Shown in pieces: positions 1 through 64,000 of a stretch of DNA of 64,000 nucleotides. The translations under genes were made by a program, and so were the position numbers. Origin of the DNA: a virus; IMG/VR virus record IMGVR_UViG_3300023179_000030, positions 62,001 to 126,000 of that record; one strand, given 5' to 3'. The notes under the pieces are model-generated. The model saw only the letters and a list, made by a program, of their open reading frames with translations, had not been told where the DNA came from and ran no database searches. Numbering within the stretch: position 1 is the stretch's first letter; each line of letters opens with the position of its first letter.

Positions 1-891
1 GGGAACTTCAAATAGTGTTGAAGCTTGATACTTTTTTGCATATAGATACAATGTATGTGCAGCTATTTGCAATTGTTCCTGCACTTGAGCTCTAGTCTTT
101 TTATCAATAAAATTTAAAAACTGTTGACGATCACCAAGTATATTCAAGGTAGTTTGGCTTAGGGGTATTTTACTGGCCGCATCAACTCCATATCTATGTA
201 ATAAAGTTAATTTTCTAAAGTTATTACTTTGTTCAATTTCCACTTTACTTTTATTCGCCAATGTAGTTTTCATTTTGGCAACTATGTTGGCATTTTTTAA
301 TGGACTAGTAGTTTGATATCTCAATATGTTGGTTTGTTTTATCTTTTCAACTTGTGATTTATTTTGCATGTGGTGCTCTACACCATATTTTTGAATATAA
401 GTTTGCTTGGTTTTTTCTGCTATACTATTAAGTCGTGATTCAGAAAATTCGGCTCGTGTTTTTTTAATTTTATCTGAAACAGTTGTTGATTGACTGGGCC
501 AATCAACACCGAATTTTTTTTGATTAGTAGATTTTCGTCGTTGTTCTATATTTGGTATCATTGATACCGCGGTAACCCCATATCGTTGTTTTAGTGTTTC
601 AGTTTGTTTATTGAGTCTAATAGTTTTAATGCACTGACATTTATTACCCAATACACATCCTGCTCTATAACCAAGATCAAATGTGTTAAACTGACGTTTA
701 TTTCCAAATTCACAATAAGGAGGTGGACCATTTAAAATGATATACACACGTTCCATGATATTTTTAACTTCGACGTCAGTATATTGTGCATTGACCCAGG
801 CTAATATTTCAGTATTACGCGATAACCAAGCAGGTAATGTGCTAGATTTGTGAGATGATAACCAAGATTGAATTTGTTCAATATGATGCAT
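1..891 (-). CDS. YGV-repeat phage protein, putative nuclease-like (C-terminus cut by window edge)
   Basis: The frame is open from an ATG at 891 to the left edge, giving 297 residues with no stop, so the C-terminus lies outside the window. A short motif recurs: RYGV at about 103-106, KFGV at 126-129, KYGV at 168-171 and RYGV at 233-236, each followed by a small polar stretch and a lysine-rich helix, with a decayed copy near 191. Cys60, Cys79, Cys85 and Cys87 could bind zinc. From memory, similar YGV-repeat proteins in large phages are often annotated as putative endonucleases with the catalytic part at the C-terminus; that part is not visible here. GCTAAATA lies directly upstream (896-903). 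An in-frame GTG lies 18 nt upstream (GTG at 909-907) and could be an alternative start. Coding status is solid, function is not. Confidence 0.75.
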   Translation of the reverse strand, partial: MHHIEQIQSWLSSHKSSTLPAWLSRNTEILAWVNAQYTDVEVKNIMERVYIILNGPPPYCEFGNKRQFNTFDLGYRAGCVLGNKCQCIKTIRLNKQTETLKQRYGVTAVSMIPNIEQRRKSTNQKKFGVDWPSQSTTVSDKIKKTRAEFSESRLNSIAEKTKQTYIQKYGVEHHMQNKSQVEKIKQTNILRYQTTSPLKNANIVAKMKTTLANKSKVEIEQSNNFRKLTLLHRYGVDAASKIPLSQTTLNILGDRQQFLNFIDKKTRAQVQEQLQIAAHTLYLYAKKYQASTLFEVP

Positions 892-895
892 TATA

Positions 896-903
896 TATTT
901 AGC
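896..903 (-). promoter_or_regulatory. GCTAAATA element, candidate late promoter
   Basis: On the minus strand this reads GCTAAATA, the same octamer seen before the gp6 gene (16279-16286) and before the membrane protein at 32767 (32739-32746). It resembles the T4-type late promoter core TATAAATA. It ends only 4 nt before the ATG at 891, so a transcript starting 6-7 nt downstream would have almost no leader. Confidence 0.35.
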
Positions 904-922
904 ATTCACCTCGGAGTAGTAA

Positions 923-3013
923 TTAATATGCCGCGTTTAGAATACGTTGCTGGATATTTCTCGTATCTCTCATTTCTTCCAACAGTTCTCTAGTCAATTC
1001 ATTTTGTGATTGCATTTCTCTCAGCATTGGGCTGAAATCTATGTTCATGGGGATTCCGCCACCTTTAAGTGGTATAACTGCCTCTGGTCCAGATTCACCT
1101 ACAATGCTGGGTGTATTAGCGATGCCGCCCTGAGCTCGAGCTGGTAATCCATTAAGCTGTTTTCTAAGTTCATCAATTTCAGTCTGAAGTTTTTGTATAT
1201 ATTCCCTATTATCTTGAAATGCTGGATTAATATTCTGTACACTGCGTTCTTTGATCCCTATCAATGTGGAAATTTGTTCTGCTGTCAAAGATTTTTCAGC
1301 ATTTTTCTTATTATCATATTGTTTTTGTTCTTCGGGTGTGGGTCCAGGTCCTGATAAGTCATTTTCTCCAGTAACCGAGAACCCCGGGGCGGACTGCCCA
1401 TTGGTTGAATTATCCTCTTTAATACCTAATTTTTTAATTATTGCGGCTAAATCCCCCCTTATGATATCCCCCAGTATGTCCAATGATTCTGCAAACTTTT
1501 CTGCTGATTTGTAACCCAGTGTCAATGCTTCATTAACAAATTTTAAATTTTTAATTGTTAACCCTTCCATTTGAATTTTAAAGTTTTCCAGTCCCATCAC
1601 AGCTTGGTCTACTATACCCACCACTGATTTTTGAGCTTTTTCTGCTGCTTCGGTAGTGCTTTTGGATGCTTGAAGTTGTGCATCCACCATATTTGACTGT
1701 GCCGAATATGACCGTGTTACTGCTACTGTGGTGTCATTAATCATTTTTAATAGGTCTGGACCGTAACCCGCAGCAAAAATTTGATTTAGATCCTTATACT
1801 GTGCAGCAGCAACCTTAATTAATTCGGTATTGTCTTGAATAATTTTTGCCTGTTGCTCTTTGGATCTAGTAGTATCTTGATTGGTTGTAGACAACAGTTG
1901 TGTCACTACATTTGATATCTCAGGCATCATAGCTTGAAATTGTAACCCACCCTTGCTTATAACATTGCCGCCCTGGGCCACCATTTCCATGGCAAGTTTA
2001 CCAGCTTGTTCACCGTATTGCTGTGAAATTTGTGTTATTGCGGTATTTGTGTTTTGCCGTTGAGTTAGATCCATGGCATTAAGTGCTGTTTGATATGCTG
2101 CAACTTTTGTTCGCTCTTCTTGTTCACGTTTCAAAGCGTCAACACTTTTACCTGTCATCACACTTAACTCTTTCTGATTCAATAGATATTCCCTCGCACC
2201 TTTTTCCAAATCTCTTTGACTTTTTACTGCATTGTCACCGACTCTAGTTTGTGCAACCATGTAATCCGCTAATTCAGATCCCAAGTTTTCAAATCCACCA
2301 TAAATTGTTATTAGTCCTGGTCCCAATTTTTTTGTCATTGACGCAATTGACACCGCCGATGTCTGAGAATTACCTGCCAATTCAGCTAATTGTGCAGCAT
2401 TTTTACTGGCAAAATGCCCAAAAGTTTCTAAACTCAATCCCGCATTGGCTGCTTGTTGTTGTGCCTTTTCCAAACTTCCACCAAATATCATACCAACATT
2501 AGTTAACTTATTATAATTTGATACCAATGTTTGTGTAGCTTGTAATTGTTGTTTGGCCACTGCCAATGATATATCTACTGCCTTCATCGCTGCTTTGCCA
2601 GTGGCAGTTGACGCTTTTTCCAGAGAACTTCCTAAAAAAGGTATCCAAGCAGTGGCCGCACCTCCAACTTGGCTGAAAATATCAATTGTAGATTTTAATG
2701 CGTGTCCCACTAAATCCAAAACTGGAATAATAGCAGTAAAAGCCGATGTAGATCCCGAAACTGAATACCCCAAACTAGCTACACCGCCTGCAACACTGTT
2801 GGCTGCTGATTTGAACCCTGACCAAGATTTAGATATCTCATCTGTTTTGCTTGATAGCCTACTCAGAGCCTCTGCTTCGGCTGAAGCAGCACTGGCCATA
2901 TTATTGGTTGACCTTGCCATGGAAGCCAACGCCCTAGTCACCTCCTGTGCTTGAGCCGTAGTTAAATTTAGCTGGCTAGCCATCTGTCTAAGTGTTTCTT
3001 CGGTGTCGATCAT
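923..3013 (-). CDS. Tail tape-measure-like protein
   Basis: A 696-residue protein with a helical, Ala/Ser-rich N-terminus, two hydrophobic stretches at about 70-140, long coiled-coil-like segments, and near the C-terminus a Gly-rich turn ending GESGPEAVIPL. That last motif is typical of phage tape-measure proteins, which set tail length and line the tail tube. T4 gp29 is the functional counterpart, but I see no clear gp29 signature, so assignment rests on composition and the C-terminal motif. The ATG at 3013 is preceded by AGGG at suitable distance. The gene is transcribed away from the hub genes that begin at 3069. It could instead be another long internal tail protein. Confidence 0.6.
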   Translation of the reverse strand: MIDTEETLRQMASQLNLTTAQAQEVTRALASMARSTNNMASAASAEAEALSRLSSKTDEISKSWSGFKSAANSVAGGVASLGYSVSGSTSAFTAIIPVLDLVGHALKSTIDIFSQVGGAATAWIPFLGSSLEKASTATGKAAMKAVDISLAVAKQQLQATQTLVSNYNKLTNVGMIFGGSLEKAQQQAANAGLSLETFGHFASKNAAQLAELAGNSQTSAVSIASMTKKLGPGLITIYGGFENLGSELADYMVAQTRVGDNAVKSQRDLEKGAREYLLNQKELSVMTGKSVDALKREQEERTKVAAYQTALNAMDLTQRQNTNTAITQISQQYGEQAGKLAMEMVAQGGNVISKGGLQFQAMMPEISNVVTQLLSTTNQDTTRSKEQQAKIIQDNTELIKVAAAQYKDLNQIFAAGYGPDLLKMINDTTVAVTRSYSAQSNMVDAQLQASKSTTEAAEKAQKSVVGIVDQAVMGLENFKIQMEGLTIKNLKFVNEALTLGYKSAEKFAESLDILGDIIRGDLAAIIKKLGIKEDNSTNGQSAPGFSVTGENDLSGPGPTPEEQKQYDNKKNAEKSLTAEQISTLIGIKERSVQNINPAFQDNREYIQKLQTEIDELRKQLNGLPARAQGGIANTPSIVGESGPEAVIPLKGGGIPMNIDFSPMLREMQSQNELTRELLEEMRDTRNIQQRILNAAY

Positions 3014-3050
3014 TTTTTTAACCCTGAGAATTTTGATAAGTATATAACAT

Positions 3051-3058
3051 TATTTATT
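3051..3058 (-). promoter_or_regulatory. Candidate late promoter (AATAAATA)
   Basis: The minus strand reads AATAAATA, matching the T4-type late promoter core NATAAATA, about 40 nt upstream of the tape-measure-like gene. The 55-nt gap between the divergent genes leaves room for little else. Confidence 0.4.
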
Positions 3059-3068
3059 GGATTTAAAA

Positions 3069-3911
3069 ATGACAGAAGCAACCTCTAACCCGCTATCTAA
3101 ATACTTCAGACAACCACAGATATATATTAAATTACCCAGTGGTGGAGAATGGTGGCCAGCAGGAAGTCTGGATCTCCCAGTAAACAAAGAGATACCAATT
3201 TATGCAATGACTGCAAAAGATGAGCTTTCATTAAAAACACCAGACGCCTTAATGAATGGACAGGCCACTGTTGATATAATTCAAAGCTGTGTCCCCGCTG
3301 TCAAGAATGCTTGGCATACCCCTTCAGTGGATATTGATGCATTGTTGATAGCTATTAGGCAAGCAACCTACGGCAATCGCATGGAGATAGTCAGTGTATG
3401 CCCGCATTGCTCGGCAAAAAATGAAAATGCAGTAGATTTATCTGTTATTCAACATAATTTGTCTTGCCCAGACTTCAAAACACCGGTTTCAGTAGAGGGT
3501 TTAGAAGTTTATTTAAAACCGCAAAGTTTTTTTGATATAAATCAAAGGGGAATCAAAAATTATGAAGAACAAAGGTTATTGAGCATTGTCAGCTCTGAAG
3601 AATTATCCGAAACCGAAAAATTAGAAAAATTTAGTGCTTTATTCAAAAATGTACTCAATTTGACAGTTGCACAAATGGCCATGAATGTTGGGGGCATTAA
3701 AACACCTGAGGGAATCGTTGAAAATAGGCAATTTTTAAATGAGTTCTTTGCAAATTGCGATCGACCAATTTGGAATGCAGTAAGGGACAGAATTGCAAAT
3801 ATAAATGAAACTTCAAGTCTTAAAAATATCCCAATAACCTGCGACAATGATGCTTGTCTTAAAGAGTATTCATCACCACTTCAATTCGAGTTGACAAATT
3901 TTTTCGGTTAA
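3069..3911 (+). CDS. T4-type baseplate hub protein, gp26-like
   Basis: A 280-residue protein from the ATG at 3069; a TTG 12 nt upstream is possible but less likely. It has the look of the T4 gp26/baseplate-hub family: an N-terminal LPSGG strand, a central D-x-D-x-L-L-x-A-I-R-x-A-x-Y-G segment and a CPHC motif followed by a further Cys, suggesting a small zinc-binding knuckle, then a helical C-terminus with another Cys pair (CDNDAC). The family acts in building the central baseplate hub inside the host cell. The next gene starts 6 nt after its stop, as 51 follows 26 in T4. Confidence 0.6.
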   Translation: MTEATSNPLSKYFRQPQIYIKLPSGGEWWPAGSLDLPVNKEIPIYAMTAKDELSLKTPDALMNGQATVDIIQSCVPAVKNAWHTPSVDIDALLIAIRQATYGNRMEIVSVCPHCSAKNENAVDLSVIQHNLSCPDFKTPVSVEGLEVYLKPQSFFDINQRGIKNYEEQRLLSIVSSEELSETEKLEKFSALFKNVLNLTVAQMAMNVGGIKTPEGIVENRQFLNEFFANCDRPIWNAVRDRIANINETSSLKNIPITCDNDACLKEYSSPLQFELTNFFG

Positions 3912-3916
3912 GGCTT

Positions 3917-4120
3917 TTGGCTCAAAGCAATGAGGATATAGCAAAAATGCTTGATAACTACGACAAAGAGTCAAAAGCCTTAACAAAATCAATTTTGAAA
4001 TTATGTTTACATATGCATGGTGGTATTACACTAAACGAAGCTTGGGCTATGTCATTTAGTGATAGAAATATTTTAATTGAGTTAATCAATGAGCAGCAGG
4101 AAGCTTCAATGAAATCATGA
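3917..4120 (+). CDS. Small protein in the position of T4 gene 51 (hub assembly)
   Basis: A 67-residue, mostly helical acidic protein starting at TTG 3917, with AAGG just upstream. The C-terminal half reads like a short conserved phage pattern (AWAMSFSDRN, then a Leu-Ile-Asn-Glu helix). It follows the gp26-like gene directly, and in T4 gene 51 (baseplate hub assembly) follows gene 26. T4 gp51 is much longer, about 249 residues, so homology is only suggested by position and a faint resemblance to short marine-phage versions. A strong hairpin terminator follows 34 nt after the stop, ending this two-gene unit. Confidence 0.5.
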   Translation: MAQSNEDIAKMLDNYDKESKALTKSILKLCLHMHGGITLNEAWAMSFSDRNILIELINEQQEASMKS

Positions 4121-4153
4121 CATACCATTTACTATCATAGACCAATACTATCG

Positions 4154-4174
4154 GGGAAGAGCCTGGCTCTTCCC
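4154..4174 (+). terminator. Hairpin terminator after the hub genes
   Basis: GGGAAGAG (4154-4161) pairs perfectly with CTCTTCCC (4167-4174) around a 5-nt loop, followed by a pyrimidine-rich CTTCTTCTT tract. It sits just after the last plus-strand hub gene. Confidence 0.6.
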
Positions 4175-4184
4175 GCTTCTTCTT

Positions 4185-4235
4185 GTAATTGCATTCATGC
4201 TTCGCATTTCATGCAATTACCATCGAAGCTTTTTT
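4185..4235 (+). terminator. Second terminator with a possible pseudoknot
   Basis: GTAATTGCAT (4185-4194) pairs with ATGCAATTAC (4211-4220), a perfect 10-bp stem, with a small inner hairpin ATGC/GCAT at 4197-4207. GCTTCG inside the loop (4199-4204) is also complementary to CGAAGC at 4224-4229, which is followed at once by six T residues (4230-4235). The two pairings interlock as an H-type pseudoknot, or compete. Confidence 0.5.
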
Positions 4236-4680
4236 ATTAATTGGGATTAGCTTTTTTAGATTAATGATTGTGTATAGTGTAACTTTACTATTAGTGGGTG
4301 TTTGGTCTTCTAAAAAGTACCTCATCCAGATTAATTGCCATGATTCGCCTGTTGCCAGGCGAAAAAAAGACTTCATCCGAGTTGTATAGCCATCTATTCA
4401 AAAGAGATTACAAGTTACAACATCATAGCAAAATATTGTAGTTGCGCGGAGGCGGTTGACCGGTACCCCCTACTCTAGCTTCGCGTGTCAACGGTACCCT
4501 AGTAATCCGGAATAGACCCAAATCCTATAAGTTCGGGTTGTATCTGTTTCACAGAGCCCGGACCATTTATACCTTAAGTTAGTATTATCCTGTGGCGTCC
4601 AAGTCCGAATATGGTATCTCACATATCCTCAATGGAGTTGGGTCAAACACCCAACACAATGCCTGATGTTGCTATGCGGT
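4236..4680. other. Structured non-coding stretch, candidate RNA
   Basis: No credible gene is seen in these 445 nt, which lie between convergent genes. Instead there are several strong inverted repeats: TTCGCCTG/CAGGCGAA (4344-4351 and 4356-4363); GTTCGGG/CCCGGAC (4531-4537 and 4557-4563, one G-T pair) enclosing TCTGT/ACAGA (4543-4547 and 4551-4555); GTTGGGT/ACCCAAC (4637-4643 and 4649-4655); and GTTGAC/GTCAAC (4455-4460 and 4487-4492), each arm followed by GGTACC. No tRNA T-loop or group I intron core is evident. Strand and function are unknown. Confidence 0.4.
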
Positions 4681-5199
4681 TTACATACAAAGAAGTTTAA
4701 CTTTGTCTGCGTTTAACCTAAAAAATTCCTCTTGGCCCATAATGAGCCAGTTTCCATGATGATTTGATTTATATATTAATGAATTTATTTGTGGATTTGA
4801 CGTGGTGTCTGTGTCTGTAAATTGAGCGGCTACAAACGTGCCTTTTCTATTAAACTTCATAAAAATGATATTGAAGTCGCCGGGGTCGGAGACATCCATA
4901 CACTGATTGATCCAATTTTCTAGAACTTTAACTTGCCCTAAAAATAATTGATGAAACGGAAAATCCTTATAGGACTTACATTCGACATTTAACCTGGGAA
5001 AACTTTCCCCGGGAACAATATCACCTTTGCTATGTCGAATCTGCGATTCACTTAGTGAGTCTTTTCTAAATGAGTTTTTGCCCCCTATATAAGCTCCGGA
5101 ATTTTGGACGCGCATAAACGATTCCTTATAGAGATCAGATAAAAATCTCGCAATTTCTCGTTCGAATCCTGAACCTTTGGATTTTTGTGAAGAAGGCAT
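4681..5199 (-). CDS. PD-(D/E)XK nuclease, possible Holliday-junction resolvase
   Basis: A 172-residue protein with the order of residues expected in a PD-(D/E)XK nuclease: an N-terminal helix with Glu13/Glu15 (SGFERE), Asp60 in KGD, then Glu73-x-Lys75 in the strand NVECKS. Archaeal Hjc-type resolvases and RecB-like nucleases share this layout. It lies directly downstream of gp46/gp47, so a role in processing recombination intermediates during phage DNA replication is reasonable, taking the place of T4 endonuclease VII, which is not seen here. That role is inference; a homing or degradative nuclease is also possible. No good ribosome binding site precedes the ATG at 5199. It begins 38 nt after the gp46 stop. 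Confidence 0.6.
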   Translation of the reverse strand: MPSSQKSKGSGFEREIARFLSDLYKESFMRVQNSGAYIGGKNSFRKDSLSESQIRHSKGDIVPGESFPRLNVECKSYKDFPFHQLFLGQVKVLENWINQCMDVSDPGDFNIIFMKFNRKGTFVAAQFTDTDTTSNPQINSLIYKSNHHGNWLIMGQEEFFRLNADKVKLLCM

Positions 5200-5237
5200 G
5201 TTGTTACTTATGTTATATTCCAGGGATAAAAATATTT

Positions 5238-7226
5238 TTAATTAGCCATTTCTACATCAGCACTATAAGAAGTAAAACCATTGGATTTAACTACTCGTAA
5301 AATGTTGCTAACTCTACTGACAAGGTCATCTTTGTGGGAAACTAGCCAAATTGACTTATTTGTATCACGACTCATTTTTTTAAGTATAGCCAGTGTATTC
5401 TCTGTGCCATTGGAATCCAAACCATTGTCCACCAGTTCATCAATAAACAATAAATTAATGGGTTGATAAAGGCTTTCCCAAACATCACGGAAGGCCCAAC
5501 TTAAACTCAGCACCAGCCTAGTGGTTTCCCCACGACTTAGATTACCATAATCTAATTCTCGCCCATATTCCTCGATACTTACAGTCAAATCATTTAAAAA
5601 CTTAACTGTGTGAGGTAATCCAATCTTGTCAAGATAATATCCCAAACGTGCATTTAAATAACTTAAATTTTGATCAATGATCTTTTTCCTAATAAAACTA
5701 TCTTTATTTGTTAGTAATTTCAATAAAAATTCTTGATGTTCCTTGAACGTTGTTAAATTATTAATGTGATCGTAGCTAATTTCCTGCAAGGCATATTCTT
5801 TCATCTCAGAGATTTGATCCGCATAGGGGTCGATCTCTTCCTTCTTAGCTTTTAATTGAGCAACTACATTTGCTATACTGCTTTTATGCTCGAATGCATC
5901 TGATTCATTGTCATAATATACCTGCGGTTTTTTTGTTAGCTCACCCATAGACTTCAAAGCATCCTCTAATTTGGCTAAATCATTGGTGGTTTTGGAATTT
6001 TGAAGTTTTGCATCTGCCAGTGATTTTTGTTTGCCTAATAATACTTGCTCTTGTTTTTCGTCATGAAATGCTTGACCGCAACTATGGCAAGTGTGATTTT
6101 CCAAGCTTTGTATCTCTAATTCTAACTTTTTAATATCTTTTTGTTCTCTAGACATATCCAATTTACTGCGACGTATTAGTTCAGTAAGATCTGAAATATC
6201 TTTGGATTTTTGTTTGTAAACAGCTAGATCTTTGTGAGCTTTGAGTTCATTTTCTATATCCAACTTGTTTAACTCATCTAAAGCCAGTGATAAATCTGAT
6301 ATATCCTGTGTGTTCTTTTTACGCCATAGGTTTTGTCTACGTATTAGGGCATCTATCTGTTCAGAAATCCTGGCATTGGAATCTTTGACTGATTTAATCC
6401 TAAAATCTTCTTGGGTGATAGCATCTTTGGTTTCACGATTTTGTTCTTTGAGAATCTCAGATTTTTCACTGAGTAAAGTAATGCCCAGTAATTGTTCGAT
6501 GATATTTCTTTGGTCCAGGGCGCGGAGACCCAAAAATGGCTCAGTGTAAGTGTTGAGAACTACAATATGCTTAAACATATCATAGCTCATATTTAATAAT
6601 CGTTCTATGTCCTGCTGAGTTTCTCTACTATCTCCCTGACTGTTGTCATCTTTGGCTTCTTGTAGTTGATCATTGACATAAAACTTCAATATATTGGGTT
6701 TTCTTCCACGTTCTATTTTATAGTTTATGCCGGAACATTCAAAATCTACAGTGACAAGCATACCTTTGCCATTGGTTCTATTGATTAGATTGTCTTTTTT
6801 AATATTGGTTATAGCATGGCCGTATAGACCATAACATAGCCCTTGTATAAGAGTTGTATTGTGGGATAAGATACCATTAGTATAATATCTATGATCATTG
6901 GAATTTACTGTAATATCAAACATGTTTTCTTCAGTCTCTGATACTACTATGCTAACGACTCGATCTAAACCGCAATCAGTTTGTATATATGATAATGGTT
7001 TGATATTTTTAACAAATATCTCGTTAAAATTTTCATCAAATACAATATGATCGTCTGCACACTCCAATCTTTTGCCAGATTCAGTTATCACAGTCCAGAC
7101 CTGATATGGTATAGTTTTCATTATTTTAGAGATAGGATGCCATCCAGAATCGGTTTCAATCTCTAGATTTTGCAAGTCTACAAAATCTATAATTTTTCTT
7201 GTTACCGTGTCAGAAATTGTATGCAT
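5238..7226 (-). CDS. 46: Recombination endonuclease subunit gp46, C-terminal piece preceded by a C-intein
   Basis: Residues 1-123 are the C-terminal part of a split intein, ending in block G His122-Asn123. The remainder, beginning Thr124-Thr-Leu, is the body of gp46, the SMC/Rad50-like ATPase that with gp47 resects DNA ends for recombination-dependent replication. Visible landmarks: two long coiled-coil arms, a Zn-hook CHSC (Cys380, Cys383), the ABC signature LSRGE (563-567) and Walker B LLFIDE (592-597). The Walker A motif is completed only after splicing to the upstream gene, whose stop codon lies in the same frame two codons before this ATG. AAAGG, 7 nt before the ATG, is a good ribosome binding site, so the two genes look translationally coupled. 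Confidence 0.9.
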   Translation of the reverse strand: MHTISDTVTRKIIDFVDLQNLEIETDSGWHPISKIMKTIPYQVWTVITESGKRLECADDHIVFDENFNEIFVKNIKPLSYIQTDCGLDRVVSIVVSETEENMFDITVNSNDHRYYTNGILSHNTTLIQGLCYGLYGHAITNIKKDNLINRTNGKGMLVTVDFECSGINYKIERGRKPNILKFYVNDQLQEAKDDNSQGDSRETQQDIERLLNMSYDMFKHIVVLNTYTEPFLGLRALDQRNIIEQLLGITLLSEKSEILKEQNRETKDAITQEDFRIKSVKDSNARISEQIDALIRRQNLWRKKNTQDISDLSLALDELNKLDIENELKAHKDLAVYKQKSKDISDLTELIRRSKLDMSREQKDIKKLELEIQSLENHTCHSCGQAFHDEKQEQVLLGKQKSLADAKLQNSKTTNDLAKLEDALKSMGELTKKPQVYYDNESDAFEHKSSIANVVAQLKAKKEEIDPYADQISEMKEYALQEISYDHINNLTTFKEHQEFLLKLLTNKDSFIRKKIIDQNLSYLNARLGYYLDKIGLPHTVKFLNDLTVSIEEYGRELDYGNLSRGETTRLVLSLSWAFRDVWESLYQPINLLFIDELVDNGLDSNGTENTLAILKKMSRDTNKSIWLVSHKDDLVSRVSNILRVVKSNGFTSYSADVEMAN
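6858..7226 (-). other. C-terminal half of a split intein (123 residues)
   Basis: It contains block B (ECADDH, His60), a block F-like segment ending in YYTNGIL, and block G SHN. The next residue is Thr, the +1 extein nucleophile. Because block B lies in this half, the break is much closer to the N-terminus than in classical split inteins of the DnaE type. No homing-endonuclease domain is present. Confidence 0.85.
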
Positions 7227-7229
7227 TGT

Positions 7230-7517
7230 TTAACCTTTGTCTTTACAATTTTTTCTAGTGTGTTGTTCCAACGCAGCATTGTATAATTCCCCCATGGTTA
7301 ATTCGGTTATTTCCCCTGTTATGGTATTACGTAACCTTACACTAGTGTTTACTCCAACACATTTACCTGTGCCATTTTTCGCGCCTGAATCTTCTCCGCC
7401 AAGATCTATGTTTTCACCCAAAACTAAGGTTAGATCGGATCGTTCAAAGTTAACTGCTTGAGTATTGTTACCAATGCTAAGAAAATTCCTAGCAGATAAT
7501 GACTTAATTTTAAACAA
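7230..7517 (-). CDS. 46: gp46 N-terminal piece followed by an N-intein
   Basis: A 95-residue product from TTG 7517, which follows AGGA at 9 nt; this start gives MFKIKSLSARNF, a typical gp46 beginning. Residues 1-52 are the N-extein, ending in the P-loop segment KNGTGK. Residues 53-95 are an N-intein beginning with Cys53. The reading frame then meets TAA (7232-7230), one further codon and the ATG of the C-terminal piece, all in one frame. Protein splicing would join Lys52 to Thr of the second protein and restore GKNGTGKTTL-like Walker A (KNGTGK plus TTL). The start overlaps nothing: the gp47 stop ends at 7519. Confidence 0.85.
   Translation of the reverse strand: MFKIKSLSARNFLSIGNNTQAVNFERSDLTLVLGENIDLGGEDSGAKNGTGKCVGVNTSVRLRNTITGEITELTMGELYNAALEQHTRKNCKDKG
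7233..7361 (-). other. N-terminal half of a split intein (43 residues)
   Basis: It begins with Cys1 (CVGVNTSVRL), as in block A of class 1 inteins, and ends at the stop codon after NCKDKG. It is longer than the roughly 25-residue N-halves known from atypical split inteins of phage terminases, but far shorter than the 90-100 residues of classical ones. Insertion is exactly between Lys and Thr of the Walker A motif. Confidence 0.85.
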
Positions 7518-7518
7518 A

Positions 7519-8535
7519 TTACAAGTTCCTATAAATGTCCAATAACAAATTGTTATCAAAATGATCGCTATTAATGGCAGTGAGCTGCTCTGTTACAATT
7601 TGATCAACACTTTGAAATACAATATTTCCCTGTATTTCGTATTTTTCCAAATCTGTATTTTTTTGAGGTATCAAGGCAATCTCTCTAATTTTGTAGTCAG
7701 ATATAAATGTCTCTTTGATAAAATTGGCTTCTTCGTAACTGATGTCTATATCCAAGTTTACACGTACATGCATACCTGGTTTCAATACAGTTTCTGGGCT
7801 AGCCAATATTGCTCCAAGGCCCAGTACCCTATATACCGGTTGTTCTGGCCAAGAATGAAATACGGGATCCTGCCCCCATTCCAAAATCATCATACCTCGT
7901 TCATCGTCGCCGGCGTCAGCATAGTTATGTGGGAAACAATTTCCAATATACGTAATATTCTTATTTTGTTGCCGTTTATGGAAATGACCAGTGAATACAT
8001 GATCAAAATGCCCAAAATGCTCACGTTGTATTTCACCATGATCTGGCATTGCAACCATGGCATTCATATAAAAGTGTGGTAACTCAAAATGGCCAAACAT
8101 ATATTTACCATTGAGTTTTGGTATACGTTTATGATCGTCGCCCACCAACCAAGGCGCAATGACTACATCTCCCTGGGAAAACCAATCATTACAAATCTGT
8201 ACATTTGGTAAGTGTTTGGCCCATTCCACACTTTGAACATCACGTTTGTCTCGGTAGTAGAGGTCGTGGTTGCCGGGAATAAAGAATACTTGATCAAAAT
8301 TGTCGTTTAAATGTTCTAGAGCTTTTAAGCTATAATTCAAGGTCAAAATGTTTATCGAAGCTCGATTATTATGATAATCGCCTAAAAACAAACAGGTTTC
8401 ACAGCCCAGAGATTTTGCTTTGGCAGTGGCCCAACGAATAAAATTCCAACAGTCCTCATTGTGTTGAATACTATTAGACTTTAAACCAAAATGTATGTCG
8501 GTAAAAACTGCTGCTTTTTTGAATAGATTACTCAT
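7519..8535 (-). CDS. 47: Recombination nuclease subunit gp47 (Mre11/SbcD-like)
   Basis: A 338-residue calcineurin-like phosphoesterase, partner of gp46 in end resection. Metal-binding motifs are in order: DIH (Asp13, His15), GDYH (52-55), GNHD (88-91), and a later GHFH. Length matches T4 gp47 (339 residues). I prefer the ATG at 8535, giving MSNLFKKAAVFTDIH, over an upstream TTG at 8565, because the -35 to -10 spacer of a good promoter covers the TTG. There is no clear ribosome binding site, and only 6 nt separate the -10 box from this ATG. The gp46 N-terminal gene follows within 2 nt of the stop. Confidence 0.92.
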   Translation of the reverse strand: MSNLFKKAAVFTDIHFGLKSNSIQHNEDCWNFIRWATAKAKSLGCETCLFLGDYHNNRASINILTLNYSLKALEHLNDNFDQVFFIPGNHDLYYRDKRDVQSVEWAKHLPNVQICNDWFSQGDVVIAPWLVGDDHKRIPKLNGKYMFGHFELPHFYMNAMVAMPDHGEIQREHFGHFDHVFTGHFHKRQQNKNITYIGNCFPHNYADAGDDERGMMILEWGQDPVFHSWPEQPVYRVLGLGAILASPETVLKPGMHVRVNLDIDISYEEANFIKETFISDYKIREIALIPQKNTDLEKYEIQGNIVFQSVDQIVTEQLTAINSDHFDNNLLLDIYRNL

Positions 8536-8541
8536 TGTCTT

Positions 8542-8570
8542 ATTATAGTGAAGATGGCTGAACAAGTCTA
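8542..8570 (-). promoter_or_regulatory. sigma70-type promoter for gp47-gp46
   Basis: On the minus strand, TAGACT (8570-8565), a 17-nt spacer and TATAAT (8547-8542). The -10 box ends 6 nt before the gp47 ATG, so the transcript would begin at or within the start codon. Confidence 0.6.
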
Positions 8571-8588
8571 GCTAAACGAAAGAAGTTT

Positions 8589-9464
8589 TTAATCCTCATC
8601 TGAATAACCTCCACCTGAACTCATACCCTGCCTTGTATATGATGGATTTAAACCAGCCATTTCAAGTATATCATCACGTAAATTCTGATTGCGCTTTTCT
8701 ATGTTAAGCACTCGGGTAAAAGAATTTGTCAAAGCAGCAGTATAATAAGCAAATGGATTTTGGCTCTTACTTTCATCAAATTGCAGCCCAATTTGGCACA
8801 ATTGCACTAAGGCTTGCGATCTCATCTCGTCATTATATGTATAACCTCTCCAGTTACTGCGAGTAGCATATCTCTCACAGAGTTTCATAAACATAAGTGC
8901 TAGCTTTTTAGTCATACTGCCATGATCTCTACTAAATTCACCAGTGTGCAAACCCCCTCGCCAGTGGCTTTTTCCAACCATAATGGGTTCATTGTTTTCC
9001 GTCACCCGGTAATGTAAAAATGGTGGAAAATTAACCTTTACGTATTTGTTATGTTTGGGGTCTTCTTCATCATATTCGGTATGGGCCAGTTCTTCTTCAT
9101 CTTCATAAAGTTCCTTGGCCGTATCCCTGGCCTTTCGGGTTTTTATGTCATCTAAAGGTATATGCTCCCAGGTCATGACTCTAAAAACTACTTCAGAGGG
9201 TAAAATCTTGCTGATTTTAATTTCAAAATCTGATTGCTTTTGTTTAGTACCGGTTTCTAAAACCGCATTATCATAGGCCACTTTGCTCAAACGCTCAGCT
9301 CTGAGCTTTCTGCCTGCTAGTATAGTTTTTTTATTGATCTCACTGACATCATTGATGATAATATCATAATCGGCATCCAGTGGGTCTGAATATGAGCAAT
9401 AGGAATTTTTACTTTTGTGAATTTCTTTCAAAATATCTTTGTTGTTTAAATAATTGATTCTAAT
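8589..9464 (-). CDS. 55: Late transcription sigma factor gp55, ATT start, enlarged N-half
   Basis: A 291-residue relative of T4 gp55 (185 residues), the sigma-like factor that directs host RNA polymerase to late promoters with the gp45 clamp. The start NYLNNKDIL matches the T4 N-terminus, and the last 100 residues match its core (SNWRGYTYNDEM, then a FDESKSQNPFAYYT segment). Between them lies an insert of about 120 residues with a strongly acidic stretch. The C-terminus ends in SGGGYSDED and lacks the hydrophobic SLDFLYE-type clamp-binding tail of T4. The start is inferred to be ATT at 9464: AGGAG lies exactly 7 nt upstream, and the only conventional start, TTG 9497, lies in the promoter spacer, upstream of the expected transcript. 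Confidence 0.85.
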   Translation of the reverse strand: MRINYLNNKDILKEIHKSKNSYCSYSDPLDADYDIIINDVSEINKKTILAGRKLRAERLSKVAYDNAVLETGTKQKQSDFEIKISKILPSEVVFRVMTWEHIPLDDIKTRKARDTAKELYEDEEELAHTEYDEEDPKHNKYVKVNFPPFLHYRVTENNEPIMVGKSHWRGGLHTGEFSRDHGSMTKKLALMFMKLCERYATRSNWRGYTYNDEMRSQALVQLCQIGLQFDESKSQNPFAYYTAALTNSFTRVLNIEKRNQNLRDDILEMAGLNPSYTRQGMSSGGGYSDED

Positions 9465-9476
9465 TTTGAATCTCCT
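9462..9476 (-). promoter_or_regulatory. Ribosome binding site AGGAG and ATT start of gp55
   Basis: Minus strand: AGGAG (9476-9472), 7-nt spacer, ATT (9464-9462). The spacing is identical to two other genes in the window (40032-40018 and 61942-61928). Confidence 0.7.
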
Positions 9477-9487
9477 TGAGTTTTTTA

Positions 9488-9516
9488 ATAATAGCAATTA
9501 AGAACTAAAATGTCAA
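9488..9516 (-). promoter_or_regulatory. Consensus sigma70 promoter for gp55
   Basis: Minus strand: perfect TTGACA (9516-9511), 17-nt spacer, TATTAT (9493-9488). Predicted start near 9481 leaves a 17-nt leader holding only the AGGAG site before the ATT codon. Confidence 0.8.
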
Positions 9517-9541
9517 CCTTAATAATACCTTATATTTAAGG

Positions 9542-9549
9542 CATAAATA
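9542..9549 (+). promoter_or_regulatory. Late promoter candidate CATAAATA
   Basis: CATAAATA matches the T4-type late core NATAAATA and lies 18 nt before the ATG of the first gene of the plus-strand structural block. Confidence 0.55.
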
Positions 9550-9567
9550 TCTAATACAAAGATTTAT

Positions 9568-10479
9568 ATGTCAGCATCAGATTTTTTTTCACTATCTAAT
9601 AATTCGGATTCGACCTCCCCTGATGGGACTTCAAGATCGCAAAGTATTGCACCTCTGAACACAGGGGCAAATCCCAATGATCCAAGTTCTATTAGATTAA
9701 GTATGTCTGGGCTATTCAGTGGTGCTACACAAGCATTCAAAAGTGTTGCAGGACAAGTAATAGGCAGTATAGATGCAAGATCCAGTGCAGCAAGTGCAAT
9801 TAAACCCGAATCAGACTGGCGTGTACGCATTAGTATGCAGCCATTTTCCTCATTTTACAAGTTATCAACAACAGCTAATAACTCAATAATGAGTCCATTG
9901 GTAGAAACCAATGGTGTAGTCTTCCCCTATACTCCAAATATTACGATCACGCATAATGCTAGGTATGGTACCACACAGCTAACTCACAGCAATTATTCCA
10001 GTTTCAATTATGAGGGTAGTGAAGTAGCGGCCATCACTATAGCGGCTGATTTTACTGTACAAAATATATCTGAAGGTCAGTATCTAATGGCTGTAATACA
10101 ATTTTTCAGGTCGTGCACCAAAATGTTTTATGGTAATGAACCGTTAGCTGGGACCCCGCCTCCATTGGTATTTTTAGATGGTTATGGGTCACATTATTTG
10201 CCACATATTCCCTGTGTGGTCATGTCTTTTCAACATACAATGCCCGCAGATGTAGATTATCTAGCAGTGCCAATCGGAGTTGATTTAAAAAACATTCAGG
10301 GCAATGCATTGGACACAAACCTAACAAAGAAAACATATTTACCAACTATGAGTTCGTTGTCTGTTACCCTACAACCAGTTTACAGTAAAAATAATGTTGC
10401 TAGAAATTTTACATTGGAAAAATTTGCTGCTGGATCATTGGCGAGATCTGGTTCTGACATCACTGGAGGATTTCTATAA
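9568..10479 (+). CDS. Baseplate tail-tube cap/initiator, gp48/gp54 family
   Basis: A 303-residue protein. After a low-complexity Ser-rich N-terminus of about 80 residues, the conserved fold begins with WRVRI, followed by FPYTPNITITHNA, a THSNYSSFNYEGS segment, QYLMAVIQFFRS, and PPPLVFLDGYG. These are hallmarks of the gp48/gp54 proteins that cap the baseplate and nucleate the tail tube. Which of the two it represents cannot be settled, since only one copy is in the window. It opens the baseplate operon, and its stop overlaps the next ATG. Confidence 0.85.
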   Translation: MSASDFFSLSNNSDSTSPDGTSRSQSIAPLNTGANPNDPSSIRLSMSGLFSGATQAFKSVAGQVIGSIDARSSAASAIKPESDWRVRISMQPFSSFYKLSTTANNSIMSPLVETNGVVFPYTPNITITHNARYGTTQLTHSNYSSFNYEGSEVAAITIAADFTVQNISEGQYLMAVIQFFRSCTKMFYGNEPLAGTPPPLVFLDGYGSHYLPHIPCVVMSFQHTMPADVDYLAVPIGVDLKNIQGNALDTNLTKKTYLPTMSSLSVTLQPVYSKNNVARNFTLEKFAAGSLARSGSDITGGFL

Positions 10480-10784
10480 TGGCACAAGCTGTTCAATATG
10501 CTAAAAATAGCCCATATTCCAAAACATCCACCTATGGTAAGTATTTAGATATAGCAGTGCTGCCCACTATACCTAGACTCAATGATGATGTGATTTTTTC
10601 GGTGAACAAAACTTATCAATATCGTCCAGATTTACTGGCATTTGACTTATATGGTGATGCGGGATTGTGGTGGGTATTTGCCTTACGTAACCCCAATACT
10701 ATACAAGATCCTATATTTGGTATGGAGATAGGTGTGCAAATATTCCTTCCTAAAAAAGAAACTATAATGCCCTTGGTGAGTTAA
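10479..10784 (+). CDS. 53: Baseplate wedge protein gp53
   Basis: A 101-residue protein with the gp53 core: RPDLLAFDLYGDAGLWWVFALRN in outline (YRPDLLAFDLYG, then LWWVFA), followed by DPI and a C-terminal strand with FLPKK. gp53 is a small wedge subunit with a LysM-like fold that joins wedges around the hub. It is shorter than T4 gp53 (196 residues), as is common in marine T4-like phages. GGAGG lies just upstream of the ATG, which overlaps the preceding stop. Confidence 0.88.
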   Translation: MAQAVQYAKNSPYSKTSTYGKYLDIAVLPTIPRLNDDVIFSVNKTYQYRPDLLAFDLYGDAGLWWVFALRNPNTIQDPIFGMEIGVQIFLPKKETIMPLVS

Positions 10785-10787
10785 TTA

Positions 10788-13694
10788 ATGGCCACTAGCA
10801 ACACATCAGATCCAGTCTTAGATGCCGTCAATGTTGCCCCCTTGACCGAGCAGGAACAGAAAAACACAATCGGAAAGGTGTCAATTTCTGGCTATCCTTC
10901 TTTCGTAGACAATACTTCTATTGCTAAACAAATAGAGCTTAACAAAAAATTAGCCCCCCTAGGTCAAACTTTGGCGACTATATTACAACAAGAACTAGGC
11001 TATGCATTGTATAATGCAGAATTCGATGCTTGGGTAATAACCACCACCGGAACTAGCTCTAATTTAGGAACACAGACTGGTCCTGGAGACCCTAGATTTT
11101 TAAATTCTGACTATTTGTCATCAACTCCGGGATCCAATACACTGCCAAACAATGGAAGTTCCAGTAATTTTGATAGACCTCAGGTGGCCTGCGTAAATCC
11201 TCTGCACGACTACGACACTTATACTTACTCATTGAGTCTACATCTAATATCAACTGATCAGTTTAAAGCTGTAATTGAAGATCCCAAAAAGGAATATATA
11301 CCCAAACATGTATTGGTGAGTAGTGCAGGTAGGTACAATGACAACACATTTGCTAGGAATAAATTTTTCACAGAAGATTTCTTTTTTGAAGAATTTAAAA
11401 TGACAACTTATATAAACACTACTCAGAGGTCTAGAAACAGCAACTTAATAGAATGCAGTTTTACAATTATAGAACCCAATGGGTTTACTTTTATCAATAG
11501 ACTCATGTCTGCTTCCTATAGTTCAGTGGCCAATGGGGGTGTTGCATCTAAGAACTATCTAGCACAACCATACATACTGCAAATTGATTTCTTTGGCACA
11601 CGTGGTGATAATATGACCATGGGGAAAATACCCAACTGTACTAAAATATTGCCCATTAGACTCATTGACATGCAGTCAAGAATTAGTTCCAAAGGCACCG
11701 AATATCGCTTTACTGCCACAGCATTTAATCATCAAGCATATAATCAATCAATTGTGGTGACCCCTGCGAATTTCCAAGTTAAAGCAACCACAGTGGCTGA
11801 GGTGTTTGGGCTGGGGTCAGTGCAAAAGACAGACGTAATATCATTTGAACAACAGCAGAGACTTGAACAACAAAACGAACAAGCGAAACGGGATGTTTTA
11901 ACCAGTAGAAGTGCACCCACCGCCAACCCATTAGACAGTTGGCAAGCCAGTGGGTCATTGGGTAAAACTCTGGACAATAAAGTTTTTACTGTGACTGGTT
12001 TGACTGATGCGTATAATGCATATTATGCTGCCTTGAAAGATAGAAAGCAAATCTCAGGGGTCAACAAAATCAGCGTCAAATTTCATGAATCCATTGGAAA
12101 TGCGCTATTGCATCCTAAATCGGGACCTGTAAATATTACACAGGCCACGGCTGGTGGTGGACAATCCGAAACTGATAAAAAAACAGATATTCAGCTAGCT
12201 GGCAATGCCACCAAAGGACGTATAGATTTTAATAGTGGAACATTGAACGTAGCTGCCGGCACACAGATAGATGTTTTAATAGATTGGGCTATACGCAATA
12301 GCGCATATATAGGTAAACAACTTTTAGATCCAACAAGCAGCGAGCGTAGAGATGTCACCGGCGCGACCCAGCTCAAAACTCCATTGCAACATTATAAAAT
12401 TGTGCCACAGCTTAAATTGCTGGATTACGATGAAAAAAATGGTCGATATGCCATGGAAGTTACTTATTATGTAAAACCCTTTATTATGCAGTCCAGTTAT
12501 CCCTATGGTCCATTGGGTCGTGTCCCAGGTTGGGTCAAGGAATATAACTATATTTTTACTGGCGGCAGAAGTAGGGTCACAGGTGAAAACCTCAGCAATA
12601 GAGATGTAATTGATTTGCAATTAGAATTCAACATGAATTATTACAATCAAATTACTTCCACTAGAAATTTTGGTAGACTGGGGGAAACAGCACAAAACAC
12701 GGCAGGGGATCAAAAGTTACAGCGTGAAAATGATGGGGCCCTAGGGAATAGCAACGGAGATGCCCCCAATGCTGGGTCTTACCCAACTATTCCCTGGGAT
12801 CCAGCTCAACCACGCACCAATAATTTTGTTGCCAATGATATAACGCGATCAAATAGAACAGGTCCCAACCAAGCACAAGCAGTAGACGGTGCAGATTTAT
12901 CTAATTCATTGATGCTATCTGCCAAAGGGGACATGATTAATATTAAACTGAAGATCATAGGTGACCCACAGCTTATCAAGCAAGACGACATTTTTTATGG
13001 GCAAGGACTTGAGGCCACCACATCGCAATGGATCAGTGACAGCAATAACAGTCTATGGATGGACAATGGTGAACTTTATGTCTTTGTTAATTTCAAAAGC
13101 CCCCAAGATTATGATGAACGCACAGGGCTAGCAGTTTCAGATAATAGCCAAACTAATTATTCTAGTTTCAGCGGTGTATACAAAATAATAACAATAGATA
13201 ATTTATTCTCACGTGGTAAATTTGAACAAACACTGGATTTGGTCAAATTACCTATAACTGATAATGTTAGGAATATGAACAGCTATGCTAGAGAAAGTAC
13301 GGTGACAAATTTAACTAGCTCATTGAATTATACTGAGCCATTGGCTAGAAGTGCAGGTCCACGAGTACTACAAAATCAAATCAATTCGGCGGCCAACAAT
13401 GCATTTGCAGCAGCATCATCATTGGCTAATTCAGTAACAGGTAGATTAACTCAGGTTACAAAGGATGCAGTAGAAGGTAAACTAAGCCAATTCACAGGTG
13501 AAGTCACAGGGTTGCTTACAACTGGGTTAAAAGATATTTCGGACCAGTTACCGTCGTTAAATACTATTAAAAATATACAACTAGTATTGGCTGACCCCAA
13601 TTCTCTAGTGGATACTGCAATTAACACCGTGACTAGCGAAGCAAATCAGTTGGTTAATTCTGCATTTGATTCTGTTACATCACTTTTCTCTTAG
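10788..13694 (+). CDS. Large baseplate-hub structural protein, possibly gp27-like
   Basis: A 968-residue protein between gp53 and gp5. Residues about 190-330 read like the beta-rich half of a hub protein (ECSFTIIEPNGFTFINRL, then PIRLIDMQSRISSKGTEYRF), the middle is Gly/Asn-rich, and residues 880-968 form Ser/Ala-rich amphipathic helices. In T4 the gp5 spike sits on a gp27 trimer, and this is the only large unassigned gene next to gp5, so a gp27-like role is the best inference; direct gp27 similarity is not evident to me. It is much larger than T4 gp27 (391 residues). The start ATG follows the gp53 stop by 3 nt with a weak ribosome binding site. Confidence 0.6.
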   Translation: MATSNTSDPVLDAVNVAPLTEQEQKNTIGKVSISGYPSFVDNTSIAKQIELNKKLAPLGQTLATILQQELGYALYNAEFDAWVITTTGTSSNLGTQTGPGDPRFLNSDYLSSTPGSNTLPNNGSSSNFDRPQVACVNPLHDYDTYTYSLSLHLISTDQFKAVIEDPKKEYIPKHVLVSSAGRYNDNTFARNKFFTEDFFFEEFKMTTYINTTQRSRNSNLIECSFTIIEPNGFTFINRLMSASYSSVANGGVASKNYLAQPYILQIDFFGTRGDNMTMGKIPNCTKILPIRLIDMQSRISSKGTEYRFTATAFNHQAYNQSIVVTPANFQVKATTVAEVFGLGSVQKTDVISFEQQQRLEQQNEQAKRDVLTSRSAPTANPLDSWQASGSLGKTLDNKVFTVTGLTDAYNAYYAALKDRKQISGVNKISVKFHESIGNALLHPKSGPVNITQATAGGGQSETDKKTDIQLAGNATKGRIDFNSGTLNVAAGTQIDVLIDWAIRNSAYIGKQLLDPTSSERRDVTGATQLKTPLQHYKIVPQLKLLDYDEKNGRYAMEVTYYVKPFIMQSSYPYGPLGRVPGWVKEYNYIFTGGRSRVTGENLSNRDVIDLQLEFNMNYYNQITSTRNFGRLGETAQNTAGDQKLQRENDGALGNSNGDAPNAGSYPTIPWDPAQPRTNNFVANDITRSNRTGPNQAQAVDGADLSNSLMLSAKGDMINIKLKIIGDPQLIKQDDIFYGQGLEATTSQWISDSNNSLWMDNGELYVFVNFKSPQDYDERTGLAVSDNSQTNYSSFSGVYKIITIDNLFSRGKFEQTLDLVKLPITDNVRNMNSYARESTVTNLTSSLNYTEPLARSAGPRVLQNQINSAANNAFAAASSLANSVTGRLTQVTKDAVEGKLSQFTGEVTGLLTTGLKDISDQLPSLNTIKNIQLVLADPNSLVDTAINTVTSEANQLVNSAFDSVTSLFS

Positions 13695-13711
13695 AAACTG
13701 GATTTTAATTT

Positions 13712-15862
13712 ATGTTTGACAAAACCTTAGGTACAAAACGCGCCACATTCGCAGACTCAACTAAGGCTGAAATACCACTACGCCTGGGGATATACAAGGG
13801 TATTATTAAAAAAGTAGACCGAGAAACTAGAAATGGTAGGCTTTATGTTTATATAGATGGACCTGGCAGTGCCGATCCTGATAACCCATCGGGCTGGTCA
13901 GCGGTTACCTACGCAAGTCCCTATGGTGGTACTACAACTGGCCCGCAGACTGTAAACACAGTCAATGACTTTGCCAATACAAAACAAACCTATGGTATGT
14001 TTATGAGTCCACCTGACGTAGGCAGCACAGTTTTGTGTTGTTTCCCCAATGGTGAAAATGAAGGATATTGGTTTGCCTGCATTAACCATAATCTAAGCAA
14101 ATACATGGTACCAGCAATTGGGGCAGTGGATAGAAGCAAAATCAATGAAGCCAGCATACCTGCAAATCTCAAAGATATATTGCAGCCCGGAAATTTTTAC
14201 CCTGTGGGAGAATTCAATGAAAATGAAACTAGTCCTTTTAGTAAGTCTGATTGGGTAAACTGGCCCAAACCACTGCATATACCTCAGACATTAAATCTTA
14301 TTCGACAGGGTTTAGACAGTGATAGGGTCAGAGGCGCTATATCTAGCAGTATACAACGTGACCCCATTAGTTCAGTACTGGGATTCAGTACACCTGGTAG
14401 GCCAATATCAAAACAAGATCCCGCCAATGTTAAAAATTTAGCAGATATTTTAAAAACCGGGTCATTTAACTCATCACAATTTGATGTAACCACCAGAGTT
14501 GGTGGTCATACATTGGTTATGGATGATGGTGATATTTTTGGTACTGACAATTTATTAAGATTAAAAACTTCAGCAGGACATCAATTATTAATGAACGACA
14601 CCGAGGGTATTGTCTACATCAGCAATGCTTCGGGCAATGCTTGGGTGGAATTAACCAAAGATGGAGACGTATTGATCTATGGTAAACGAGACCTAGCAAT
14701 TAATACCGAGGGGAATATCATGATGCACAGTGCAAAAAATATTTCCTTTAACGCACAAAAAAATATTGACATGCATGCTGGTGCAGCAATTAGAATGGAA
14801 TCTCCGGTTATACAAACTAATGCAGGGCAAACATTGACACTGTACGGTAAAAAAACTCAGATAAAGGCAGCAAGTAGTGTTACTATGAATGCAGGAAGTA
14901 CAATGAGTTTAAAAGCCACAGGAAGTCTAGGGGTTACAGGGTCTGCTATACTATTAAACAGCGGAGCAATAGGAGCATCAATCCCTACACCACAAAAACT
15001 CAAACAATATTCTTTGCCCAACGCACAAAAAAACAGTGTTGTCTGGCAGATACAGCCCAACGCTATAAGTTCTATCAATTATAAAATCCCTACACACGAA
15101 CCCTATATAAGGCAAACCACTGATACTGCTACTCAGACCACCGTTGTCGATGAGGGAACCAGCGTGGATATTGATGGTAACGTAATACGACCACCCAAAA
15201 TTTATTCGGCACCTGGACCAAGCCGGGCAATGTCGGCGGCAGTTAAAAGACCAGCTCCAACCTCATCGTTTATTAATCAGACAGACACAGGAAGATCTCT
15301 GGGCAATCTAAACAAAGACCAATACCGAGCCTATCTCGCACAGCTCGGATACACTGAAAGCGGCGGCAATTATATACCAACAAACTCTAATTCTTCGGTG
15401 CCGGGCACTAATCAATTTGGGTATGTGGGTAAGTATCAGCTTGGAGCCGCAGCACTTGCCGACCTAGGGTTAGTAAAATCGGGAACAGTACAAAATGTTG
15501 ACGCAATAAATAATCCCAATAACTGGATAGGTGGAACTGGTAAACCAGCAAATCTTCAAGAGTTTTTGGCAAATCCAGACTACCAAGAACAAGCCATGTA
15601 TAATTATACCAAAGACAATTACTCAGCATTGCAAAAATATGGATTAATAACCGCAGAAACATCAGCAGAAGAAACTGCGGGGCTCTTGTCAGCCGCACAT
15701 ATCGGTGGTGCTGGTGGCACAAATAAATGGTTTAAAGGTGGCTTGGATGCTTCAGACGCCAATGGTACAAGTATTAGTCAATACTATAATCAAGGTAGAT
15801 ACAGCCAGACACAAGTAAGTACTATAATTGCCAGCAATGCCAGTAAACCTGGACTGATTTAA
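13712..15862 (+). CDS. 5: Baseplate hub spike gp5 with a C-terminal murein-hydrolase-like domain
   Basis: A 716-residue protein. Residues 20-140 form the gp5 OB-fold (LGIYKGIIKKVD, SPPDVGSTVLC, GYWFACI). Residues about 320-450 are short beta repeats (NISFNAQKNIDMHAG, then MNAGSTMSLKATG) like the gp5 beta-helix needle. Residues 531-716 resemble a lytic-transglycosylase/lysozyme-like domain: GYTESGGNY with candidate catalytic Glu549, GYVGKYQLGAAAL, and AAHIGGAGG. In T4 the lysozyme domain lies between the OB-fold and the beta-helix; here it follows the needle. The protein would pierce the envelope and cut peptidoglycan during injection. Which bond it cuts is unknown. Confidence 0.85.
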   Translation: MFDKTLGTKRATFADSTKAEIPLRLGIYKGIIKKVDRETRNGRLYVYIDGPGSADPDNPSGWSAVTYASPYGGTTTGPQTVNTVNDFANTKQTYGMFMSPPDVGSTVLCCFPNGENEGYWFACINHNLSKYMVPAIGAVDRSKINEASIPANLKDILQPGNFYPVGEFNENETSPFSKSDWVNWPKPLHIPQTLNLIRQGLDSDRVRGAISSSIQRDPISSVLGFSTPGRPISKQDPANVKNLADILKTGSFNSSQFDVTTRVGGHTLVMDDGDIFGTDNLLRLKTSAGHQLLMNDTEGIVYISNASGNAWVELTKDGDVLIYGKRDLAINTEGNIMMHSAKNISFNAQKNIDMHAGAAIRMESPVIQTNAGQTLTLYGKKTQIKAASSVTMNAGSTMSLKATGSLGVTGSAILLNSGAIGASIPTPQKLKQYSLPNAQKNSVVWQIQPNAISSINYKIPTHEPYIRQTTDTATQTTVVDEGTSVDIDGNVIRPPKIYSAPGPSRAMSAAVKRPAPTSSFINQTDTGRSLGNLNKDQYRAYLAQLGYTESGGNYIPTNSNSSVPGTNQFGYVGKYQLGAAALADLGLVKSGTVQNVDAINNPNNWIGGTGKPANLQEFLANPDYQEQAMYNYTKDNYSALQKYGLITAETSAEETAGLLSAAHIGGAGGTNKWFKGGLDASDANGTSISQYYNQGRYSQTQVSTIIASNASKPGLI

Positions 15863-15881
15863 CTAATAAAAGGAAAAAGCA

Positions 15882-16259
15882 ATGGCGCTATATAACGGTT
15901 TTAGTACAGTTGGAAGGAATAAACATTTTCGCATCACCAATTTTGAATTGGTTAAACAGGATTTAATCAATCATTTCAATGTACGCAAAGGTGAAAAAGT
16001 AATGAACCCAGATTTTGGTACAATAATCTGGGATACGTTATTTGAGCCATTGGATGAGGATACAAAAAATACTATAGCACAGGATATTAGACGTATTATA
16101 GCTTCAGATCCCAGAGTTGCCGCTCAAAATATCATTATAACTCAATTTGAAAAGGGTCTACAGATTGAAATAGAGCTAATTTACATTTCCAGCAATCAAA
16201 CCAGTACCTTGGCTTTGACCTTTAATCAAGATTCCCGTAATATCACTAGAACTCTTTAA
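15882..16259 (+). CDS. 25: Baseplate wedge protein gp25
   Basis: A 125-residue protein, close to T4 gp25 (132 residues). It shows the family pattern: an NHFNVRKGEKVMNPDFG start of the fold, the conserved LFEP turn (residues 52-55), and an alternating IDAR-type strand region. gp25 sits at the gp6-gp7-gp53 junction of the wedge and helps trigger sheath assembly; the same fold is used in type VI secretion (TssE). AAAAGGA precedes the ATG. It stands alone between gp5 and the gp6 gene. Confidence 0.93.
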   Translation: MALYNGFSTVGRNKHFRITNFELVKQDLINHFNVRKGEKVMNPDFGTIIWDTLFEPLDEDTKNTIAQDIRRIIASDPRVAAQNIIITQFEKGLQIEIELIYISSNQTSTLALTFNQDSRNITRTL

Positions 16260-16278
16260 TAGTACCATATTTTGACGT

Positions 16279-16286
16279 GCTAAATA
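16279..16286 (+). promoter_or_regulatory. GCTAAATA element, candidate late promoter for gp6
   Basis: GCTAAATA lies in the 54-nt gap after gp25, 27 nt before the gp6 ATG, a spacing that fits a late promoter plus a short leader carrying AAGG. Confidence 0.45.
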
Positions 16287-16313
16287 TTAAAAAGATATCA
16301 GCAAGGCAAATCA

Positions 16314-19300
16314 ATGGCAAATACCACACGTCAAAATTCACTATTGGTCAATCAAGATTGGACTAGGGTCTACGAGAGTTTTAGAAACGCAGACTTTCAA
16401 AGTTATGATTTTCAGACCCTACGTAAAAGTATGGTTGACTATCTGCAAATTTACTATCCCGAAGATTTCAATGATTTTGTCGAGTCCAGTGAATATATTG
16501 CATTAATTGACTTGATTGCCTTTTTGGGTCAAAGTCTAGCGTTTAGAACAGACTTAAACGCCAGAGAAAATTTTATTGACACTGCTGAAAGAAGGGACAG
16601 TGTTTTAAAATTAGCTAGATTAATTAGCTATGTGCCCAAACGTAATCAAACTGCTTCGGGATTTCTGAAATTTGACAGTGTTCAAACCACCGAAAGTTTA
16701 ACTGACAGCAATGGGTTAGACCTAACAAATTTAATTGTAAAATGGAACGACAGCACAAATAATAATTGGTATGAACAATTCGCTACCATTATAAATGCAG
16801 CATTGCCCAACAATCAATTAGTAGGCAGACCAGCAAACAGCAAAGTAATCGGTGGTATAACTAATGAGGAGTACAATTTAAATATATCTCCTGGGGCCTT
16901 GCCCATATATAAGTTTTCTACACAAGTAGAGAACTCGGCATTGTCATTTGAGGTTGTCAGTGGTACAAGTGCAGATAAGGAATACATATATGAGGCCGCA
17001 CCTTACCCAGGAAAACCACTAAACATATTATACAAGAATGACAATTTAGGCAATGCCAGCAACAACACAGGGTTTTTCTTTTACTTTAAACAGGGTGACT
17101 TACAAAACTTAGACTTTAGCTTTGCGGAAAATATCCCAAATAATATAGCATCAATAAATTATGATAATATCAACAACACCGATGTTTGGTTATACGAACT
17201 CAGTAATTTAAACTCAATTTTAACTCAATGGGAACAAACCCCTGCGGTCAGTGGTGTCAACATCATTTATAACAGTAACGCAGCTAAGAAAAGTTTTCAA
17301 GTAACAACTAGGAACAATGACCAGATTAATCTAGTTTTCGGTGATGGTACATTTGCTGCTATACCTCAGGGTAGATTTAGGGCATATTTTAGAACCAGCG
17401 CAGGTTTAGATTACAAGATAACTCCAGATGAAATGCAAAACATTTCTATGTCTATACCCTATGTCAGCAGATTGGGTAGGCTTGAAACTCTTACAGTGGT
17501 TGCCAGTTTAAAATATACAGTAGTCAACGCTATTTCCAGGGAAAGTATATCAGATATAAAAGCCAAGGCACCACAGCAATACTACACACAAAATCGAATG
17601 ATTACAGGAGAGGACTACAATACTTTCCCTTACAGTAAGTTCAACTCTATAAGCAAAGTAAAATCGGTAAATCGAACAAGTAGCGGGGTAAGTAGATATT
17701 TGGATGTAATTGACTCCACCGGAACTTATTCTAGTACGAATATTTTTGGTGAGGATGGCATTTTATACAAAAATAATATTAATCCAAATATAGATTTTAC
17801 TTGGACTACCACAGCTGACATCAATCGCATAATTCAAAATCAAATTATACCTGAGGTAGAGTCCAAGTCTTTGCAGCATTTTTATTATAAAAATTTTACT
17901 AGGTTTGCTCTCAGCACTTTATATTGGAATAGAACTACAGTGGGATCAAATTCTTCGACTGGGTATTTTGTAAATGGAACTGGGGTAGCACAGCAAGTAG
18001 GATATGGTGTAGTTGGGAATAATTCTTATATTACCAATGGTAGCATAGTAATTTTTAGCCCTGGCTCAGGGAATTATTTTAACTCATTGAACGAAATAGT
18101 TGCGTTGCCAACAAGTGGTTTACTGCCCAGCAATGGACAGCTACTGTTATATGTTGCCGTGACTAATCTAATTGGAAATGGGAATCAGGGAGTTTTAAGT
18201 ACAGGCTATGGTCCAGTGTCACTGAGTGAAAATGTACCAGCCAATGCCCAAGCTATAACTGTTATCCCGGCGTTTAGTAATAGTTTTAGCACCACATTTG
18301 TGACAACATTGATTCAATTGATATCTTCATACAGTGAATTTGGAATTAGGTACAATCAGTCCACTAGAGAATGGGTGTTGGTCTTAGAGCAAGATTTAGA
18401 TAGTTCCAGTGCATTTAGCCAAGCAAATCAGGGATCGTCAACTGGTGCCAATTTAGATGCAAGTTGGTTAATGCATTTTACAGTCAGCGGTCTCACTTAT
18501 ACTGTAGTTACCCGAGGATTGGATTATATATTTGAAAGTAGCAAACAAACAAAGTTTTATTTTGACAAAACAGTTAAAGTTTTTGATAAGACCACTGGCC
18601 TAACGATCAATGACAATATCAATATATTAAAGGTCAATGGTGATCCTGATACCAACTACCCCCTAACTAAAAACATAATTTGGAACATTTATAATCAAAA
18701 GGAAGAAGCCGATGGGTATATTAATACAAATAGTGTAAATGTTACATTCAGTGACTCAAATGACGACGGTGTGCCAGACAATCCTGATATTTTTGATACT
18801 ATAGTTGCCCCAAGTGTTAACTCAAACAACAAATACGTTTTTTTACAATCAGTACTGGGATATAATAATTTTGAAACATATGTTCCTGTTAGTAATGAGT
18901 TAGTAAATACTAGCTATGGCCTAAAATCTTCCATATTACCATATATCAACAATTATGTAATAGGACAAATATTCTATGCCACAGAGTCTAACTTATTCTA
19001 TGTGCTAACATTAACTGGTTCTACTAGGTCACTGGTCTTGGACACAACCTATACTGCTTATGTGGGTCGTCAGGATTTATATTTTCAATATAGACATAAT
19101 GCTCCCGGGGATAGAAGAATAGACCCAACCCCCAGCAACCTAATAGATATGTTTATTTTGACCAAGGAATTTGAGACCAACTACAGAACTTGGGCTTTGG
19201 ATACAACCAATACTGTAACAGAACCAGAAGTCCCCAGCAGTGAAACTCTGCGTCTAGCTTATAGCGATCTTGAAAATTATAAAAGTGTCAGTGATGCCAT

Positions 19301-19718
19301 AATTTTCAATAGCGCCAAATTTAAACCATTATTTGGTAGCAAGGCCTCATCAGAACTTCAAGCTACCTTCAAGGTTATTAAGAACTCTAATATAAATTTA
19401 AGTGACAGTGAAATTCGCAGCCAAGTTTTAGCTTATATTAATGCGTTCTTTGATACAGGTAACTGGGATTTTGGAGAAACTTTTTACTTCACTGAATTGG
19501 CCACTTACATACAGCAGGGATTGGTTCCCAATATCAGCAGCATAGTAATTGTGCCCAATAGTGAGACTCAGACTTTTGGATCTCTACAGCAGATTTCCTC
19601 GGAACCCAACGAAATTCTCATCAGCTGTGCTACGGTACAGAACATAGAAGTAATTAGTGCAATTACTGCTGCACAATTAAACTTGCAAAATCAATCGGTA
19701 AATACTGTGATAAATTAA
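16314..19718 (+). CDS. 6: Baseplate wedge protein gp6
   Basis: A 1134-residue protein with the gp6 N-terminus: a DFQSYDFQTLRKSMVDYL helix, the IDLIAFLGQSLAFR segment, the RRDSVLKLARLISY helix, then LVFGDGTFAAIPQGRF in the middle, as in gp6 and the J-like family. gp6 forms the ring that ties the baseplate wedges together and drives the dome-to-star change. It is nearly twice as long as T4 gp6 (660 residues); the extra length, about residues 560-900, is low-complexity beta-rich sequence. AAGG lies upstream of the ATG, and the giant structural gene follows 12 nt after the stop. Confidence 0.9.
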   Translation: MANTTRQNSLLVNQDWTRVYESFRNADFQSYDFQTLRKSMVDYLQIYYPEDFNDFVESSEYIALIDLIAFLGQSLAFRTDLNARENFIDTAERRDSVLKLARLISYVPKRNQTASGFLKFDSVQTTESLTDSNGLDLTNLIVKWNDSTNNNWYEQFATIINAALPNNQLVGRPANSKVIGGITNEEYNLNISPGALPIYKFSTQVENSALSFEVVSGTSADKEYIYEAAPYPGKPLNILYKNDNLGNASNNTGFFFYFKQGDLQNLDFSFAENIPNNIASINYDNINNTDVWLYELSNLNSILTQWEQTPAVSGVNIIYNSNAAKKSFQVTTRNNDQINLVFGDGTFAAIPQGRFRAYFRTSAGLDYKITPDEMQNISMSIPYVSRLGRLETLTVVASLKYTVVNAISRESISDIKAKAPQQYYTQNRMITGEDYNTFPYSKFNSISKVKSVNRTSSGVSRYLDVIDSTGTYSSTNIFGEDGILYKNNINPNIDFTWTTTADINRIIQNQIIPEVESKSLQHFYYKNFTRFALSTLYWNRTTVGSNSSTGYFVNGTGVAQQVGYGVVGNNSYITNGSIVIFSPGSGNYFNSLNEIVALPTSGLLPSNGQLLLYVAVTNLIGNGNQGVLSTGYGPVSLSENVPANAQAITVIPAFSNSFSTTFVTTLIQLISSYSEFGIRYNQSTREWVLVLEQDLDSSSAFSQANQGSSTGANLDASWLMHFTVSGLTYTVVTRGLDYIFESSKQTKFYFDKTVKVFDKTTGLTINDNINILKVNGDPDTNYPLTKNIIWNIYNQKEEADGYINTNSVNVTFSDSNDDGVPDNPDIFDTIVAPSVNSNNKYVFLQSVLGYNNFETYVPVSNELVNTSYGLKSSILPYINNYVIGQIFYATESNLFYVLTLTGSTRSLVLDTTYTAYVGRQDLYFQYRHNAPGDRRIDPTPSNLIDMFILTKEFETNYRTWALDTTNTVTEPEVPSSETLRLAYSDLENYKSVSDAIIFNSAKFKPLFGSKASSELQATFKVIKNSNINLSDSEIRSQVLAYINAFFDTGNWDFGETFYFTELATYIQQGLVPNISSIVIVPNSETQTFGSLQQISSEPNEILISCATVQNIEVISAITAAQLNLQNQSVNTVIN

Positions 19719-19730
19719 TAATTTAGATTC

Positions 19731-22700
19731 ATGCCAACTACTAAAACATCACCACTACTGCCATCGGTCTTTCAGACTGTAACAAACCAAAAGTTCTTAA
19801 ATGCAACCCTGGATCAGCTGGTTACTGAACCCAATTTAAAACCACTAAACGGTTATGTTGGTAGGAAATTTGCTCCGGGTTTCTCCAGCATTTCGGACTA
19901 TGTGCGTGAACCAGATGCTGCTCGAGCAGATTACCAATTAGAACCCAGCGTTGTGGTCAAAAATACCAATACCGCAGAGGTTGAGTTTCACGTAACCTAC
20001 CCTGAAGTATTGCAGAAAATAAATTATTATGGGGGTAATATAGCAAACCCTGGTCACCTATGGTCCAGCGAATATTATAGCTATACCCCTCACATAAATT
20101 TAGACGCATTTATAAATTTTGGTCAATATTATTGGTTGCCCAATGGGCCAGATTCCGTGCCTGTTATAAGTAACCTAGTAGAATTAGAAAAAACATTTTA
20201 TGTATATCCTGATTCAGGCCTGTCCACATATAATCTAAGTGGATTTGGTACAATATCCAATCCCGACTTGGTATTGACACGTGGTGGAACCTATAAATTC
20301 ATTGTCAATCAAACAGGCAAACCTTTTTGGATACAAAGTGATCCTGGAATTTCTGGCTTGCAAACGTCTAGTAATAACTTATCTAGTAGAGAAATATTGG
20401 GAGTTACAAATAATGGAGAAGATGCAGGCACAGTGACTTTTACTGTTCCAGATAAAACAGCCCAGGATGTTTATATCTCCTTGCCTGTTGTGGATAGCAT
20501 TGACCTAGTAACTACATTGAAGTATTCTCAGATACAGGGCCAATTACTTAGTACTTTAAACACTACTTATGGTGGCATTGATGGGCAAACTTCTAATTTG
20601 AATAATAAGTTGATGGTATTTGGTACTTATTATGCAAATTCTTCAGACTGGACAGCAAACAGTATAACTGTTCCAATTAATCAGAGATATGACATCTGGA
20701 GAATTCAATTGACACCTGTGGGCAGCGATTTTACCGTATCATTAGTATACGTTCAAGATATTCCCATGGTCAATAAAGTAATAGTACAATCAGGCAATAC
20801 TTATGCAAATACTCAGTGGTTTAAAAACGGCAGCGAGTATCTTGAAATAGTTCCCAATATAACTGCAAATTTAGATACACTATATTACCAAGATGGTGTT
20901 AACCCTGGTCAATTTGGTGTAATAAAAATAGTTGATGCAGGCGCTAACATATTAAATGTTACAACTGAAATTCTGGGCAAGCAAAACTACATTAGTCCCA
21001 ATGGCATAAAATTTACCAATGGTTTGAAGGTTAAATTTGATTCAGATGTGATCCCTGCAAAATATCAAAATTCGGAATTTTATGTTGAGGGGGTGGGGGA
21101 CGCCATTACCTTAACTGCGGTCAATGATTTGATAGTTTCTTTCTCTGGGTCAAGGTCGAATTTTGACCCAACGTCGCGCTTCTTGCAAGCTGCCACCAGT
21201 GCAAATTTGAATACTACTAAAACTGAACTAGTGATAACTACTACCGATGTACCAGATGGCACTTCGGTTAAACATGGAGTATTCCCCAATACATCTAATA
21301 CAAATTATATTGTTGAACAAACCTTGGTGTTAACTTACCCATATCGTGGTGGGCTAAATTCTATTGGGGAGCATACCAGCACCACCTTGACTTCTGACCC
21401 AATTGGTGTCACAGTACCAGGCATTTTAATAAATGGTGTCAGCAATCAATGGTATGTGCCGGGCCAAAATGGCAGCACATGGCATTATGATGCCGAACAA
21501 GTTTTAATAAACGGTGAAGATATCTATGGCGGATCTACCGGTGACGCTGGTGATTATCATTATAGAAGCAGTAAATTTATAACAGCCAATGCTTGGGGTA
21601 GTTTAACTGGATTTACCAGTGGTTACACTGAAACAGATGGCCACAGTAAGTTAATTGGTTTTGCGGCAGACGGATATCCTATATATGGGCCATATGGATA
21701 TGCCAATGCCAATAGTTCATTGGGTGGTGTAACGAGAATGACTAGTTCATACACTGCATCAAATACTGGTGCTTACCGGCCAGTTAGTAAAACCGTTACG
21801 GTTACCACTGGAACTACAGGAAATATAATAGTTGTTTCCAGCACCGTGGGTCTGAATCCCGGCATGCGTATCACAATCAATGATGCAGGTATAACCTCTG
21901 GCTCAGTCTGGATACTTAACAATGGGTTGCATACCGCTGTGGGCCCCAGCTTGTTTACAGCAGGTGCCACACAAGTGTTATTGAGTTCAAACGTCACTGT
22001 TACAGCAGGTGCATCATTGACTTTTGAATTTCTGGCCGGTGCATTTATAGAGGATTATACTTATGTACCGGGCTCGGGTACTCTGGACCAATTCAATGGT
22101 AGATACGGAGTAACACCAGACTTTCCCAATAAAACATATGCTTACTTTGCTACAGTTGATACACTGGGCAATCCTGTATATCCATATTTTGTTGGGCAAT
22201 CTTTTTATGGGAGTTTAGAGGCAGATATAAACACAAGTTTATTAGAACCTGACTATATAATTTCTAATAGGTCAAGCACAGATTTGAATCCCTGGAGCAG
22301 ACGTAACCGTTGGTTCCACAGCGATGTTATCTCAATTTCCAATCAATACAATAAAACTACTGCAATACTGGATCAAAACTACAGAGCCAAACGGCCAATT
22401 ATTGAATTCAATCCAAATCTACAGATGTACGATTTTGGAAAACGTGGTCTTGCCCCAGTGGATTTATTTGACACCACAATAACTCAGCCATTTATTGATA
22501 TAGAAGGTGCCTCTAGTTATTATATAGATGATATTAACTTATTCGATGGCATGCGAATTATTTTTGCAGCCGATGCCGACCCACTGACCAGAGGTAAAAT
22601 TTGGGTAGTTAATTTCATTGATGTAGTGGGAACCTCTACATCAGACCCAACTATAATACATTTAACTCTGGCCGACGACGGAGATGTACAGGATAATGAC

Positions 22701-25700
22701 ACTGTCAGTGTGTTCAATGGCTCTAACAATGGTAAAAGCTTTTGGTATCATGATTCACAGTGGGACGAAGGTCAAGCTAAAACTGGTTTAAACCAGGCGC
22801 CTAAATTTGATGTATTTGACAACGAAGGGGTAAGTTTCAGCGACTTAACCAAGTATCAAATAAACAACAATAGTCTAGCATTTACTGGTACAAAGTTGTT
22901 TAGCTACAAGTTGGGCACTGGCAGCGATGATCCGGTCTTGGGTTTCCCACTGAGCTACAAGAATTTTAATAATATTGGGGATATTTTGTTTGAGAACAAT
23001 TTTGATGTTGACACGTTCTCCTACAGAGTTAACTCAGTGGACTATACCAGCAATGTCAATTTGGGATTTTTGCACCGAAATAACAGTGATTCTACCACTA
23101 CCAAATTAAATGTTTGGACTACTGTGGTGGAAGACAGCAAGCAATACCAGGACATATCCTATATCTATGATGGAATAAACAACGAATTTTTGATAGATGT
23201 AAGCCCACAACCAACAGCAACCATACCTAATTTAAAAGTCTATGTTAATTTTAATTTATTGAAGACTGCTGATTATCAAATTTATAATTTGTCGGGGTCC
23301 AATAAAAATATCGCCATAGATAAAACATTAATCAAGGACGGGGATAAAATAGATATATTGGTCTACAGTGAAGAAATAAGCAAAATTGGCTTCTTTGAAA
23401 TTCCCAGTAACTTGAACTTAAATGCTCAGAATACAGTATTGTCCACACCAACATTGGGGGAATTGAGAAACCACATAAGCAAGCTTACACAAAATTCTGT
23501 GTTATTTTCAGGCACATACCCTGGCGCAAGTAATCTCAGGGATATTAATGTAGAAGCGCAGGGCGGTACGATGCTGCAACAAAGTTCACCAACTAGTTTA
23601 GCTTCACTGTTCCTAACTGACGATTCAATGAATTTTGTCAATAGTTTAAATTCTGCATCTCAGGAGTACACTAGATTTAAAAATAAATTTATCACTACAG
23701 CAAGTCAAAGTAACTTAATAGATTACTCAAACCCAGTGGACTCTGTTGACCTAATTATTAAACAGATTAATCAAGTTAAAAACAAATCATTTCCTTGGTT
23801 TTACAGTGATATGGTGCCACACGGCGATAACAAAAACACCATTACTTATACTGTTTATAATACTTTATTGACTAACTATGAAATAACCAATGTATTTTCT
23901 AATACTGAATTAAGTAATCAAGCCTGTTTGGTTTATCTAAATGGAATTCAGCTTTTATACGGAATTGATTATACATTTTTAACTACTGGGCCAGGTGTGC
24001 AATTGACCAGTCAAGTGTCATTAACAGTGGGAGACGTTATAACTATTGTTGAATACAATGACACAGATGGAAATTGGATTCCTGAAACTCCTACAAAATT
24101 GGGACTATACCCAAAGTTTACTCCCAAGTTATATGTTGATTATACATATCTAACTCCACAAACAATGATACAGGGTCACGATGGTAGTCTAACTCCTGCA
24201 TTTGGTGATTTCCGTGACGATTTGATTTTAGAATTAGAAAAAAGAATTTACAACAATATCAAATCTAATTATGATTTTAAGTCATTTAATATATTTGACA
24301 GCAAGCCTGGAAAATTCAGAGATACAGGATACAGCCAATCAGATTTTAATAACATTGTGGCCAAGGGTTACTTGCCCTGGATAGGATTCAATAGATTAGA
24401 CTATAGCACTAACAGCACCTATGATAGCACAAACGCATTTACCTTTAACTATAGCAAAGCGTTAGATGTCATCGACGGTAAACAATTGCCGGGATCATGG
24501 CGTGCGTGTTTTGAATATTTCTATGATACTCAACGTCCCAATACTAACCCCTGGGAGATGTTGGGTTTCAGTGAGCAACCTGAATGGTGGGAGGAAACCT
24601 ATGGGCCAGCCCCATATACTTCAGGAAATCTTGATTTGTGGACAGATTTGCAAAATGGGTATATTGCCGGAGGCGATCGTGCTGGTATTGATACTAAATT
24701 TGCACGACCTGGGTTATTAAGCATTATTCCAGTAAATGAAAATGGTCAATTAATACCCCCTCAGGGATTGTTAACGTCCAAATATAATACCAGTGATTTC
24801 AATAGAAACTGGGCAGTTGGGCAATACAGCCCCACTGAAACTGCTTGGCGAAACTCCAGTGAATATCCGTTTGCGGTGCAATTGATGATGGCGCTTACTC
24901 AGCCCGCAAAGTATTTTGCATTAGCTGCAATGCCTGACAAATATCGTTATAATTCTGAACTGAAACAGTATTTAAATACTGAAACTAATAGAAGATTAAA
25001 TCAGTCTGACATCGTAATCAACGGTGATTTTGACTCGGGTATAATTTCACGTAGTGCAGGGTATATTAATTGGATTGGGGATTACCTAACTACGCTGGGT
25101 ATAACATCCAAGGCAAATTTAAAACACTATATCTCTGACTATACAATACAGTTGTCATATAGAATGGCGGGATTCAGTGGTAAACAATATCTAAAAGTAT
25201 TGGCCGAGCAAAATAGCCCTAATAGTATCAATGAATCGATTTTGATACCTGACAGTGATTTTGATTTAATATTAAACAAGTCTACCCCTGTATCAAATCC
25301 TAGATATAGTGCGGTGATAGTGGAAAAAACAGCTACAGGTTATAAACTCAGTGGTTACGATAATCGAAACCCTTACTTTACAGTGGTGCAGCCAGCGATT
25401 ACTGGTGATTATAAAGTTATTGAAGTATTGTCTTCTTCAGTTAACTACTATACTACCTTTACTAACTATAAAGTAAGTATACCCTATGGTACTGAATTTG
25501 CCAATGTACAACAGATTGCTGGGTTTTTGGCAGGATATGAGAGATATCTAATAGCTCAGGGATTTAGATTTGACTATTATGATTCTGATTTGGGTCAAAT
25601 TCGCAATTGGGAATTGAGTATAAAAGAATTTATGTTCTGGCAGAAGCAGAATTGGCCAGTATCCAGCATACTTGTACTGGGCCCCGCAGCTGATATAATT

Positions 25701-28700
25701 ACTCTATCAAATACAAATGCAGCAGTAGACGAAATAATGAATTCATACTATGGCAGCAAAATAATGACTCAAAATTTTGTGGTCTTAGATTCTGACTCCT
25801 ATAGTGTGTTGCGTGACGGTAACGTTTTTAGGGTTAATCTAGACACCAAAAACGGCGACCTAATTGCGTTTGCTGATTTTAATTTGGTTCAATACGAACA
25901 TGTTTTAATTTGCAATAATAAAACTCAATTTAACGATGTTATCTACGATCCGGCAATGGGTCAACGACAATTCCGACTAAAATTGGTGGGAGCAAAAACT
26001 GGCGGCTGGACTGGTACATTGACCCCTGAGGGTTATATGTATAACAAGCCCGGAGTTCCATCATGGAGAGCTGCTACCGACTATTTGCGTGGTGACCTAA
26101 TAGAATATAAGAATTTTTACTATACAGCTATTGCAGATATACCCGGCACAACAGATTTTAACTCCAATAATTGGTTACCTGTGGATAAAAACAAAATTAA
26201 ATCTGGGTTACTCAACAATTTAGCAACCAATGCAGGCGCGGCGGTTAATTTTTATGATACTGATATAGTTAATTTAGAATCCAAATTTGATTTGTATAGT
26301 TTAGGACTAATAGGGTATAGAAATCGTAGCTATTTAAATGACCTTGGGTTAGATGACACCAGTCAAGTTAAATTTTATCAGGGCTTTATTAAAGAAAAAG
26401 GCACACTAAATGCCATTGATGCCTTGGGTAAAGTCAGTTTTACTGGGCAAGACAGCAATGTTGAGATATCAGAAAAATGGGCATTTAGAGTTGGCAACTA
26501 TGGCAGTTTGGGTACTAATCAATTTGTAGAAATGGTACTCGATGAAAACTACGTTTTAAATAATCCAACTAGTTTAGCGGTACTGAGCAATAATACTGTA
26601 GTTTATTCATCAATATATAGTGATGATACTGCCTTGTTCAAAACTTCTGAATCAAATTGGGCTCCGCCTTTTCTACTGAATCGAAACAGCAATAGTAATC
26701 GCAGCGATGATATTCAGACTGCAGGATTTGTGAATATCGACGACGTAGACTATACTGTCTTTGATCTTAATGATACCGCATCATTGAGTACGGACATAAG
26801 CAACATAGGAGTGGGGTCCATTATATGGGCCGCCAAGGATTATACCCAAAAATGGAATGTTTTTAGAGTCAATGAGAATCAAACCAATGTCATTGAGATT
26901 TACAATGGGTTAGACAATAAATTGTTGATGGTTACTGATACCCCTCACTCTTTAAGTATTGATGATGCAATAGTTATTAATAATGCTGACACATTTAATG
27001 GCTTTTATAGAGTGCAGACAGTTGAATCACAGACCACATTTACCGTGTTGTATTCTGGGTCTCTGACTGGATTTAGCACTGTGACCTTATTGTGTCCGTT
27101 GTATAAATTAAGCAGTCTACGTGTAAAATATGCCAGCGACATTACCTCATTGCCAATGTCTACCCCAGGCTGGCAAGATGATGATAAAGTTTGGGTGGGG
27201 GAAGATTCATCAACTGTAGAATGGGCAGTGTATAATAAGTCATCTCCCTGGGCTGCACAATCTGCACTACCACGTGGCGCAATATATAGCAATGACAAAT
27301 TTGGTTCTACAGTGGTATTGAGTTTAGATAATAACTTTGCGGCTGCTGGTGTTCCGGGTTTCAGTTCCAATGTAGGAGCTATTGTAAATTACGTAAGAAC
27401 TGTGTCTGGAGATCTATTGGAGGACCAAACATTTGTTTCATTGGCCAATGCCACAGTGAACATGGGTTCAAGTTTAGCCAATGGTAACAAATATTTAATA
27501 ACCGGTGCACCAGGCAGCTCAACAAACCGCGGCTATGCATTTGTGTACAATCGTTCAACTTCTGGTCAATTAACACCATATCAAATTTTGACCACAAGTT
27601 CAGCATCCAGTGGAAAATTTGGTTACAGTGTAGCCATAAGTAAAGATGATCAATGGGCATTTGTTGGATGCCCAGGTACTGATACTGTTGCAGTCTACGG
27701 ATTTGACTCAACTATAAGCACAGTAACACAGACTATTATTGCCAATGGTGTACTGACATCTTTCGCCCTGTCATTTACTCCGGCCAGCGCTGAGCTTCTT
27801 TATGTGTCGTCATCATTGACTTCTTATGTACCCTATGTTGATTATACTATAACAGGCTCCACCATAGTATTTTCTACTGCTCCTGCAGCATCTAGTATTG
27901 TGATAAGACAACGAGCCGGCTTTAAGTATTTTACCACAATTTCCTATTCTGGAACTGGCAGCAATTTTGGCTTTAGTCTAGCATGTTCAACAGAAGGTGC
28001 TCAGGTTGTAATAGGTGCGCCATTGGCCACCGTTACGTATAATTCAACCCCACTAACTAAGTCAGGCTCAGTTATTGTATATAATAGGTCAGTGGATAAT
28101 TTTATAGCCATAGCAAATCAAACTATATTTGGCGGCTCTACTATATCTTTGACTAATTTTAACAAAGTCTATATAGATGGAGTATTAAAAACTATAGCAG
28201 TTGATTATATAATAGCGGCGTCAACTAAAGTGCAATTCAATACTCCGCTGACCGCTGGGCAAGTGGTTACTATTGAAACTAACTCATTCAATCGAATTGG
28301 TGAGTACACCCCCAAGGTTCCCACTGCGCTGAGCCAATTTGGCTACAGTGTTGATATATGTCCAAATAACTGTAGTGTATATATTGGAGCACCATACAAG
28401 TCAACTACCAAATATTTTACAGGATCTGCATATAGGTTTTTAAATCAGGGCAGAGTCTACGGTACTATAACTGGTACTGTTAGTAACCCAACTGTTAACA
28501 GTGGAGATTCTATACGTATTAATAATTTTGAAGTGGTCTTCACTACAACATCATTGGGATCGGTAGTAAATGCTATCAATGCCACCCTAATACCTGGAGT
28601 CACTGCATCAGCAGTAAATGGCTATTTGAAATTAGATAGCATATCAACTTTGTCAGCTGATAAACTTAGGATATTACCTGGTGTTGGCAGTGCGATTACA

Positions 28701-31700
28701 GATTTAGGATTGAAGACTTTTGTTGAAACTGAGGAAATCTCAAATCCAACAGGTAATGCCTATGATTACTTTGGCCAAAAGGTAAAAATAAACACCAACA
28801 GCGATGTATTGGGTGTGGGTAGTACTGAAGCCACCACAATAGTGCCAACTACTTTTGACCTAACAACTAAAGTTACCACATTTGATTCCTCATCTACCAC
28901 ATTCAATGATCCTATCCCCAGCGGAGCAGTATGGGTATTGAGTTATCTCAATGATTCTAGGAATAATATAGATCATGCAGGTAAATTTAGCTTTGTACAA
29001 CAATTAACATTGTCTGTTCTTAAAGATCTTGGAATAAGTTTAGCCAACTATGTTAAGTTTGGCAGCGATTTCGCATTTACCAATACTAACTTACTGGTAG
29101 GAGCTTCAGCTGAAAATTCTATAGCTACCAACGGTGGCAGAATTTATCAGTTTAGCAACAGTGAAGAATTAAAGGGCTGGGACGTAGTTAGATCTCAAAC
29201 AGACAAAGTTGACATAGATAGCTTAAAGCGAGCATATATCTATAACACAGATACACAAACTATTCTTTACAATTTGGATTATATAGATCCAGCCAAGGGA
29301 AAGATATTGGGTCAGGCCGAACAGAATATAACCTACAAAACAGATTATGATCCGGCATTCTATAATTATTCCGTTAGTTCAAGTGCAACACTTGACCAGC
29401 AATTTCATTGGAACAGTACACAAGTTGGACAAGTGTGGTGGGATCTGTCTACAGTAAAGTACATTGATTATGAGCAAGGTACCAACAGTTATAGAACTGC
29501 AAACTGGGGAAGAGTTTTTCCTGGTAGTAGCATCAATGTCTATGAATGGGTAGAAAGTTTATACCTACCAAGTTTATATGTAACCAATGGTGGGGACGGT
29601 ATTCCCAAATACCCCGATGATTCCGCTTATGTATTGATGACACATGTAGATCCTGCAACCAATGTGGTAACACTGCGCTATTATTTCTGGGTCAGCGGCA
29701 AAACTTCAGTGAGTTTAGGCCTAGCCAATAGAACTATGCCCATTGTGACTATTGCAGATTATATATCTAACCCCAAGAACAGCGGTATCAAGTATTTGGC
29801 AGCAATTAAAGATGATGCTGTGGCAGTATACAATGTAGTGGGACAAACCACAGGAAAAAGCATTATACTACACATAGACTATGCCACAGAGCTTAACTCC
29901 AATCTGATTCACAGTGAATATGCTTTATTATCGGAAGTTGGTACTAACGTATCTTCGATACCAACAAGTTTGTATAAAAAGTTAGTAGATAGTGCCAGTG
30001 GTATAGATCTATTTGGAAATACAGTACCAGATCCAGCGCTATCAGTGCAAAATAGATATGGTATAAGCGTTAGACCACGACAAAGTATGTTTGTGAACCG
30101 AAAACTGGCGTTAAAAGAAATGGTTTCTTACGTCAATACGGTATTTGCTGAAAACATTATCAGTCAAGGGTTTGATTTAACCAAATTAAGTTCAGGTGAA
30201 CCAATACCAATGTCTGAGTCTGGTGCTTATGATGTTGAAGTGCAAACAATTGAAGAACTGGGTTATCTTGACATAACCTCATTGGCCACCGGATATAAAG
30301 TTTTAGTGGCTACAGACACTTCAGTTAGTGGATTATGGACCATATATACCAAACAGTCATCTAACACTTGGTTGTTAACTCGAAGCCAAAGCTATCGAAC
30401 CACTGATTACTGGCAATATATAGATTGGTATGCTCCTGGATTTGATAAAACCGTACGCCCAGCATATACTGTTAACACACTAGCTGATTTAGCCAATTTA
30501 AAATTAGTGGCTCAGGACATTGTCAAGATTAAAAACAATGGTCAAGGGAAATGGTTATTATTACAAATATTTCCAAATGTAATAAACACCATTGGTATTG
30601 AGTCCGGAACGATTGAATTGAAGTCTAATTTGTACAATTTATCTAACTATAGTATGGGCTATGGCAATGATAATTTTGATTCGGGCCCATTTGATAAGAA
30701 TCCCAATTTAGAAATAAGAATTATCATGGAGGCTCTAAGAGACGATATCTTTATCAATCAACTCAAAGATAAATTTCTGACTTTATTCTTTGTCTTTATC
30801 TATTACATTTTGGACGAGCAAAAATTTGTAGACTGGGTATTTAAAACCAGTTTTATTGATGTGCTTCATAAAATTAAAGGTCTCGCTCAGCCTCAAATTT
30901 ATTCCAAAGAAAATCAAGATTATTACAGGCAATACATTGAGGAAGTTAAACCATATCACACCACGATTCGTGAATATGTGATAGATTATCAGGGAACTGA
31001 TAACTTTACAGGTTATGTGGGTGACTTTGATGTGCCAGCATATTATGACAACACGTTGCAAATGTATAGAAGTCCCAGCGGTGAATTCCTACAAGACATT
31101 GATGCTCTAAACACCGGGTTACAATATAGGGATTGGCTGCTTTCTTATACTTATAGCATCAGTGAAATAACCATAGCCAATGGTGGATCTGGATATACCT
31201 CGGCTCCAACTATAACCATAACTGGCAGTACAATTGGCAATGATGCTTTGGCTCGAGCTACAATTAACAATGGGGCTATAACGGGTGTAGAAATATTATA
31301 CGCTGGGACCAATTATACCTCTCAACCGGTTATAACGGTAACCGGAGGCGGTGGATCTGGTGCTGCGCTCTATGCTAGACTTGGTAATTCTACAACACGT
31401 AAAATGAAAACAACCTTGGTTTATGACAGATTAACCTATGGAACTTCAGTCCAGCTTTGGGCAGCAAATACTGCGTTTACACAGGGAAGTTTGGTGTCTT
31501 ACAATCAAACAGCATATATTGTTGATACTACATTTACCAGTGGTAGCACATTTAGTGCAGATAATCTCACAGTGTACCCAGCTTACAAGTTGGATAACGC
31601 CAACGACAGAATTCAATCCTACTATTCTCCAACTACTGGCCAGCCAGGAAAGGATTTTAGCCTGTTGCAAAGTGGTATAGAGTATCCAGGTCTGATGCTT

Positions 31701-32738
31701 GATGGAACAACTTATACTGGAACTGCTAACATAGATACAACAATTTCCAGCTTATATTCTGACTTGGCACTTGGTACTAGATCTGAGGACATCATCATTG
31801 ATGGCAATGCCTATGTAAGCACTTACAGCAGTCATGCTCCTGAAGAATTGATACCGGGCCGTGTCTATGACACAATGGATATGAAAATAACTACTCTAGC
31901 AGTTAATCCACTATCAGCGGCCTATTCGTATTGGATTTATAACCTAGGATTTTATGTGCTAAGTGTACCAGTAATTGACGGTGGTAGGGGTTACAGTGCT
32001 GGAAATGTCGCAGTTACAATACAAGGCGGGTCTCCCACCACTATTGCAACTGCATCCCCAATCTTGGATGCCAATGGTAGCATAACTTCAATAACACTGG
32101 TAGCTCCTGGCTATAACGGCCAAAGATATTATACCGTTCCAAATGTAGTAATAACAGGATCCAATACAAGCCCGGCTAGAGCAGCAGCCTATCTTGGACA
32201 AACTGACTGGGGAACATTTGATTATCGATTGTTTAAAGACATGAATGATAATTGGCAATTTTTGAAGATACCCAGCGATGGTACAACTACATTGGTAACC
32301 ACTGATGCTTTAACCAACAACTTTTTACAAGTGGCTAATGCTTCTGTGCTATCAGGACCTGATCCCACTGGGGCAAATCCTGGCGTGGTTTATATCAACG
32401 GGGAACGTATTACTTACTGGACTAAAGAATCTACTTATAACACGATGACAAATTTAAGGCGTGGCACTGCTGGTACAGGTGCCAAAGCACATGCTATAGG
32501 TAGTTTGGTAGTGGACGCCGGGGCTTCCCAGATTGTCCCAAGCAGTGATAATTATACTTGGACTCCAAATGCAAATGTGACTAAAACAACCACATCGGGT
32601 GCAACTTATACTTTCCTAGCAAATACACCATATATACGTAGTAATCTATGGTATAATACTGGATCTACCACAGCAACCGATGGTTCAGGGCTGTATAACA
32701 GTACTAAATTGCAGGTTATATTTGTCAAACAGTCTTAG
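19731..32738 (+). CDS. Giant 4335-residue virion protein with YHYH and beta-propeller-like domains
   Basis: One uninterrupted frame of 13 kb following gp6, in the position of T4 gene 7, so a peripheral wedge protein (gp7-like) or fused fibre is likely. Visible parts: an N-terminal region with the short motif LTRGGTYKF near 182; a YHYH-type domain at about 555-690 (GDYHYRSSKF, GHSKLIGFAADGYPIYGPYG); FG-GAP-like beta-propeller repeats at about 2520-3130 (KFGSTVVLS, KFGYSVAIS, NFGFSLACS, QFGYSVDIC, YFGQKVKIN, each about 110 residues apart and followed by a G-A/C-P turn); GGSGYTSAP/GGRGYSAGN repeats near 3817 and 4083; and NGERITYW...LRRGTAGTG near 4225-4250. Surface exposure and receptor or glycan contact are inferred. 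Confidence 0.85.
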   Translation: MPTTKTSPLLPSVFQTVTNQKFLNATLDQLVTEPNLKPLNGYVGRKFAPGFSSISDYVREPDAARADYQLEPSVVVKNTNTAEVEFHVTYPEVLQKINYYGGNIANPGHLWSSEYYSYTPHINLDAFINFGQYYWLPNGPDSVPVISNLVELEKTFYVYPDSGLSTYNLSGFGTISNPDLVLTRGGTYKFIVNQTGKPFWIQSDPGISGLQTSSNNLSSREILGVTNNGEDAGTVTFTVPDKTAQDVYISLPVVDSIDLVTTLKYSQIQGQLLSTLNTTYGGIDGQTSNLNNKLMVFGTYYANSSDWTANSITVPINQRYDIWRIQLTPVGSDFTVSLVYVQDIPMVNKVIVQSGNTYANTQWFKNGSEYLEIVPNITANLDTLYYQDGVNPGQFGVIKIVDAGANILNVTTEILGKQNYISPNGIKFTNGLKVKFDSDVIPAKYQNSEFYVEGVGDAITLTAVNDLIVSFSGSRSNFDPTSRFLQAATSANLNTTKTELVITTTDVPDGTSVKHGVFPNTSNTNYIVEQTLVLTYPYRGGLNSIGEHTSTTLTSDPIGVTVPGILINGVSNQWYVPGQNGSTWHYDAEQVLINGEDIYGGSTGDAGDYHYRSSKFITANAWGSLTGFTSGYTETDGHSKLIGFAADGYPIYGPYGYANANSSLGGVTRMTSSYTASNTGAYRPVSKTVTVTTGTTGNIIVVSSTVGLNPGMRITINDAGITSGSVWILNNGLHTAVGPSLFTAGATQVLLSSNVTVTAGASLTFEFLAGAFIEDYTYVPGSGTLDQFNGRYGVTPDFPNKTYAYFATVDTLGNPVYPYFVGQSFYGSLEADINTSLLEPDYIISNRSSTDLNPWSRRNRWFHSDVISISNQYNKTTAILDQNYRAKRPIIEFNPNLQMYDFGKRGLAPVDLFDTTITQPFIDIEGASSYYIDDINLFDGMRIIFAADADPLTRGKIWVVNFIDVVGTSTSDPTIIHLTLADDGDVQDNDTVSVFNGSNNGKSFWYHDSQWDEGQAKTGLNQAPKFDVFDNEGVSFSDLTKYQINNNSLAFTGTKLFSYKLGTGSDDPVLGFPLSYKNFNNIGDILFENNFDVDTFSYRVNSVDYTSNVNLGFLHRNNSDSTTTKLNVWTTVVEDSKQYQDISYIYDGINNEFLIDVSPQPTATIPNLKVYVNFNLLKTADYQIYNLSGSNKNIAIDKTLIKDGDKIDILVYSEEISKIGFFEIPSNLNLNAQNTVLSTPTLGELRNHISKLTQNSVLFSGTYPGASNLRDINVEAQGGTMLQQSSPTSLASLFLTDDSMNFVNSLNSASQEYTRFKNKFITTASQSNLIDYSNPVDSVDLIIKQINQVKNKSFPWFYSDMVPHGDNKNTITYTVYNTLLTNYEITNVFSNTELSNQACLVYLNGIQLLYGIDYTFLTTGPGVQLTSQVSLTVGDVITIVEYNDTDGNWIPETPTKLGLYPKFTPKLYVDYTYLTPQTMIQGHDGSLTPAFGDFRDDLILELEKRIYNNIKSNYDFKSFNIFDSKPGKFRDTGYSQSDFNNIVAKGYLPWIGFNRLDYSTNSTYDSTNAFTFNYSKALDVIDGKQLPGSWRACFEYFYDTQRPNTNPWEMLGFSEQPEWWEETYGPAPYTSGNLDLWTDLQNGYIAGGDRAGIDTKFARPGLLSIIPVNENGQLIPPQGLLTSKYNTSDFNRNWAVGQYSPTETAWRNSSEYPFAVQLMMALTQPAKYFALAAMPDKYRYNSELKQYLNTETNRRLNQSDIVINGDFDSGIISRSAGYINWIGDYLTTLGITSKANLKHYISDYTIQLSYRMAGFSGKQYLKVLAEQNSPNSINESILIPDSDFDLILNKSTPVSNPRYSAVIVEKTATGYKLSGYDNRNPYFTVVQPAITGDYKVIEVLSSSVNYYTTFTNYKVSIPYGTEFANVQQIAGFLAGYERYLIAQGFRFDYYDSDLGQIRNWELSIKEFMFWQKQNWPVSSILVLGPAADIITLSNTNAAVDEIMNSYYGSKIMTQNFVVLDSDSYSVLRDGNVFRVNLDTKNGDLIAFADFNLVQYEHVLICNNKTQFNDVIYDPAMGQRQFRLKLVGAKTGGWTGTLTPEGYMYNKPGVPSWRAATDYLRGDLIEYKNFYYTAIADIPGTTDFNSNNWLPVDKNKIKSGLLNNLATNAGAAVNFYDTDIVNLESKFDLYSLGLIGYRNRSYLNDLGLDDTSQVKFYQGFIKEKGTLNAIDALGKVSFTGQDSNVEISEKWAFRVGNYGSLGTNQFVEMVLDENYVLNNPTSLAVLSNNTVVYSSIYSDDTALFKTSESNWAPPFLLNRNSNSNRSDDIQTAGFVNIDDVDYTVFDLNDTASLSTDISNIGVGSIIWAAKDYTQKWNVFRVNENQTNVIEIYNGLDNKLLMVTDTPHSLSIDDAIVINNADTFNGFYRVQTVESQTTFTVLYSGSLTGFSTVTLLCPLYKLSSLRVKYASDITSLPMSTPGWQDDDKVWVGEDSSTVEWAVYNKSSPWAAQSALPRGAIYSNDKFGSTVVLSLDNNFAAAGVPGFSSNVGAIVNYVRTVSGDLLEDQTFVSLANATVNMGSSLANGNKYLITGAPGSSTNRGYAFVYNRSTSGQLTPYQILTTSSASSGKFGYSVAISKDDQWAFVGCPGTDTVAVYGFDSTISTVTQTIIANGVLTSFALSFTPASAELLYVSSSLTSYVPYVDYTITGSTIVFSTAPAASSIVIRQRAGFKYFTTISYSGTGSNFGFSLACSTEGAQVVIGAPLATVTYNSTPLTKSGSVIVYNRSVDNFIAIANQTIFGGSTISLTNFNKVYIDGVLKTIAVDYIIAASTKVQFNTPLTAGQVVTIETNSFNRIGEYTPKVPTALSQFGYSVDICPNNCSVYIGAPYKSTTKYFTGSAYRFLNQGRVYGTITGTVSNPTVNSGDSIRINNFEVVFTTTSLGSVVNAINATLIPGVTASAVNGYLKLDSISTLSADKLRILPGVGSAITDLGLKTFVETEEISNPTGNAYDYFGQKVKINTNSDVLGVGSTEATTIVPTTFDLTTKVTTFDSSSTTFNDPIPSGAVWVLSYLNDSRNNIDHAGKFSFVQQLTLSVLKDLGISLANYVKFGSDFAFTNTNLLVGASAENSIATNGGRIYQFSNSEELKGWDVVRSQTDKVDIDSLKRAYIYNTDTQTILYNLDYIDPAKGKILGQAEQNITYKTDYDPAFYNYSVSSSATLDQQFHWNSTQVGQVWWDLSTVKYIDYEQGTNSYRTANWGRVFPGSSINVYEWVESLYLPSLYVTNGGDGIPKYPDDSAYVLMTHVDPATNVVTLRYYFWVSGKTSVSLGLANRTMPIVTIADYISNPKNSGIKYLAAIKDDAVAVYNVVGQTTGKSIILHIDYATELNSNLIHSEYALLSEVGTNVSSIPTSLYKKLVDSASGIDLFGNTVPDPALSVQNRYGISVRPRQSMFVNRKLALKEMVSYVNTVFAENIISQGFDLTKLSSGEPIPMSESGAYDVEVQTIEELGYLDITSLATGYKVLVATDTSVSGLWTIYTKQSSNTWLLTRSQSYRTTDYWQYIDWYAPGFDKTVRPAYTVNTLADLANLKLVAQDIVKIKNNGQGKWLLLQIFPNVINTIGIESGTIELKSNLYNLSNYSMGYGNDNFDSGPFDKNPNLEIRIIMEALRDDIFINQLKDKFLTLFFVFIYYILDEQKFVDWVFKTSFIDVLHKIKGLAQPQIYSKENQDYYRQYIEEVKPYHTTIREYVIDYQGTDNFTGYVGDFDVPAYYDNTLQMYRSPSGEFLQDIDALNTGLQYRDWLLSYTYSISEITIANGGSGYTSAPTITITGSTIGNDALARATINNGAITGVEILYAGTNYTSQPVITVTGGGGSGAALYARLGNSTTRKMKTTLVYDRLTYGTSVQLWAANTAFTQGSLVSYNQTAYIVDTTFTSGSTFSADNLTVYPAYKLDNANDRIQSYYSPTTGQPGKDFSLLQSGIEYPGLMLDGTTYTGTANIDTTISSLYSDLALGTRSEDIIIDGNAYVSTYSSHAPEELIPGRVYDTMDMKITTLAVNPLSAAYSYWIYNLGFYVLSVPVIDGGRGYSAGNVAVTIQGGSPTTIATASPILDANGSITSITLVAPGYNGQRYYTVPNVVITGSNTSPARAAAYLGQTDWGTFDYRLFKDMNDNWQFLKIPSDGTTTLVTTDALTNNFLQVANASVLSGPDPTGANPGVVYINGERITYWTKESTYNTMTNLRRGTAGTGAKAHAIGSLVVDAGASQIVPSSDNYTWTPNANVTKTTTSGATYTFLANTPYIRSNLWYNTGSTTATDGSGLYNSTKLQVIFVKQS

Positions 32739-32746
32739 GCTAAATA
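32739..32746 (+). promoter_or_regulatory. GCTAAATA element, candidate late promoter
   Basis: GCTAAATA overlaps the stop codon of the giant gene (TAG at 32736-32738 just precedes it) and lies 20 nt before the ATG of the membrane protein gene, opening a second late unit. Confidence 0.4.
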
Positions 32747-32766
32747 ATGTACAACGAGAATATATT

Positions 32767-33138
32767 ATGAATGATTTTTTACCATTGGTATTGGTTGCGC
32801 TGGGGTTGGTGCTGTATGTCTGGTTATTTTGGATCGCTTATGTACTTGTCATGGGGTTTTATCGTGCAAAATTGGATAATAGATTGACATTGACCACCAT
32901 GATTTTGGGAGCACCATTTATACTTACTGGTTTAATTATGGATGTGATCGCTAACATAGTCATTGCTCCTATAGTGTTTTTAGATCCGCCACAAGAACTA
33001 CTGGTGACCTTAAGATTGCAAAGGTATCTAAAACAACCTGCAGGTTGGAGAAATAGCCTAGCACAGTACATTTGTACTAACTTCTTAGATATTTTTGACC
33101 CATCAGGTAAACATTGCTTTCATCCAATGGATAAATAA
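32767..33138 (+). CDS. Small membrane protein of unknown function
   Basis: A 123-residue protein from the ATG at 32767. Two hydrophobic segments, about residues 5-35 and 43-75, are followed by a basic, soluble tail ending in an FDPSGKHC motif. Small phage membrane proteins with a C-terminal FDP-x-G-x-HC signature are widespread next to tail genes, but I know of no proven function. The position between tail genes suggests a late product, perhaps acting at the inner membrane. An in-frame upstream extension to 32680 would overlap the giant gene and is rejected. Confidence 0.7.
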   Translation: MNDFLPLVLVALGLVLYVWLFWIAYVLVMGFYRAKLDNRLTLTTMILGAPFILTGLIMDVIANIVIAPIVFLDPPQELLVTLRLQRYLKQPAGWRNSLAQYICTNFLDIFDPSGKHCFHPMDK

Positions 33139-33146
33139 TTAATACT

Positions 33147-33302
33147 ATGAATCAAACAAAAGACGAAACTCAAGAAAAGAAATCTGAACTGATACTGGAA
33201 TCCACTGACCGACCACATGAATCCACTGGAATTTATGTACGCGGATTTTTAAAAATCAGTGACCCAGAGACCAAAGAGGTTCTAATAGAAACATCAAATT
33301 AA
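33147..33302 (+). CDS. 51-residue protein resembling the N-terminus of the next gene
   Basis: ATG 33147 to TAA 33300-33302. The hydrophilic N-terminus is followed by YVRGFLKISDPETKEVLIET, which lines up with IIQGHIKIYDPVSGEVFQD at the start of the structural protein encoded from 33313. It may be a short paralogue or a decayed duplicate. It lies between two tail genes with 8-10 nt spacings, in the same operon. Function unknown. Confidence 0.55.
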   Translation: MNQTKDETQEKKSELILESTDRPHESTGIYVRGFLKISDPETKEVLIETSN

Positions 33303-33312
33303 TGGATTAACA

Positions 33313-33906
33313 ATGTTTGACAAAAATAATACAATAATTCAAGGCCATATTAAAATATATGACCCAGTCTCAGGGGAAGTTTTTCAAGACAGACCCAACG
33401 CTATTCATTATGAAAATATCAGTGAAGCATTAGCTCAAAGTTTGGGCAATAAAGGCACAGGCTTTATAGAATATATGGCTTTTGGCAACGGGGGAACAGC
33501 GGTGGACAGCACTGGGGTCATAACATATTTGCCTGCTAATACTTATGGTCAAAATGCAGCTCTATATAATCAAACTTATTCTAAAATAGTAGATAACACC
33601 AGCGCCTTAAATCTGGACCCTGCAAGAAATTATATTGAGGTACGACATACTCCGGGGTTAATATATACTGATTTGTTTGTTAGTTGCCTATTAGACTATG
33701 CTGAACCAGCAGATCAGCAAACATTTGACAACAGCGCTACTATGCAGGGTTCCTATGTATTTGATGAAATGGGACTGGTCAGTGGCAGCGGGAAATTGCT
33801 TACCCACGTGATTTTTCACCCTGCACAAAAAGCATTGAATAGATTAATACAAATTGATTACACAATTAGAATTCAGTCACTTACTAATCTAAGCAGCAAT
33901 TTGTAA
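33313..33906 (+). CDS. Conserved virion structural protein
   Basis: A 197-residue protein whose pattern I associate with a conserved structural protein of marine T4-like phages: GHIKIYDPVSGEVF, then an NAIHYENISEALAQSL helix, MAFGNGGTAV, a long TYxxNAALYNQTYSKIVD region and TFDEMGL-like VFDEMGLVSG. No precise T4 equivalent can be given. It sits between the giant wedge-associated protein and the collar-domain fibre, so it may be an adaptor in the tail-fibre network. The ATG has a weak GGA upstream. Confidence 0.7.
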   Translation: MFDKNNTIIQGHIKIYDPVSGEVFQDRPNAIHYENISEALAQSLGNKGTGFIEYMAFGNGGTAVDSTGVITYLPANTYGQNAALYNQTYSKIVDNTSALNLDPARNYIEVRHTPGLIYTDLFVSCLLDYAEPADQQTFDNSATMQGSYVFDEMGLVSGSGKLLTHVIFHPAQKALNRLIQIDYTIRIQSLTNLSSNL

Positions 33907-33924
33907 TAACTGGAATTACTGGAC

Positions 33925-35535
33925 ATGTCATATACTATAAACTTAACCAATGGTACAACATTAACAACGATTGATGACGGCACTATCAATAACACGTCAA
34001 CAACATTGACGTTGGTGGGAAAAAACTATTCGGGTTATGGTGCCTTTTTAGCAGACAATTTTGTACAATTATTGGAAAACGGCAGCAACAGTACCGCCCC
34101 AGAGACACCACTGACTGGACAATTATGGTGGGATACTGCTGGTAATTTAAAAGTATATACAGGGTCAACTTTTAAGACATTAAGCAGCACCACAGTGGGC
34201 AACGCTGCTCCCACCAGCGCAGTAACCGGCAATGCTTGGTGGGATACTGTCAATCAACAATTTAATGTTTACAATGGCTCAAGTTGGGTACTAGTTGGTC
34301 CATCGTTTAGTGCAGCAGGCACCAACGGCACAGTGGTGGGCACTATCTTAGATACTTCTAGTGCACCACACATAACAGTCAATGTTTATATTTCCAGCAC
34401 CTTGGTTGCTGTGGTAAGCAAAGATCCCAGTTATACTCCCCAGACTCCTATAACTGGATTCTCAACTATTAACCCAGGTTTTAATTTGGCCAGCACCAGC
34501 GCAATCTCCAATATTGCTTATTGGGGAACAGCCAGTGATGCCAGTACATTGGGCAATGTCGCAGCAGCTAAGTATGCTCGAAAAGATATTGCAGAAACTT
34601 TTGCCAATGCTGTAAGTATCAATAATAATTTAGGTTTAACCATTGGAAATGCCGGCGTACTAACAGCCAGTGTAAGTGGAAACCTAGCACAAATAACCAA
34701 TAATGTCAACAACGCCAACATTGCTATTAGAGCAAATATCGGTGGCAGTGTCACTAATGCTATATTTGTCAATGGTGCCAGTGGAGCAGCATCATTTGCA
34801 AATGCAATTAGCACAACTGGAAACATTTCTGGCGGTTCAAATATTACGGCGTCAGCCAACATAACAGCCAGTGGCGCACTTGTGACCTCAAACACCACAG
34901 CCTCAACTAGCACCACTACAGGTGCATTATTAGTTTCGGGTGGTGCGGGCATTGCCGGCAACGTAGTTGCAGGCGGCAACGTAGTTGCAGGCGGCAATGT
35001 CACAGCTTCAGGATTTAAACTAAGCTCTGGTATATCCATGGTACCAATGGGTGTTATTGTATTGTGGTATGGATCAATTGCTACAATCCCTTCAGGGTGG
35101 GCATTATGCGATGGAAATAATGGTACTCCCAATCTAGTAGATAGATTTGTTGTTGGTGCTAATACCTCTCCAGCAGTTGGAGCTACCGGTGGTAGCAAAG
35201 ATGCAACTTTAGTATCACATAGTCATGCGATCACTGTCAGCAACCCTTCTCATAGTCACACTGCAACGTTCTCAGGTACAGCATTAGCTGGCCACACCCA
35301 TACATTTGGGGCTGGGCTGTCACCTGGCGGTGGCGGCGGTCTGGGTGGCGGAGATTTGAATTCCGCATCGGGTACCACAACAACATCATCTGAATCTGCC
35401 GGGACCCCAGCTGGTACAGTATCTGTTAATTCCGCTACAACCAGTATTTCAGCATCATCAGACACTCAAGGTGTGACAGCTACCAATGCTAACTTACCGC
35501 CATACTACGCATTAGCATATATAATGAAACTGTGA
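33925..35535 (+). CDS. Tail fibre with C-terminal phage collar domain
   Basis: A 536-residue protein. The N-terminal 130 residues carry two copies of a Trp-rich unit (GQLWWDTAGNLKVYTG and GNAWWDTVNQQFNVYNG), a pattern found in phage fibre attachment regions. The middle is repetitive Ala/Ser/Thr/Asn shaft. From about residue 375 there is a phage tail collar domain (GVIVLWYGS, PSGWALCDG, TPNLVDRFVVG), then HSH and HTH motifs at about 430-460, which in T4 gp12/gp37-type tips bind metal, a Gly-rich loop, and the terminal PPYYALAYIMKL. It is a candidate receptor-binding fibre. Its stop overlaps the next GTG start by 4 nt. Confidence 0.88.
   Translation: MSYTINLTNGTTLTTIDDGTINNTSTTLTLVGKNYSGYGAFLADNFVQLLENGSNSTAPETPLTGQLWWDTAGNLKVYTGSTFKTLSSTTVGNAAPTSAVTGNAWWDTVNQQFNVYNGSSWVLVGPSFSAAGTNGTVVGTILDTSSAPHITVNVYISSTLVAVVSKDPSYTPQTPITGFSTINPGFNLASTSAISNIAYWGTASDASTLGNVAAAKYARKDIAETFANAVSINNNLGLTIGNAGVLTASVSGNLAQITNNVNNANIAIRANIGGSVTNAIFVNGASGAASFANAISTTGNISGGSNITASANITASGALVTSNTTASTSTTTGALLVSGGAGIAGNVVAGGNVVAGGNVTASGFKLSSGISMVPMGVIVLWYGSIATIPSGWALCDGNNGTPNLVDRFVVGANTSPAVGATGGSKDATLVSHSHAITVSNPSHSHTATFSGTALAGHTHTFGAGLSPGGGGGLGGGDLNSASGTTTTSSESAGTPAGTVSVNSATTSISASSDTQGVTATNANLPPYYALAYIMKL
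34957..35010 (+). repeat. 18-nt tandem repeat in the fibre gene
   Basis: Two exact copies of an 18-nt unit (34957-34974 and 34975-34992), encoding GNVVAG, plus a third diverged copy. In-frame repeats of this kind change shaft length by slippage or recombination. Confidence 0.7.
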
Positions 35536-36098
35536 AAGTACAGCTCTCAGCTATTTTTGAACAATTCGAATTTATCACGCCAGGTGCAAAATTCGATGAA
35601 TTATGGGATCAAATTAATAATCACTTAGCTGTGTCTGAACTCAATGATGTCTACATTGAAATCACAGTGAACATATTGACTATCGCCAGTTTTCAAACTA
35701 TAATAAATTTAATTTTTGGTCTAAGGCAAATTTATTCACAACGTCGCCCACGTGTATTTTTTGAATTATCCAATCTGTCTCCAGAATTCCTTAATGCTCA
35801 GTTGTTGCCAGCTAGTAGTTATGATATTGTTGAACATGCCTGGGCCTTTATGATGAAGAAATCTACGTCTGACTCAATTTTTACCAGTGATGAATTAGAT
35901 CAAGTTCAGACGCTATTGGATTGGTTAAATCAAGGTTGCAATAAGTCAAAAGAATATGCTAAACTACAATATGTTGAGTTCTATCACCACATAATGAAGT
36001 TGCAAAATTCCAGCGATAAAAAATTTGAAGATGTATTTCCGGAATTGCAGAATTTTTATAAAACGGCTGAACATCAATACTTACAAACATTAGAATAG
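35532..36098 (+). CDS. Possible radical-SAM 'twitch' remnant without the iron-sulfur domain
   Basis: A 188-residue protein from GTG 35532, overlapping the fibre stop (GTGA). Residues 35-110 look like the last strands of a radical-SAM barrel (VYIEITVNILTIASFQTIIN, then RRPRVFFELSNLSPEF with NAQLLPAS), and the C-terminus ends with KKFEDVFPELQNFYK, as in twitch-domain radical-SAM proteins found beside phage tail genes. The CxxxCxxC cluster motif is absent, so it cannot be an active radical-SAM enzyme on its own. It may be a truncated derivative or a divergent scaffold. The match is by eye and uncertain. Confidence 0.55.
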   Translation: MKVQLSAIFEQFEFITPGAKFDELWDQINNHLAVSELNDVYIEITVNILTIASFQTIINLIFGLRQIYSQRRPRVFFELSNLSPEFLNAQLLPASSYDIVEHAWAFMMKKSTSDSIFTSDELDQVQTLLDWLNQGCNKSKEYAKLQYVEFYHHIMKLQNSSDKKFEDVFPELQNFYKTAEHQYLQTLE

Positions 36099-36107
36099 GA
36101 TCACATT

Positions 36108-36962
36108 GTGGCACAAAAAATCTTAATCATGGGGTTACCCGGGGCGGGCAAGACCTTTTTAGCAACGGCTTTGAAATCTTACCTAGAGGAAAACTCCAGT
36201 GTTAGCACTATGCCAGCAAATCGCCTGGCTAATTATGAAAGTATGCCCAGATCTTATTCGTCAAAGGTAGATTGGTTTAATGCCGACGACATACGACAAC
36301 GTTTTAATGATTGGGATTTTAGCAAAGATGGTAGAATTCGTCAAAGTTTAAGAATGGCTGAGTTTGCATTAAAGTGCACTGGTGATTATGTGATCTGTGA
36401 TTTTGTAGCACCACTAGTTGAGATGCGTGATAATTTTAAAGCAGACTGGACAATCTGGGTTGATACCTTGGATGCAGGTAGATTCGAAGATACTAATCGA
36501 ATTTTTGTACCTCCCACTGACTACGACTTCAGAGTAACCGAACAAGAGGCAGAAAAATGGGCAGCTTTTATTGGTGATCACATATTGCATCAACGGCGCC
36601 GACCAATATTTGAATGGAAACGTGAAAGTGCGTTACTATTGGGAAGATTTCAGCCCTGGCACACTGGTCATCGTGCGTTATTTGAAAGAGCACTCAGCAA
36701 AACAGGACAGGTGATTATTCAAATACGTGACTGTCAAGGTTGGAATGGGTCTAATCCTTTTGAGCTAGAGCAAGTAAAGAACTTTATACGACGTGATTTG
36801 GATCCTCAATATCAAGGCACTTACGAAATTCAAGTGGTGCCCAATATTACAGAAATTGTCTACGGTAGAGATGTCGGCTACAAGATAACTCAAGAAGTAT
36901 TTTCCGACGAGATTCATGCAATCAGCGCCACAAACATTAGAAAATCACTGGGTTTGCAATGA
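36108..36962 (+). CDS. Bifunctional P-loop kinase and NMN adenylyltransferase-like protein
   Basis: A 284-residue fusion from GTG 36108 after AGGA. Residues 1-160 are an adenylylsulfate-kinase-like P-loop kinase (GLPGAGKT 9-16, NADDIR 58-63, VICDFVAPL, a GRFEDTN segment). Residues 175-284 are a cytidylyltransferase-type nucleotidyltransferase close to NadM: GRFQPWHTGH (179-188) and ISATNIR (272-278). NadR of bacteria pairs an NMN adenylyltransferase with a ribosylnicotinamide kinase in the opposite domain order, so NAD salvage is the attractive reading; a sulfate-activation role is less likely because no PAPS pathway is nearby. The stop overlaps the dCMP deaminase start. Confidence 0.82.
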   Translation: MAQKILIMGLPGAGKTFLATALKSYLEENSSVSTMPANRLANYESMPRSYSSKVDWFNADDIRQRFNDWDFSKDGRIRQSLRMAEFALKCTGDYVICDFVAPLVEMRDNFKADWTIWVDTLDAGRFEDTNRIFVPPTDYDFRVTEQEAEKWAAFIGDHILHQRRRPIFEWKRESALLLGRFQPWHTGHRALFERALSKTGQVIIQIRDCQGWNGSNPFELEQVKNFIRRDLDPQYQGTYEIQVVPNITEIVYGRDVGYKITQEVFSDEIHAISATNIRKSLGLQ

Positions 36963-37399
36963 TTAAACCTAGATTTAGAGAATATTACATGGATATTGCA
37001 GATAGAACTGCACTATTGAGTCGAGCTCGTCGATTGCAAGTGGGCTGCGTTATAGTCAAAGATGATAGAATTATCAGTGTTGGCTACAATGGCACTCCCA
37101 GCGGCTGGGACAACAATTGTGAGTTTGAATATCTGAATCCAGAAACAAATGTAGTAGAACTAGTGACCAAACCAGAAGTCTTACACGCAGAAATGAATGC
37201 ATTAATGAAGTTAGCGAGAAGCGTTGAGTCAGGAGAATCCGCAAGCTTGTTTGTTACTCATGCTCCTTGCATGAACTGTGCAAAAAGCATATATCAAAGC
37301 GGAATTAAAGAAGTGTTTTATCGACAAACTTATAAAGATTCACAGGGAACAGAATTCCTAATTAAATGCGGGATTAAAATTGAGAGTTTATCTATATAG
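36959..37399 (+). CDS. cd: Deoxycytidylate deaminase
   Basis: A 146-residue dCMP deaminase. It has the zinc site His76-Ala-Glu78 and PCMNC with Cys104 and Cys107, plus the N-terminal AxxSxARRLQVG pattern. It converts dCMP to dUMP, the substrate of the thymidylate synthase encoded on the other strand just downstream. The ATG overlaps the preceding stop (ATGA), so it is translated with the kinase-adenylyltransferase gene. Its end overlaps the convergent gene at 37392 by 8 nt. It is slightly shorter than T4 Cd (193 residues). Confidence 0.93.
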   Translation: MIKPRFREYYMDIADRTALLSRARRLQVGCVIVKDDRIISVGYNGTPSGWDNNCEFEYLNPETNVVELVTKPEVLHAEMNALMKLARSVESGESASLFVTHAPCMNCAKSIYQSGIKEVFYRQTYKDSQGTEFLIKCGIKIESLSI

Positions 37400-37631
37400 G
37401 CTTTTTCAGTTCATATAATATGCTTGTGTCTTCATCGAAATCCGCCACTATGCTTACTTTGGTCATCATACTATCAAGATGAGTTGATGTGTGATAACTC
37501 ACTGATTTGGCATTGTCTTTGACCCACATACCGAAATCCTCCAGCAGCCAACTATGATGTTTAGTAAAATGCAATTCAATACCTGACACGACTTCAGGGG
37601 CAATCAAAAACTCGTAGACAACTTTTTTCAT
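37392..37631 (-). CDS. Hypothetical protein downstream of thyA
   Basis: A 79-residue protein from the ATG at 37631, one base after the thyA stop. An upstream in-frame ATG inside thyA is rejected. It is a mixed alpha/beta sequence (MKKVVYEFL start, KSVSYHTSTHLDS, VSIVADFDED). I do not recognise the family. It ends the long minus-strand operon and overlaps the convergent dCMP deaminase gene tail to tail; no terminator is seen. Confidence 0.55.
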   Translation of the reverse strand: MKKVVYEFLIAPEVVSGIELHFTKHHSWLLEDFGMWVKDNAKSVSYHTSTHLDSMMTKVSIVADFDEDTSILYELKKPI

Positions 37632-37632
37632 A

Positions 37633-38532
37633 TTAAACAGCCATGGGTGCCGATATAGCGGAATGTGACTGATAGTCAATGAGTTTTATGTCATCCATGG
37701 TGAACTTAGTAATGTCTTTAATATCGGGATTAAGCCAAAGTTTTGGCCTAGGCAGTGGCTGTCGTGCTAGTTGCTCTTTGGCCTGTGTAATGTGGTTATT
37801 ATATAAATGTGCATCACCTATAGTGTGAATAAAGTCACCAACTTTTAGGTTGCACACTTGCGCGATCATGTGTGTTAGTAATGAATAGCTGGCAATATTA
37901 AACGGAATCCCCAATAAGAAATCTCCGCTGCGTTGATACATTTGGCAACTTAATTCATCATTGGCGACATAAAATTGAGCAAAGGAGTGGCAGGGTGGGA
38001 GCGCCATTTCTTTTAAATCAGCGACGTTCCAAGTATTAATAATATGTCGTCGTCCCTCAGGGTCTCGTTTAATGCCATTGATAATTTCTATTAGTTGATC
38101 AATTTCATCTTTTTCAGCCAAGACCTCAACCACATTGTTTCCACTGTGGCCCAACTCCTTTTTCTCAATATATCGTCTCCAGTGGCGCCATTGTACGCCA
38201 TAGACTCGACCCAAATCGCCTGGAAATTTAGCTTGTCCTTTCCAATATGGGGCTTGAGCATTTTCAGTCCATACAGTTTTTTTACCAGTATCCCTGGTAC
38301 CATGCAATATTTCAGACAAACGTCTTTCATCACCTGAACCTTCAATCATCCACAATAATTCACTTACCACAGCGCGCCAGGCCAACTTTTTAGTGGTAAC
38401 TGCTGGAAACTCAGAACGCAAATTATAACGAGTTTGCATACCAAATACACTTAGTGTACCTGTACCAGTTCTATCTCCCTTGGCGATTCCATGGGTAAGC
38501 ACGTAGTTTAGATCTTCAAGATACTGCTTCAT
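37633..38532 (-). CDS. td: Thymidylate synthase ThyA
   Basis: A 299-residue classical ThyA. Landmarks: GDRTGTGTLSVFG near the N-terminus, the active-site ALPPCHSF with Cys181, QMYQRSGDFLLGIPFN and DxHIYxNH-like GDAHLYNNH. It methylates dUMP to dTMP using methylene-tetrahydrofolate, producing dihydrofolate that the DHFR encoded just upstream recycles. The C-terminus ends SAPMAV, as in ThyA. It begins 3 nt after the DHFR stop with no clear ribosome binding site, so it is probably coupled to DHFR translation. No intron interrupts it, unlike T4 td. Confidence 0.96.
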   Translation of the reverse strand: MKQYLEDLNYVLTHGIAKGDRTGTGTLSVFGMQTRYNLRSEFPAVTTKKLAWRAVVSELLWMIEGSGDERRLSEILHGTRDTGKKTVWTENAQAPYWKGQAKFPGDLGRVYGVQWRHWRRYIEKKELGHSGNNVVEVLAEKDEIDQLIEIINGIKRDPEGRRHIINTWNVADLKEMALPPCHSFAQFYVANDELSCQMYQRSGDFLLGIPFNIASYSLLTHMIAQVCNLKVGDFIHTIGDAHLYNNHITQAKEQLARQPLPRPKLWLNPDIKDITKFTMDDIKLIDYQSHSAISAPMAV

Positions 38533-38535
38533 TTA

Positions 38536-39042
38536 TTATTTAGATTTAAAAATGTCAATGTTTTTGTATACGAGCCAGCTGCATTTACGGTCTGAGCTGG
38601 TAGCTGCACTTTTTGTTTGAAATACAGACAAATAATTTCTCAAATCAATTTGAGTATCTGTTCTATATTGACCTTTGAAATGTGTAATGTGTACCTCGTC
38701 AACCAAAGATCTAGTTTCCATTAGTAGTTTGGGACCTCCAATTATCCATATTGTTTGATTGGGATGATCCTGTTCTATTTTCTTCAATCTATCTGCAATG
38801 TCACCTCGTATTGTGGTGACATTATATCCAAAAAGTGGTCGAGTGGTGGCAACATAATTAATGCGCCCTGGCAGGGGCTTGGGGAACTTGGGATCGTCCC
38901 AGGTCCTCCTACCCATTACTACTATACCGCCCAAAGTCTGCGATTTGAAGTATTGCAAATCTTCACTGTGGCTGGGCCAAGGAAGCCCACCCTTATATCC
39001 CATGCCGCCCCAAACATCACAGGCAAATATCGCCTTAATCAT
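38536..39042 (-). CDS. frd: Dihydrofolate reductase
   Basis: A 168-residue DHFR. It has the IFACDVWGGMGYKGGLPWP N-terminal substrate loop in outline (GYKGGLPWP), the VVMGRRTW cofactor segment, and the IWIIGG motif followed by a LLMETRSLVDEVHIT stretch. It reduces dihydrofolate made by ThyA. The start overlaps the end of the upstream gene by 4 nt. The DHFR-ThyA order is the same functional pair as frd-td in T4. Confidence 0.94.
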   Translation of the reverse strand: MIKAIFACDVWGGMGYKGGLPWPSHSEDLQYFKSQTLGGIVVMGRRTWDDPKFPKPLPGRINYVATTRPLFGYNVTTIRGDIADRLKKIEQDHPNQTIWIIGGPKLLMETRSLVDEVHITHFKGQYRTDTQIDLRNYLSVFQTKSAATSSDRKCSWLVYKNIDIFKSK

Positions 39043-39374
39043 AAATTAGATAAAATCCTATCAGTTTCGGGCTGTACCGTTCTCTCAACCTCGTCTATGT
39101 CCACAAAAAAATCCACGTTCTCAATGTAATCCCCAAGATCATCTAATCTCTGATTTAAGTGATTTTGAATGTCATCAGGATCTAGACCCTCAGTTAGCAA
39201 TTGTTTGATGTCCACAAAAACGGTAGTACCATCCTTGAGATAAACTACCAATTTTTCCAATACCTGTATGGGTACTTCGCTTTTTTCAACGTCTTTGAGA
39301 ATATTTTTCCAAGCGGCCTTAGTACTAAGATTAAGCTTCTTTGACTTTGGCTTTTTTGGGCTTTGCTGTGACAT
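39039..39374 (-). CDS. Conserved phage protein of unknown function
   Basis: A 111-residue protein from the ATG at 39374, inside the end of the previous gene (44-nt overlap). The N-terminus is Lys/Ser-rich; the rest is acidic, with DIKQLLTEGLDPDDIQNHL and a DYIENVDFFVDIDEV stretch typical of a protein I have seen repeated in marine T4-like phages. Its size resembles T4 gp33, the late co-activator, but no sequence evidence supports that. It lies in the operon leading to DHFR-ThyA. Confidence 0.6.
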   Translation of the reverse strand: MSQQSPKKPKSKKLNLSTKAAWKNILKDVEKSEVPIQVLEKLVVYLKDGTTVFVDIKQLLTEGLDPDDIQNHLNQRLDDLGDYIENVDFFVDIDEVERTVQPETDRILSNL

Positions 39375-40020
39375 TTTTAATTTTTGTATTTGTATTGCTA
39401 AATGCTTCTGATTCTTGTTGTAACCTAGCAGCCTCAGCCAACATTGCACGAGCTTCTCTTTCGAGTTTTTGCGCCTGAGCTAATCTCTGTGTAGCAAGTT
39501 GCTCATCAGTCAGAACATCACTGATATTGATGTTGCTTTGTGACTCAGCTGGGGTACTGCGGCTTTGTGCTGGGGTACGAACTTCACCTAGTATATTTCC
39601 TTCAGACGTTTTGCGTTTGCCATTCATTCCTCGATTAGAATCAAGCTCAGCTAGTTCTTTGACCGCTTCTTCTCCCAAAGCCATTTTGGCTAAAATACTG
39701 TTGAGTTCATCTAACCTAATGTTGCTTTTAGCATCGGGGGTTACTAAAATTTGATTAGTGGGCACCTTTTTAATCATACCCTCTTTATGTAGAGTGTGAA
39801 GTCCATTGGTGCCATCTACTAGAGTATATCTAAATAGATAATCTGCAAATTCTTTGGCTTGTTGACCTGAATCAGATTCCAAGGCTTTCATGACGTCATC
39901 ATGAATGTGTCTTGGGAGAACTTCGGGGTAGATTACTAATGCCATATGATCTTCATTTGGCACAGTTTTAAATAGTATCACCACTTGCTTGTTATTGTGT
40001 TTTCCTACATGTTTAATAAT
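39331..40020 (-). CDS. Conserved phage protein with an ATT start
   Basis: A 229-residue protein if started at ATT 40020, which lies 7 nt after AAAGGAG. The added N-terminus (IKHVGKHNNKQVVILFKTVPNEDHM in two parts) matches what I remember of relatives in marine phages, which begin MKHVG or MIKHVG; later GTG (39984) or ATG (39945) starts would remove it and have no ribosome binding site. The conserved N-half includes YPEVLPRHIHD and a GLHTLHKEGMIKKVPTNQ segment; the C-half is Glu/Ala-rich coiled coil ending in Lys-rich sequence. Function unknown; possibly a regulatory protein. Confidence 0.75.
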   Translation of the reverse strand: MIKHVGKHNNKQVVILFKTVPNEDHMALVIYPEVLPRHIHDDVMKALESDSGQQAKEFADYLFRYTLVDGTNGLHTLHKEGMIKKVPTNQILVTPDAKSNIRLDELNSILAKMALGEEAVKELAELDSNRGMNGKRKTSEGNILGEVRTPAQSRSTPAESQSNINISDVLTDEQLATQRLAQAQKLEREARAMLAEAARLQQESEAFSNTNTKIKNVTAKPKKAKVKEA

Positions 40021-40032
40021 TTTAGTTCTCCT
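40018..40032 (-). promoter_or_regulatory. Ribosome binding site AGGAG and ATT start
   Basis: Minus strand: AGGAG (40032-40028), 7-nt spacer, ATT (40020-40018). Same geometry as the gp55 and DNA polymerase starts. Confidence 0.65.
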
Positions 40033-40242
40033 TTAAATGCCGGCTTCTTTGGCCTGCTTGGGTTCGTTGTTGGAAACGACTCCGTGTGTTTCCAAGAATT
40101 TAAAAATTCTCTCGTAACAACCGCCGATTCTGGTAAATTCTTTGGGTCCGAATGCACCCCTGCTACTGGCTAGATTTATTGCCTCTAGCACTAATACTAG
40201 ATCGCCATATTGTAATTGATTCTCTTGCTGCTCCAATGACAT
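40033..40242 (-). CDS. Small conserved phage protein
   Basis: A 69-residue protein from the ATG at 40242, with AGGAG upstream at good spacing. It is helical (LQYGDLVLVLEAINLASSRG, then GGCYERIFKFLETHG), with a Lys/Glu tail. I do not know its function. It lies in the small-gene operon between the VWA gene and DHFR. The stop codon lies right beside the AGGAG of the next gene. Confidence 0.6.
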   Translation of the reverse strand: MSLEQQENQLQYGDLVLVLEAINLASSRGAFGPKEFTRIGGCYERIFKFLETHGVVSNNEPKQAKEAGI

Positions 40243-40287
40243 GCTTTACTCCTAATGTCATTGATATTTAATCAAGTTAATTCTTAC

Positions 40288-40569
40288 CTAAATATTTCCT
40301 AGGTCGTGTACATTAATCTTGTCCAACAATAGAGAAAAATACCCAGCTTCTGCTGGGTTTTCAAAGGCAACACATGCTTGCAGATCATTTGAATCGGTCA
40401 TAACAGTTCCCATCCAAAACCTGCCAGATAAGTTGGCCCAAATCCAATTTTTAAGATCTAGCTCTGTGCATCTTCGATCAAAATATATGGCGACCAAATG
40501 AGGTGCCAAATATGAAAATTCTCTTTGACCAGTGACATTTAATGGGTTAATTTCACCATGAACTAACAT
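40288..40569 (-). CDS. Hypothetical protein
   Basis: A 93-residue protein from the ATG at 40569. It has mixed alpha/beta sequence with a hydrophobic YLAPHLVAIYF strand, a KNWIWANLSGRFWMGT segment and a C-terminal CVAFENPAEAGYFSLLLDKI helix. I recall similar short proteins in marine phages but no function. It follows the secreted/membrane peptide gene by 2 nt. Confidence 0.55.
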   Translation of the reverse strand: MLVHGEINPLNVTGQREFSYLAPHLVAIYFDRRCTELDLKNWIWANLSGRFWMGTVMTDSNDLQACVAFENPAEAGYFSLLLDKINVHDLGNI

Positions 40570-40571
40570 AA

Positions 40572-40766
40572 TTATGTCTTAGAGTTTAACATTTTCCTAC
40601 AGGTTGTATAAACAAATGCAGAATAATACCCGGGAGGCATAGCTAATACAACACGGCAATCGTAGGTAATAGTGAGATCGTAGTCATTGGTCTCACTGTC
40701 AAAAGGTATCATCATGGCAGCAGTTATGATTACCATGAGGATTATGGTTAATAAAATTTTAAGCAT
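40572..40766 (-). CDS. Small exported or membrane-anchored protein
   Basis: A 64-residue protein from the ATG at 40766. An N-terminal hydrophobic helix (KILLTIILMVIITAAMM) looks like a signal peptide or anchor. The short remainder has two Cys (YDCR and TTCRK), which could pair in the periplasm. Late or early role unknown. A longer form from 40799 would overlap the preceding gene and is less likely. Confidence 0.55.
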   Translation of the reverse strand: MLKILLTIILMVIITAAMMIPFDSETNDYDLTITYDCRVVLAMPPGYYSAFVYTTCRKMLNSKT

Positions 40767-40774
40767 ACGCCTAT

Positions 40775-41236
40775 TTATATGTCTTCGTGCTTTGAGCATA
40801 GCTTGCTGATAACAATAAACTCGTCAAACGCGGCTTTTACACTTGGGTTTGACATATTCTTTTGGGCCTCTGCATACAACGCTTGCAGCCCAGCTTGAAC
40901 TATTTCGTAGGCGCTGGCCCCGTGTAAGGTGCGACCTTGATCACCAAACTCTTTAACTAAATTATCCCAGGCTTTTTTCTGACCGAGTGTCAATGGAGCC
41001 GTGTTTGGTTTTAGCTCAGACGCTTTGACCATTGCATTACACATAACATCTTGAGCAATTTCCCCTGCTGCAATCAATCCAGCATAGTTTGGGTCTACAT
41101 TATATTTACGGCTTACCCCACCAGGTTTACAAACAACCAAATGTGCACCCTGTGGATAGCTATCTATTAGCTCTGTGTCGTATTCAAGGACCTCGACATA
41201 TCGACGGCCTACTCGTTTATAAAATGTCGTCTTCAT
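40775..41236 (-). CDS. Conserved phage protein of unknown function
   Basis: A 153-residue protein starting MKTTFYKRVGRRY, with a YPQGAHLVVCKPGG strand-turn, a NYAGLIAAGEIAQDVM helix and an acid C-terminus. The pattern matches a protein found repeatedly in marine T4-like phages, without known function. The start overlaps the end of the previous gene by 20 nt. Sits in the operon headed by the VWA gene. Confidence 0.65.
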   Translation of the reverse strand: MKTTFYKRVGRRYVEVLEYDTELIDSYPQGAHLVVCKPGGVSRKYNVDPNYAGLIAAGEIAQDVMCNAMVKASELKPNTAPLTLGQKKAWDNLVKEFGDQGRTLHGASAYEIVQAGLQALYAEAQKNMSNPSVKAAFDEFIVISKLCSKHEDI

Positions 41237-41510
41237 TGGTATTCGATCCGTTACTGCGCCTATCTGTTGTTTTATCTAAATCTTGAAACAATCGATTTTC
41301 TTGATGGGTAAGTTCTTTGAACGCTTTTCTAGGATTCATACACATCACACAATTGGGATTACCGCAATTAAGTGCGTGGCGTTTGGAGAATTTATGTGGT
41401 GTTGCCAATGGCAAATTAAAGGTTTTTGCGATCTTAGTTTGCTTTTTAACAATATTTTCGTCATTGAGCCTACGTTTTGAATTTTTAAATTTATCTGATT
41501 CGTTACTCAT
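41217..41510 (-). CDS. Small Cys-motif protein, possible zinc knuckle
   Basis: A 97-residue basic protein. The centre reads NCGNPNCVMCMNPRK, with three Cys spaced C-x5-C-x2-C and His46 nearby, suggesting a zinc-binding site. The C-terminus is charged (DRRSNGSNTNEDD). I recall relatives in marine T4-like phages, with no assigned role; nucleic-acid binding is a guess. Its ATG overlaps the TGA of the frameshifted tail of the gene upstream (41509-41507). Confidence 0.65.
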   Translation of the reverse strand: MSNESDKFKNSKRRLNDENIVKKQTKIAKTFNLPLATPHKFSKRHALNCGNPNCVMCMNPRKAFKELTHQENRLFQDLDKTTDRRSNGSNTNEDDIL

Positions 41511-41602
41511 GCCAACTCCAATTCACTAATTTTCTCAAAAGTAGCCACCGCAGGCAACAACAAAATTGCCGCTGAATCTTCGCTCAATAACGTCCATGTC
41601 TC
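41507..41602 (-). other. Displaced reading frame that continues the upstream gene
   Basis: Reading in the -1 frame from GAG at 41602 gives ETWTLLSED, then AAILLLPAVATFEKISELELA and a TGA (41509-41507) overlapping the next gene's ATG. The smooth coding appearance and the ATGA overlap suggest this is the true C-terminus of the gene at 41584-41997, lost through a one-base change or read error. Confidence 0.5.
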
Positions 41603-41997
41603 AATTGGTCACAGCGCATATCGAGATAGTGGGCACAATCATCATAAGCAATTAGTGCGAAAATAGAAGCGCCAACCACATTTCGAGCCGCGGTTTTGTA
41701 AATGCTTTGCTCCAAACCGCACCCCCTACCCAAATTATTAATTTGTATTCGAGTCAATCGCAAAGCTTCGTCACGAACTCCAGGGCCTAATCCAAAAGTA
41801 CCAGTAATAGTATTATAACGGCTATAAGACCGTACCAATTCTAATGGGTTATTAACCAATAAATTCAGTATTCGATCAATTTGAGAAGCATTGGGTAAAA
41901 ACTCCCACAGTGGGTTCTTGTCAAGAAAATCACCAGATGTATCGGTGGATTTGACTCTGGTATTCTCAGTTCTAGTCATTGTTGTCAGAGATTCCAT
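41584..41997 (-). CDS. Conserved phage protein, apparently frameshifted near its end
   Basis: A 137-residue product as it stands, ending RCDQLRHGRY. It includes SQIDRILNLLVNNPLELVRS and a VVGASIFALIAYDDCAHYLDM helix. The last six residues look unlike the rest, while the -1 frame continues for about 31 more plausible residues to a stop that overlaps the next gene. No slippery heptamer precedes the shift, so an indel or assembly error is more likely than programmed frameshifting. Function unknown. ATG 41979 is an alternative start. Confidence 0.55.
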   Translation of the reverse strand: MESLTTMTRTENTRVKSTDTSGDFLDKNPLWEFLPNASQIDRILNLLVNNPLELVRSYSRYNTITGTFGLGPGVRDEALRLTRIQINNLGRGCGLEQSIYKTAARNVVGASIFALIAYDDCAHYLDMRCDQLRHGRY

Positions 41998-42003
41998 TGA
42001 CGA

Positions 42004-42408
42004 TTAATGATATTTTTCATCTAGCTTTACATTTGCTAGACCTGCAATTACTTGAAAATTATCCCAGGCCTCTCGAGCCACGTGATTGGTTTCAAGTTCA
42101 GTGCTGGTCAATACCGTCTCCAACCAAACATTATCAAATTTGGGGTGAACCATAGCTCCAAAAGTTCGTGGCTGATGTATCAACCCACGGTCCCATAACT
42201 GTTCTACTAGACGACGAATTCTATCTTCGTCGCTTTCCTTAAAACCTGCCCAAACAGAGTGTCGATAACCATTCCAGAGAGTAGTCCAATGACTTGAATC
42301 ATTCATGTCGAAACAAGTTCGAGCAATAATAATCAATATATCATCTATTTCGACTCGACCCTCGTCAATATCTAGTATACATTGACTAAAAGAAAGACCA
42401 ATTTTCAA
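42004..42408 (-). CDS. Conserved phage protein of unknown function
   Basis: A 134-residue protein from TTG 42408, with GGGGAG 5 nt upstream; the TTG overlaps the TGA of the preceding gene. The N-terminus MKIGLSFSQCILDI and the WNGYRHSVWAGF, LIHQPRTFGA and AREAWDNFQVIAGL segments form a pattern recurring in marine T4-like phages. No function is known to me. Confidence 0.65.
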   Translation of the reverse strand: MKIGLSFSQCILDIDEGRVEIDDILIIIARTCFDMNDSSHWTTLWNGYRHSVWAGFKESDEDRIRRLVEQLWDRGLIHQPRTFGAMVHPKFDNVWLETVLTSTELETNHVAREAWDNFQVIAGLANVKLDEKYH

Positions 42409-42914
42409 GATTGCTCCCCGGTGCTGATAAAATCATATAAAATCTTTTCTACAAAATCATTTAAGGACATATCTGCATCATGCGCCAATTTAAACAAATT
42501 TAAAAGATCATCATCATTGAGATCCAAGGTAACACTTACGCGGGTATCGTATTCTTCGCCGGCAACGATTGCTCGAGTCTTTTCCAGCATATCATCAATG
42601 ACTTCAAGGTCGATATATTTAACATCGTCCCAGGCTGAGTCGTCGATATTTCGACTTTTGCATTCATCGAAGTATGCTTGCCTGTAATTGGGATTGAGTA
42701 GCCTATATGCTCGATTATTTGCATAGTCACAGGCCTCCATGGAATACACTTCCTGGGTGATAGTGTCAAAGGTTAAACAAACACTGTGCCCATTGTTAAC
42801 ATTGTTCCAGTAAGTCAGTAAATAGGCATTAGAACCAAAACAGTTCCAACCATAATTACTACCCTCACTGATACGGAAGTTTACCGTTTCCATAAAATCT
42901 TTAATTGTAATCAT
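42405..42914 (-). CDS. Conserved phage protein with a ribbon-helix-helix-like C-terminus
   Basis: A 169-residue protein from the ATG at 42914 (MITIKDFMETVNF). The N-terminal 110 residues hold a conserved GSNYGWNCFGSNAY and VYSMEACDYANNRAYR pattern. The last 45 residues (VSVTLDLNDDDLLNLFKLAH, then MSLNDFVEKIL) resemble the strand-helix-helix of CopG/Arc-type DNA-binding proteins, so it may bind DNA; this is inference. It follows the VWA gene by about 17 nt. Confidence 0.65.
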   Translation of the reverse strand: MITIKDFMETVNFRISEGSNYGWNCFGSNAYLLTYWNNVNNGHSVCLTFDTITQEVYSMEACDYANNRAYRLLNPNYRQAYFDECKSRNIDDSAWDDVKYIDLEVIDDMLEKTRAIVAGEEYDTRVSVTLDLNDDDLLNLFKLAHDADMSLNDFVEKILYDFISTGEQS

Positions 42915-42931
42915 CTCTGTACTTTCTTTGA

Positions 42932-44230
42932 TTAACGCTCTTTTTTCGCTTCGTCTTCGTAGATTGCCCAAACTCCAAATGGGGGTTTAGCTGATTCATT
43001 GCCTTTGATAACAAACACTGTGTCGCAGTAGTCAGGGTCTCCCCAAGTATGTGCAGGGAATCCGTCTGTAAACATAATGAACTTTTTGGGTTCAATGTCA
43101 TTTTCTTTCATATAATCCCAGTTAGCTTCGAACAATGTTCCTCCGCCTCCCTGAGGCTCATAGTTGGAGATATCATCAATACTATCGCTGGAATATTCCT
43201 GATAGTTATGCACCGAAGTATCAAAACTCCAGACACGTATTCTGTATTCGTCGTAGGCTTCCATAATCCCTTTGATCTCGCCCATAAAGGCCGAGATGTC
43301 GTCAGAGCCAATACTGCCAGAAGTGTCAATGGCAATGCAAACATCAATTTGAGTTCCGGGTTTCATTCCGGGCATAATTGCATCCATATGCCAACTACGA
43401 CGATTAGGGCGCATCCAGCTGAAGTCATCTTTGATAGTGCTTTGGATTTGCTGCTCGAGCAACTCTCGCCAATTAACTACAGGTTGTGTCATTGACTCAA
43501 CCAGTCGACGAACATTAGCCGGTAAATCGCTTGCACCCACAGCCTGGGCGGCCTGCAACACTGCTTCGCGGACTTCGTTTTTAATCTTTTCGAGATCTTC
43601 TTTACTGTACCGTGGGCGTCCCTTACCTTCTTCTCCGCGTGGGCCGCCGTCACCGTCGCCATCTTTGTCACCGTCGCCATCATTGTCACTGTCGTCAAAG
43701 TGCTCATCTAGCATTTGGTTTAACAAGTCTGAGATATCATTTTGTGCATTTTTATAGAGATCATCGTAGACTTCCTCAGCACTCCAACCCTCGTATTTAC
43801 TGTCATACAAACACGGGGTAATCTTGCTACCAATCTTTTGTTGAATAAGATCGGCATTTACACAATAATCTGCCGCACAGTTGAACAACATACGATCTCG
43901 AAATTCTGTACGACCCATGTGGTCATAGACATTATGCAAAACTTCATGACCAAAAAGAAATTCAGTTTCACGCGGTGACAACTTGTTAATGAATTCCGTG
44001 TTGTAGAAAAACTTACGCCCATCGGTAGCGGCAGTGGTCAACCAGCTGTCTGCATTTACCAGTTCAAGACGTGTGGCCATATTTCCAAAAAACGGAGCAC
44101 GAAGCAGCAAAGCGATTCGAGCAGTGATCAATTTTTCACGCACAACTCGATCCAGCGCGGTATCAATCTGATCAGTTATTCGGCCACCGAGTTTGTGTTT
44201 GGTATTACTGGTAGTTGCAGTTTTCGACAT
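42932..44230 (-). CDS. VWA-domain protein with a metallopeptidase-like N-domain (DUF2201 type)
   Basis: A 432-residue protein. The N-domain carries HEVLH (95-99), an HExxH zinc-peptidase-like motif, as in the metallopeptidase-like DUF2201 family. An acidic linker follows (DGDGDKDGDGDG, 184-195). The C-domain is a von Willebrand A fold with the MIDAS motif DTSGS (302-306). It is the usual partner of a MoxR AAA+ ATPase, encoded next upstream. Such pairs act as chaperones or in metal-centre and complex maturation in bacteria; the role in a phage is unknown. It has its own consensus promoter and an AAAGGA ribosome binding site. Confidence 0.85.
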   Translation of the reverse strand: MSKTATTSNTKHKLGGRITDQIDTALDRVVREKLITARIALLLRAPFFGNMATRLELVNADSWLTTAATDGRKFFYNTEFINKLSPRETEFLFGHEVLHNVYDHMGRTEFRDRMLFNCAADYCVNADLIQQKIGSKITPCLYDSKYEGWSAEEVYDDLYKNAQNDISDLLNQMLDEHFDDSDNDGDGDKDGDGDGGPRGEEGKGRPRYSKEDLEKIKNEVREAVLQAAQAVGASDLPANVRRLVESMTQPVVNWRELLEQQIQSTIKDDFSWMRPNRRSWHMDAIMPGMKPGTQIDVCIAIDTSGSIGSDDISAFMGEIKGIMEAYDEYRIRVWSFDTSVHNYQEYSSDSIDDISNYEPQGGGGTLFEANWDYMKENDIEPKKFIMFTDGFPAHTWGDPDYCDTVFVIKGNESAKPPFGVWAIYEDEAKKER

Positions 44231-44254
44231 TTGTATTCCTTTCGTTATGATACT

Positions 44255-44283
44255 ATTATAACAGACATTGTATTTAAATGCAA
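44255..44283 (-). promoter_or_regulatory. Consensus sigma70 promoter for the VWA gene
   Basis: Minus strand: TTGCAT (44283-44278), 17-nt spacer, TATAAT (44260-44255). It lies between the MoxR terminator and the VWA start and probably drives the operon down to thyA. Confidence 0.8.
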
Positions 44284-44339
44284 GACCTAAATGTCTTATC
44301 TACAGTAGTCAAAACCAACAATAGATCTATGTAACATAG

Positions 44340-44364
44340 AAAACGGGATCTTAGATCCCGTTTT
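44340..44364 (-). terminator. Strong hairpin terminator after the MoxR gene
   Basis: A perfect 11-bp stem (AAAACGGGATC/GATCCCGTTTT) with a 3-nt loop, 15 nt after the MoxR stop. It isolates the MoxR transcript from the VWA promoter downstream. Confidence 0.85.
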
Positions 44365-44379
44365 CGTAGCTAATTTAGA

Positions 44380-45492
44380 TTAGCTCTTGGCTGCGGCAGC
44401 GGTAACATATTTACCGAAACGTTTAGTAAACTCTTTCATATGTTCCAATTTTCCGGGCACAAAGGGCAAATTGTAAGTAGTCAATGCAACTCGAGCACCC
44501 ATAACAGTGAGTTCAGTACTGAAGTTTGCCATCATGAACTTGAAAAAGTTATCTGCCATAGTGTGCCATTCCTGTGACAGCTTGCCCTTGTTGTTATCAA
44601 CGTACTCCTTGAGGTGATAGCATAGGCTGATCACCAAACTGTACATCGCAGAAATTTCCTTAATTTTGAGTTCGGTAACTTTACCAGACAAAACATCTTC
44701 GGGGCTGGGCAATTCGCCTGCAATTTTACGATGTGCCATAAACTTGATGGCAATGCCTTCGCCCACTGCACCTGCAATCAGGTCAGTGAGATCGCTTTCA
44801 GAGCAGTCTTCATCGGCCAACAGTTCAGATACAAAGGTCCAGCTGCGCGGGGTAGCAAAGCTACGGCTAGAGCTACGCGGGTCAAAATTGTATAGATCCT
44901 GTTTGGCAAACCCACAGTAACCAACGACATCCTTATGCAGTTGATGCTCAACTGCCCAAATTTCCCAAGAGGCGTGATCAACTCGCATTTCCAAATGGAT
45001 AAAGCGATTGGCCAACGGTGCAGGCATGCGGAAAGTAACACCTTTGTCGCTTTCACGATTGCCAGCAGCAATCACAACTACATTATTCGGCAAGTGATAT
45101 TTGCCGATTCGACGATTCAAAATCAGTTGATATGCCGCAGCTTGAATGCTGGGAGAGGCAGAGTTCATTTCGTCCAGGAACAACACCACAATAGGATATT
45201 TGCTGGCAAATTCTTCGTCGGGAAGATCGATTGGTGCGGCCCAATCCATTTTGCCGAGATCCTTGTTATAAAAAGGAATACCACGCAGGTCTGTGGGTTC
45301 CATTTGTGCAAGACGCAAGTCAATCATTGCGCCCCCCAAATCTTTAGCGATGTTGGCTACAACCTCGCTTTTGCCAATGCCCGGGGGGCCCCAGATAAAA
45401 GCAGGTCGCTTCAATTTGAAGCATTTGGTAATTGCTCGACGAGCAGTGATTGCAGTGATCGTGCGATGTTCGCTGATGATTTCCTTAGCCAT
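44380..45492 (-). CDS. MoxR-type AAA+ ATPase
   Basis: A 370-residue ATPase from the ATG at 45492, which follows AAAGGAG; an upstream frame extension to 45606 runs through the promoter and is rejected. Walker A is GPPGIGKS (35-42), Walker B LFLDE (104-108), followed by MNSAS and the sensor region VVVIAAGN. These are MoxR features. MoxR ATPases work with VWA proteins, and the VWA gene follows directly. Each gene has its own promoter, with a terminator between them, so the ratio of the two proteins may be set separately. Confidence 0.92.
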   Translation of the reverse strand: MAKEIISEHRTITAITARRAITKCFKLKRPAFIWGPPGIGKSEVVANIAKDLGGAMIDLRLAQMEPTDLRGIPFYNKDLGKMDWAAPIDLPDEEFASKYPIVVLFLDEMNSASPSIQAAAYQLILNRRIGKYHLPNNVVVIAAGNRESDKGVTFRMPAPLANRFIHLEMRVDHASWEIWAVEHQLHKDVVGYCGFAKQDLYNFDPRSSSRSFATPRSWTFVSELLADEDCSESDLTDLIAGAVGEGIAIKFMAHRKIAGELPSPEDVLSGKVTELKIKEISAMYSLVISLCYHLKEYVDNNKGKLSQEWHTMADNFFKFMMANFSTELTVMGARVALTTYNLPFVPGKLEHMKEFTKRFGKYVTAAAAKS

Positions 45493-45517
45493 TAGAGCTC
45501 CTTTGTGATAAAACTGT

Positions 45518-45546
45518 ATTATACAATAAACTTGAATATTTGTCTG
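45518..45546 (-). promoter_or_regulatory. sigma70-type promoter for the MoxR gene
   Basis: Minus strand: CAGACA (45546-45541), 17-nt spacer, TATAAT (45523-45518). The leader holds AAAGGAG before the ATG at 45492. Confidence 0.7.
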
Positions 45547-45569
45547 TAATTTGTCTGCGATTGTTGTTT

Positions 45570-45842
45570 TTACACAACTTCCAACATACTTGCAGGTACC
45601 CGCCAAACAGATTGTGGGGTTCGAACAGTCACAAATTTAATTGCGACCTTTTCCACAATGCCAGACATTTTGATGCCAGAGCGGCTACTGTCCCATTGAA
45701 CACGACTACCAATTGACAGATGTCGTTTGTTACTTTTGCCAAGTTGGCTACGAGCCCACCTAATGGCCTCAGCCATAGTATTGAGTTCAGCATTGGTCCA
45801 GGATCCACGGATAATGCTATTCTGAATGTCTTCAACTTTCAT
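45570..45842 (-). CDS. Small hypothetical protein with its own promoter
   Basis: A 90-residue basic protein from ATG 45842 (MKVEDIQNSI); ATG 45857 is an alternative, but would leave only a few bases of leader. The C-terminal half (LSIGSRVQWDSSR, then SGIVEKVAIKFVTVR) looks like a small beta-barrel of the SH3/KOW type, which could bind nucleic acid; this is inference. It has a separate consensus promoter and is followed closely by the MoxR promoter. Confidence 0.65.
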   Translation of the reverse strand: MKVEDIQNSIIRGSWTNAELNTMAEAIRWARSQLGKSNKRHLSIGSRVQWDSSRSGIKMSGIVEKVAIKFVTVRTPQSVWRVPASMLEVV

Positions 45843-45870
45843 AAATGTACCAATCATTTAGTAAGTTTCA

Positions 45871-45899
45871 ATTATAACAAAAACGGTATTTAACGTCAA
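45871..45899 (-). promoter_or_regulatory. Consensus sigma70 promoter
   Basis: Minus strand: TTGACG (45899-45894), 17-nt spacer, TATAAT (45876-45871), for the small gene at 45570-45842. Confidence 0.8.
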
Positions 45900-45966
45900 A
45901 TGTTGCAGTAGCACTATTGCTTCTGCAATGTAGATATTATACTAGATCAGTGATTTATCGTCAATC

Positions 45967-45992
45967 AAAAAAAGAGCCTTTAAGGGCGACTC
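45967..45992 (-). terminator. Rho-independent terminator
   Basis: On the minus strand a GAGTCGCCCTTAAAGGCTC hairpin (one 3-nt bulge) is followed by seven T residues. It lies 70 nt after the stop of the gene at 46063 and before the next promoter. Confidence 0.6.
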
Positions 45993-46062
45993 ACAGTGCT
46001 TTTTGACGGAAAAATGCACGATTTTGCTAGTTTAACTGATCAGGATGTACTGTATTAGATTT

Positions 46063-46446
46063 TCAATTATAGCCAGAGACCTTGGCTAAGTGATTGAGAT
46101 AAGCGGTTAAATCGCCATCATGCAGTGTAAGCATAGTGGCTTCTTGCTCGTCGAAAACAGTTATTTTGAATTGGTCTCCTAAATAATAGATACTGGGGAA
46201 TAGCTTCCCAAGTTGTAGCAAGTTACGATTAACCAGTGGCTCTGAAAAACTAAACTCCCAGTGTTTAAAGCCCAGATGTTTGGTTAAAAAGATAAATCCT
46301 GTTCTATTAAGCCTAAGGCTATTTTCGTTGGTGGGATCAACCCAGATCTTATATTTAAAGTCGGCCACCAAATGAGCTGGCAATTTAGCTTCTTCAATAA
46401 AAGACTTGGTAAAAGAAGATTGTTTTAGATCCGAGTTAGTAATCAA
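46063..46446 (-). CDS. Hypothetical phage protein
   Basis: A 127-residue protein. It lies in the same frame as the preceding gene, separated by TGA and two codons; the start is TTG 46446 or a neighbouring ATC/ATT, and no ribosome binding site is clear, so coupling or stop readthrough are possible. Sequence is mixed (NSLRLNRTGFIFLTKHLGF, LLQLGKLFPSIYYLGDQF). I recall nothing of its function. A terminator follows. Confidence 0.6.
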   Translation of the reverse strand: MITNSDLKQSSFTKSFIEEAKLPAHLVADFKYKIWVDPTNENSLRLNRTGFIFLTKHLGFKHWEFSFSEPLVNRNLLQLGKLFPSIYYLGDQFKITVFDEQEATMLTLHDGDLTAYLNHLAKVSGYN

Positions 46447-46452
46447 GATTGT

Positions 46453-46740
46453 TCATGGGAAAATTTTATCACCCTGAGTCAACAATACCACTGTGAACTT
46501 GTCAGTTTTAAATAGAGCATTGAGCTTTTTGCTCAAATTGATAGCATGACCCTTGTTGGCAAAACTGGTTTTTTTATATTTTGGTCCAGGATAACTAACC
46601 AACATATTGCTGGATTTTAAATTAAATGGCTGATTGTCAAAAAAAACAGCCCAAATGCCTTCTGACAGTAATATTTGTTCGCTTTTGTAATTTACTTTGT
46701 TTACATGCTCAAGTAAAATTGCTGGTTTAGGGCGTGACAT
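46453..46740 (-). CDS. Conserved phage protein of unknown function
   Basis: A 95-residue protein from ATG 46740, with AGGAG exactly 7 nt upstream. The conserved pattern SRPKPAILLEHVNK, IWAVFFDNQPFNLK, YPGPKYKKTSF and LFKTDKFTVV recurs in marine T4-like phages. It is basic and small. A longer start at 46767 is rejected because the ribosome binding site would lie inside. Confidence 0.68.
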   Translation of the reverse strand: MSRPKPAILLEHVNKVNYKSEQILLSEGIWAVFFDNQPFNLKSSNMLVSYPGPKYKKTSFANKGHAINLSKKLNALFKTDKFTVVLLTQGDKIFP

Positions 46741-46770
46741 TGCGATTCTCCTGTGGCTGTGAGACAAACA

Positions 46771-47001
46771 TTAAAAGTTGCCGCCGTCCATTTGTAAGGT
46801 ATTTGATTCCACAGTGGGGATTGATACAGTTTTTTCAACCACAGCGGCATGTTGATTTAAAAGGTCAAACAAGTCGCTATGCAAATTACGTGCTTCAGCA
46901 GCACTCAGCGTCAGTGTTTTCCCATTGAGATGATTCATGAGCTTAACTTTATCGTTAAACATTTTAAAATGAACTGTTAGCATTGGGTTATTTGGTGTCA
47001 T
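46771..47001 (-). CDS. Small hypothetical protein
   Basis: A 76-residue protein overlapping the end of the previous gene by 14 nt. It has a LTVHFKMFNDKVKLMNHL start, then an AEARNLHSDLFDLLNQH helix. The look is of a small regulatory or structural phage protein; no family recognised. Confidence 0.55.
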   Translation of the reverse strand: MTPNNPMLTVHFKMFNDKVKLMNHLNGKTLTLSAAEARNLHSDLFDLLNQHAAVVEKTVSIPTVESNTLQMDGGNF

Positions 47002-47476
47002 TAGCTTGTATTCTTTCTTGAGCTTGTTTAATGGTTTTAAAAGGGCCCTGGTATTCGTAACGGTTTAATGTTATCAATTTAGGATAACTTACCACAGACC
47101 AAAACCCGTTGATTTTAATTGCATAATGACCTGCGCAGAAAAAGCTCTTACTTTTACTTGATTTGGTATAGACTGGAAACTGATACTTTACATTCCACAG
47201 TGGATTATGTGGTTTTTGATCCACAGGATAGCCATAGACTGTGTTTCCGTTTTCGTATGTTCGACGTTGAGTGTTTTTGGATATCTTTTTGTCAAATTGT
47301 ACATTGTGTTCTTTTGACAAAATTTTAATAGTGGGATATTGACTTCTACTTAGGTTTTGATCAACATACACTACACCACCATTGTCAATGGCTTGAATAG
47401 TGGCAATTTTAGTGCCCTGTGATTCTACAATCCAAAACTTGTTTTTTAAAATGGGTTTGGCTAATAGTTGAGACAT
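46988..47476 (-). CDS. Conserved phage protein of unknown function
   Basis: A 162-residue basic protein starting MSQLLAKPILKNKFWIVE. It is beta-rich (GTKIATIQAIDNGGVVYVD), with Asn/Tyr-rich middle (YGYPVDQKPHNPLWNVK) and a Lys-rich stretch, and ends with a TIKQAQERIQ helix. Recurs in marine T4-like phages as far as I recall; function unknown. Followed by four more small genes in one operon. Confidence 0.6.
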   Translation of the reverse strand: MSQLLAKPILKNKFWIVESQGTKIATIQAIDNGGVVYVDQNLSRSQYPTIKILSKEHNVQFDKKISKNTQRRTYENGNTVYGYPVDQKPHNPLWNVKYQFPVYTKSSKSKSFFCAGHYAIKINGFWSVVSYPKLITLNRYEYQGPFKTIKQAQERIQANDTK

Positions 47477-47481
47477 TGATT

Positions 47482-47661
47482 TTACCTATTTGGTTTTTTT
47501 TGTTGAAATCTATATTCACGCTTCAACCAGTATTTATACTTTTGAAAATACTCTTTTTGTGTATATGGTGGTTCATTAAACCCATCACGCTCAATTACGT
47601 TTTCAGCCCAGATTGCACGTAGCCAAGTTTTAAAATCTAAACGATTGTTGTCTTTTTCCAT
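47482..47661 (-). CDS. 59-residue basic conserved protein
   Basis: ATG 47661 overlaps the flap nuclease stop (TGATG), and TAA is at 47484-47482. The sequence is Trp/Tyr/Lys-rich (FKTWLRAIWAENVIERDGF, then EYFQKYKYWLKREY), a pattern I recall from small proteins of marine T4-like phages. Function unknown; the overlap indicates coupled translation with the nuclease. Confidence 0.7.
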   Translation of the reverse strand: MEKDNNRLDFKTWLRAIWAENVIERDGFNEPPYTQKEYFQKYKYWLKREYRFQQKKPNR

Positions 47662-48656
47662 CAGCTTTTCCCTGGATAAGCAGCAGATAACATATTTGCA
47701 AAGGCGTTGGCATTGTCTGATAATTTAACTAACTGATATTTAGAGCAAAACTTCAAAAATTGTGCGCCAATCATTGGGTTATTTTTGATTTCTTGGCCAG
47801 CAAGTATTGTATCATTGATAAGTTTTTTAATGTGCGTTGGTTGGGCTGTGAGGTCTATTAGAGTTCTATTTCGTTCATAGTCATCCAATACCCTGTGAGT
47901 TTTTCCTTCGTGGTCAACCCATTGCTGCAACATTAAATTATTCCAAGCAAAGCCTTGACGTCCAATATCTGCGTAGGCTTCTTTCAAGCCAATTTTATTT
48001 TTGGAGCCCACGGTGCGAACACCAGGATAAGCACTGAAGACATTATCACTGGAGTCGCCGCGCATACATTTTTCAAATAACATCCAACCTGGGTCTGGTA
48101 CGGTCTTAGGCAATTTGGTTTTCTTATCAATAACCAATTTGCCTTTTTTATCAAAGATACCGTTTATGGTATGCAATTCACAAGTTATACCATTATATTG
48201 TTTTACTGTATTTGACAATAACTGATAGTAGTCGGTATCGCTACTGACAATTACATGTGTGTCATTGGGGTGATTCTGAACCCAACCTGCTATGAGATCA
48301 TCAGCTTCAAGCTCTGAATGTTGTAAAGTGGTGCAATTGGTTTTATTGACAATAAAATTCTGTAATTTTTCCAAGGTGTCCCAGAATAACTGGTCTTCCT
48401 CTTGCTCTGCAATAGATGAAGCGGCCCTGGCTACACTACGATTTTTTTTATAGGGTGGATACACATCCTTGCGCCAACTACGACCCTCAAAACAAAAGAC
48501 TACATGATTGGCTTTTTGATCACGCCAAGCTGCATGAACGCTTGCTAGGGTTACATGAGTGGCAAATGCTACTCTTTCTTCCAGAGAAGATCCACGATGT
48601 GCAGCATGGCGAGCTCGAGTAAAAGTATTAGCGGTGTCAATGATTAAATTAAGCAT
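47661..48656 (-). CDS. rnh: 5'-3' flap exonuclease / RNase H (FEN-1 family)
   Basis: A 331-residue FEN-type nuclease like T4 RNase H (305 residues), which removes RNA primers from lagging-strand fragments. Acidic metal ligands are visible: Asp7 (LIIDTANT), Glu115/Glu117 and Asp119/Asp120 in SELEADDLIAG, and Asp140/Asp142 in VSSDTDYYQLL, followed by the GDSSDN helix-hairpin segment. A Lys/Arg-rich clamp region lies at 60-75. A consensus promoter lies 6 nt before the ATG, with no room for a ribosome binding site in the transcript. Confidence 0.9.
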   Translation of the reverse strand: MLNLIIDTANTFTRARHAAHRGSSLEERVAFATHVTLASVHAAWRDQKANHVVFCFEGRSWRKDVYPPYKKNRSVARAASSIAEQEEDQLFWDTLEKLQNFIVNKTNCTTLQHSELEADDLIAGWVQNHPNDTHVIVSSDTDYYQLLSNTVKQYNGITCELHTINGIFDKKGKLVIDKKTKLPKTVPDPGWMLFEKCMRGDSSDNVFSAYPGVRTVGSKNKIGLKEAYADIGRQGFAWNNLMLQQWVDHEGKTHRVLDDYERNRTLIDLTAQPTHIKKLINDTILAGQEIKNNPMIGAQFLKFCSKYQLVKLSDNANAFANMLSAAYPGKS

Positions 48657-48662
48657 GACCTA

Positions 48663-48691
48663 ATAATAGCATATTATTAAATAAAATGCAA
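48663..48691 (-). promoter_or_regulatory. Consensus sigma70 promoter for the flap nuclease
   Basis: Minus strand: TTGCAT (48691-48686), 17-nt spacer, TATTAT (48668-48663). Only TAGGTC lies between the -10 box and the ATG, so a leaderless mRNA is predicted. Confidence 0.75.
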
Positions 48692-48707
48692 TTAAAAAGG
48701 CAGAAGA

Positions 48708-49151
48708 TTATTTTGCAACAGTGGCATTCCAGTCGTTACGTTTATCTGGATCTGCCATTTCTTGCTCAAAAGCTTCTGCAATTACATTTCTACAAATAGA
48801 ATTAAACCATTGATCCACTATATCAAAATCGGTTTTACCTTTGTACCCCGCCTTTACCAATCGTGCCACAAAAATCTCATTAAAGTCCAAGTTAAAGCTG
48901 CCATTGCCCAAATTGTTGGGGTCTAATTCAATTGCCAATACTCCAACCCAGGGTTCTCCTTTTCTGGTTGCCTCGTCCTTTTCGCTGAGAGCTAAGTTCG
49001 TTGGGTTAGATTTGGGTTTACGTTGACGACGTGCTTTTGTAATGGTGGGTGTTTGATCTGGTTTAGTAAGATCCTGTTCCTTTAAGGAAGGGTTAGGGGG
49101 CAGGTTTGGTGTGTCTGAAACACCTAAAATACGTTTAAAAAAGTTATTCAT
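48708..49151 (-). CDS. Conserved phage protein of unknown function
   Basis: A 147-residue protein. The N-terminal 60 residues are Pro/Lys-rich and probably disordered; the C-half (GEPWVGVLAIELDPNNLGNG, FNLDFNEIFVARLVKAGY, DIVDQWFNSICRNV) matches a pattern recurring in T4-like marine phages. It ends the queE-side operon, just before the nuclease promoter. Function unknown. Confidence 0.65.
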   Translation of the reverse strand: MNNFFKRILGVSDTPNLPPNPSLKEQDLTKPDQTPTITKARRQRKPKSNPTNLALSEKDEATRKGEPWVGVLAIELDPNNLGNGSFNLDFNEIFVARLVKAGYKGKTDFDIVDQWFNSICRNVIAEAFEQEMADPDKRNDWNATVAK

Positions 49152-49168
49152 TACATATTCTTTCTAAA

Positions 49169-50065
49169 TTATGTTCCCCAGGCGTTTTTCCAAAGGTCGA
49201 CGTGCAGTCTAGCGCTATACCGTAGCCCATGTTCTAGGGCAAGTTCTGCTACATGTTTGGCATTCATAAAATAAGTATCACTGGTCCCACCCACAGGCAT
49301 CAAGTATACTGGCCCTTGAAATCCGGCTTGACGATATTCGTCAATGGCCTTTAAAGCTTCATTGGCGTCAGATTCTGTAGCTACCACAAATTTAAGATAA
49401 GTGTGGCCCACGAATTCATAAGATTTAACTATCTCAGGGCAAATAGCATCCGACCATTTTTCACCGCTGACGCTTAATTTTGGACTCACTGAAAAGGCCA
49501 AAGCATCTCGACCACGTGCAGACCCACGGTTGCTGTACTTTGAATTTAAAGTCCAATTAAGCAAGTATTGTTGAAAATCTGCGGATAACGGTTGTGTGCC
49601 ATTGGTTTCAAATGTTAATTCTTTGAGCCAGGACATGTCTTCGTTGGACAGTAGGTCAGGATATGCTCGTTGCCAACCCAACAGTGGCTCACCACCAGTG
49701 ATTACCAAATGCTCATCTTCCCAGCGTCGATGAGGCAAAAGATTGATTATGTTAGTGGTTAGTTCATCTGTGGTTTCTTTGATTACAAATCGTTTAAACT
49801 CAGGGTAAACTGAACTATAGCTATCACAACCTGTGGCCACCAAAGGTAAATCTTTAAATGTTTTGTATTGGTCTAAATTCTTAATGATAACTGCTACTTC
49901 AGGGTTGTGAACTTCTTGATCACTGAGAATATCCTGTTCTAGACGACCAAAATTTTTGCATCGAAAATTGCATCCAAACATACGTAGGAATATTGAAGGG
50001 ACACCCATAAAACGCCCTTCGCCCTGAGTGCTGTAAAACAGCTCTGTATAATTGACATTAGCCAT
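49169..50065 (-). CDS. queE: 7-carboxy-7-deazaguanine synthase QueE (radical SAM)
   Basis: A 298-residue QueE. STQGEGRFMG near the N-terminus, GCNFRC with Cys32 and Cys36, ITGGEP (122-127) and a LTFETNGT strand are QueE features. It converts 6-carboxy-tetrahydropterin to 7-carboxy-7-deazaguanine. The third cluster cysteine is not in the usual CxxxCxxC place: that position is Phe39, and Cys80 in ATGCDSY is the probable third ligand, within an insertion. With QueD and FolE it supplies a 7-deazaguanine precursor for DpdA. QueC is not in this window. Confidence 0.9.
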   Translation of the reverse strand: MANVNYTELFYSTQGEGRFMGVPSIFLRMFGCNFRCKNFGRLEQDILSDQEVHNPEVAVIIKNLDQYKTFKDLPLVATGCDSYSSVYPEFKRFVIKETTDELTTNIINLLPHRRWEDEHLVITGGEPLLGWQRAYPDLLSNEDMSWLKELTFETNGTQPLSADFQQYLLNWTLNSKYSNRGSARGRDALAFSVSPKLSVSGEKWSDAICPEIVKSYEFVGHTYLKFVVATESDANEALKAIDEYRQAGFQGPVYLMPVGGTSDTYFMNAKHVAELALEHGLRYSARLHVDLWKNAWGT

Positions 50066-50094
50066 GATTCTAAAATCCTAATTGATTGTTGTTG

Positions 50095-50367
50095 TTACCA
50101 ATGGTGAATAACTCCTGCGATGATAAACAGGTTTGTAACTATGTATACTAACACAATCGTGCTTCGAATACAAGCTATTTGGTTTGCTTCCAGATTATCT
50201 TTGCCAGATTTCTCGCCCAAAGCCAGTGCCCATAAACGCCACAGTTTAGACATAGATGAATTCTTTTTAATATTGATGGGTATATCTGTAATTATCACTG
50301 GTGCTGTATATCCATCCCAAAGTGGAATAGATAACAAAATTGTTTCCTGACTAACTGTTTTTTCCAT
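50095..50367 (-). CDS. Small membrane protein
   Basis: A 90-residue protein with one clear membrane helix (IVLVYIVTNLFIIAGVI) near the C-terminus and a basic LWRLWALALGEKSGKD stretch before it. The pattern, ending in IHHW, is familiar from marine T4-like phages. Lies between two que genes but has no obvious role in that pathway. Overlaps the previous gene by 17 nt. Confidence 0.6.
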   Translation of the reverse strand: MEKTVSQETILLSIPLWDGYTAPVIITDIPINIKKNSSMSKLWRLWALALGEKSGKDNLEANQIACIRSTIVLVYIVTNLFIIAGVIHHW

Positions 50368-50536
50368 CTCTTATTTGTTCTTGAGATGTTTTTAATTCAC
50401 TGTGACATTTGCAAAATATTTTAATACTCATTAGATATCGAAGATATTTATAAAAATCAATGACATTGATATAGGCATTAATTATTAAAATTACAGGTAT
50501 TAGCCACACCCAGTGGAGACCAAAATTTGGATACAT
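50351..50536 (-). CDS. Short membrane protein
   Basis: A 61-residue protein from the ATG at 50536 (TTG 50548 also possible). One hydrophobic helix (WVWLIPVILIINAYINV) is followed by a charged tail with a CKC pair. No ribosome binding site is obvious. Function unknown. Confidence 0.45.
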   Translation of the reverse strand: MYPNFGLHWVWLIPVILIINAYINVIDFYKYLRYLMSIKIFCKCHSELKTSQEQIRDGKNS

Positions 50537-50560
50537 AATAAAACTCAATTATTTAAAAAG

Positions 50561-51064
50561 TTAATCAAAAAGCGACTCGTTCCAGCATCTATGGCCTTCT
50601 CTGAAAGCCATATTATTTTGAGTTTCGCGCACTTCGACCCTATAGCACCATAGACGTTCTGCTTCACTCTGTCCCCACATGTCAGGAATATAAACACCAT
50701 TGACATACTTATACAGCATGTCGGCAAGACTTTCGCAACCTAAATTGGGAAGAATAGTTAATTTCAAGATTCCACGGCGTTCTGCTTCTTTATACCAGTC
50801 TAAATGTGGGTCCGACTCAGCTACCAATGTTGTATGATCAAATTGACTTTCAAGTGTTTGTTTTAACTCACTCAACCCACCGTAATCTGCGGCCCACCTA
50901 CGTGCATCTAAGTCGTCTGTTCCAAAATAAAATTTCATACTAAATGCATATCCGTGTAGAAATTTACAATGACTGTTGGCTTTGTATTGCCTATAAGCGC
51001 AAGGAAAAGCGTCGTGATATTCCTTGGTGGAAGTCCATTTGTATGTTACAGGTTGTAATGCCAT
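50561..51064 (-). CDS. queD: 6-carboxy-tetrahydropterin synthase QueD (phage type)
   Basis: A 167-residue T-fold enzyme. Family landmarks: HDAFPCAYRQ with His17, catalytic CKFLHGY with Cys33 and His37, an acid-rich ARRWAADYGGL segment, FDHTTLV and the late EVRET. It turns the FolE product dihydroneopterin triphosphate into 6-carboxy-tetrahydropterin for QueE. The bacterial HGH zinc motif is HGY here, as in the longer phage-type QueD proteins I remember. AGGAG precedes the ATG. It lies between FolE and QueE in the same operon. Confidence 0.85.
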   Translation of the reverse strand: MALQPVTYKWTSTKEYHDAFPCAYRQYKANSHCKFLHGYAFSMKFYFGTDDLDARRWAADYGGLSELKQTLESQFDHTTLVAESDPHLDWYKEAERRGILKLTILPNLGCESLADMLYKYVNGVYIPDMWGQSEAERLWCYRVEVRETQNNMAFREGHRCWNESLFD

Positions 51065-51134
51065 ATTTTTCTCCTATGATTAGCATAGGCGGCGGAGTTT
51101 ATTAAGCGGGACGGCGCCAAGACCGCTGTATTAT

Positions 51135-51461
51135 TTATGATTCTTCTAAGATACTATTGATTTCTTTGACATAGCTGCCAGTTATTTTATGCCCAGCAAT
51201 AAAAACAAATAGCAAAGCTTCGTCATCGTTGGGGAAGAATATTCTAGCTGAACCTGGACGTCCAGGTCTTTGAGCCGCATTGTGGTGAACTGGTTTACAT
51301 CCTGGAAAATGTATCGCGTTAAAAACCAGTTTATCTCGATTTGTTCCTTCAAAATCTATTGCACCACGCGACCTCAAATAGTCGTCGATTTCTCGATCAT
51401 ATTCACAAACATCAACAACCGAAGTACCCACCAAAGAATTATTAGTTTTTAATCTAGCCAC
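51135..51461 (-). CDS. Hypothetical protein in the folE-queD operon
   Basis: A 108-residue protein overlapping the upstream gene by 8 nt. It contains VCEYDREIDDYLRSRGAIDF, a HHNAAQRPGRPG loop and a hydrophobic EALLFVFIAGHKITGSYV strand-helix. I do not recognise it. Its location between folE and queD could mean a role linked to the pathway, but nothing in the sequence shows this. Confidence 0.55.
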   Translation of the reverse strand: MARLKTNNSLVGTSVVDVCEYDREIDDYLRSRGAIDFEGTNRDKLVFNAIHFPGCKPVHHNAAQRPGRPGSARIFFPNDDEALLFVFIAGHKITGSYVKEINSILEES

Positions 51462-51735
51462 GCAACATCTCCATGTTTATAATATTGCCAATATTTTGAG
51501 CGATGTCGTCGTCATCATGTAATACATAGACGTTTTCTTTGGATTCGTCACGATTTCGGTCATAACGTCTAATAGATAATACTACTCCGCCCTGAGCCAC
51601 TGTAACAGAAAAATTAAATGATTCCCGAATCTCTGGGCCTTTTGAAAGAGTTGTTATTTTGCCAGGTCTAGTTGAATTTAGAATTGGGCCATCATTAAAT
51701 AACCAATCCCTAAGCCAGTTTTTAAATCGTTTCAT
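51454..51735 (-). CDS. Small conserved phage protein
   Basis: A 93-residue protein starting 2 nt after the folE stop. A basic N-terminus (MKRFKNWLRDWLF) is followed by beta-rich sequence (FNFSVTVAQGGVVLSIRRYD) and a YVLHDDDDIAQNIGNII segment. I recall relatives in marine T4-like phages with no function assigned. Confidence 0.6.
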   Translation of the reverse strand: MKRFKNWLRDWLFNDGPILNSTRPGKITTLSKGPEIRESFNFSVTVAQGGVVLSIRRYDRNRDESKENVYVLHDDDDIAQNIGNIINMEMLRG

Positions 51736-51737
51736 AA

Positions 51738-52433
51738 TTAGTTACCACTGTGGCCTTTCATAGTACTAAGCAGGGTATAAAACTCCGCCTTCAATGGTGG
51801 ATGTGTATCAAATGCTCCCAACATAATAGCAGTAGACATATCACTATTGTGTTCCCTAACCCCGCGCTGTGACATGCAGTGATGCTCTGCCTTTAAAACC
51901 ACTGCAATGTTGTCGGTTTTGGCATACTTCCTCAGAGCTTCTGCAATTTGTGTAGTCATTTCCTCTTGAATCTGAGGACGCTCACATATATGATGCACAA
52001 TGCGATTAAACTTGCTGAGACCAATAACTTCATCTTCTGGTACTATGCCAACCCAGCAGTTACCCACAATGTTTTGAAAGTGGTGAGCACAAGTGGATCT
52101 TATGCTAATGGGTCCAGTGGTATATAAGCTTTTATAACCCAAGTTAGGAAAAGCTGTTACTTTGGGAACTGGTCTATATCGACCTGCAAATGTTTCTTTG
52201 ATATACATTTTAGCCACCCGCCTGGCAGTGTCATTGGTATTGTGATCGTTGGCTGTGTCAATAATTAAACTAGTTAATACCCCCTGAAATTGCTCGGCAA
52301 CTTCATCAACTAACAGATCTATTTCACCATCATTGATAAAGTCTGCAATGTTGTCATTGCTGTTAAACCTAGCACCAGCTAGTTGTATTCGTTCACGTAT
52401 CACTTGTGACAGTGGTTTGCTGTTGTCTTTCAT
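51738..52433 (-). CDS. folE: GTP cyclohydrolase I FolE
   Basis: A 231-residue FolE. Zinc site residues Cys115 and His118 in STCAHHF and Cys186 in HHCMSQRGVRE are present, with the GLSKFNRIV and FPNLGY segments. It makes dihydroneopterin triphosphate from GTP, the first step to 7-deazaguanines through the neighbouring QueD and QueE. A folate role alongside DHFR and ThyA is possible too. AGGAAAA lies before the ATG, and an extended -10 promoter lies 36 nt upstream. Confidence 0.94.
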   Translation of the reverse strand: MKDNSKPLSQVIRERIQLAGARFNSNDNIADFINDGEIDLLVDEVAEQFQGVLTSLIIDTANDHNTNDTARRVAKMYIKETFAGRYRPVPKVTAFPNLGYKSLYTTGPISIRSTCAHHFQNIVGNCWVGIVPEDEVIGLSKFNRIVHHICERPQIQEEMTTQIAEALRKYAKTDNIAVVLKAEHHCMSQRGVREHNSDMSTAIMLGAFDTHPPLKAEFYTLLSTMKGHSGN

Positions 52434-52469
52434 GTTTTTCCTAATTGATAATATGTATTTAGAACGTTA

Positions 52470-52478
52470 ATTATAGCA
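52470..52478 (-). promoter_or_regulatory. Extended -10 promoter for folE
   Basis: Minus strand TGCTATAAT, with only a weak -35 (TTAAAT) 17 nt upstream. It lies just after the end of the preceding gene and would begin the folE-queD-queE transcript. CTAAATA at 52456-52462 downstream could be a second, late-type element. Confidence 0.5.
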
Positions 52479-52481
52479 AAA

Positions 52482-52691
52482 TTATTTTGTAAATTTAAGA
52501 GCTTTGAGCACCAAGTATTCTGAAAACAGTTGAGCTAATTCTGAGTCATCACCATTTAGAATATAGTCACTGGCGGCATAATTTCTAAGATCAAGCAAAT
52601 TAACATCATTGAGACTGGGGTATTTGGGCCCAACTATGTCTTTCCAAAGTTGAAGTCTTTCCAAATATTCCACATCTTTATCATTGGTCAC
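52482..52691 (-). CDS. Small hypothetical protein after the glycosyltransferase
   Basis: A 69-residue acidic helical protein from GTG 52691, which overlaps the glycosyltransferase stop (GTGA). The sequence (VEYLERLQLWKDIVGPKYPS, ELAQLFSEYLVLKALKF) is not recognised. Last gene of the dpdA operon. Confidence 0.6.
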   Translation of the reverse strand: MTNDKDVEYLERLQLWKDIVGPKYPSLNDVNLLDLRNYAASDYILNGDDSELAQLFSEYLVLKALKFTK

Positions 52692-53776
52692 TGTTGTAGC
52701 CTTTTAATTAGTTCTTGGGCACTAAAGAAATACTCGCTTAAATCCTCCGCTTGCTCACGGATTGTGGGAATTCTAGAAGTATAATTAACCATATGTTCTA
52801 TAAGCTTACGGCATAGGTCAGGTCTATAAACAGTATAAGTATCATAACTTTCAGTCCATACACTGGGATATTTAAATCCTTCATAATACATTTCACTGTA
52901 TGAGAGTCGATCCGGAACCATGGGGATAGCATCTACTAACGCGCCTTCGTAACATCCTATTCCTAAAGTTTCCTGTAGACTTGCACTAAACACAATCTTT
53001 GCTTGACCTAGCAACGTATGATATTCGTGTTTAGATAAATTTTGATCCTGGCAAACAACGAATTCATATTGAGGTAATTGTTTAGCTAGATCACGGAAGA
53101 TTTCAACTTGCTTTTCTGGCGCAATACGATGCGGAAACAAAATAAGGTCACGCTTGGGAATAGTGCAATAGTTCGCCAATGTTTCTTTCATATACTCCAT
53201 GGGCCAGCCTGTCTTGACAATATTATGCGCTCGATGATTAGCAGATCGCATTTCTTGTGGCCAACCTAACAAGTTTTTACCAAACATCTGAATATGAAAG
53301 TCTGTGGCAAAGTAGTTATAATCAAATGCATGATAGAAACTCTTTTCAGCATGCCGTACCCAAGGTTTAGCGCCGACTAATCGACCTAGGAAATCTTGAG
53401 GATCATAGCTGCCGGCATGCCATAACCCGTGCAATGTCCAGTTGAATCCCAGCAAATCCTTCATATATTTGAGTTGAATAATGGTGGGATTCCAAGCGTC
53501 TGTAAAAAGTATGTGATCGTCGGTAGAAGTCTCGCCTCTATTGTGATGTTCTAAAAAATTACATAACTGCGAACTTTTCCAATAGTTAGTATCCGAAAAG
53601 TTTAGGAACGCACCAGGAGTAAGTTGCGAGTCCTTTTGGACTCCATCAATCTGTACTACATTAAACTTTACCCCTACATTCTTATTAAGAAGTTTTGGAA
53701 TGTGTTCATGCCATTGTGCTGTATATCTGGTCTCAATCGGCTCAAGGCTAAAGATCCAAATTGTGGGTTTATTCAT
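52688..53776 (-). CDS. GT-B type glycosyltransferase
   Basis: A 362-residue GT-B protein. The C-terminal domain has FPHRIAPEKQVEIFRDLAKQ, then SASLQETLGIGCYEGALVDAIPMVP, the E-x7-E nucleotide-sugar region of GT4-like enzymes. The N-domain binds the acceptor, which cannot be told from sequence. It lies in the operon with DpdA and two sugar-type oxidoreductases. It could glycosylate the modified base in phage DNA, as T4 glucosyltransferases do, or alter cell-surface glycans; the first is suggested only by context. Confidence 0.75.
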   Translation of the reverse strand: MNKPTIWIFSLEPIETRYTAQWHEHIPKLLNKNVGVKFNVVQIDGVQKDSQLTPGAFLNFSDTNYWKSSQLCNFLEHHNRGETSTDDHILFTDAWNPTIIQLKYMKDLLGFNWTLHGLWHAGSYDPQDFLGRLVGAKPWVRHAEKSFYHAFDYNYFATDFHIQMFGKNLLGWPQEMRSANHRAHNIVKTGWPMEYMKETLANYCTIPKRDLILFPHRIAPEKQVEIFRDLAKQLPQYEFVVCQDQNLSKHEYHTLLGQAKIVFSASLQETLGIGCYEGALVDAIPMVPDRLSYSEMYYEGFKYPSVWTESYDTYTVYRPDLCRKLIEHMVNYTSRIPTIREQAEDLSEYFFSAQELIKRLQQ

Positions 53777-53831
53777 ATGTGTGATTTGATGATTAAACTC
53801 TTAGTGGTTAAATGAAAAAGCCATAACTAAA

Positions 53832-54035
53832 TCATTGTGCTTCAGTCTCTGCTCGGCGGCTCATCCAATTTTTGTATTTTTCAAATTTGCGATATTGCTC
53901 ACTGCGATACAAATCCTTTACGTCAAATTTCAACATGTAAAGGGCGCAATAATCTCTGTAATCTTCGAGATCTTGAAAGATACGCTCAACTTCTGGTTTC
54001 ATACGCAAATACTTTTTAGTCCACTCTTGTGCCAT
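53832..54035 (-). CDS. Small conserved phage protein
   Basis: A 67-residue protein with AAGGAG before the ATG. It is charged and helical (MAQEWTKKYLRMKPEVERIF, EDYRDYCALYMLKFD, YRKFEKYKNWM). The pattern recurs in marine T4-like phages, often beside DNA-metabolism genes; function unknown. Confidence 0.65.
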   Translation of the reverse strand: MAQEWTKKYLRMKPEVERIFQDLEDYRDYCALYMLKFDVKDLYRSEQYRKFEKYKNWMSRRAETEAQ

Positions 54036-54063
54036 GATAACTCCTTAATAAGACACGGTTGAT

Positions 54064-54492
54064 TTAAACTGCAATAGAACGAGCGTGGCGATATCGATTA
54101 TACTCAATTAAACACCCGCACTCACCATCTTCACTGACATTGATTTTCATTGAACGATCTGGATATTTGGCAGCTAGTGCCAAATATAAACCATCTGCCA
54201 TCATTTCTACACTTTTGTAGTCAATTTCCAATTGTCGATCCTGATATAGGGATTCGCAATAGTTTAGTACCTGATGAAACTCCAACTCACGGTCATTATG
54301 AAATATTTCAATATGTACTGAAAATTTAAATAAATGCCTATGACGCTCACCTAAATAGGATACATCAGCTAATTTTGGATCAGTGGCTGCTGCTGGATAC
54401 TTGTGAAACCCGGGCCTTTGGAAAGTGACCCAAATGTATCTAGGTGCTGCTGCCATAATACGTTGAATTTTATCTCGTTGTTCTTGATTCAT
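54064..54492 (-). CDS. Conserved phage protein, possible T-fold relative
   Basis: A 142-residue protein from ATG 54492, 11 nt after the upstream stop. The order of segments (YLGERHRHLFKFSVHIEIFHNDRELEFHQ split by a His pair, then INVSEDGECGCLIEY) recalls a pterin-type T-fold with an early HRH and a late acidic strand. I have seen the pattern in marine phages as a hypothetical protein. A link to the QueD-type chemistry nearby is speculative. Confidence 0.6.
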   Translation of the reverse strand: MNQEQRDKIQRIMAAAPRYIWVTFQRPGFHKYPAAATDPKLADVSYLGERHRHLFKFSVHIEIFHNDRELEFHQVLNYCESLYQDRQLEIDYKSVEMMADGLYLALAAKYPDRSMKINVSEDGECGCLIEYNRYRHARSIAV

Positions 54493-54502
54493 TGTTGTTA
54501 AT

Positions 54503-55420
54503 TTACCAGTAAATAAAACCTCTACTATAGTTTGGAGGACGACTTCTACCATCCAGAAAAGCTTGTTGCCATTCTGTGTTTCTATTGTACGCTTTAGACC
54601 AAAAGCTGTCAACTTGCATTTGTCCGTTTTTTACCCAATATGCAGCATCATTCATTGCCAAGAAAAACTTATCAGTGCGTGGGCTAGGAAAAACCATGGT
54701 GCAAGCTTTCCAAAGCAAATTGGCAAAATCGGTTTTAACTTGCTTCTGAGAACCAAATATAACCAAACCCTCTGTTTGCATAATATCCTGTTCAAAAACA
54801 TCTAACCTGCTGCTGAGATCCAAGACCACGTCAAATTTGCCGCTATGGCTCTGAACCAAAATGTCACCCCAAAGATTTTTATTGCTATTTCCCAACACTG
54901 TTATTTCAAACTCCAACTTGTTGAGTAATACTGTATGATATGCTACCCAAGCAAGAAATCCACTGCCCAAGATAAGCATTCGTCGACCTGGTCCAGATCT
55001 CTTGATATATTCACCAATAGACTGATGTACAAGGTTTATACCACAGGCCACAGGCTCCAATATATATCTAGGATGAGCTTCAGGGACTATCACATATTCT
55101 CGATGTTTTACAACATAGCGATCTGCGTAGGCTGGTTCTCCCCTAGTAGCAACTAAGTTACCGACCTCGACATCTTTGACTGCTGAACCCAGACTCAACA
55201 CCTTACCCAAACCCTCATGACCTTGCATATGCAAAGGCAATGGGCCAAACATACCACACATCATGTCAATGTCACTGCGGCAAACCCCAGTCATTACACT
55301 TTGAACCAAAATTTCATCTGCGCCCAGCTTTGGTATTTCAAATGTGGTTTCCACAAATTTACCACCACCCTGAGTCATCAAAATTCTATTTACATTCGTT
55401 CCAGCTGCTGATGTATCCAT
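54503..55420 (-). CDS. Zinc-type alcohol dehydrogenase-like oxidoreductase (MDR)
   Basis: A 305-residue medium-chain dehydrogenase. The N-domain has the GroES-like part with GVCRSDIDMM (catalytic-zinc Cys) and MQGHEGLG (His-Glu pair), then LEPVACGINLVH, and a Rossmann region starting MLILGSGFLAW. It is short for the family (about 340). Substrate unknown; with the adjacent Gfo/Idh enzyme and glycosyltransferase it suggests sugar or cyclitol oxidation. The start is uncertain: ATG 55420 overlaps the previous gene by 31 nt, and ATG 55378 is an alternative. Confidence 0.75.
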   Translation of the reverse strand: MDTSAAGTNVNRILMTQGGGKFVETTFEIPKLGADEILVQSVMTGVCRSDIDMMCGMFGPLPLHMQGHEGLGKVLSLGSAVKDVEVGNLVATRGEPAYADRYVVKHREYVIVPEAHPRYILEPVACGINLVHQSIGEYIKRSGPGRRMLILGSGFLAWVAYHTVLLNKLEFEITVLGNSNKNLWGDILVQSHSGKFDVVLDLSSRLDVFEQDIMQTEGLVIFGSQKQVKTDFANLLWKACTMVFPSPRTDKFFLAMNDAAYWVKNGQMQVDSFWSKAYNRNTEWQQAFLDGRSRPPNYSRGFIYW

Positions 55421-56271
55421 ATATCTTGATCAAATTGATTTTTCCAAAAATCAGCATTGTTCTGCTGATCGATAGCTGTCTGTATCATTTTATTATACGC
55501 GGATTCCGGGCATAACCCCAGCTCAAATCTAATTGCACTGTTGCCCAGATCAAAGCTAATACTAGCGTCATCTTGTCTATTATTTTTCCAGTTTGCTTCC
55601 AATATCCAACGAGTTTTTCCAACAACAAAGGATAAGTTTGCATAATCATCTACATTATATACTCCATTATGGTCGATGACTCCGTAGTCTGTGCTAGTTA
55701 TATCAGGCAAAGTAAAATTTTGCATTACTACACTGGTAGTTTGAAGACTCGTGTAATCAGTGAATGCAGTGACATAACTCAACAAGTGAGGCATTAGATC
55801 GCGGCTAACACCTCCAAACGACAGATATTTATTAGTAAACCAGCTGCCGGGATTGGGTATTCTGTTTTTATTATTCCAACGTAAATATACATTATTAGAT
55901 TGCTGGGCTAGATCTTTAAATTTTTCTATTTCAGTTCGGTATTGATTATTTTTAACCATCATAAACCGAGTTTTTGGGAAATCATCATGTAATGCTTGCC
56001 AGTGAGTGGCAGTTCTTACACCGGGTTTTTCCACAAAGATAATATCAGTTTGAGCTGCCAGAGACCTAGCAATTGATTCATGTGTATAGTTTGGTGTGCA
56101 AATATTAACAGTTCCAAAATGCTGGTGCTCTGCCAGTGCATCATTGATATGCTTAAAATCAGCTGGGCGAACGGGATCAACGGTGATTACTTGACGACCC
56201 TGATCTTCCAGCACAGACTTGTAGACTGCTTGACCAAATCCCATACCTACTATTAGACTTTTATTATTCAT
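55390..56271 (-). CDS. Gfo/Idh/MocA-family oxidoreductase
   Basis: A 293-residue NAD(P)-dependent sugar-type oxidoreductase. Residues 1-120 form the Rossmann part: IVGMGFGQAVY, NICTPNYTHE, and the family's EKPG motif at about 86-89. The C-domain includes GGVSRDLMPHL, corresponding to the catalytic GGxxxDxxxH pattern. Substrates in this family are sugars, inositols or nucleotide sugars; none can be named here. It overlaps dpdA by 8 nt and is followed by the MDR enzyme, so the three are translated together. Confidence 0.82.
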   Translation of the reverse strand: MNNKSLIVGMGFGQAVYKSVLEDQGRQVITVDPVRPADFKHINDALAEHQHFGTVNICTPNYTHESIARSLAAQTDIIFVEKPGVRTATHWQALHDDFPKTRFMMVKNNQYRTEIEKFKDLAQQSNNVYLRWNNKNRIPNPGSWFTNKYLSFGGVSRDLMPHLLSYVTAFTDYTSLQTTSVVMQNFTLPDITSTDYGVIDHNGVYNVDDYANLSFVVGKTRWILEANWKNNRQDDASISFDLGNSAIRFELGLCPESAYNKMIQTAIDQQNNADFWKNQFDQDIWIHQQLERM

Positions 56272-57928
56272 CGGCGTTCAATGATTCAAGCTTTCTTTCA
56301 TCTAACTCAGTGGAATCTTTGGGATCGTCTTCATCCACTTCTTCAAATAAGACTCTAAATTGACTGTGAGAATTAACAGATTTTTTGCCACTGAGCCCAC
56401 GGGTACCAGTTATTCCCATCCAAAATTTGCTGTGTTCCTCAATGATGTCCAAACTTTTTTGTTTATCACTGGTTTCGAATATAGCATTAATGATGTCCCT
56501 AAATAAAACTCGGTCAAAGGTCTCGCGTATTAACATGCCAGGAATAGAAGTACCAGATTCATATAGCCTATTGGCTTCTTGAACTGCTTCAATATGAGCC
56601 CAGATATTGTGACCCATTTGTATTGCATAACTAAAACTATCCCAACTTGTGGCGCCCACTTTGCCTATTTTATTTTTATCCCCCAGTGTCAACCAATATT
56701 TGGGATCGTTTAACAGTAACGGGTCTTTGAATAATTTAACATGATCTATTCCGTCAGCGTTGACCTTGTTCCAGTCAGGGGTCCCTGCACCGTATATGCA
56801 GATGTCCTTCATTTGTGTACGCTTACTTATTGGGCTGGCCATGAGTTCTTTAAGAATTTTATCTTGTAAAATAGCTTCACGCCAATTTCTAGTATCCAGT
56901 GAGTAACGTCGATCATCAGCACCAGATGTCATTCTATAAGTCCAATTACCTCGATCCTTGTATTCATTGTGATGATAAATCATACCATTGGCTGTGGCTA
57001 AAAAGGCACTGGCGGCATCAAAACTAGCGGTCCAATTTTCATTATGATTTTTTCTAATGGCATTTTGTATGTCGGTTAACATGCATGCCCATTCTAATTT
57101 AGCCACTCCCAAGAAGTGCATCCAATCGTGTATTCCTTTTTCTAATAGACCATCGTGTCTGAGTTCCACCAGTCTGCGTAATATCAAGTGAATTTCACTC
57201 ATATTATTGCCCCCCATGGCCCAGCCATTAAAATGTTCATTGGGATATTGTTTGGGGTCGCAGAACTTCTTTACGTGGCTATACCAATCGTCGGCTTCAC
57301 GGAAATTACTGCCTTGTAGTACATTCAAAAATTTGGCATCACCATTGCGATTACGAATAAAGTATTCATTATTATACAATGTGGTGTTAATACAATCGGC
57401 ATAGGTTTTTATCCCTACTTTTTTACCTGCTTCTTTGTCGTGTGTTACCCAAGTTGGAACATCCAAAGTCATAGCATAGTCACTGATGCCATCCAGCCAT
57501 TTTAACACACTGGCTCTGCGTTTTTCGCTTTTTACATCTGTGGGGTCAGCCCAGTTTCCCTCCCAGACTCCCTTGGCAATTTGGAATCCTCCACTGTCTC
57601 CCAAGATCATGGTGTTTTTCCTATCGCGATTTCTAATCATGTCCTCTGATGGATCTGGAATAGATAAGTCCAAATTAGCATGACCTGCGCTGTAGAGACT
57701 CCACTTATAGGTAAAATATCCTTGATCGGCATTTAGATAATTTAACCCTTCTACTCCGTGTTCAAAACTTACAGGTAAACGTGCGGGGTCTACATAGTTC
57801 TCAACTCGTTGTTTGCCAATGAAGGTAGAATAAAACCCGCTAAGTGCCGGTAAGAAAACAGCATAACGAGATTTGCCATCAGCGGCTAGTTGCTTGGCAG
57901 TTAGATTGTCGCGATCCATACTGATCAC
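56264..57928 (-). CDS. dpdA: DNA 7-deazaguanine transglycosylase DpdA (TGT-like)
   Basis: A 554-residue TIM-barrel protein of the tRNA-guanine transglycosylase superfamily. GDSGGFQ (110-116) with the substrate-binding Asp, LDVPTW (155-160), and VLQG (203-206) mark the barrel. Phage members of this size are DpdA, which swap guanine in DNA for a 7-deazaguanine, protecting it from restriction. FolE, QueD and QueE nearby supply the precursor. Specificity cannot be read here, and QueC is absent from the window. Start ATG 57928 overlaps the sliding clamp stop (ATGA); ATG 57919 is an alternative. An acidic C-tail follows the catalytic part. Confidence 0.85.
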   Translation of the reverse strand: MISMDRDNLTAKQLAADGKSRYAVFLPALSGFYSTFIGKQRVENYVDPARLPVSFEHGVEGLNYLNADQGYFTYKWSLYSAGHANLDLSIPDPSEDMIRNRDRKNTMILGDSGGFQIAKGVWEGNWADPTDVKSEKRRASVLKWLDGISDYAMTLDVPTWVTHDKEAGKKVGIKTYADCINTTLYNNEYFIRNRNGDAKFLNVLQGSNFREADDWYSHVKKFCDPKQYPNEHFNGWAMGGNNMSEIHLILRRLVELRHDGLLEKGIHDWMHFLGVAKLEWACMLTDIQNAIRKNHNENWTASFDAASAFLATANGMIYHHNEYKDRGNWTYRMTSGADDRRYSLDTRNWREAILQDKILKELMASPISKRTQMKDICIYGAGTPDWNKVNADGIDHVKLFKDPLLLNDPKYWLTLGDKNKIGKVGATSWDSFSYAIQMGHNIWAHIEAVQEANRLYESGTSIPGMLIRETFDRVLFRDIINAIFETSDKQKSLDIIEEHSKFWMGITGTRGLSGKKSVNSHSQFRVLFEEVDEDDPKDSTELDERKLESLNADE

Positions 57929-58668
57929 TTGGTCTGAGCCGGCAAGATGTAATTGTACAGGGCCATTCCGCTATCCACTGTAATCATTGCTGCCCCTTCA
58001 TCGCTGATTTTAAAAGTTTTGTCTCCGGGTAAACTTAGAATACTTAGCACTGCTGTCACAGGCCAAGCCCAAGCCTTGGATAATGTTCCAGTAACACCTG
58101 CTTGGAACACAAAGTTACCCGCATGGCTGCTGTGATCGCCGAAGAAAAACTTTAGATCGCCATTTTCAGTTTTAGCAACAAACGTGCTTTCTTCACTGTT
58201 GGCGCTGGCCTGAAATTTTAAACGTTGAATGCTGGCTGCGCTGGGTACAATGTCTACATTCCAATTTACATTTTTGAACTTGATTGTTTTCAATTTGTCA
58301 TTGACGATTTCAGAGCTCATAAACCTGTAATCGTTTTTAAAGTCTCCAACTTTGTTTTCAAAGTGAATGCCCACTGGTACATTTTCATCATTTTTAATCT
58401 GAGTTACAACTTTGAGTTTCGCTCCTTCCTTGTACTCTGATATGTTCAAAATTGTATTAAGTTTGCCTAGGTTTGGCATACCAAAAACTCCAATGAGGTT
58501 GCTGATAATGCCATTGAATTTGGCCTGAACAATAACAGATCTGTCTTCCGCTAGTGCCGAAAGCTGTGTATCAACTTCAGTGCCTGTGACCTTTACTAAA
58601 TCAATAAAGCCAAGTCCATGTGTGTGTTGAACGATGTCGCGTAGAACATCTTGAAGGTTATCTACCAT
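57925..58668 (-). CDS. 45: DNA polymerase sliding clamp gp45
   Basis: A 247-residue clamp, close to T4 gp45 (228). The C-terminal signature TFKISDEGAAMITVDSG, then ALYNYILPAQ is characteristic, and the body alternates strands and helices as in the trimeric clamp. It tethers the polymerase and, with gp55, activates late transcription. It has a separate promoter within an inverted repeat after the polymerase gene. AAGGAT precedes the ATG. Its stop overlaps the dpdA start, tying clamp and DNA modification together. Confidence 0.88.
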   Translation of the reverse strand: MVDNLQDVLRDIVQHTHGLGFIDLVKVTGTEVDTQLSALAEDRSVIVQAKFNGIISNLIGVFGMPNLGKLNTILNISEYKEGAKLKVVTQIKNDENVPVGIHFENKVGDFKNDYRFMSSEIVNDKLKTIKFKNVNWNVDIVPSAASIQRLKFQASANSEESTFVAKTENGDLKFFFGDHSSHAGNFVFQAGVTGTLSKAWAWPVTAVLSILSLPGDKTFKISDEGAAMITVDSGMALYNYILPAQTK

Positions 58669-58692
58669 AATTATCCTTAAAGTTATTTTATG

Positions 58693-58722
58693 ATTGTAGC
58701 ATAAATGCCGGTGAAATTACAA
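58693..58722 (-). promoter_or_regulatory. sigma70-type promoter for the sliding clamp operon
   Basis: Minus strand: TTGTAA (58722-58717), 18-nt spacer, extended -10 TGCTACAAT (TACAAT 58698-58693). Confidence 0.6.
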
Positions 58723-58756
58723 GAGAAATGCTGAATTTTATTCTCGTCATTTCACC
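58710..58756 (-). repeat. Nested inverted repeat overlapping the clamp promoter
   Basis: GGTGAAAT (minus 58756-58749) is complementary to ATTTCACC (58717-58710), enclosing GAGAA/TTCTC (58745-58741 and 58727-58723). As RNA it would be the 3' end of the polymerase message; as DNA it overlaps the -35 box. Possible terminator-like fold or operator. Confidence 0.45.
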
Positions 58757-58771
58757 ATCTATTAGAGACTA

Positions 58772-61700
58772 TTATTCAAATGTAAAAAGAGAGTTAAAAG
58801 TGGAATCAATGTCAGTGTTCTCTGTAATGTGCCAGTTGAGTACCCCCAAGAGGTTCTCGACCTTTTGATCCACGATACCAGCTTCCATCAATGAATCATC
58901 GAATGGAAGATCCCTAAACCAACTTGGAATACGAGTTTCGTCAGTGGGGTATCCCACACTGGTATAGCCCATGGGGTTATTTTTTAACTTACATACTATG
59001 GTTTTCATGCCATCTACGATTGCCAAACTGTGATTGTCACCGTGTAATCTCCTAAGATTATTCCAATTCATGGCAGCTCTGACATGACCTGGCATAGAGG
59101 CGCGGCCTTTTACATGTTCTGTTTCTGTGTAATTTGTTAAGTTATTAACCCGTTTTGGTGTTCCTTTTTCCCAGGGTTTTTTATCCTGAAATTTAATTTT
59201 AAACTCTCGAACTTTGGCAATGATCTCATCGCGTTGAGCACCAGTGAGTACGTCTAGTAAAATCTCACTGAGAAAATCTTGGACTACTTTGGGAGTGTCG
59301 CTGCGTTTCAAGTCCAAACCCATGGCCTTGACTTTTCCTGGTTTACCATTGACATCCAACCGCTTACCTTCTTTGTCAATAATAATTGCAGCATAGCGTT
59401 TCTTTTTAATAAACAATCCCTTGCTGGCAACCAGTTCCCTACCGCCTCGGATTATTTCACCCATACTGCGAGGGCAATGAAACGCACGTTCCATAAATCC
59501 AGGAAAACTGGCATTTACTTGGTCTGCAATGTTATCGTAGACTTGAATGCAAGTTTCTTTGTCCCAGGGCATTGTGCCAGCCGCAACCTCAGATTTGACT
59601 ACAGGCCACGCACTGAAATAGACCGAGTCTGTATTATGTAAAAGTATATCATTTCCAAAGAAAAATGGGTCTTGTTTATCTATACTGATATCATAAACAT
59701 AATCATCTATTTCCCCAATACATACTACACTTTTTACCGTTGTGCGTTCAACATCTATTTTGTCACCTTTTGAATGACATAAACAAATAATTAGATCATT
59801 GTCTAAAATTTCAGTTGGTTTAACTTCTATTAGAAAACCATCTCTATCGACCATTACACTATGATCTTCAGTTACTTTGACTATTTTTCCGTTTTCTAGT
59901 GTTATTTCATAAATATTCTTTTTAGTTTTATGACGCATAACATAAGTAATTTCACTCATCACCGGAGAATCTTCAAACGCATTAAACCCAATTACTTTAG
60001 CAAAGGAGTGTGTGCCATATTCTTTGCCTTCTATAATGGAATGATGTTGACATTGATTAAATAACTCCTTGATAGTTATTTCTCCTGAGTCGGTTTTAAT
60101 TTTTGTGTCCTCAGTAACGCTGTCACCATAAATAATTGACTCTCCTCGATGGTCAGCATTTCCAGTTATGATATCGTTAACTGTGGCAGACATATGCTTG
60201 GCTATGGCTCTACCAGTTAACGTAGTTGATTGACCAATTCTTATGTCTGAAAATCTACAACCTGGATTCAAAATTGCACCATACAGTGAATTCAAATTAA
60301 TTTTTTTCACCAATTGCCTTTTGTCCCAGTATTCTATATCTTCAGCATTGCCCGCGGCCTGAGCTTCTTTGAGTTTCTTTTGTAGATCTTTACGTTCAGA
60401 ATACCAACGAGCCAATAAACCTGGTATTATACCAGGTTTTTCATAACTAAAAATGGTCCCATTAGCGCTGAGTATCCAGGGTTTACCACTGTTAAATATT
60501 ATGTTCCAGACTTCGTTGGCAGTAACCGATGAGCTAGTACCATCTGCTTCCCAGTCAATGGTTAAATTTAGTCTGTTATCACCGTTCATAACGGCTTCAT
60601 ACTCCAAACTACCAAACAACCCCTCCCAAGCACCAGAAAATGTTTCACCTGCCAGCATTTTGTCGGAGATGTATTTTTCGGTATGGTCTTGTCTCAATTG
60701 CCCAATGATTGTTTCAGGCCCCATGTTGAGGGCGCGTATGGTTGATGGGTACAGGCTGTTGATGTCGATTGCTCCGATCCATTCATGCATTCCCTTTTTG
60801 GGAGTAGCAACATAGGCACCTGCCGCATGTGTTTCGTCTTCGTCTCGGCCTTTTCTATCAGGAACGACCAATCCTTTGCTGTGTGCTTCATTTATAATTG
60901 CCTGCTCCGTGGTTTGTACTACTCCCATTGTTGTGGGCAACAACACAGTATTGTCGTGTGCAATGGTGTTGACTAAATCTAAAAAACGGAGCTTTCTATC
61001 TAGCTTTGCCAACAAACGAGTATCTTGCCTATTGTATTCAAGGAATTTTTCAAAGTCCCTGTTGTACAATTGATCCAATGTTCCTTCATAGGGCACTTTA
61101 TGTTCATTTAATTCATATTCACCTATGGCATCCAAACTATAACTATGCCGTTCCTCATAATTATATTTTCTATAGAGTTGCATGTAGTCTAAGTGAATCC
61201 TACCTATTAGGTCATAGGTGATATTCTTAGCGCCAAAACGTTCAAACTCTCTAGCTTTGGGATATTGGTCCCACAAGCATAAGCGTCTAGTATCATCTTT
61301 GCTGAGCACTCTAACAATTCTACCCACTGTATAGGGTATATCATAGGTTTCTGAATTCCAACCACTGATGACATCGGCATCATCAATTAAATTTAGAAAG
61401 GAATCCAACATATCTTCTTCACGCTCAAAGATGTAACAATCTTCGAACTTTGAGCATATCTCCAGGGCGGTTTCCCAACTTATTGTTTTGGGTGGCAAAG
61501 CCAATGTCACCAGTCTGTCTAACCAGTCTAGATACACAGATATGGCAGTTATATTATTAAAGGGGTCGCTGGCAGGCGCAAATCCTCGTGAAGGGTGAAA
61601 ATTTGATTCAATGTCGAAAAAAGCAGTATGCAGTTTGGGAGTATCGGCATTTAAATAATTTGTTTCAAGACATCGGTTTACTGGTTTGATGTCGCTTTCC

Positions 61701-61930
61701 CAAATTTGTGTTCCGCTATGCATGCGTTTTTCTTTTTGGAACTCTTTACCACTGCGTGTAGTAAACTTAGTAACGGGGGTATCAAAGATGGTTCTATGCT
61801 TTCCTTTTGGATCAGAATAATAAAAAACATAATTGGCAGGGTATTCTTGATATACCCTCAAGCCATTGACACGTTCAACGACATGAACTATATCTGTTTG
61901 TTTGTCTAATAAAGCATCAATATAACTAAT
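58772..61930 (-). CDS. 43: Family B DNA polymerase gp43 with a mini-intein, ATT start
   Basis: A 1052-residue precursor; about 889 after splicing (T4 gp43 is 898). Exonuclease motifs: FFDIES (Asp106, Glu108), NSETYDIPY and YNRQDTRLL. Polymerase motifs: DINSLYPS (A), KKINLNSLYG (B) and YGD-TDS (C), the last interrupted by an intein after Asp603. The start is inferred as ATT 61930, 7 nt after AGGAG; the first conventional start, TTG 61861, has no ribosome binding site and would cut off 23 residues (ending VVERVNG) that belong to the conserved N-terminus as I remember it. It replicates the phage genome with the clamp encoded next. Confidence 0.93.
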   Translation of the reverse strand: MSYIDALLDKQTDIVHVVERVNGLRVYQEYPANYVFYYSDPKGKHRTIFDTPVTKFTTRSGKEFQKEKRMHSGTQIWESDIKPVNRCLETNYLNADTPKLHTAFFDIESNFHPSRGFAPASDPFNNITAISVYLDWLDRLVTLALPPKTISWETALEICSKFEDCYIFEREEDMLDSFLNLIDDADVISGWNSETYDIPYTVGRIVRVLSKDDTRRLCLWDQYPKAREFERFGAKNITYDLIGRIHLDYMQLYRKYNYEERHSYSLDAIGEYELNEHKVPYEGTLDQLYNRDFEKFLEYNRQDTRLLAKLDRKLRFLDLVNTIAHDNTVLLPTTMGVVQTTEQAIINEAHSKGLVVPDRKGRDEDETHAAGAYVATPKKGMHEWIGAIDINSLYPSTIRALNMGPETIIGQLRQDHTEKYISDKMLAGETFSGAWEGLFGSLEYEAVMNGDNRLNLTIDWEADGTSSSVTANEVWNIIFNSGKPWILSANGTIFSYEKPGIIPGLLARWYSERKDLQKKLKEAQAAGNAEDIEYWDKRQLVKKINLNSLYGAILNPGCRFSDIRIGQSTTLTGRAIAKHMSATVNDIITGNADHRGESIIYGDSVTEDTKIKTDSGEITIKELFNQCQHHSIIEGKEYGTHSFAKVIGFNAFEDSPVMSEITYVMRHKTKKNIYEITLENGKIVKVTEDHSVMVDRDGFLIEVKPTEILDNDLIICLCHSKGDKIDVERTTVKSVVCIGEIDDYVYDISIDKQDPFFFGNDILLHNTDSVYFSAWPVVKSEVAAGTMPWDKETCIQVYDNIADQVNASFPGFMERAFHCPRSMGEIIRGGRELVASKGLFIKKKRYAAIIIDKEGKRLDVNGKPGKVKAMGLDLKRSDTPKVVQDFLSEILLDVLTGAQRDEIIAKVREFKIKFQDKKPWEKGTPKRVNNLTNYTETEHVKGRASMPGHVRAAMNWNNLRRLHGDNHSLAIVDGMKTIVCKLKNNPMGYTSVGYPTDETRIPSWFRDLPFDDSLMEAGIVDQKVENLLGVLNWHITENTDIDSTFNSLFTFE
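59633..60121 (-). other. Continuous mini-intein in polymerase motif C (163 residues)
   Basis: It starts with Ser1 (SVTEDTKIKT), has block B VTEDHS at 83-88, and ends LLHN; the +1 residue is Thr. No homing-endonuclease motif (LAGLIDADG or HNH) is present. The site YGD/TDS is a known intein insertion point in family B polymerases. Confidence 0.9.
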
Positions 61931-61942
61931 GATAAATCTCCT
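61928..61942 (-). promoter_or_regulatory. Ribosome binding site AGGAG and ATT start of the DNA polymerase
   Basis: Minus strand: AGGAG (61942-61938), 7-nt spacer, ATT (61930-61928). ATC, one codon earlier, is a poorer alternative at 4 nt. Confidence 0.65.
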
Positions 61943-61946
61943 GCAA

Positions 61947-62240
61947 TTAAGTAGTTAACATTCTGATGAGACCTATGCTGTCAATCGTCACCAGTAAGCA
62001 GTAATTAGCCAACATACTAAAACTTTTACGAGTCCAAGCAGCCCAGGCATACATACAGCATCCCAGCATCCAAATTGGATATAAAATCATAAGTGGAGGA
62101 TTTGGCACTGTTAGAGACATCGCTATGGAGCAGCCAATACTAATGGCCCAGGCAAAGATCTCAATTGCAAACCTAATAGGGTGTGTGCGGTAGTCATCTT
62201 TTATCCACGACAAAACACCACGAGTGACATCCAAGATCAC
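61947..62240 (-). CDS. Small polytopic membrane protein
   Basis: A 97-residue protein with about three hydrophobic segments: IEIFAWAISIGCSIAMSL, LMILYPIWMLGCCMYAWAAW and a C-terminal YCLLVTIDSIGLI. It begins with a soluble WIKDDYRTHP stretch. The family is common in large phages; function unknown. ATGA overlap with the DsbA-like gene upstream; the polymerase follows 16 nt after its stop. Confidence 0.7.
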   Translation of the reverse strand: MILDVTRGVLSWIKDDYRTHPIRFAIEIFAWAISIGCSIAMSLTVPNPPLMILYPIWMLGCCMYAWAAWTRKSFSMLANYCLLVTIDSIGLIRMLTT

Positions 62241-62497
62241 AACGTTTTTCCAACAACTTCAAGTATGGAATTCAATTCCTCATGATCTCGATTGGTATCC
62301 CCCAAGTTTGCCTTGTGGGCAATTTTAATAGCTTTGCGTAAAATAGCCGGTTTGATTTCAAGTTCTTCTGCTATTGCCTTTATGGTATCACTGAGACCTG
62401 CGGATAAATCTTCTACTTCTCGCAAAACACTCATGCCTTCATTGACTAAATTAACTAATTTAATTTTGGCTTCGCCATTAAATGACCGTTCTGACAT
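62237..62497 (-). CDS. DsbA-like double-stranded DNA-binding protein
   Basis: An 86-residue protein resembling T4 DsbA (89 residues), which binds late promoter regions: the segments AKIKLVNLVNEGMSV, DTIKAIAEELEIKPAILRKAIKIAHK and a terminal EELNSILEVVGKTL follow its helical plan (KxxLGxxxxxFxxxxxLxHK). Similarity is moderate and judged by eye. AGGAG lies 6 nt before the ATG. It heads the transcript leading into the membrane protein and DNA polymerase. Confidence 0.6.
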   Translation of the reverse strand: MSERSFNGEAKIKLVNLVNEGMSVLREVEDLSAGLSDTIKAIAEELEIKPAILRKAIKIAHKANLGDTNRDHEELNSILEVVGKTL

Positions 62498-62541
62498 ATA
62501 TACTCCTAAATAAACAGTTTAACAGATTGAAAATGAAAAGT

Positions 62542-62559
62542 CAAACACCTTGGTGTTTG
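62542..62559 (-). terminator. Hairpin, possible terminator
   Basis: CAAACACC/GGTGTTTG with a 2-nt loop; in the minus direction it is followed by a T-rich ACTTTTCATTTTC tract. It lies between the Dps-like gene and the DsbA-like gene. Confidence 0.4.
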
Positions 62560-62565
62560 TTTTAG

Positions 62566-62590
62566 TCGAAAAAAGTGCTACCACTTTCGA
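62566..62590 (-). terminator. Terminator after the Dps-like gene
   Basis: Minus strand: AAAGTG-GTAG-CACTTT followed by three more T residues, within a longer TCGAAA/TTTCGA repeat. About 75 nt after the Dps-like stop; the intervening 62591-62663 holds no gene that I can see. Confidence 0.5.
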
Positions 62591-62663
62591 GATTCTGAGT
62601 AGCGAATTCAGCAGTCTTGAGGCAGGTAGCCGCCCACACACGGTCCTAGAGGTAGTGTGATCG

Positions 62664-63101
62664 TTATCTGGTGCTTGCCCTAAGCATCCAGCTGTGTTTT
62701 CTATGAGCGTCCATTCTATCAGCTAAAAAGTTACATAACCCATATTCTCCTGCTGACTCAGAAAGATCATAGACTAATTTAAGTATTTTGACCGTTTTGT
62801 CGCTGTCAGACAGTAATTCTTCTATCATCATTGACACTGGTGGGACTTGGGTTTCGTCCTGGATCTCAGTGAGCATGCTTAATCGTGTAAAACTGCCGGG
62901 AGTATAACTTCCCAATTTGCGAATGTTTTCGGCAAAATCGTCGATACTACCGTAGACTTCTTCATAAATTTTGCCAAATAGTTCGTGGTATTCAGCAAAG
63001 TCTGGGCCCTCCACATTCCAATGATAGAAAGCAGATTTTAAATAGAATGAAAATTCTGTAGAGAATGCAATTTTCATTGCTTTAATTAGTTCATCGTTCA
63101 T
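62664..63101 (-). CDS. Dps/ferritin-like protein
   Basis: A 145-residue four-helix protein of the Dps family. The signature HWNVEGPDFAEYHE (His27, His39), then SIDDFAENIRKLG (Asp54, Glu58) and the late DRMDAHRKHSWMLR match Dps. One ferroxidase ligand, the Asp four residues after the second His in E. coli Dps (HEMLD), is Gly43 here, so iron oxidation may be weakened. Dps binds DNA and detoxifies iron and peroxide; in a phage it could protect or condense DNA. The ATG follows the preceding stop by 4 nt. Confidence 0.82.
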   Translation of the reverse strand: MNDELIKAMKIAFSTEFSFYLKSAFYHWNVEGPDFAEYHELFGKIYEEVYGSIDDFAENIRKLGSYTPGSFTRLSMLTEIQDETQVPPVSMMIEELLSDSDKTVKILKLVYDLSESAGEYGLCNFLADRMDAHRKHSWMLRASTR

Positions 63102-63105
63102 ATAA

Positions 63106-64000
63106 TTATTTAGTCCTTGTCTTTTTGTGCTGCGCTTTAACTAAGCTGGGTTGTTTTTTTGGTATACTGCCAATGGGGCTAACTGGGCTGTCACCACCTA
63201 GTGTATTTGCTGATCCTGTATAAGCAGAGAAGTTTGCGCCTTCTTTAATAATTTTGGGGCTACCAAATGCACGATATGCGTCAATCTTTTGTTTGCTACT
63301 TGCTGTTTCTAATAAGAACCATCCATTCTGGTCCTGAGTCAGACCAAAATCTTTTGTCAATGATTCATCAGTTGTGCCTGTTACTGTATAGTATTTTTTA
63401 CCTTCTGACAGATTGCCACCCAATCCAAAATTATAAGCAGCATACTCTCGAGCTTCTTCTTCTGTTTCAAATGGGCCAGCAACTTCTGCACTACGACCAT
63501 AGTCTCGGTTTATCCATTGCATGACATCATTGGGGCTTAAATATCCCATATAAGATCCTCCCCAAGCATAAGGGGTATTACCAGCTATAGCAGTCTCACG
63601 CCATTTGCCACCTTCTTTGTTAATCATACCAATAAACCCTCCATCCTCTTCGTCCCCAATGGCAACAAAAAAGCCAATTTCTTGATGATCCTCATCCCCC
63701 TCATATTCTTCACCTATATTATCCCAATTACTGGCATTGCGGTCACGATCATAATGGTAAGCTTCCTCTACCCCTTGCTCTTTAACTTCGACAGGTTCGC
63801 TAGCTTTTCTCGCTGCTGCAACTCTTTTGGCTTTTTCTAAATCTTTTGCAGTAAAAATAACTTTGCGGCCATCAGTTAGAGTCATTTCAAATTTTTTGTC
63901 TCCATCACTAGATATGGACTTTACACTTTCTATTCCTTGACCAATTGAACTTTTTACGTTATTCCTACGATTAACCCCACTGTTCCAATTTGTCCAGACA
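63106..64000 (-). CDS. Acidic phage protein, N-terminus beyond the window
   Basis: The frame is open to the right edge, giving at least 298 codons; an ATG at 63885 lies in the middle of continuous coding sequence and need not be the start. The protein is acidic in the centre, with aromatic segments (EIGFFVAIGDEEDGGFIGMI, YAWGGSYMGYLSPNDVMQWI) and a GPFETEEEAREYAAYNFG motif like those in tail or head decoration proteins. The C-terminus is Lys-rich. Function unknown; a structural role is a guess. Confidence 0.65.
   Translation of the reverse strand, partial: VWTNWNSGVNRRNNVKSSIGQGIESVKSISSDGDKKFEMTLTDGRKVIFTAKDLEKAKRVAAARKASEPVEVKEQGVEEAYHYDRDRNASNWDNIGEEYEGDEDHQEIGFFVAIGDEEDGGFIGMINKEGGKWRETAIAGNTPYAWGGSYMGYLSPNDVMQWINRDYGRSAEVAGPFETEEEAREYAAYNFGLGGNLSEGKKYYTVTGTTDESLTKDFGLTQDQNGWFLLETASSKQKIDAYRAFGSPKIIKEGANFSAYTGSANTLGGDSPVSPIGSIPKKQPSLVKAQHKKTRTK

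What the first reader, a model, noticed from the sequence alone, without database searches (positions are those of the whole stretch)
6858..7361. Atypical split intein inside the Walker A motif of gp46
The gp46 gene is broken by TAA followed one codon later by ATG, in the same frame. The 5' piece ends in a 43-residue N-intein starting Cys; the 3' piece opens with a 123-residue C-intein ending His-Asn, then Thr. Splicing would rebuild KNGTGK-TTL. Block B lies in the C-half, so the split is far nearer the N-end than in DnaE-type inteins, recalling the terminase split inteins from phage metagenomes. A single stop plus an AAAGG site separates the halves, so this may be a recently split intein, and gp46 ATPase activity would depend on trans-splicing. 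Occurrence in gp46 is not something I can confirm as described.
Basis: partly seen in the sequence, partly recalled or inferred. Interest (0 to 1): 0.92.

Follow-up and report, generated by a model that had tools for sequence, protein, structure and literature searches.

The report
Split intein with eroded homing gene
In this uncultured T4-like phage the recombination ATPase gp46 is made as two proteins, each carrying half of a self-splicing intein; relatives show that the gene was split long ago around a homing-endonuclease gene, and that here this gene has been deleted down to a 25-codon remnant, so the split is not a new stop mutation.

Summary
On the minus strand gp46 is two ORFs: a 52-residue N-extein plus 43-residue N-intein (Cys1), then TAA-ACA-ATG, then a 123-residue C-intein (…SHN) and 539-residue C-extein. 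Removing the intein gives a gp46 that aligns without gaps to intein-less relatives. The read-through intein folds confidently as a HINT domain (pLDDT 91.7), disordered only at the split, which lies after the first helix as in AceL-/GOS-TerL. 61 of 63 long-spacer relatives (gp46 and terminase) keep a ~1 kb homing-endonuclease-like ORF between the halves, in gp46 overlapping both in the +1 frame. In the window the +1 frame reads MLRWNNTLEKIVKTKVKQCIQFLTR*, the two ends of that ORF joined; the TAA is the stop found there in about half of the nuclease-bearing relatives. Six other loci also have a short spacer; one (L090 vs L091, 95-96% identical) is a clear ~0.92 kb deletion. All seven stay split. 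The C-intein is 76% identical to L082's while the host genes share 52%, suggesting horizontal mobility. Trans-splicing is inferred, not shown.

The parts
7362..7517 (-). N-extein of gp46 (52 aa from TTG 7517; ends GAKNGTGK, first part of Walker A)
   Evidence: PHROG 77 positions 296-333; relatives start MFKIK at this place
7233..7361 (-). N-intein, 43 aa, Cys1; about the first 30 aa are shared with distant relatives, the rest overlaps the HEG remnant
   Evidence: Cys1 in 14 of 14 N-halves
7230..7232 (-). TAA stop ending the N-ORF; at the same spot as the stop 5' of the C-ORF start in many HEG-bearing relatives
7234..7238 (-). AAAGG, possible ribosome-binding site for the C-ORF
   Evidence: sequence; 7 nt between it and the ATG
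7202..7279 (-). HEG remnant in the +1 frame: MLRWNNTLEKIVKTKVKQCIQFLTR*, both ends of the relatives' 367-369-codon ORF
   Evidence: 35-nt middle part matches HEG start and end; combined score reached by 1 of 1000 shuffles
6858..7226 (-). C-intein, 123 aa from ATG 7226, ends SHN; block B CADDH, block F NDHRYY
   Evidence: (TIGR01443 20.1-20.5 bits, cut-off 15.6)
5238..6857 (-). C-extein of gp46 (539 aa, Thr+1, TTLIQG completing Walker A; LSRGE signature and LLFIDE Walker B present)
   Evidence: PHROG 77 from position 334, 2.7e-83
7519..8565 (-). gp47 (SbcD-like nuclease subunit), just upstream of gp46, as in the relatives
   Evidence: phrog_100 3.8e-58

Best explanation
gp46 (phage Rad50) is interrupted in its Walker A loop (NGTGK^TTL) by a class-1-type intein that is permanently split after its first helix. 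Two proteins are made from adjacent, probably translationally coupled ORFs (TAA-ACA-ATG with AAAGG). They associate, the HINT domain forms, and Cys1, Asn123 of the C-half and Thr+1 carry out trans-splicing, giving intact gp46 (inferred). The element belongs to a mobile family in which a free-standing EDxHD/Vsr-like homing endonuclease gene (HEG) lies between the halves and, in gp46, overlaps both in the +1 frame ('fractured gene' layout). In this phage the HEG has been lost by a net in-frame deletion of about 1.03 kb that kept only the ends sharing DNA with the intein halves, leaving a 25-codon remnant and an endonuclease-free split intein.
For: Halves, junctions and gap-free spliced alignment. 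HINT fold: AF2 pLDDT 91.7, below 50 only at residues 46-53 by the split; best PDB hit VidaL (3.2e-9), Cat with atypical split also found; viral library best hits are continuous TerL inteins. Catalytic residues conserved. Family layout: 63 of 70 distinct N..C loci have a long spacer, 61 with an ORF of at least 250 aa; longest ORF in the +1 frame in 60 of the 63. Remnant. Same TAA in relatives. Parallel cases: L119 (another joined remnant), L090 (919 nt shorter than L091, 95-96% identical on both sides), L133, L141. Seven scattered short-spacer loci, seven parsimony changes. HEG fold: I-Bth0305I catalytic domain, probability 0.99, and Vsr, 0.95-0.96. Mobility: C-intein 75.6% but C-extein 51.8% identical to L082, while the nearest host gene is intein-less L005, 68.4%; L090/L091 intein dS about 0.1 against 1.35 for the C-extein. 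pN below pS in both halves in the window comparisons.
Against: No splicing or expression data. The tree of C-inteins has few columns and does not resolve the window's place; starred branches force only 2 changes, not 7. The remnant's middle part is only 35 nt, and its match to the HEG start needs a 1-nt gap. The outer parts of the +1 ORF are partly dictated by conserved intein codons. L151 and L156 show no clear remnant. HEG fold hits have weak E-values (0.2-0.3). Whether the family's ancestor was split or continuous is not known (continuous TerL inteins exist).
Confidence: 0.85

Rival explanations
1. A continuous mini-intein was recently split by a nonsense mutation plus a new start site.
For: Both halves are in one frame with only TAA-ACA between them; continuous relatives exist in terminases of Ackermannviridae.
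Against: All gp46 relatives found are split, nearly all with a HEG; the TAA is at the position of the old 5' stop; the +1 frame holds HEG start and end; no continuous mini form at gp46.
Confidence: 0.05
2. The short form is ancestral: the HEG later invaded a split intein and its ends grew into the intein halves.
For: The ends of the HEG frame are partly fixed by conserved intein codons, so some likeness is expected anyway; the window's place in the tree is open.
Against: The unconstrained 35 nt resemble both HEG ends (1 of 1000 shuffles); short forms are scattered among HEG-bearing ones; L090 is clearly a deletion.
Confidence: 0.07
3. The gene is a decaying pseudogene; the two halves no longer splice.
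For: No functional data; the HEG is gone.
Against: Catalytic residues intact; pN well below pS in N-intein, C-intein and exteins; Walker A/B and signature motifs intact in the exteins; gp46 is part of the core gp46/gp47 recombination nuclease; good fold.
Confidence: 0.04
4. Assembly artefact joining two ends of a HEG-bearing locus.
For: Metagenome contig, no reads available.
Against: Junction sequence is diverged from all HEG-bearing loci found; six other contigs have short spacers.
Confidence: 0.02

Closest known systems
AceL-TerL and GOS-TerL atypically split inteins
   Same: Short N-intein, split after the first helix ('S2' position, PMC13014065); GOS-TerL N-intein is 37 aa and can be cut to 27 (PMC11766414), like the 43 aa here (32-43 in most relatives) with about 30 shared; phage-type host gene with the same intein family in terminase relatives found here.
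   Different: Host gene is gp46 here; close relatives carry a HEG between the halves and the window keeps its remnant; Cys1/Thr+1 rather than the Ser1/Cys+1 of GOS-TerL.
'Fractured genes' with split inteins and a free-standing nuclease (Dassa et al. 2009, not held in the library; known from its title and from memory)
   Same: N-half, free-standing homing endonuclease gene, C-half; endonuclease of Vsr/EDxHD type.
   Different: Split near the N end; HEG overlaps both halves; in the window the HEG is reduced to 25 codons.
VidaL intein (PDB 6vgv)
   Same: Closest solved structure by fold and by sequence profile; atypically split with a short N-part.
   Different: Split earlier (N-part 16 aa, 'S1' site, PMC13014065).
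TerL inteins of Ackermannviridae (Kuja, AG3)
   Same: Homologous intein (43-46% identical over the C-part), also after the P-loop GK.
   Different: Continuous mini-intein without HEG; terminase host gene.
EDxHD homing endonuclease I-Bth0305I / Vsr
   Same: C-terminal nuclease domain fold of the relatives' HEG.
   Different: I-Bth0305I is known from a group I intron, not an intein (own knowledge); no sequence hit for the HEG in PDB.

Membership tests
Class 1 intein (HINT domain) | Cys/Ser at position 1, block B His, C-terminal His-Asn, Cys/Ser/Thr at +1 | tested here: met
   Cys1, CADDH, SHN, Thr+1; conserved in relatives
Class 1 intein (HINT domain) | HINT fold | tested here: met
   AF2 of the read-through intein pLDDT 91.7; PDB inteins up to E 3e-9
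Class 1 intein (HINT domain) | Curated family score | tested here: inconclusive
   TIGR01443 above cut-off; PF14890 18.7 bits below 35.8
Naturally split intein | Halves encoded by separate ORFs and able to trans-splice | tested here: inconclusive
   Separate ORFs shown; splicing not testable here
Atypical S2 split (AceL/GOS-TerL type) | Split after the first helix, N-part roughly 25-40 aa, C-part holding block B | tested here: met
   Helix 23-40, disorder 46-53, block B at read-through residues 101-105; N-part 43 aa, of which about 30 shared
Fractured gene layout | Free-standing homing endonuclease gene between the halves | tested here: not met
   Absent in the window, only a 25-codon remnant; met in the relatives. 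So the window is a derivative of the layout, not a full member
gp46/Rad50 (SbcC-like) | Family match and Walker A restored by splicing | tested here: met
   PHROG 77 continuous 333|334; 591-aa gap-free alignment to L005

The most novel reading that the evidence does not exclude
Endonuclease-free, atypically split inteins arise repeatedly by collapse of fractured genes: the HEG is deleted, but because its ends overlap the intein halves, only its core can go and the split persists. Such loci may then be kept because two-piece gp46 adds control over recombination.
Probability: 0.4. Interest if true: 0.75.

Novelty: new variant of a known kind. Interest (0 to 1): 0.6.

Why it matters
[quoted passage not shown] How split inteins without an endonuclease arise is then open. 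Here intermediates are in hand: HEG-bearing fractured genes, a near-identical pair with and without the HEG, and joined HEG remnants in two gp46 lineages. It also shows one intein family in the P-loops of two different phage ATPases (gp46 and TerL), with host gene and intein histories that disagree. The short N-half makes the pair a candidate tool for protein ligation, and gp46/gp47 would depend on protein splicing for ATPase activity.

Tried and rejected
Continuous gp46 intein among relatives: none; the only stop-free N..C span (L152, terminase) is the HEG read in the wrong frame. Bacterial genomes: no relative of the C-intein. PDB sequence match for the HEG: none. Pfam on the HEG: only sub-threshold nuclease-like hits. 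Literature for an intein in gp46: no paper holds 'split intein' and 'gp46'; of five holding 'intein', 'gp46' and 'phage' two were searched and the passages shown describe none. Dassa 2009 and Bachmann 2015 are not held, so an earlier mention of gp46 there cannot be excluded. Cultured phages: the 15 best gp46 hits start at query residue 117 or 124, i.e. essentially without the intein; the other 2639 were not inspected. A second nuclease of this family elsewhere in the 126-kb record: none.

Full report
What is there. On the minus strand, behind gp47, gp46 is encoded by two ORFs. The first ends ...NGTGK followed by 43 residues starting with Cys; the second opens with 123 residues ending SHN, followed by TTLIQG. 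TAA, ACA and ATG follow each other in one frame. PHROG 77 (SbcC-like) is matched up to position 333 by the first ORF and from 334 by the second after the C-intein, and the protein without the intein aligns to an intein-less gp46 (L005) over 591 residues at 68.7% with no gap. The N-ORF probably starts at TTG 7517.

Is it an intein? Cys1, block B (CADDH), block F (NDHRYY), SHN and Thr+1 are present and conserved in relatives. AlphaFold2 on the two halves read through (TAA as Q) gives a HINT fold with pLDDT 91.7; the only stretch below 50 is residues 46-53, after the first helix (23-40), where the split lies. Foldseek finds solved inteins (VidaL 3.2e-9) and viral terminase inteins. The split position is the one described for AceL-TerL and GOS-TerL (PMC13014065, PMC11766414). 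The window is therefore an atypically split intein by sequence and predicted fold; trans-splicing itself is inferred.

What relatives show. Scans of viral contigs with gp46, with the C-intein and with the intervening ORF gave many relatives. Of 70 distinct loci with both halves, 63 have 981-1358 nt between the start of the N-intein and the C-ORF, 61 of them with an ORF of at least 250 aa, nearly always in the +1 frame. In the gp46 loci compared in detail this ORF has 363-369 codons; its start overlaps the end of the N-intein and its end overlaps the start of the C-intein. Its C-terminal domain resembles the EDxHD homing endonuclease I-Bth0305I and Vsr (probability 0.99 and 0.95-0.96, but E 0.2-0.3). 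I call it a HEG; cleavage is not shown. This is the layout called 'fractured gene'. The host genes are gp46 and, in another large part, terminase large subunit, in most cases after the P-loop GK.

What happened in the window. The HEG is missing, but the +1 frame across the split reads MLRWNNTLEKIVKTKVKQCIQFLTR*; the HEG of L013, for example, starts MPRWNNNLESNC... and ends ...KEVIKQCIQFLTQ*. Part of this likeness follows from overlapping conserved intein codons. The 35 nt not bound in this way also match: anchored gapped scores to the HEG start and end are reached together by 1 of 1000 shuffles (start alone 3, end alone 42); the ungapped test gave 193 of 20,000. The net loss against a 367-369-codon HEG is about 1.03 kb and keeps one frame; small extra indels cannot be excluded. 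The TAA that looked like a splitting mutation is at the position of the in-frame stop seen within 9 nt upstream of the C-ORF in 33 of 64 HEG-bearing loci, e.g. AAT-TAA-ACA-ATG in L013.

Not a single case. Six other loci have short spacers. L119 (gp46) holds another joined remnant; L090, L133 and L141 keep the HEG tail; L151 and L156 show none. L090 and L091 are 95-96% identical on both sides of a 919-nt difference, a clear deletion. On the C-intein tree the seven short-spacer loci need seven changes, though starred branches force only two and the window's own place is unresolved. All remain split. The only stop-free span, L152, is the HEG read out of frame.

Mobility. The window's C-intein is 75.6% identical to that of L082, but the C-exteins are 51.8% identical, and the nearest host gene is the intein-less L005 (68.4%). 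Intein presence on the C-extein tree needs at least four to five changes. In L090/L091 the intein has dS about 0.1, the C-extein 1.35. This points to horizontal movement of the element between gp46 alleles, as expected of homing; co-inheritance with different rates is a weaker alternative.

How it most likely works. Shown: separate ORFs, intact intein motifs, predicted fold, family layout, HEG remnant. Inferred: coupled translation from TAA-ACA-ATG with AAAGG, assembly of the halves, trans-splicing, dependence of gp46 ATPase on it. [quoted passage not shown] A deletion inside the HEG leaves both intein halves intact and so escapes this limit; that the overlap of HEG ends with intein codons bounds the deletion is my inference.

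Novelty. Atypically split inteins and fractured genes are known. Not found in the library: an intein in gp46, and a remnant showing HEG loss with the split kept. The founding paper on fractured genes is not held, so priority for gp46 cannot be claimed. I class it as a new variant of a known kind.

Noticed in passing
window 58772-61861 (-): Family-B DNA polymerase with a second, continuous mini-intein in the YGD^S...HN^TDS site (Ser1, Thr+1; Pfam Intein_splicing 3.3e-13, residues 593-743).
   Followed up: partly
L090 4753-5372 vs L091 3834-5372: Near-identical inteins in clearly more diverged gp46 genes; one has the HEG, the other a 919-nt deletion.
   Followed up: yes
L152 4011-4992: Terminase intein in which frame 0 is open through the whole HEG region, although the HEG is read in the +1 frame.
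   Followed up: partly
L095, L115: gp46 loci whose HEG is interrupted (longest ORF 198 and 208 aa), perhaps earlier stages of HEG decay.
   Followed up: no
L236 3620-4642 (Caulobacter phage Cr30): HEG-like ORF (37% identical) just upstream of an intein-less terminase gene in a cultured phage.
   Followed up: partly
window 19731-32738 (+): Single ORF of 4335 codons amid structural genes; not examined.
   Followed up: no

Follow-up and report, generated by a model that had tools for sequence, protein, structure and literature searches.

The DNA polymerase gene of this phage probably begins at an AUU codon that lies behind a strong Shine-Dalgarno (SD) sequence, and we give a probability of roughly 0.7 to the reading that this AUU is the true start and acts as a throttle on polymerase synthesis. 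The gene lies in the window, the 64,000-nucleotide stretch analysed here (positions 62001-126000 of a virus record 126,241 bases long), together with a gene for a late-transcription sigma factor that carries the same design. Throughout, AUH stands for the near-cognate starts AUU, AUC and AUA.

A candidate AUU start for the phage DNA polymerase

The elements under discussion, all on the minus strand, are the following.

58772..61930, minus strand: DNA polymerase, family B, 1052 aa, with an intein (Pfam and PHROG profiles)
61928..61930, minus strand: proposed ATT initiation codon of the DNA polymerase (gp43-like), sharing an alignment column with the ATG, TTG, GTG, ATC and ATA starts of relatives and lacking a canonical start
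61938..61942, minus strand: polymerase SD sequence AGGAG, 7 nt from the ATT (from the sequence, with equal spacing at gp55 and at a gene at 39-40 kb)

The window polymerase is a T4 gp43-like family B DNA polymerase, with profile matches to DNA_pol_B (PF00136, 3e-30), DNA_pol_B_exo1 (PF03104, 7.7e-16) and PHROG 262 (1.4e-182) and structural matches to the RB69 and T4 polymerases. Its intein of about 163 residues (window 59633-60121, minus strand) sits in the catalytic motif (YGD, then S...HN, then TDS) and is supported by Pfam Intein_splicing (3.4e-13) and by the similarity of the solved chain 9hth across that part.

Read on the minus strand, the start region is ...TTAATTGC AGGAG ATTTATC ATT AGT TAT ATT GAT GCT..., with TAA 61957-61955 as the in-frame stop upstream. 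Between this stop and TTG 61861 the polymerase frame contains no ATG, GTG or TTG. The minus-strand sequence therefore confirms the original prediction that the polymerase is preceded by AGGAG, 7 nt and ATT, with no usable ATG, GTG or TTG. TTG 61861, which is codon 24 of the polymerase, is the first canonical codon downstream, and neither an SD match nor a purine-rich site stands before it. Codons 2-23 align with those of relatives without a gap over the 22 codons after the start, and a comparison of the window with ten AUH relatives gave pS of about 0.8-1 against pN of about 0.2-0.3. Such strong purifying selection argues that the segment is translated and that TTG 61861 is not the start. The earlier statement that a start at this TTG would lack a ribosome site and cost 23 conserved residues thus holds on both counts.

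It has to be asked whether the true start lies elsewhere, at TTG 61861 or at ATC 61933, and the AUU is an illusion of annotation. TTG is a common start in this polymerase family (41-44 distinct loci), and ATC 61933-61931, directly ahead of the ATT, is itself an AUH codon located 4 nt from the AGGAG. The TTG, however, would forfeit residues that are present in all relatives examined, and the ATC, besides its short spacer, lies one codon ahead of the column in which relatives initiate. The homologue alignment favours ATT 61930, with ATC 61933 perhaps a minor alternative initiation point, and either AUH codon would lead to the same biological conclusion. We therefore consider a start elsewhere very improbable. 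When the homologous N-termini were aligned, as the original prediction had proposed, all those examined began at the ATT column or at most two residues from it, and a search for homologues without the entire 23-residue segment found none among them. Initiation of relatives in the same codon column, together with selection on codons 2-23, supports the predicted AUU start.

Near-cognate starts in the polymerase family

Among relatives retrieved by protein similarity, the residue aligned to the window ATT is the initiation codon, which is ATG, TTG or GTG in many and ATT, ATC or ATA in several. A pattern scan for GGAG, a short gap, ATH and then the conserved SY[VI]DA codons yielded about 34 polymerase contigs in which an SD is shortly followed by ATC, ATA or ATT. 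Start counts in the distinct set were ATG 84, TTG 44, ATC 17, ATA 10, ATT 4 and GTG 2, where one of the four ATT cases (L080) is not a start, TTG being next, and the AUH rows come partly from the pattern scan. AUH starts occur in 32 of 171 distinct polymerases (the window included and one misread isolate removed) and require at least 16 (about 16) changes on the tree; with six codon states the minimum is 35 changes, and ATG, TTG, GTG and AUH often interchange. In some lineages AUH starts appear to be long-lived, since the pairs L239/L246, L234/L083, L028/L247 and L233/L241 have kept the same AUA or AUC at pS 0.69-0.94 and pN 0-0.09.

The isolates MIJ3, Phosso, Atu_ph07, SCTP-2, RaK2, GAP32, KP13-7 and a Vibrio phage have ATG in the column or within two codons of it; the relatives with AUH starts are known from environmental DNA alone. 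Pseudomonas phage MIJ3, which had given the impression of an ATT case in the alignment, was dropped because its ATG is the next codon. The closest relatives of the window polymerase, most of them 78-80% identical over the N-terminal 343 residues, start with ATG or TTG, and the ATT is therefore not deeply conserved in its own lineage. As judged from these alignments, AUH initiation recurs across the polymerase family and is not conserved among the closest known kin of the window.

The polymerase leader

Upstream of the polymerase lies a further reading frame:

61947..62240, minus strand: 97-aa ORF with hydrophobic stretches, ending at TAA 61949-61947, 16 nt before the ATT (from the sequence)

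In the relatives G031 (L719), G045 (L728) and G037 (L722), the stop of the corresponding ORF overlaps the polymerase start (ATGA or TTGA), and an AAGGA sits within the ORF. Compared with these leaders, that of the window has about 20 extra nt that bring in the AGGAG, and it has lost both the internal AAGGA and the stop-start overlap. Judged by this longer leader, the new AGGAG and the lost AAGGA, the window polymerase appears to have exchanged a coupled ATG for an AUU behind a strong SD of its own.

Two other upstream ORFs were noted in passing. An 86-aa ORF ending VGKTL* (window 62237-62497, minus strand) matches PHROG 12534 and 639 (transcriptional regulator); several relatives have its stop codon immediately next to the polymerase start or overlapping it. 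A 145-aa ORF (window 62664-63101, minus strand), upstream of the polymerase block, looks Dps/ferritin-like by sequence alone.

The rebuilt leader bears on the suggestion that ATT 61930 arose through faulty sequencing or assembly, or through a recent, deleterious change of ATG to ATT in this one genome. Such an event would fit a record that is a single assembly and whose nearest relatives use ATG or TTG at this position. It fits poorly with the rebuilt leader, with two other genes of the same record that share the design, and with the recurrence of AUH at this column in independent contigs, where the codon is kept between diverged pairs. We give this explanation very little weight.

Many relatives have a hairpin at the polymerase SD with an 8-nt loop, GCCN[UC]AAN. 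It was found in 90 of 172 family leaders (for example L072, L115, L088 and L055) against 0.45 expected in shuffles, and its flanks covary: 51 of 56 distinct flanks pair at three or more positions, compared with 20.6 (maximum 30) when partners were shuffled. A hairpin with this conserved loop is absent from the window polymerase leader, and Rfam returned no match for the window or for six hairpin-carrying relatives. The hairpin is present in 5 of 32 AUH leaders and in 85 of 139 others. The idea that a weak start replaces the hairpin was not upheld in a sign test on independent pairs (median p 0.625-1), and we therefore do not claim that hairpin and AUH avoid one another.

In its sequence the relatives' hairpin recalls the operator through which T4 and RB69 gene 43 is autocontrolled. 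Gene 43 is under translational control in T4, the hairpin of the relatives may control the same gene in a like manner, and the loop GCCN[UC]AAN is reminiscent of the T4-group loops -UAAC- and -UAAA- (PMC3014915). The positions differ: in T4 the hairpin is some 40 nt upstream, in the relatives it adjoins the SD or comes shortly before it. The window leader has no hairpin.

The late sigma factor gp55

A second gene of the window shares the arrangement:

8589..9464, minus strand: late sigma factor gp55, 291 aa (PHROG 12791 'sigma factor for late transcription', 2.1e-77; PHROG 234, 8.6e-24)
9462..9464, minus strand: proposed ATT initiation codon of the late-transcription sigma factor gp55 (ATT or ATC in this column in 73 distinct sequences)
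9472..9476, minus strand: gp55 SD sequence AGGAG, 7 nt from the ATT (from the sequence)

The product is a T4 gp55-type late sigma factor. The original prediction, confined to the polymerase, had overlooked this second case. Retrieval by similarity gave nine distinct ATT sequences. One is that of the window, to which the others are 62-78% identical, and in all nine GGAG lies at 6-7 nt; the remaining relatives retrieved in this way start with GTG, ATG or TTG. A pattern scan found 66 distinct AUH genes (ATT 60, ATC 6, ATA 0), and in the combined set 73 of 228 start with AUH (ATT 67, ATC 6, ATA 0). On the tree the trait changes at least 13 times, compared with about 62 when labels are shuffled. 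Internal isoleucine codons of the AUH gp55 genes are 48% ATT, 28% ATC and 24% ATA and differ from the starts (p 4e-13, with kinship ignored), which argues that the start is no ordinary isoleucine codon. In a sample of gp55 contigs drawn blind to the start, 3 of 120 stretches had ATT, which places the trait in a subgroup. Bacterial genome contigs scanned for gp55 gave matches only on distant marine MAG contigs. To judge from these comparisons, the gp55 ATT start is kept in a large group of related phages despite extensive sequence divergence, and the AGGAG-ATT design is better conserved in gp55 than in the polymerase.

Both the window polymerase and gp55 thus appear to be AUH genes, each with its codon in the homologous start column and no usable canonical start, and the strong, well-spaced SD appears to accompany the near-cognate start. 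Most AUH cases came from a pattern that itself requires GGAG, and the association was therefore tested on the similarity-retrieved gp55 genes, a small unbiased sample in which GGAG lies at 5-9 nt in 9 of 9 ATT genes against 6 of 64 others (Fisher p 5e-8, with kinship ignored). The gp55 genes without ATT mostly carry AAGGA as their SD. The unbiased polymerase sample comprises five AUH genes.

Specificity within the genome

A mechanical scan of the 104 ORFs of the 126 kb record picked out the polymerase, gp55 and a gene at 39-40 kb as the only ones in which ATT follows AGGAG and a usable canonical start is lacking, which speaks against a coincidental pairing. All three read exactly AGGAG, 7 nt, ATT. 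The elements of the third gene are these:

39331..40020, minus strand: phage protein of unknown function, 229 aa, PHROG 15894 (PHROG match)
40018..40020, minus strand: proposed ATT initiation codon of this protein (relatives start MIKHVGKHN, with ATG in the column)
40028..40032, minus strand: SD sequence AGGAG, 7 nt from ATT 40020 (from the sequence)

Its PHROG 15894 relatives mostly have ATG at the start column, and none has ATT.

Across 15 contigs with 734 ORFs there were 12 AUH matches, all of them the polymerase, gp55 or the third window gene. Because an AUH start at gp43 or gp55 was the reason for choosing these contigs, the informative figure is one more among about 720 other ORFs. The 55 other sense codons together gave 15 matches on the same contigs, mostly in low-scoring frames. 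Another seven contigs, with 1,412 ORFs, yielded gp55 and two doubtful frames, bringing the AUH starts that passed the filter in 22 contigs and 2,146 ORFs to gp43 6, gp55 6, the 39-40 kb gene 1 and doubtful frames 2. The two principal genes need not carry the trait together. G001 has a polymerase AUC and a gp55 TTG, G031 and G037 have a gp55 AUU with a polymerase ATG or TTG, and the window's record is so far the only one with AUH at both genes within one phage.

This distribution bears on the view that the AUU is indeed the start but is nearly neutral, the host tolerating near-cognate starts and ATG having drifted to ATT in a few genes with no regulation involved. The third base of polymerase AUH starts varies among T, C and A, the start codons of that family swap often, and the third gene has ATT in the window alone, all of which drift would produce. 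Against it, AUH starts are not scattered over the other ORFs of either contig set, and those of gp55 are nearly always ATT, unlike the internal isoleucine codons, and come with a strong SD. We consider neutral drift unlikely. A generally permissive host would likewise be expected to scatter AUH starts, and their restriction to gp43, gp55 and one other gene speaks against it. An unusual initiator tRNA was also rejected: the window's record, which is possibly incomplete, contains no tRNA genes, and other relatives have ordinary sets. Some relatives do carry large tRNA arrays, with 24 genes in G002 (86 kb, polymerase AUC) and about 40 in G037 (338 kb, gp55 AUU). A phage-encoded IF3 was sought in 13 phage records and no IF3_C domain was found, although controls gave matches.

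Discussion

Taken with the comparisons above, our preferred reading is that AUU 61930 initiates the polymerase and that the strong, optimally spaced AGGAG would position the ribosome on it. The AUU should pair with the CAU anticodon of initiator fMet-tRNA at two of three positions, leaving a third-base mismatch. IF3 is expected to disfavour such a codon, and strong SD pairing may restore part of the initiation. In vitro, correct fMet initiation for AUU/CAU is lowered by IF3 (PMC10158994), and AUU and AUA starts with an extended SD in S. aureus yield about 10% of AUG (PMC13009471). Because IF3 discriminates against the AUU mismatch, initiation would be inefficient and the protein level low and capped, as precedent suggests.

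The gp55 gene of a large group of related phages may use the same throttle of strong SD and weak codon, and we suspect that the combination probably keeps both polymerase and gp55 scarce. In T4 the sliding clamp mediates the action of both gp43 and gp55, and gp55 is also a competitor of host sigma, which makes it plausible that either protein is dosage-sensitive. Since the two proteins connect replication with late transcription in T4-type phages, the likely purpose would be to keep both of these regulators at low levels; a response to initiation-factor state might come as a second effect. T4 itself restricts gp43 by translational autocontrol (PMC3014915). A more ambitious and rather doubtful extension is that the AUH starts form a small translational regulon in which gp43 and gp55 are tied to the cell's balance of IF3 to ribosomes, such that initiation-factor state helps to time the onset of replication and late transcription. 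Sensing of IF3 state, as put forward in the original prediction, is plausible in that it would agree with the precedents of infC, pcnB, sigR and ccpN.

These precedents are alike only in part. The infC (IF3) and pcnB genes of Escherichia coli share the AUU start and the expected low expression, and IF3 dependence would follow from the codon (PMC5472188; Binns and Masters 2002, cited through PMC13009471 and PMC9410913). They are, however, bacterial rather than phage genes, IF3 autocontrol is specific to infC, and no IF3 gene was found in the phage records searched. In Staphylococcus aureus, ccpN (AUA), which encodes a transcription regulator, and cvfC1 (AUU) likewise combine a conserved near-cognate start with a strong, well-spaced SD (PMC13009471), but these are cellular Firmicute genes with ribosome-profiling proof, whereas the phage replication and late-transcription genes described here are known from sequence. 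The sigR gene of Streptomyces resembles gp55 as a sigma factor whose non-canonical start limits synthesis and is repressed by IF3 (PMC5472188), a limitation that gp55 may share; its start is GTC rather than AUU or AUC, and its product is a host stress sigma rather than a phage late sigma. The principle is thus known in bacteria. We could not find a description of it at work, on this scale, in the genes for replication and late transcription of phages, nor any earlier phage example of an AUU, AUC or AUA start in the open-access literature, and this use seems to be new.

AUU, AUC and AUA starts have been viewed as rare oddities in a handful of bacterial genes, and here they are proposed for more than 100 distinct phage genes in two core functions. 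Standard gene finders do not call AUH starts, and these polymerases and late sigma factors would therefore be annotated in truncated form or missed. The natural variation among AUH, TTG, GTG and AUG in a single column, with SD strength to match, provides a comparative set for studying how start codons tune phage development, and the same set could show whether viruses exploit the discrimination exerted by IF3.
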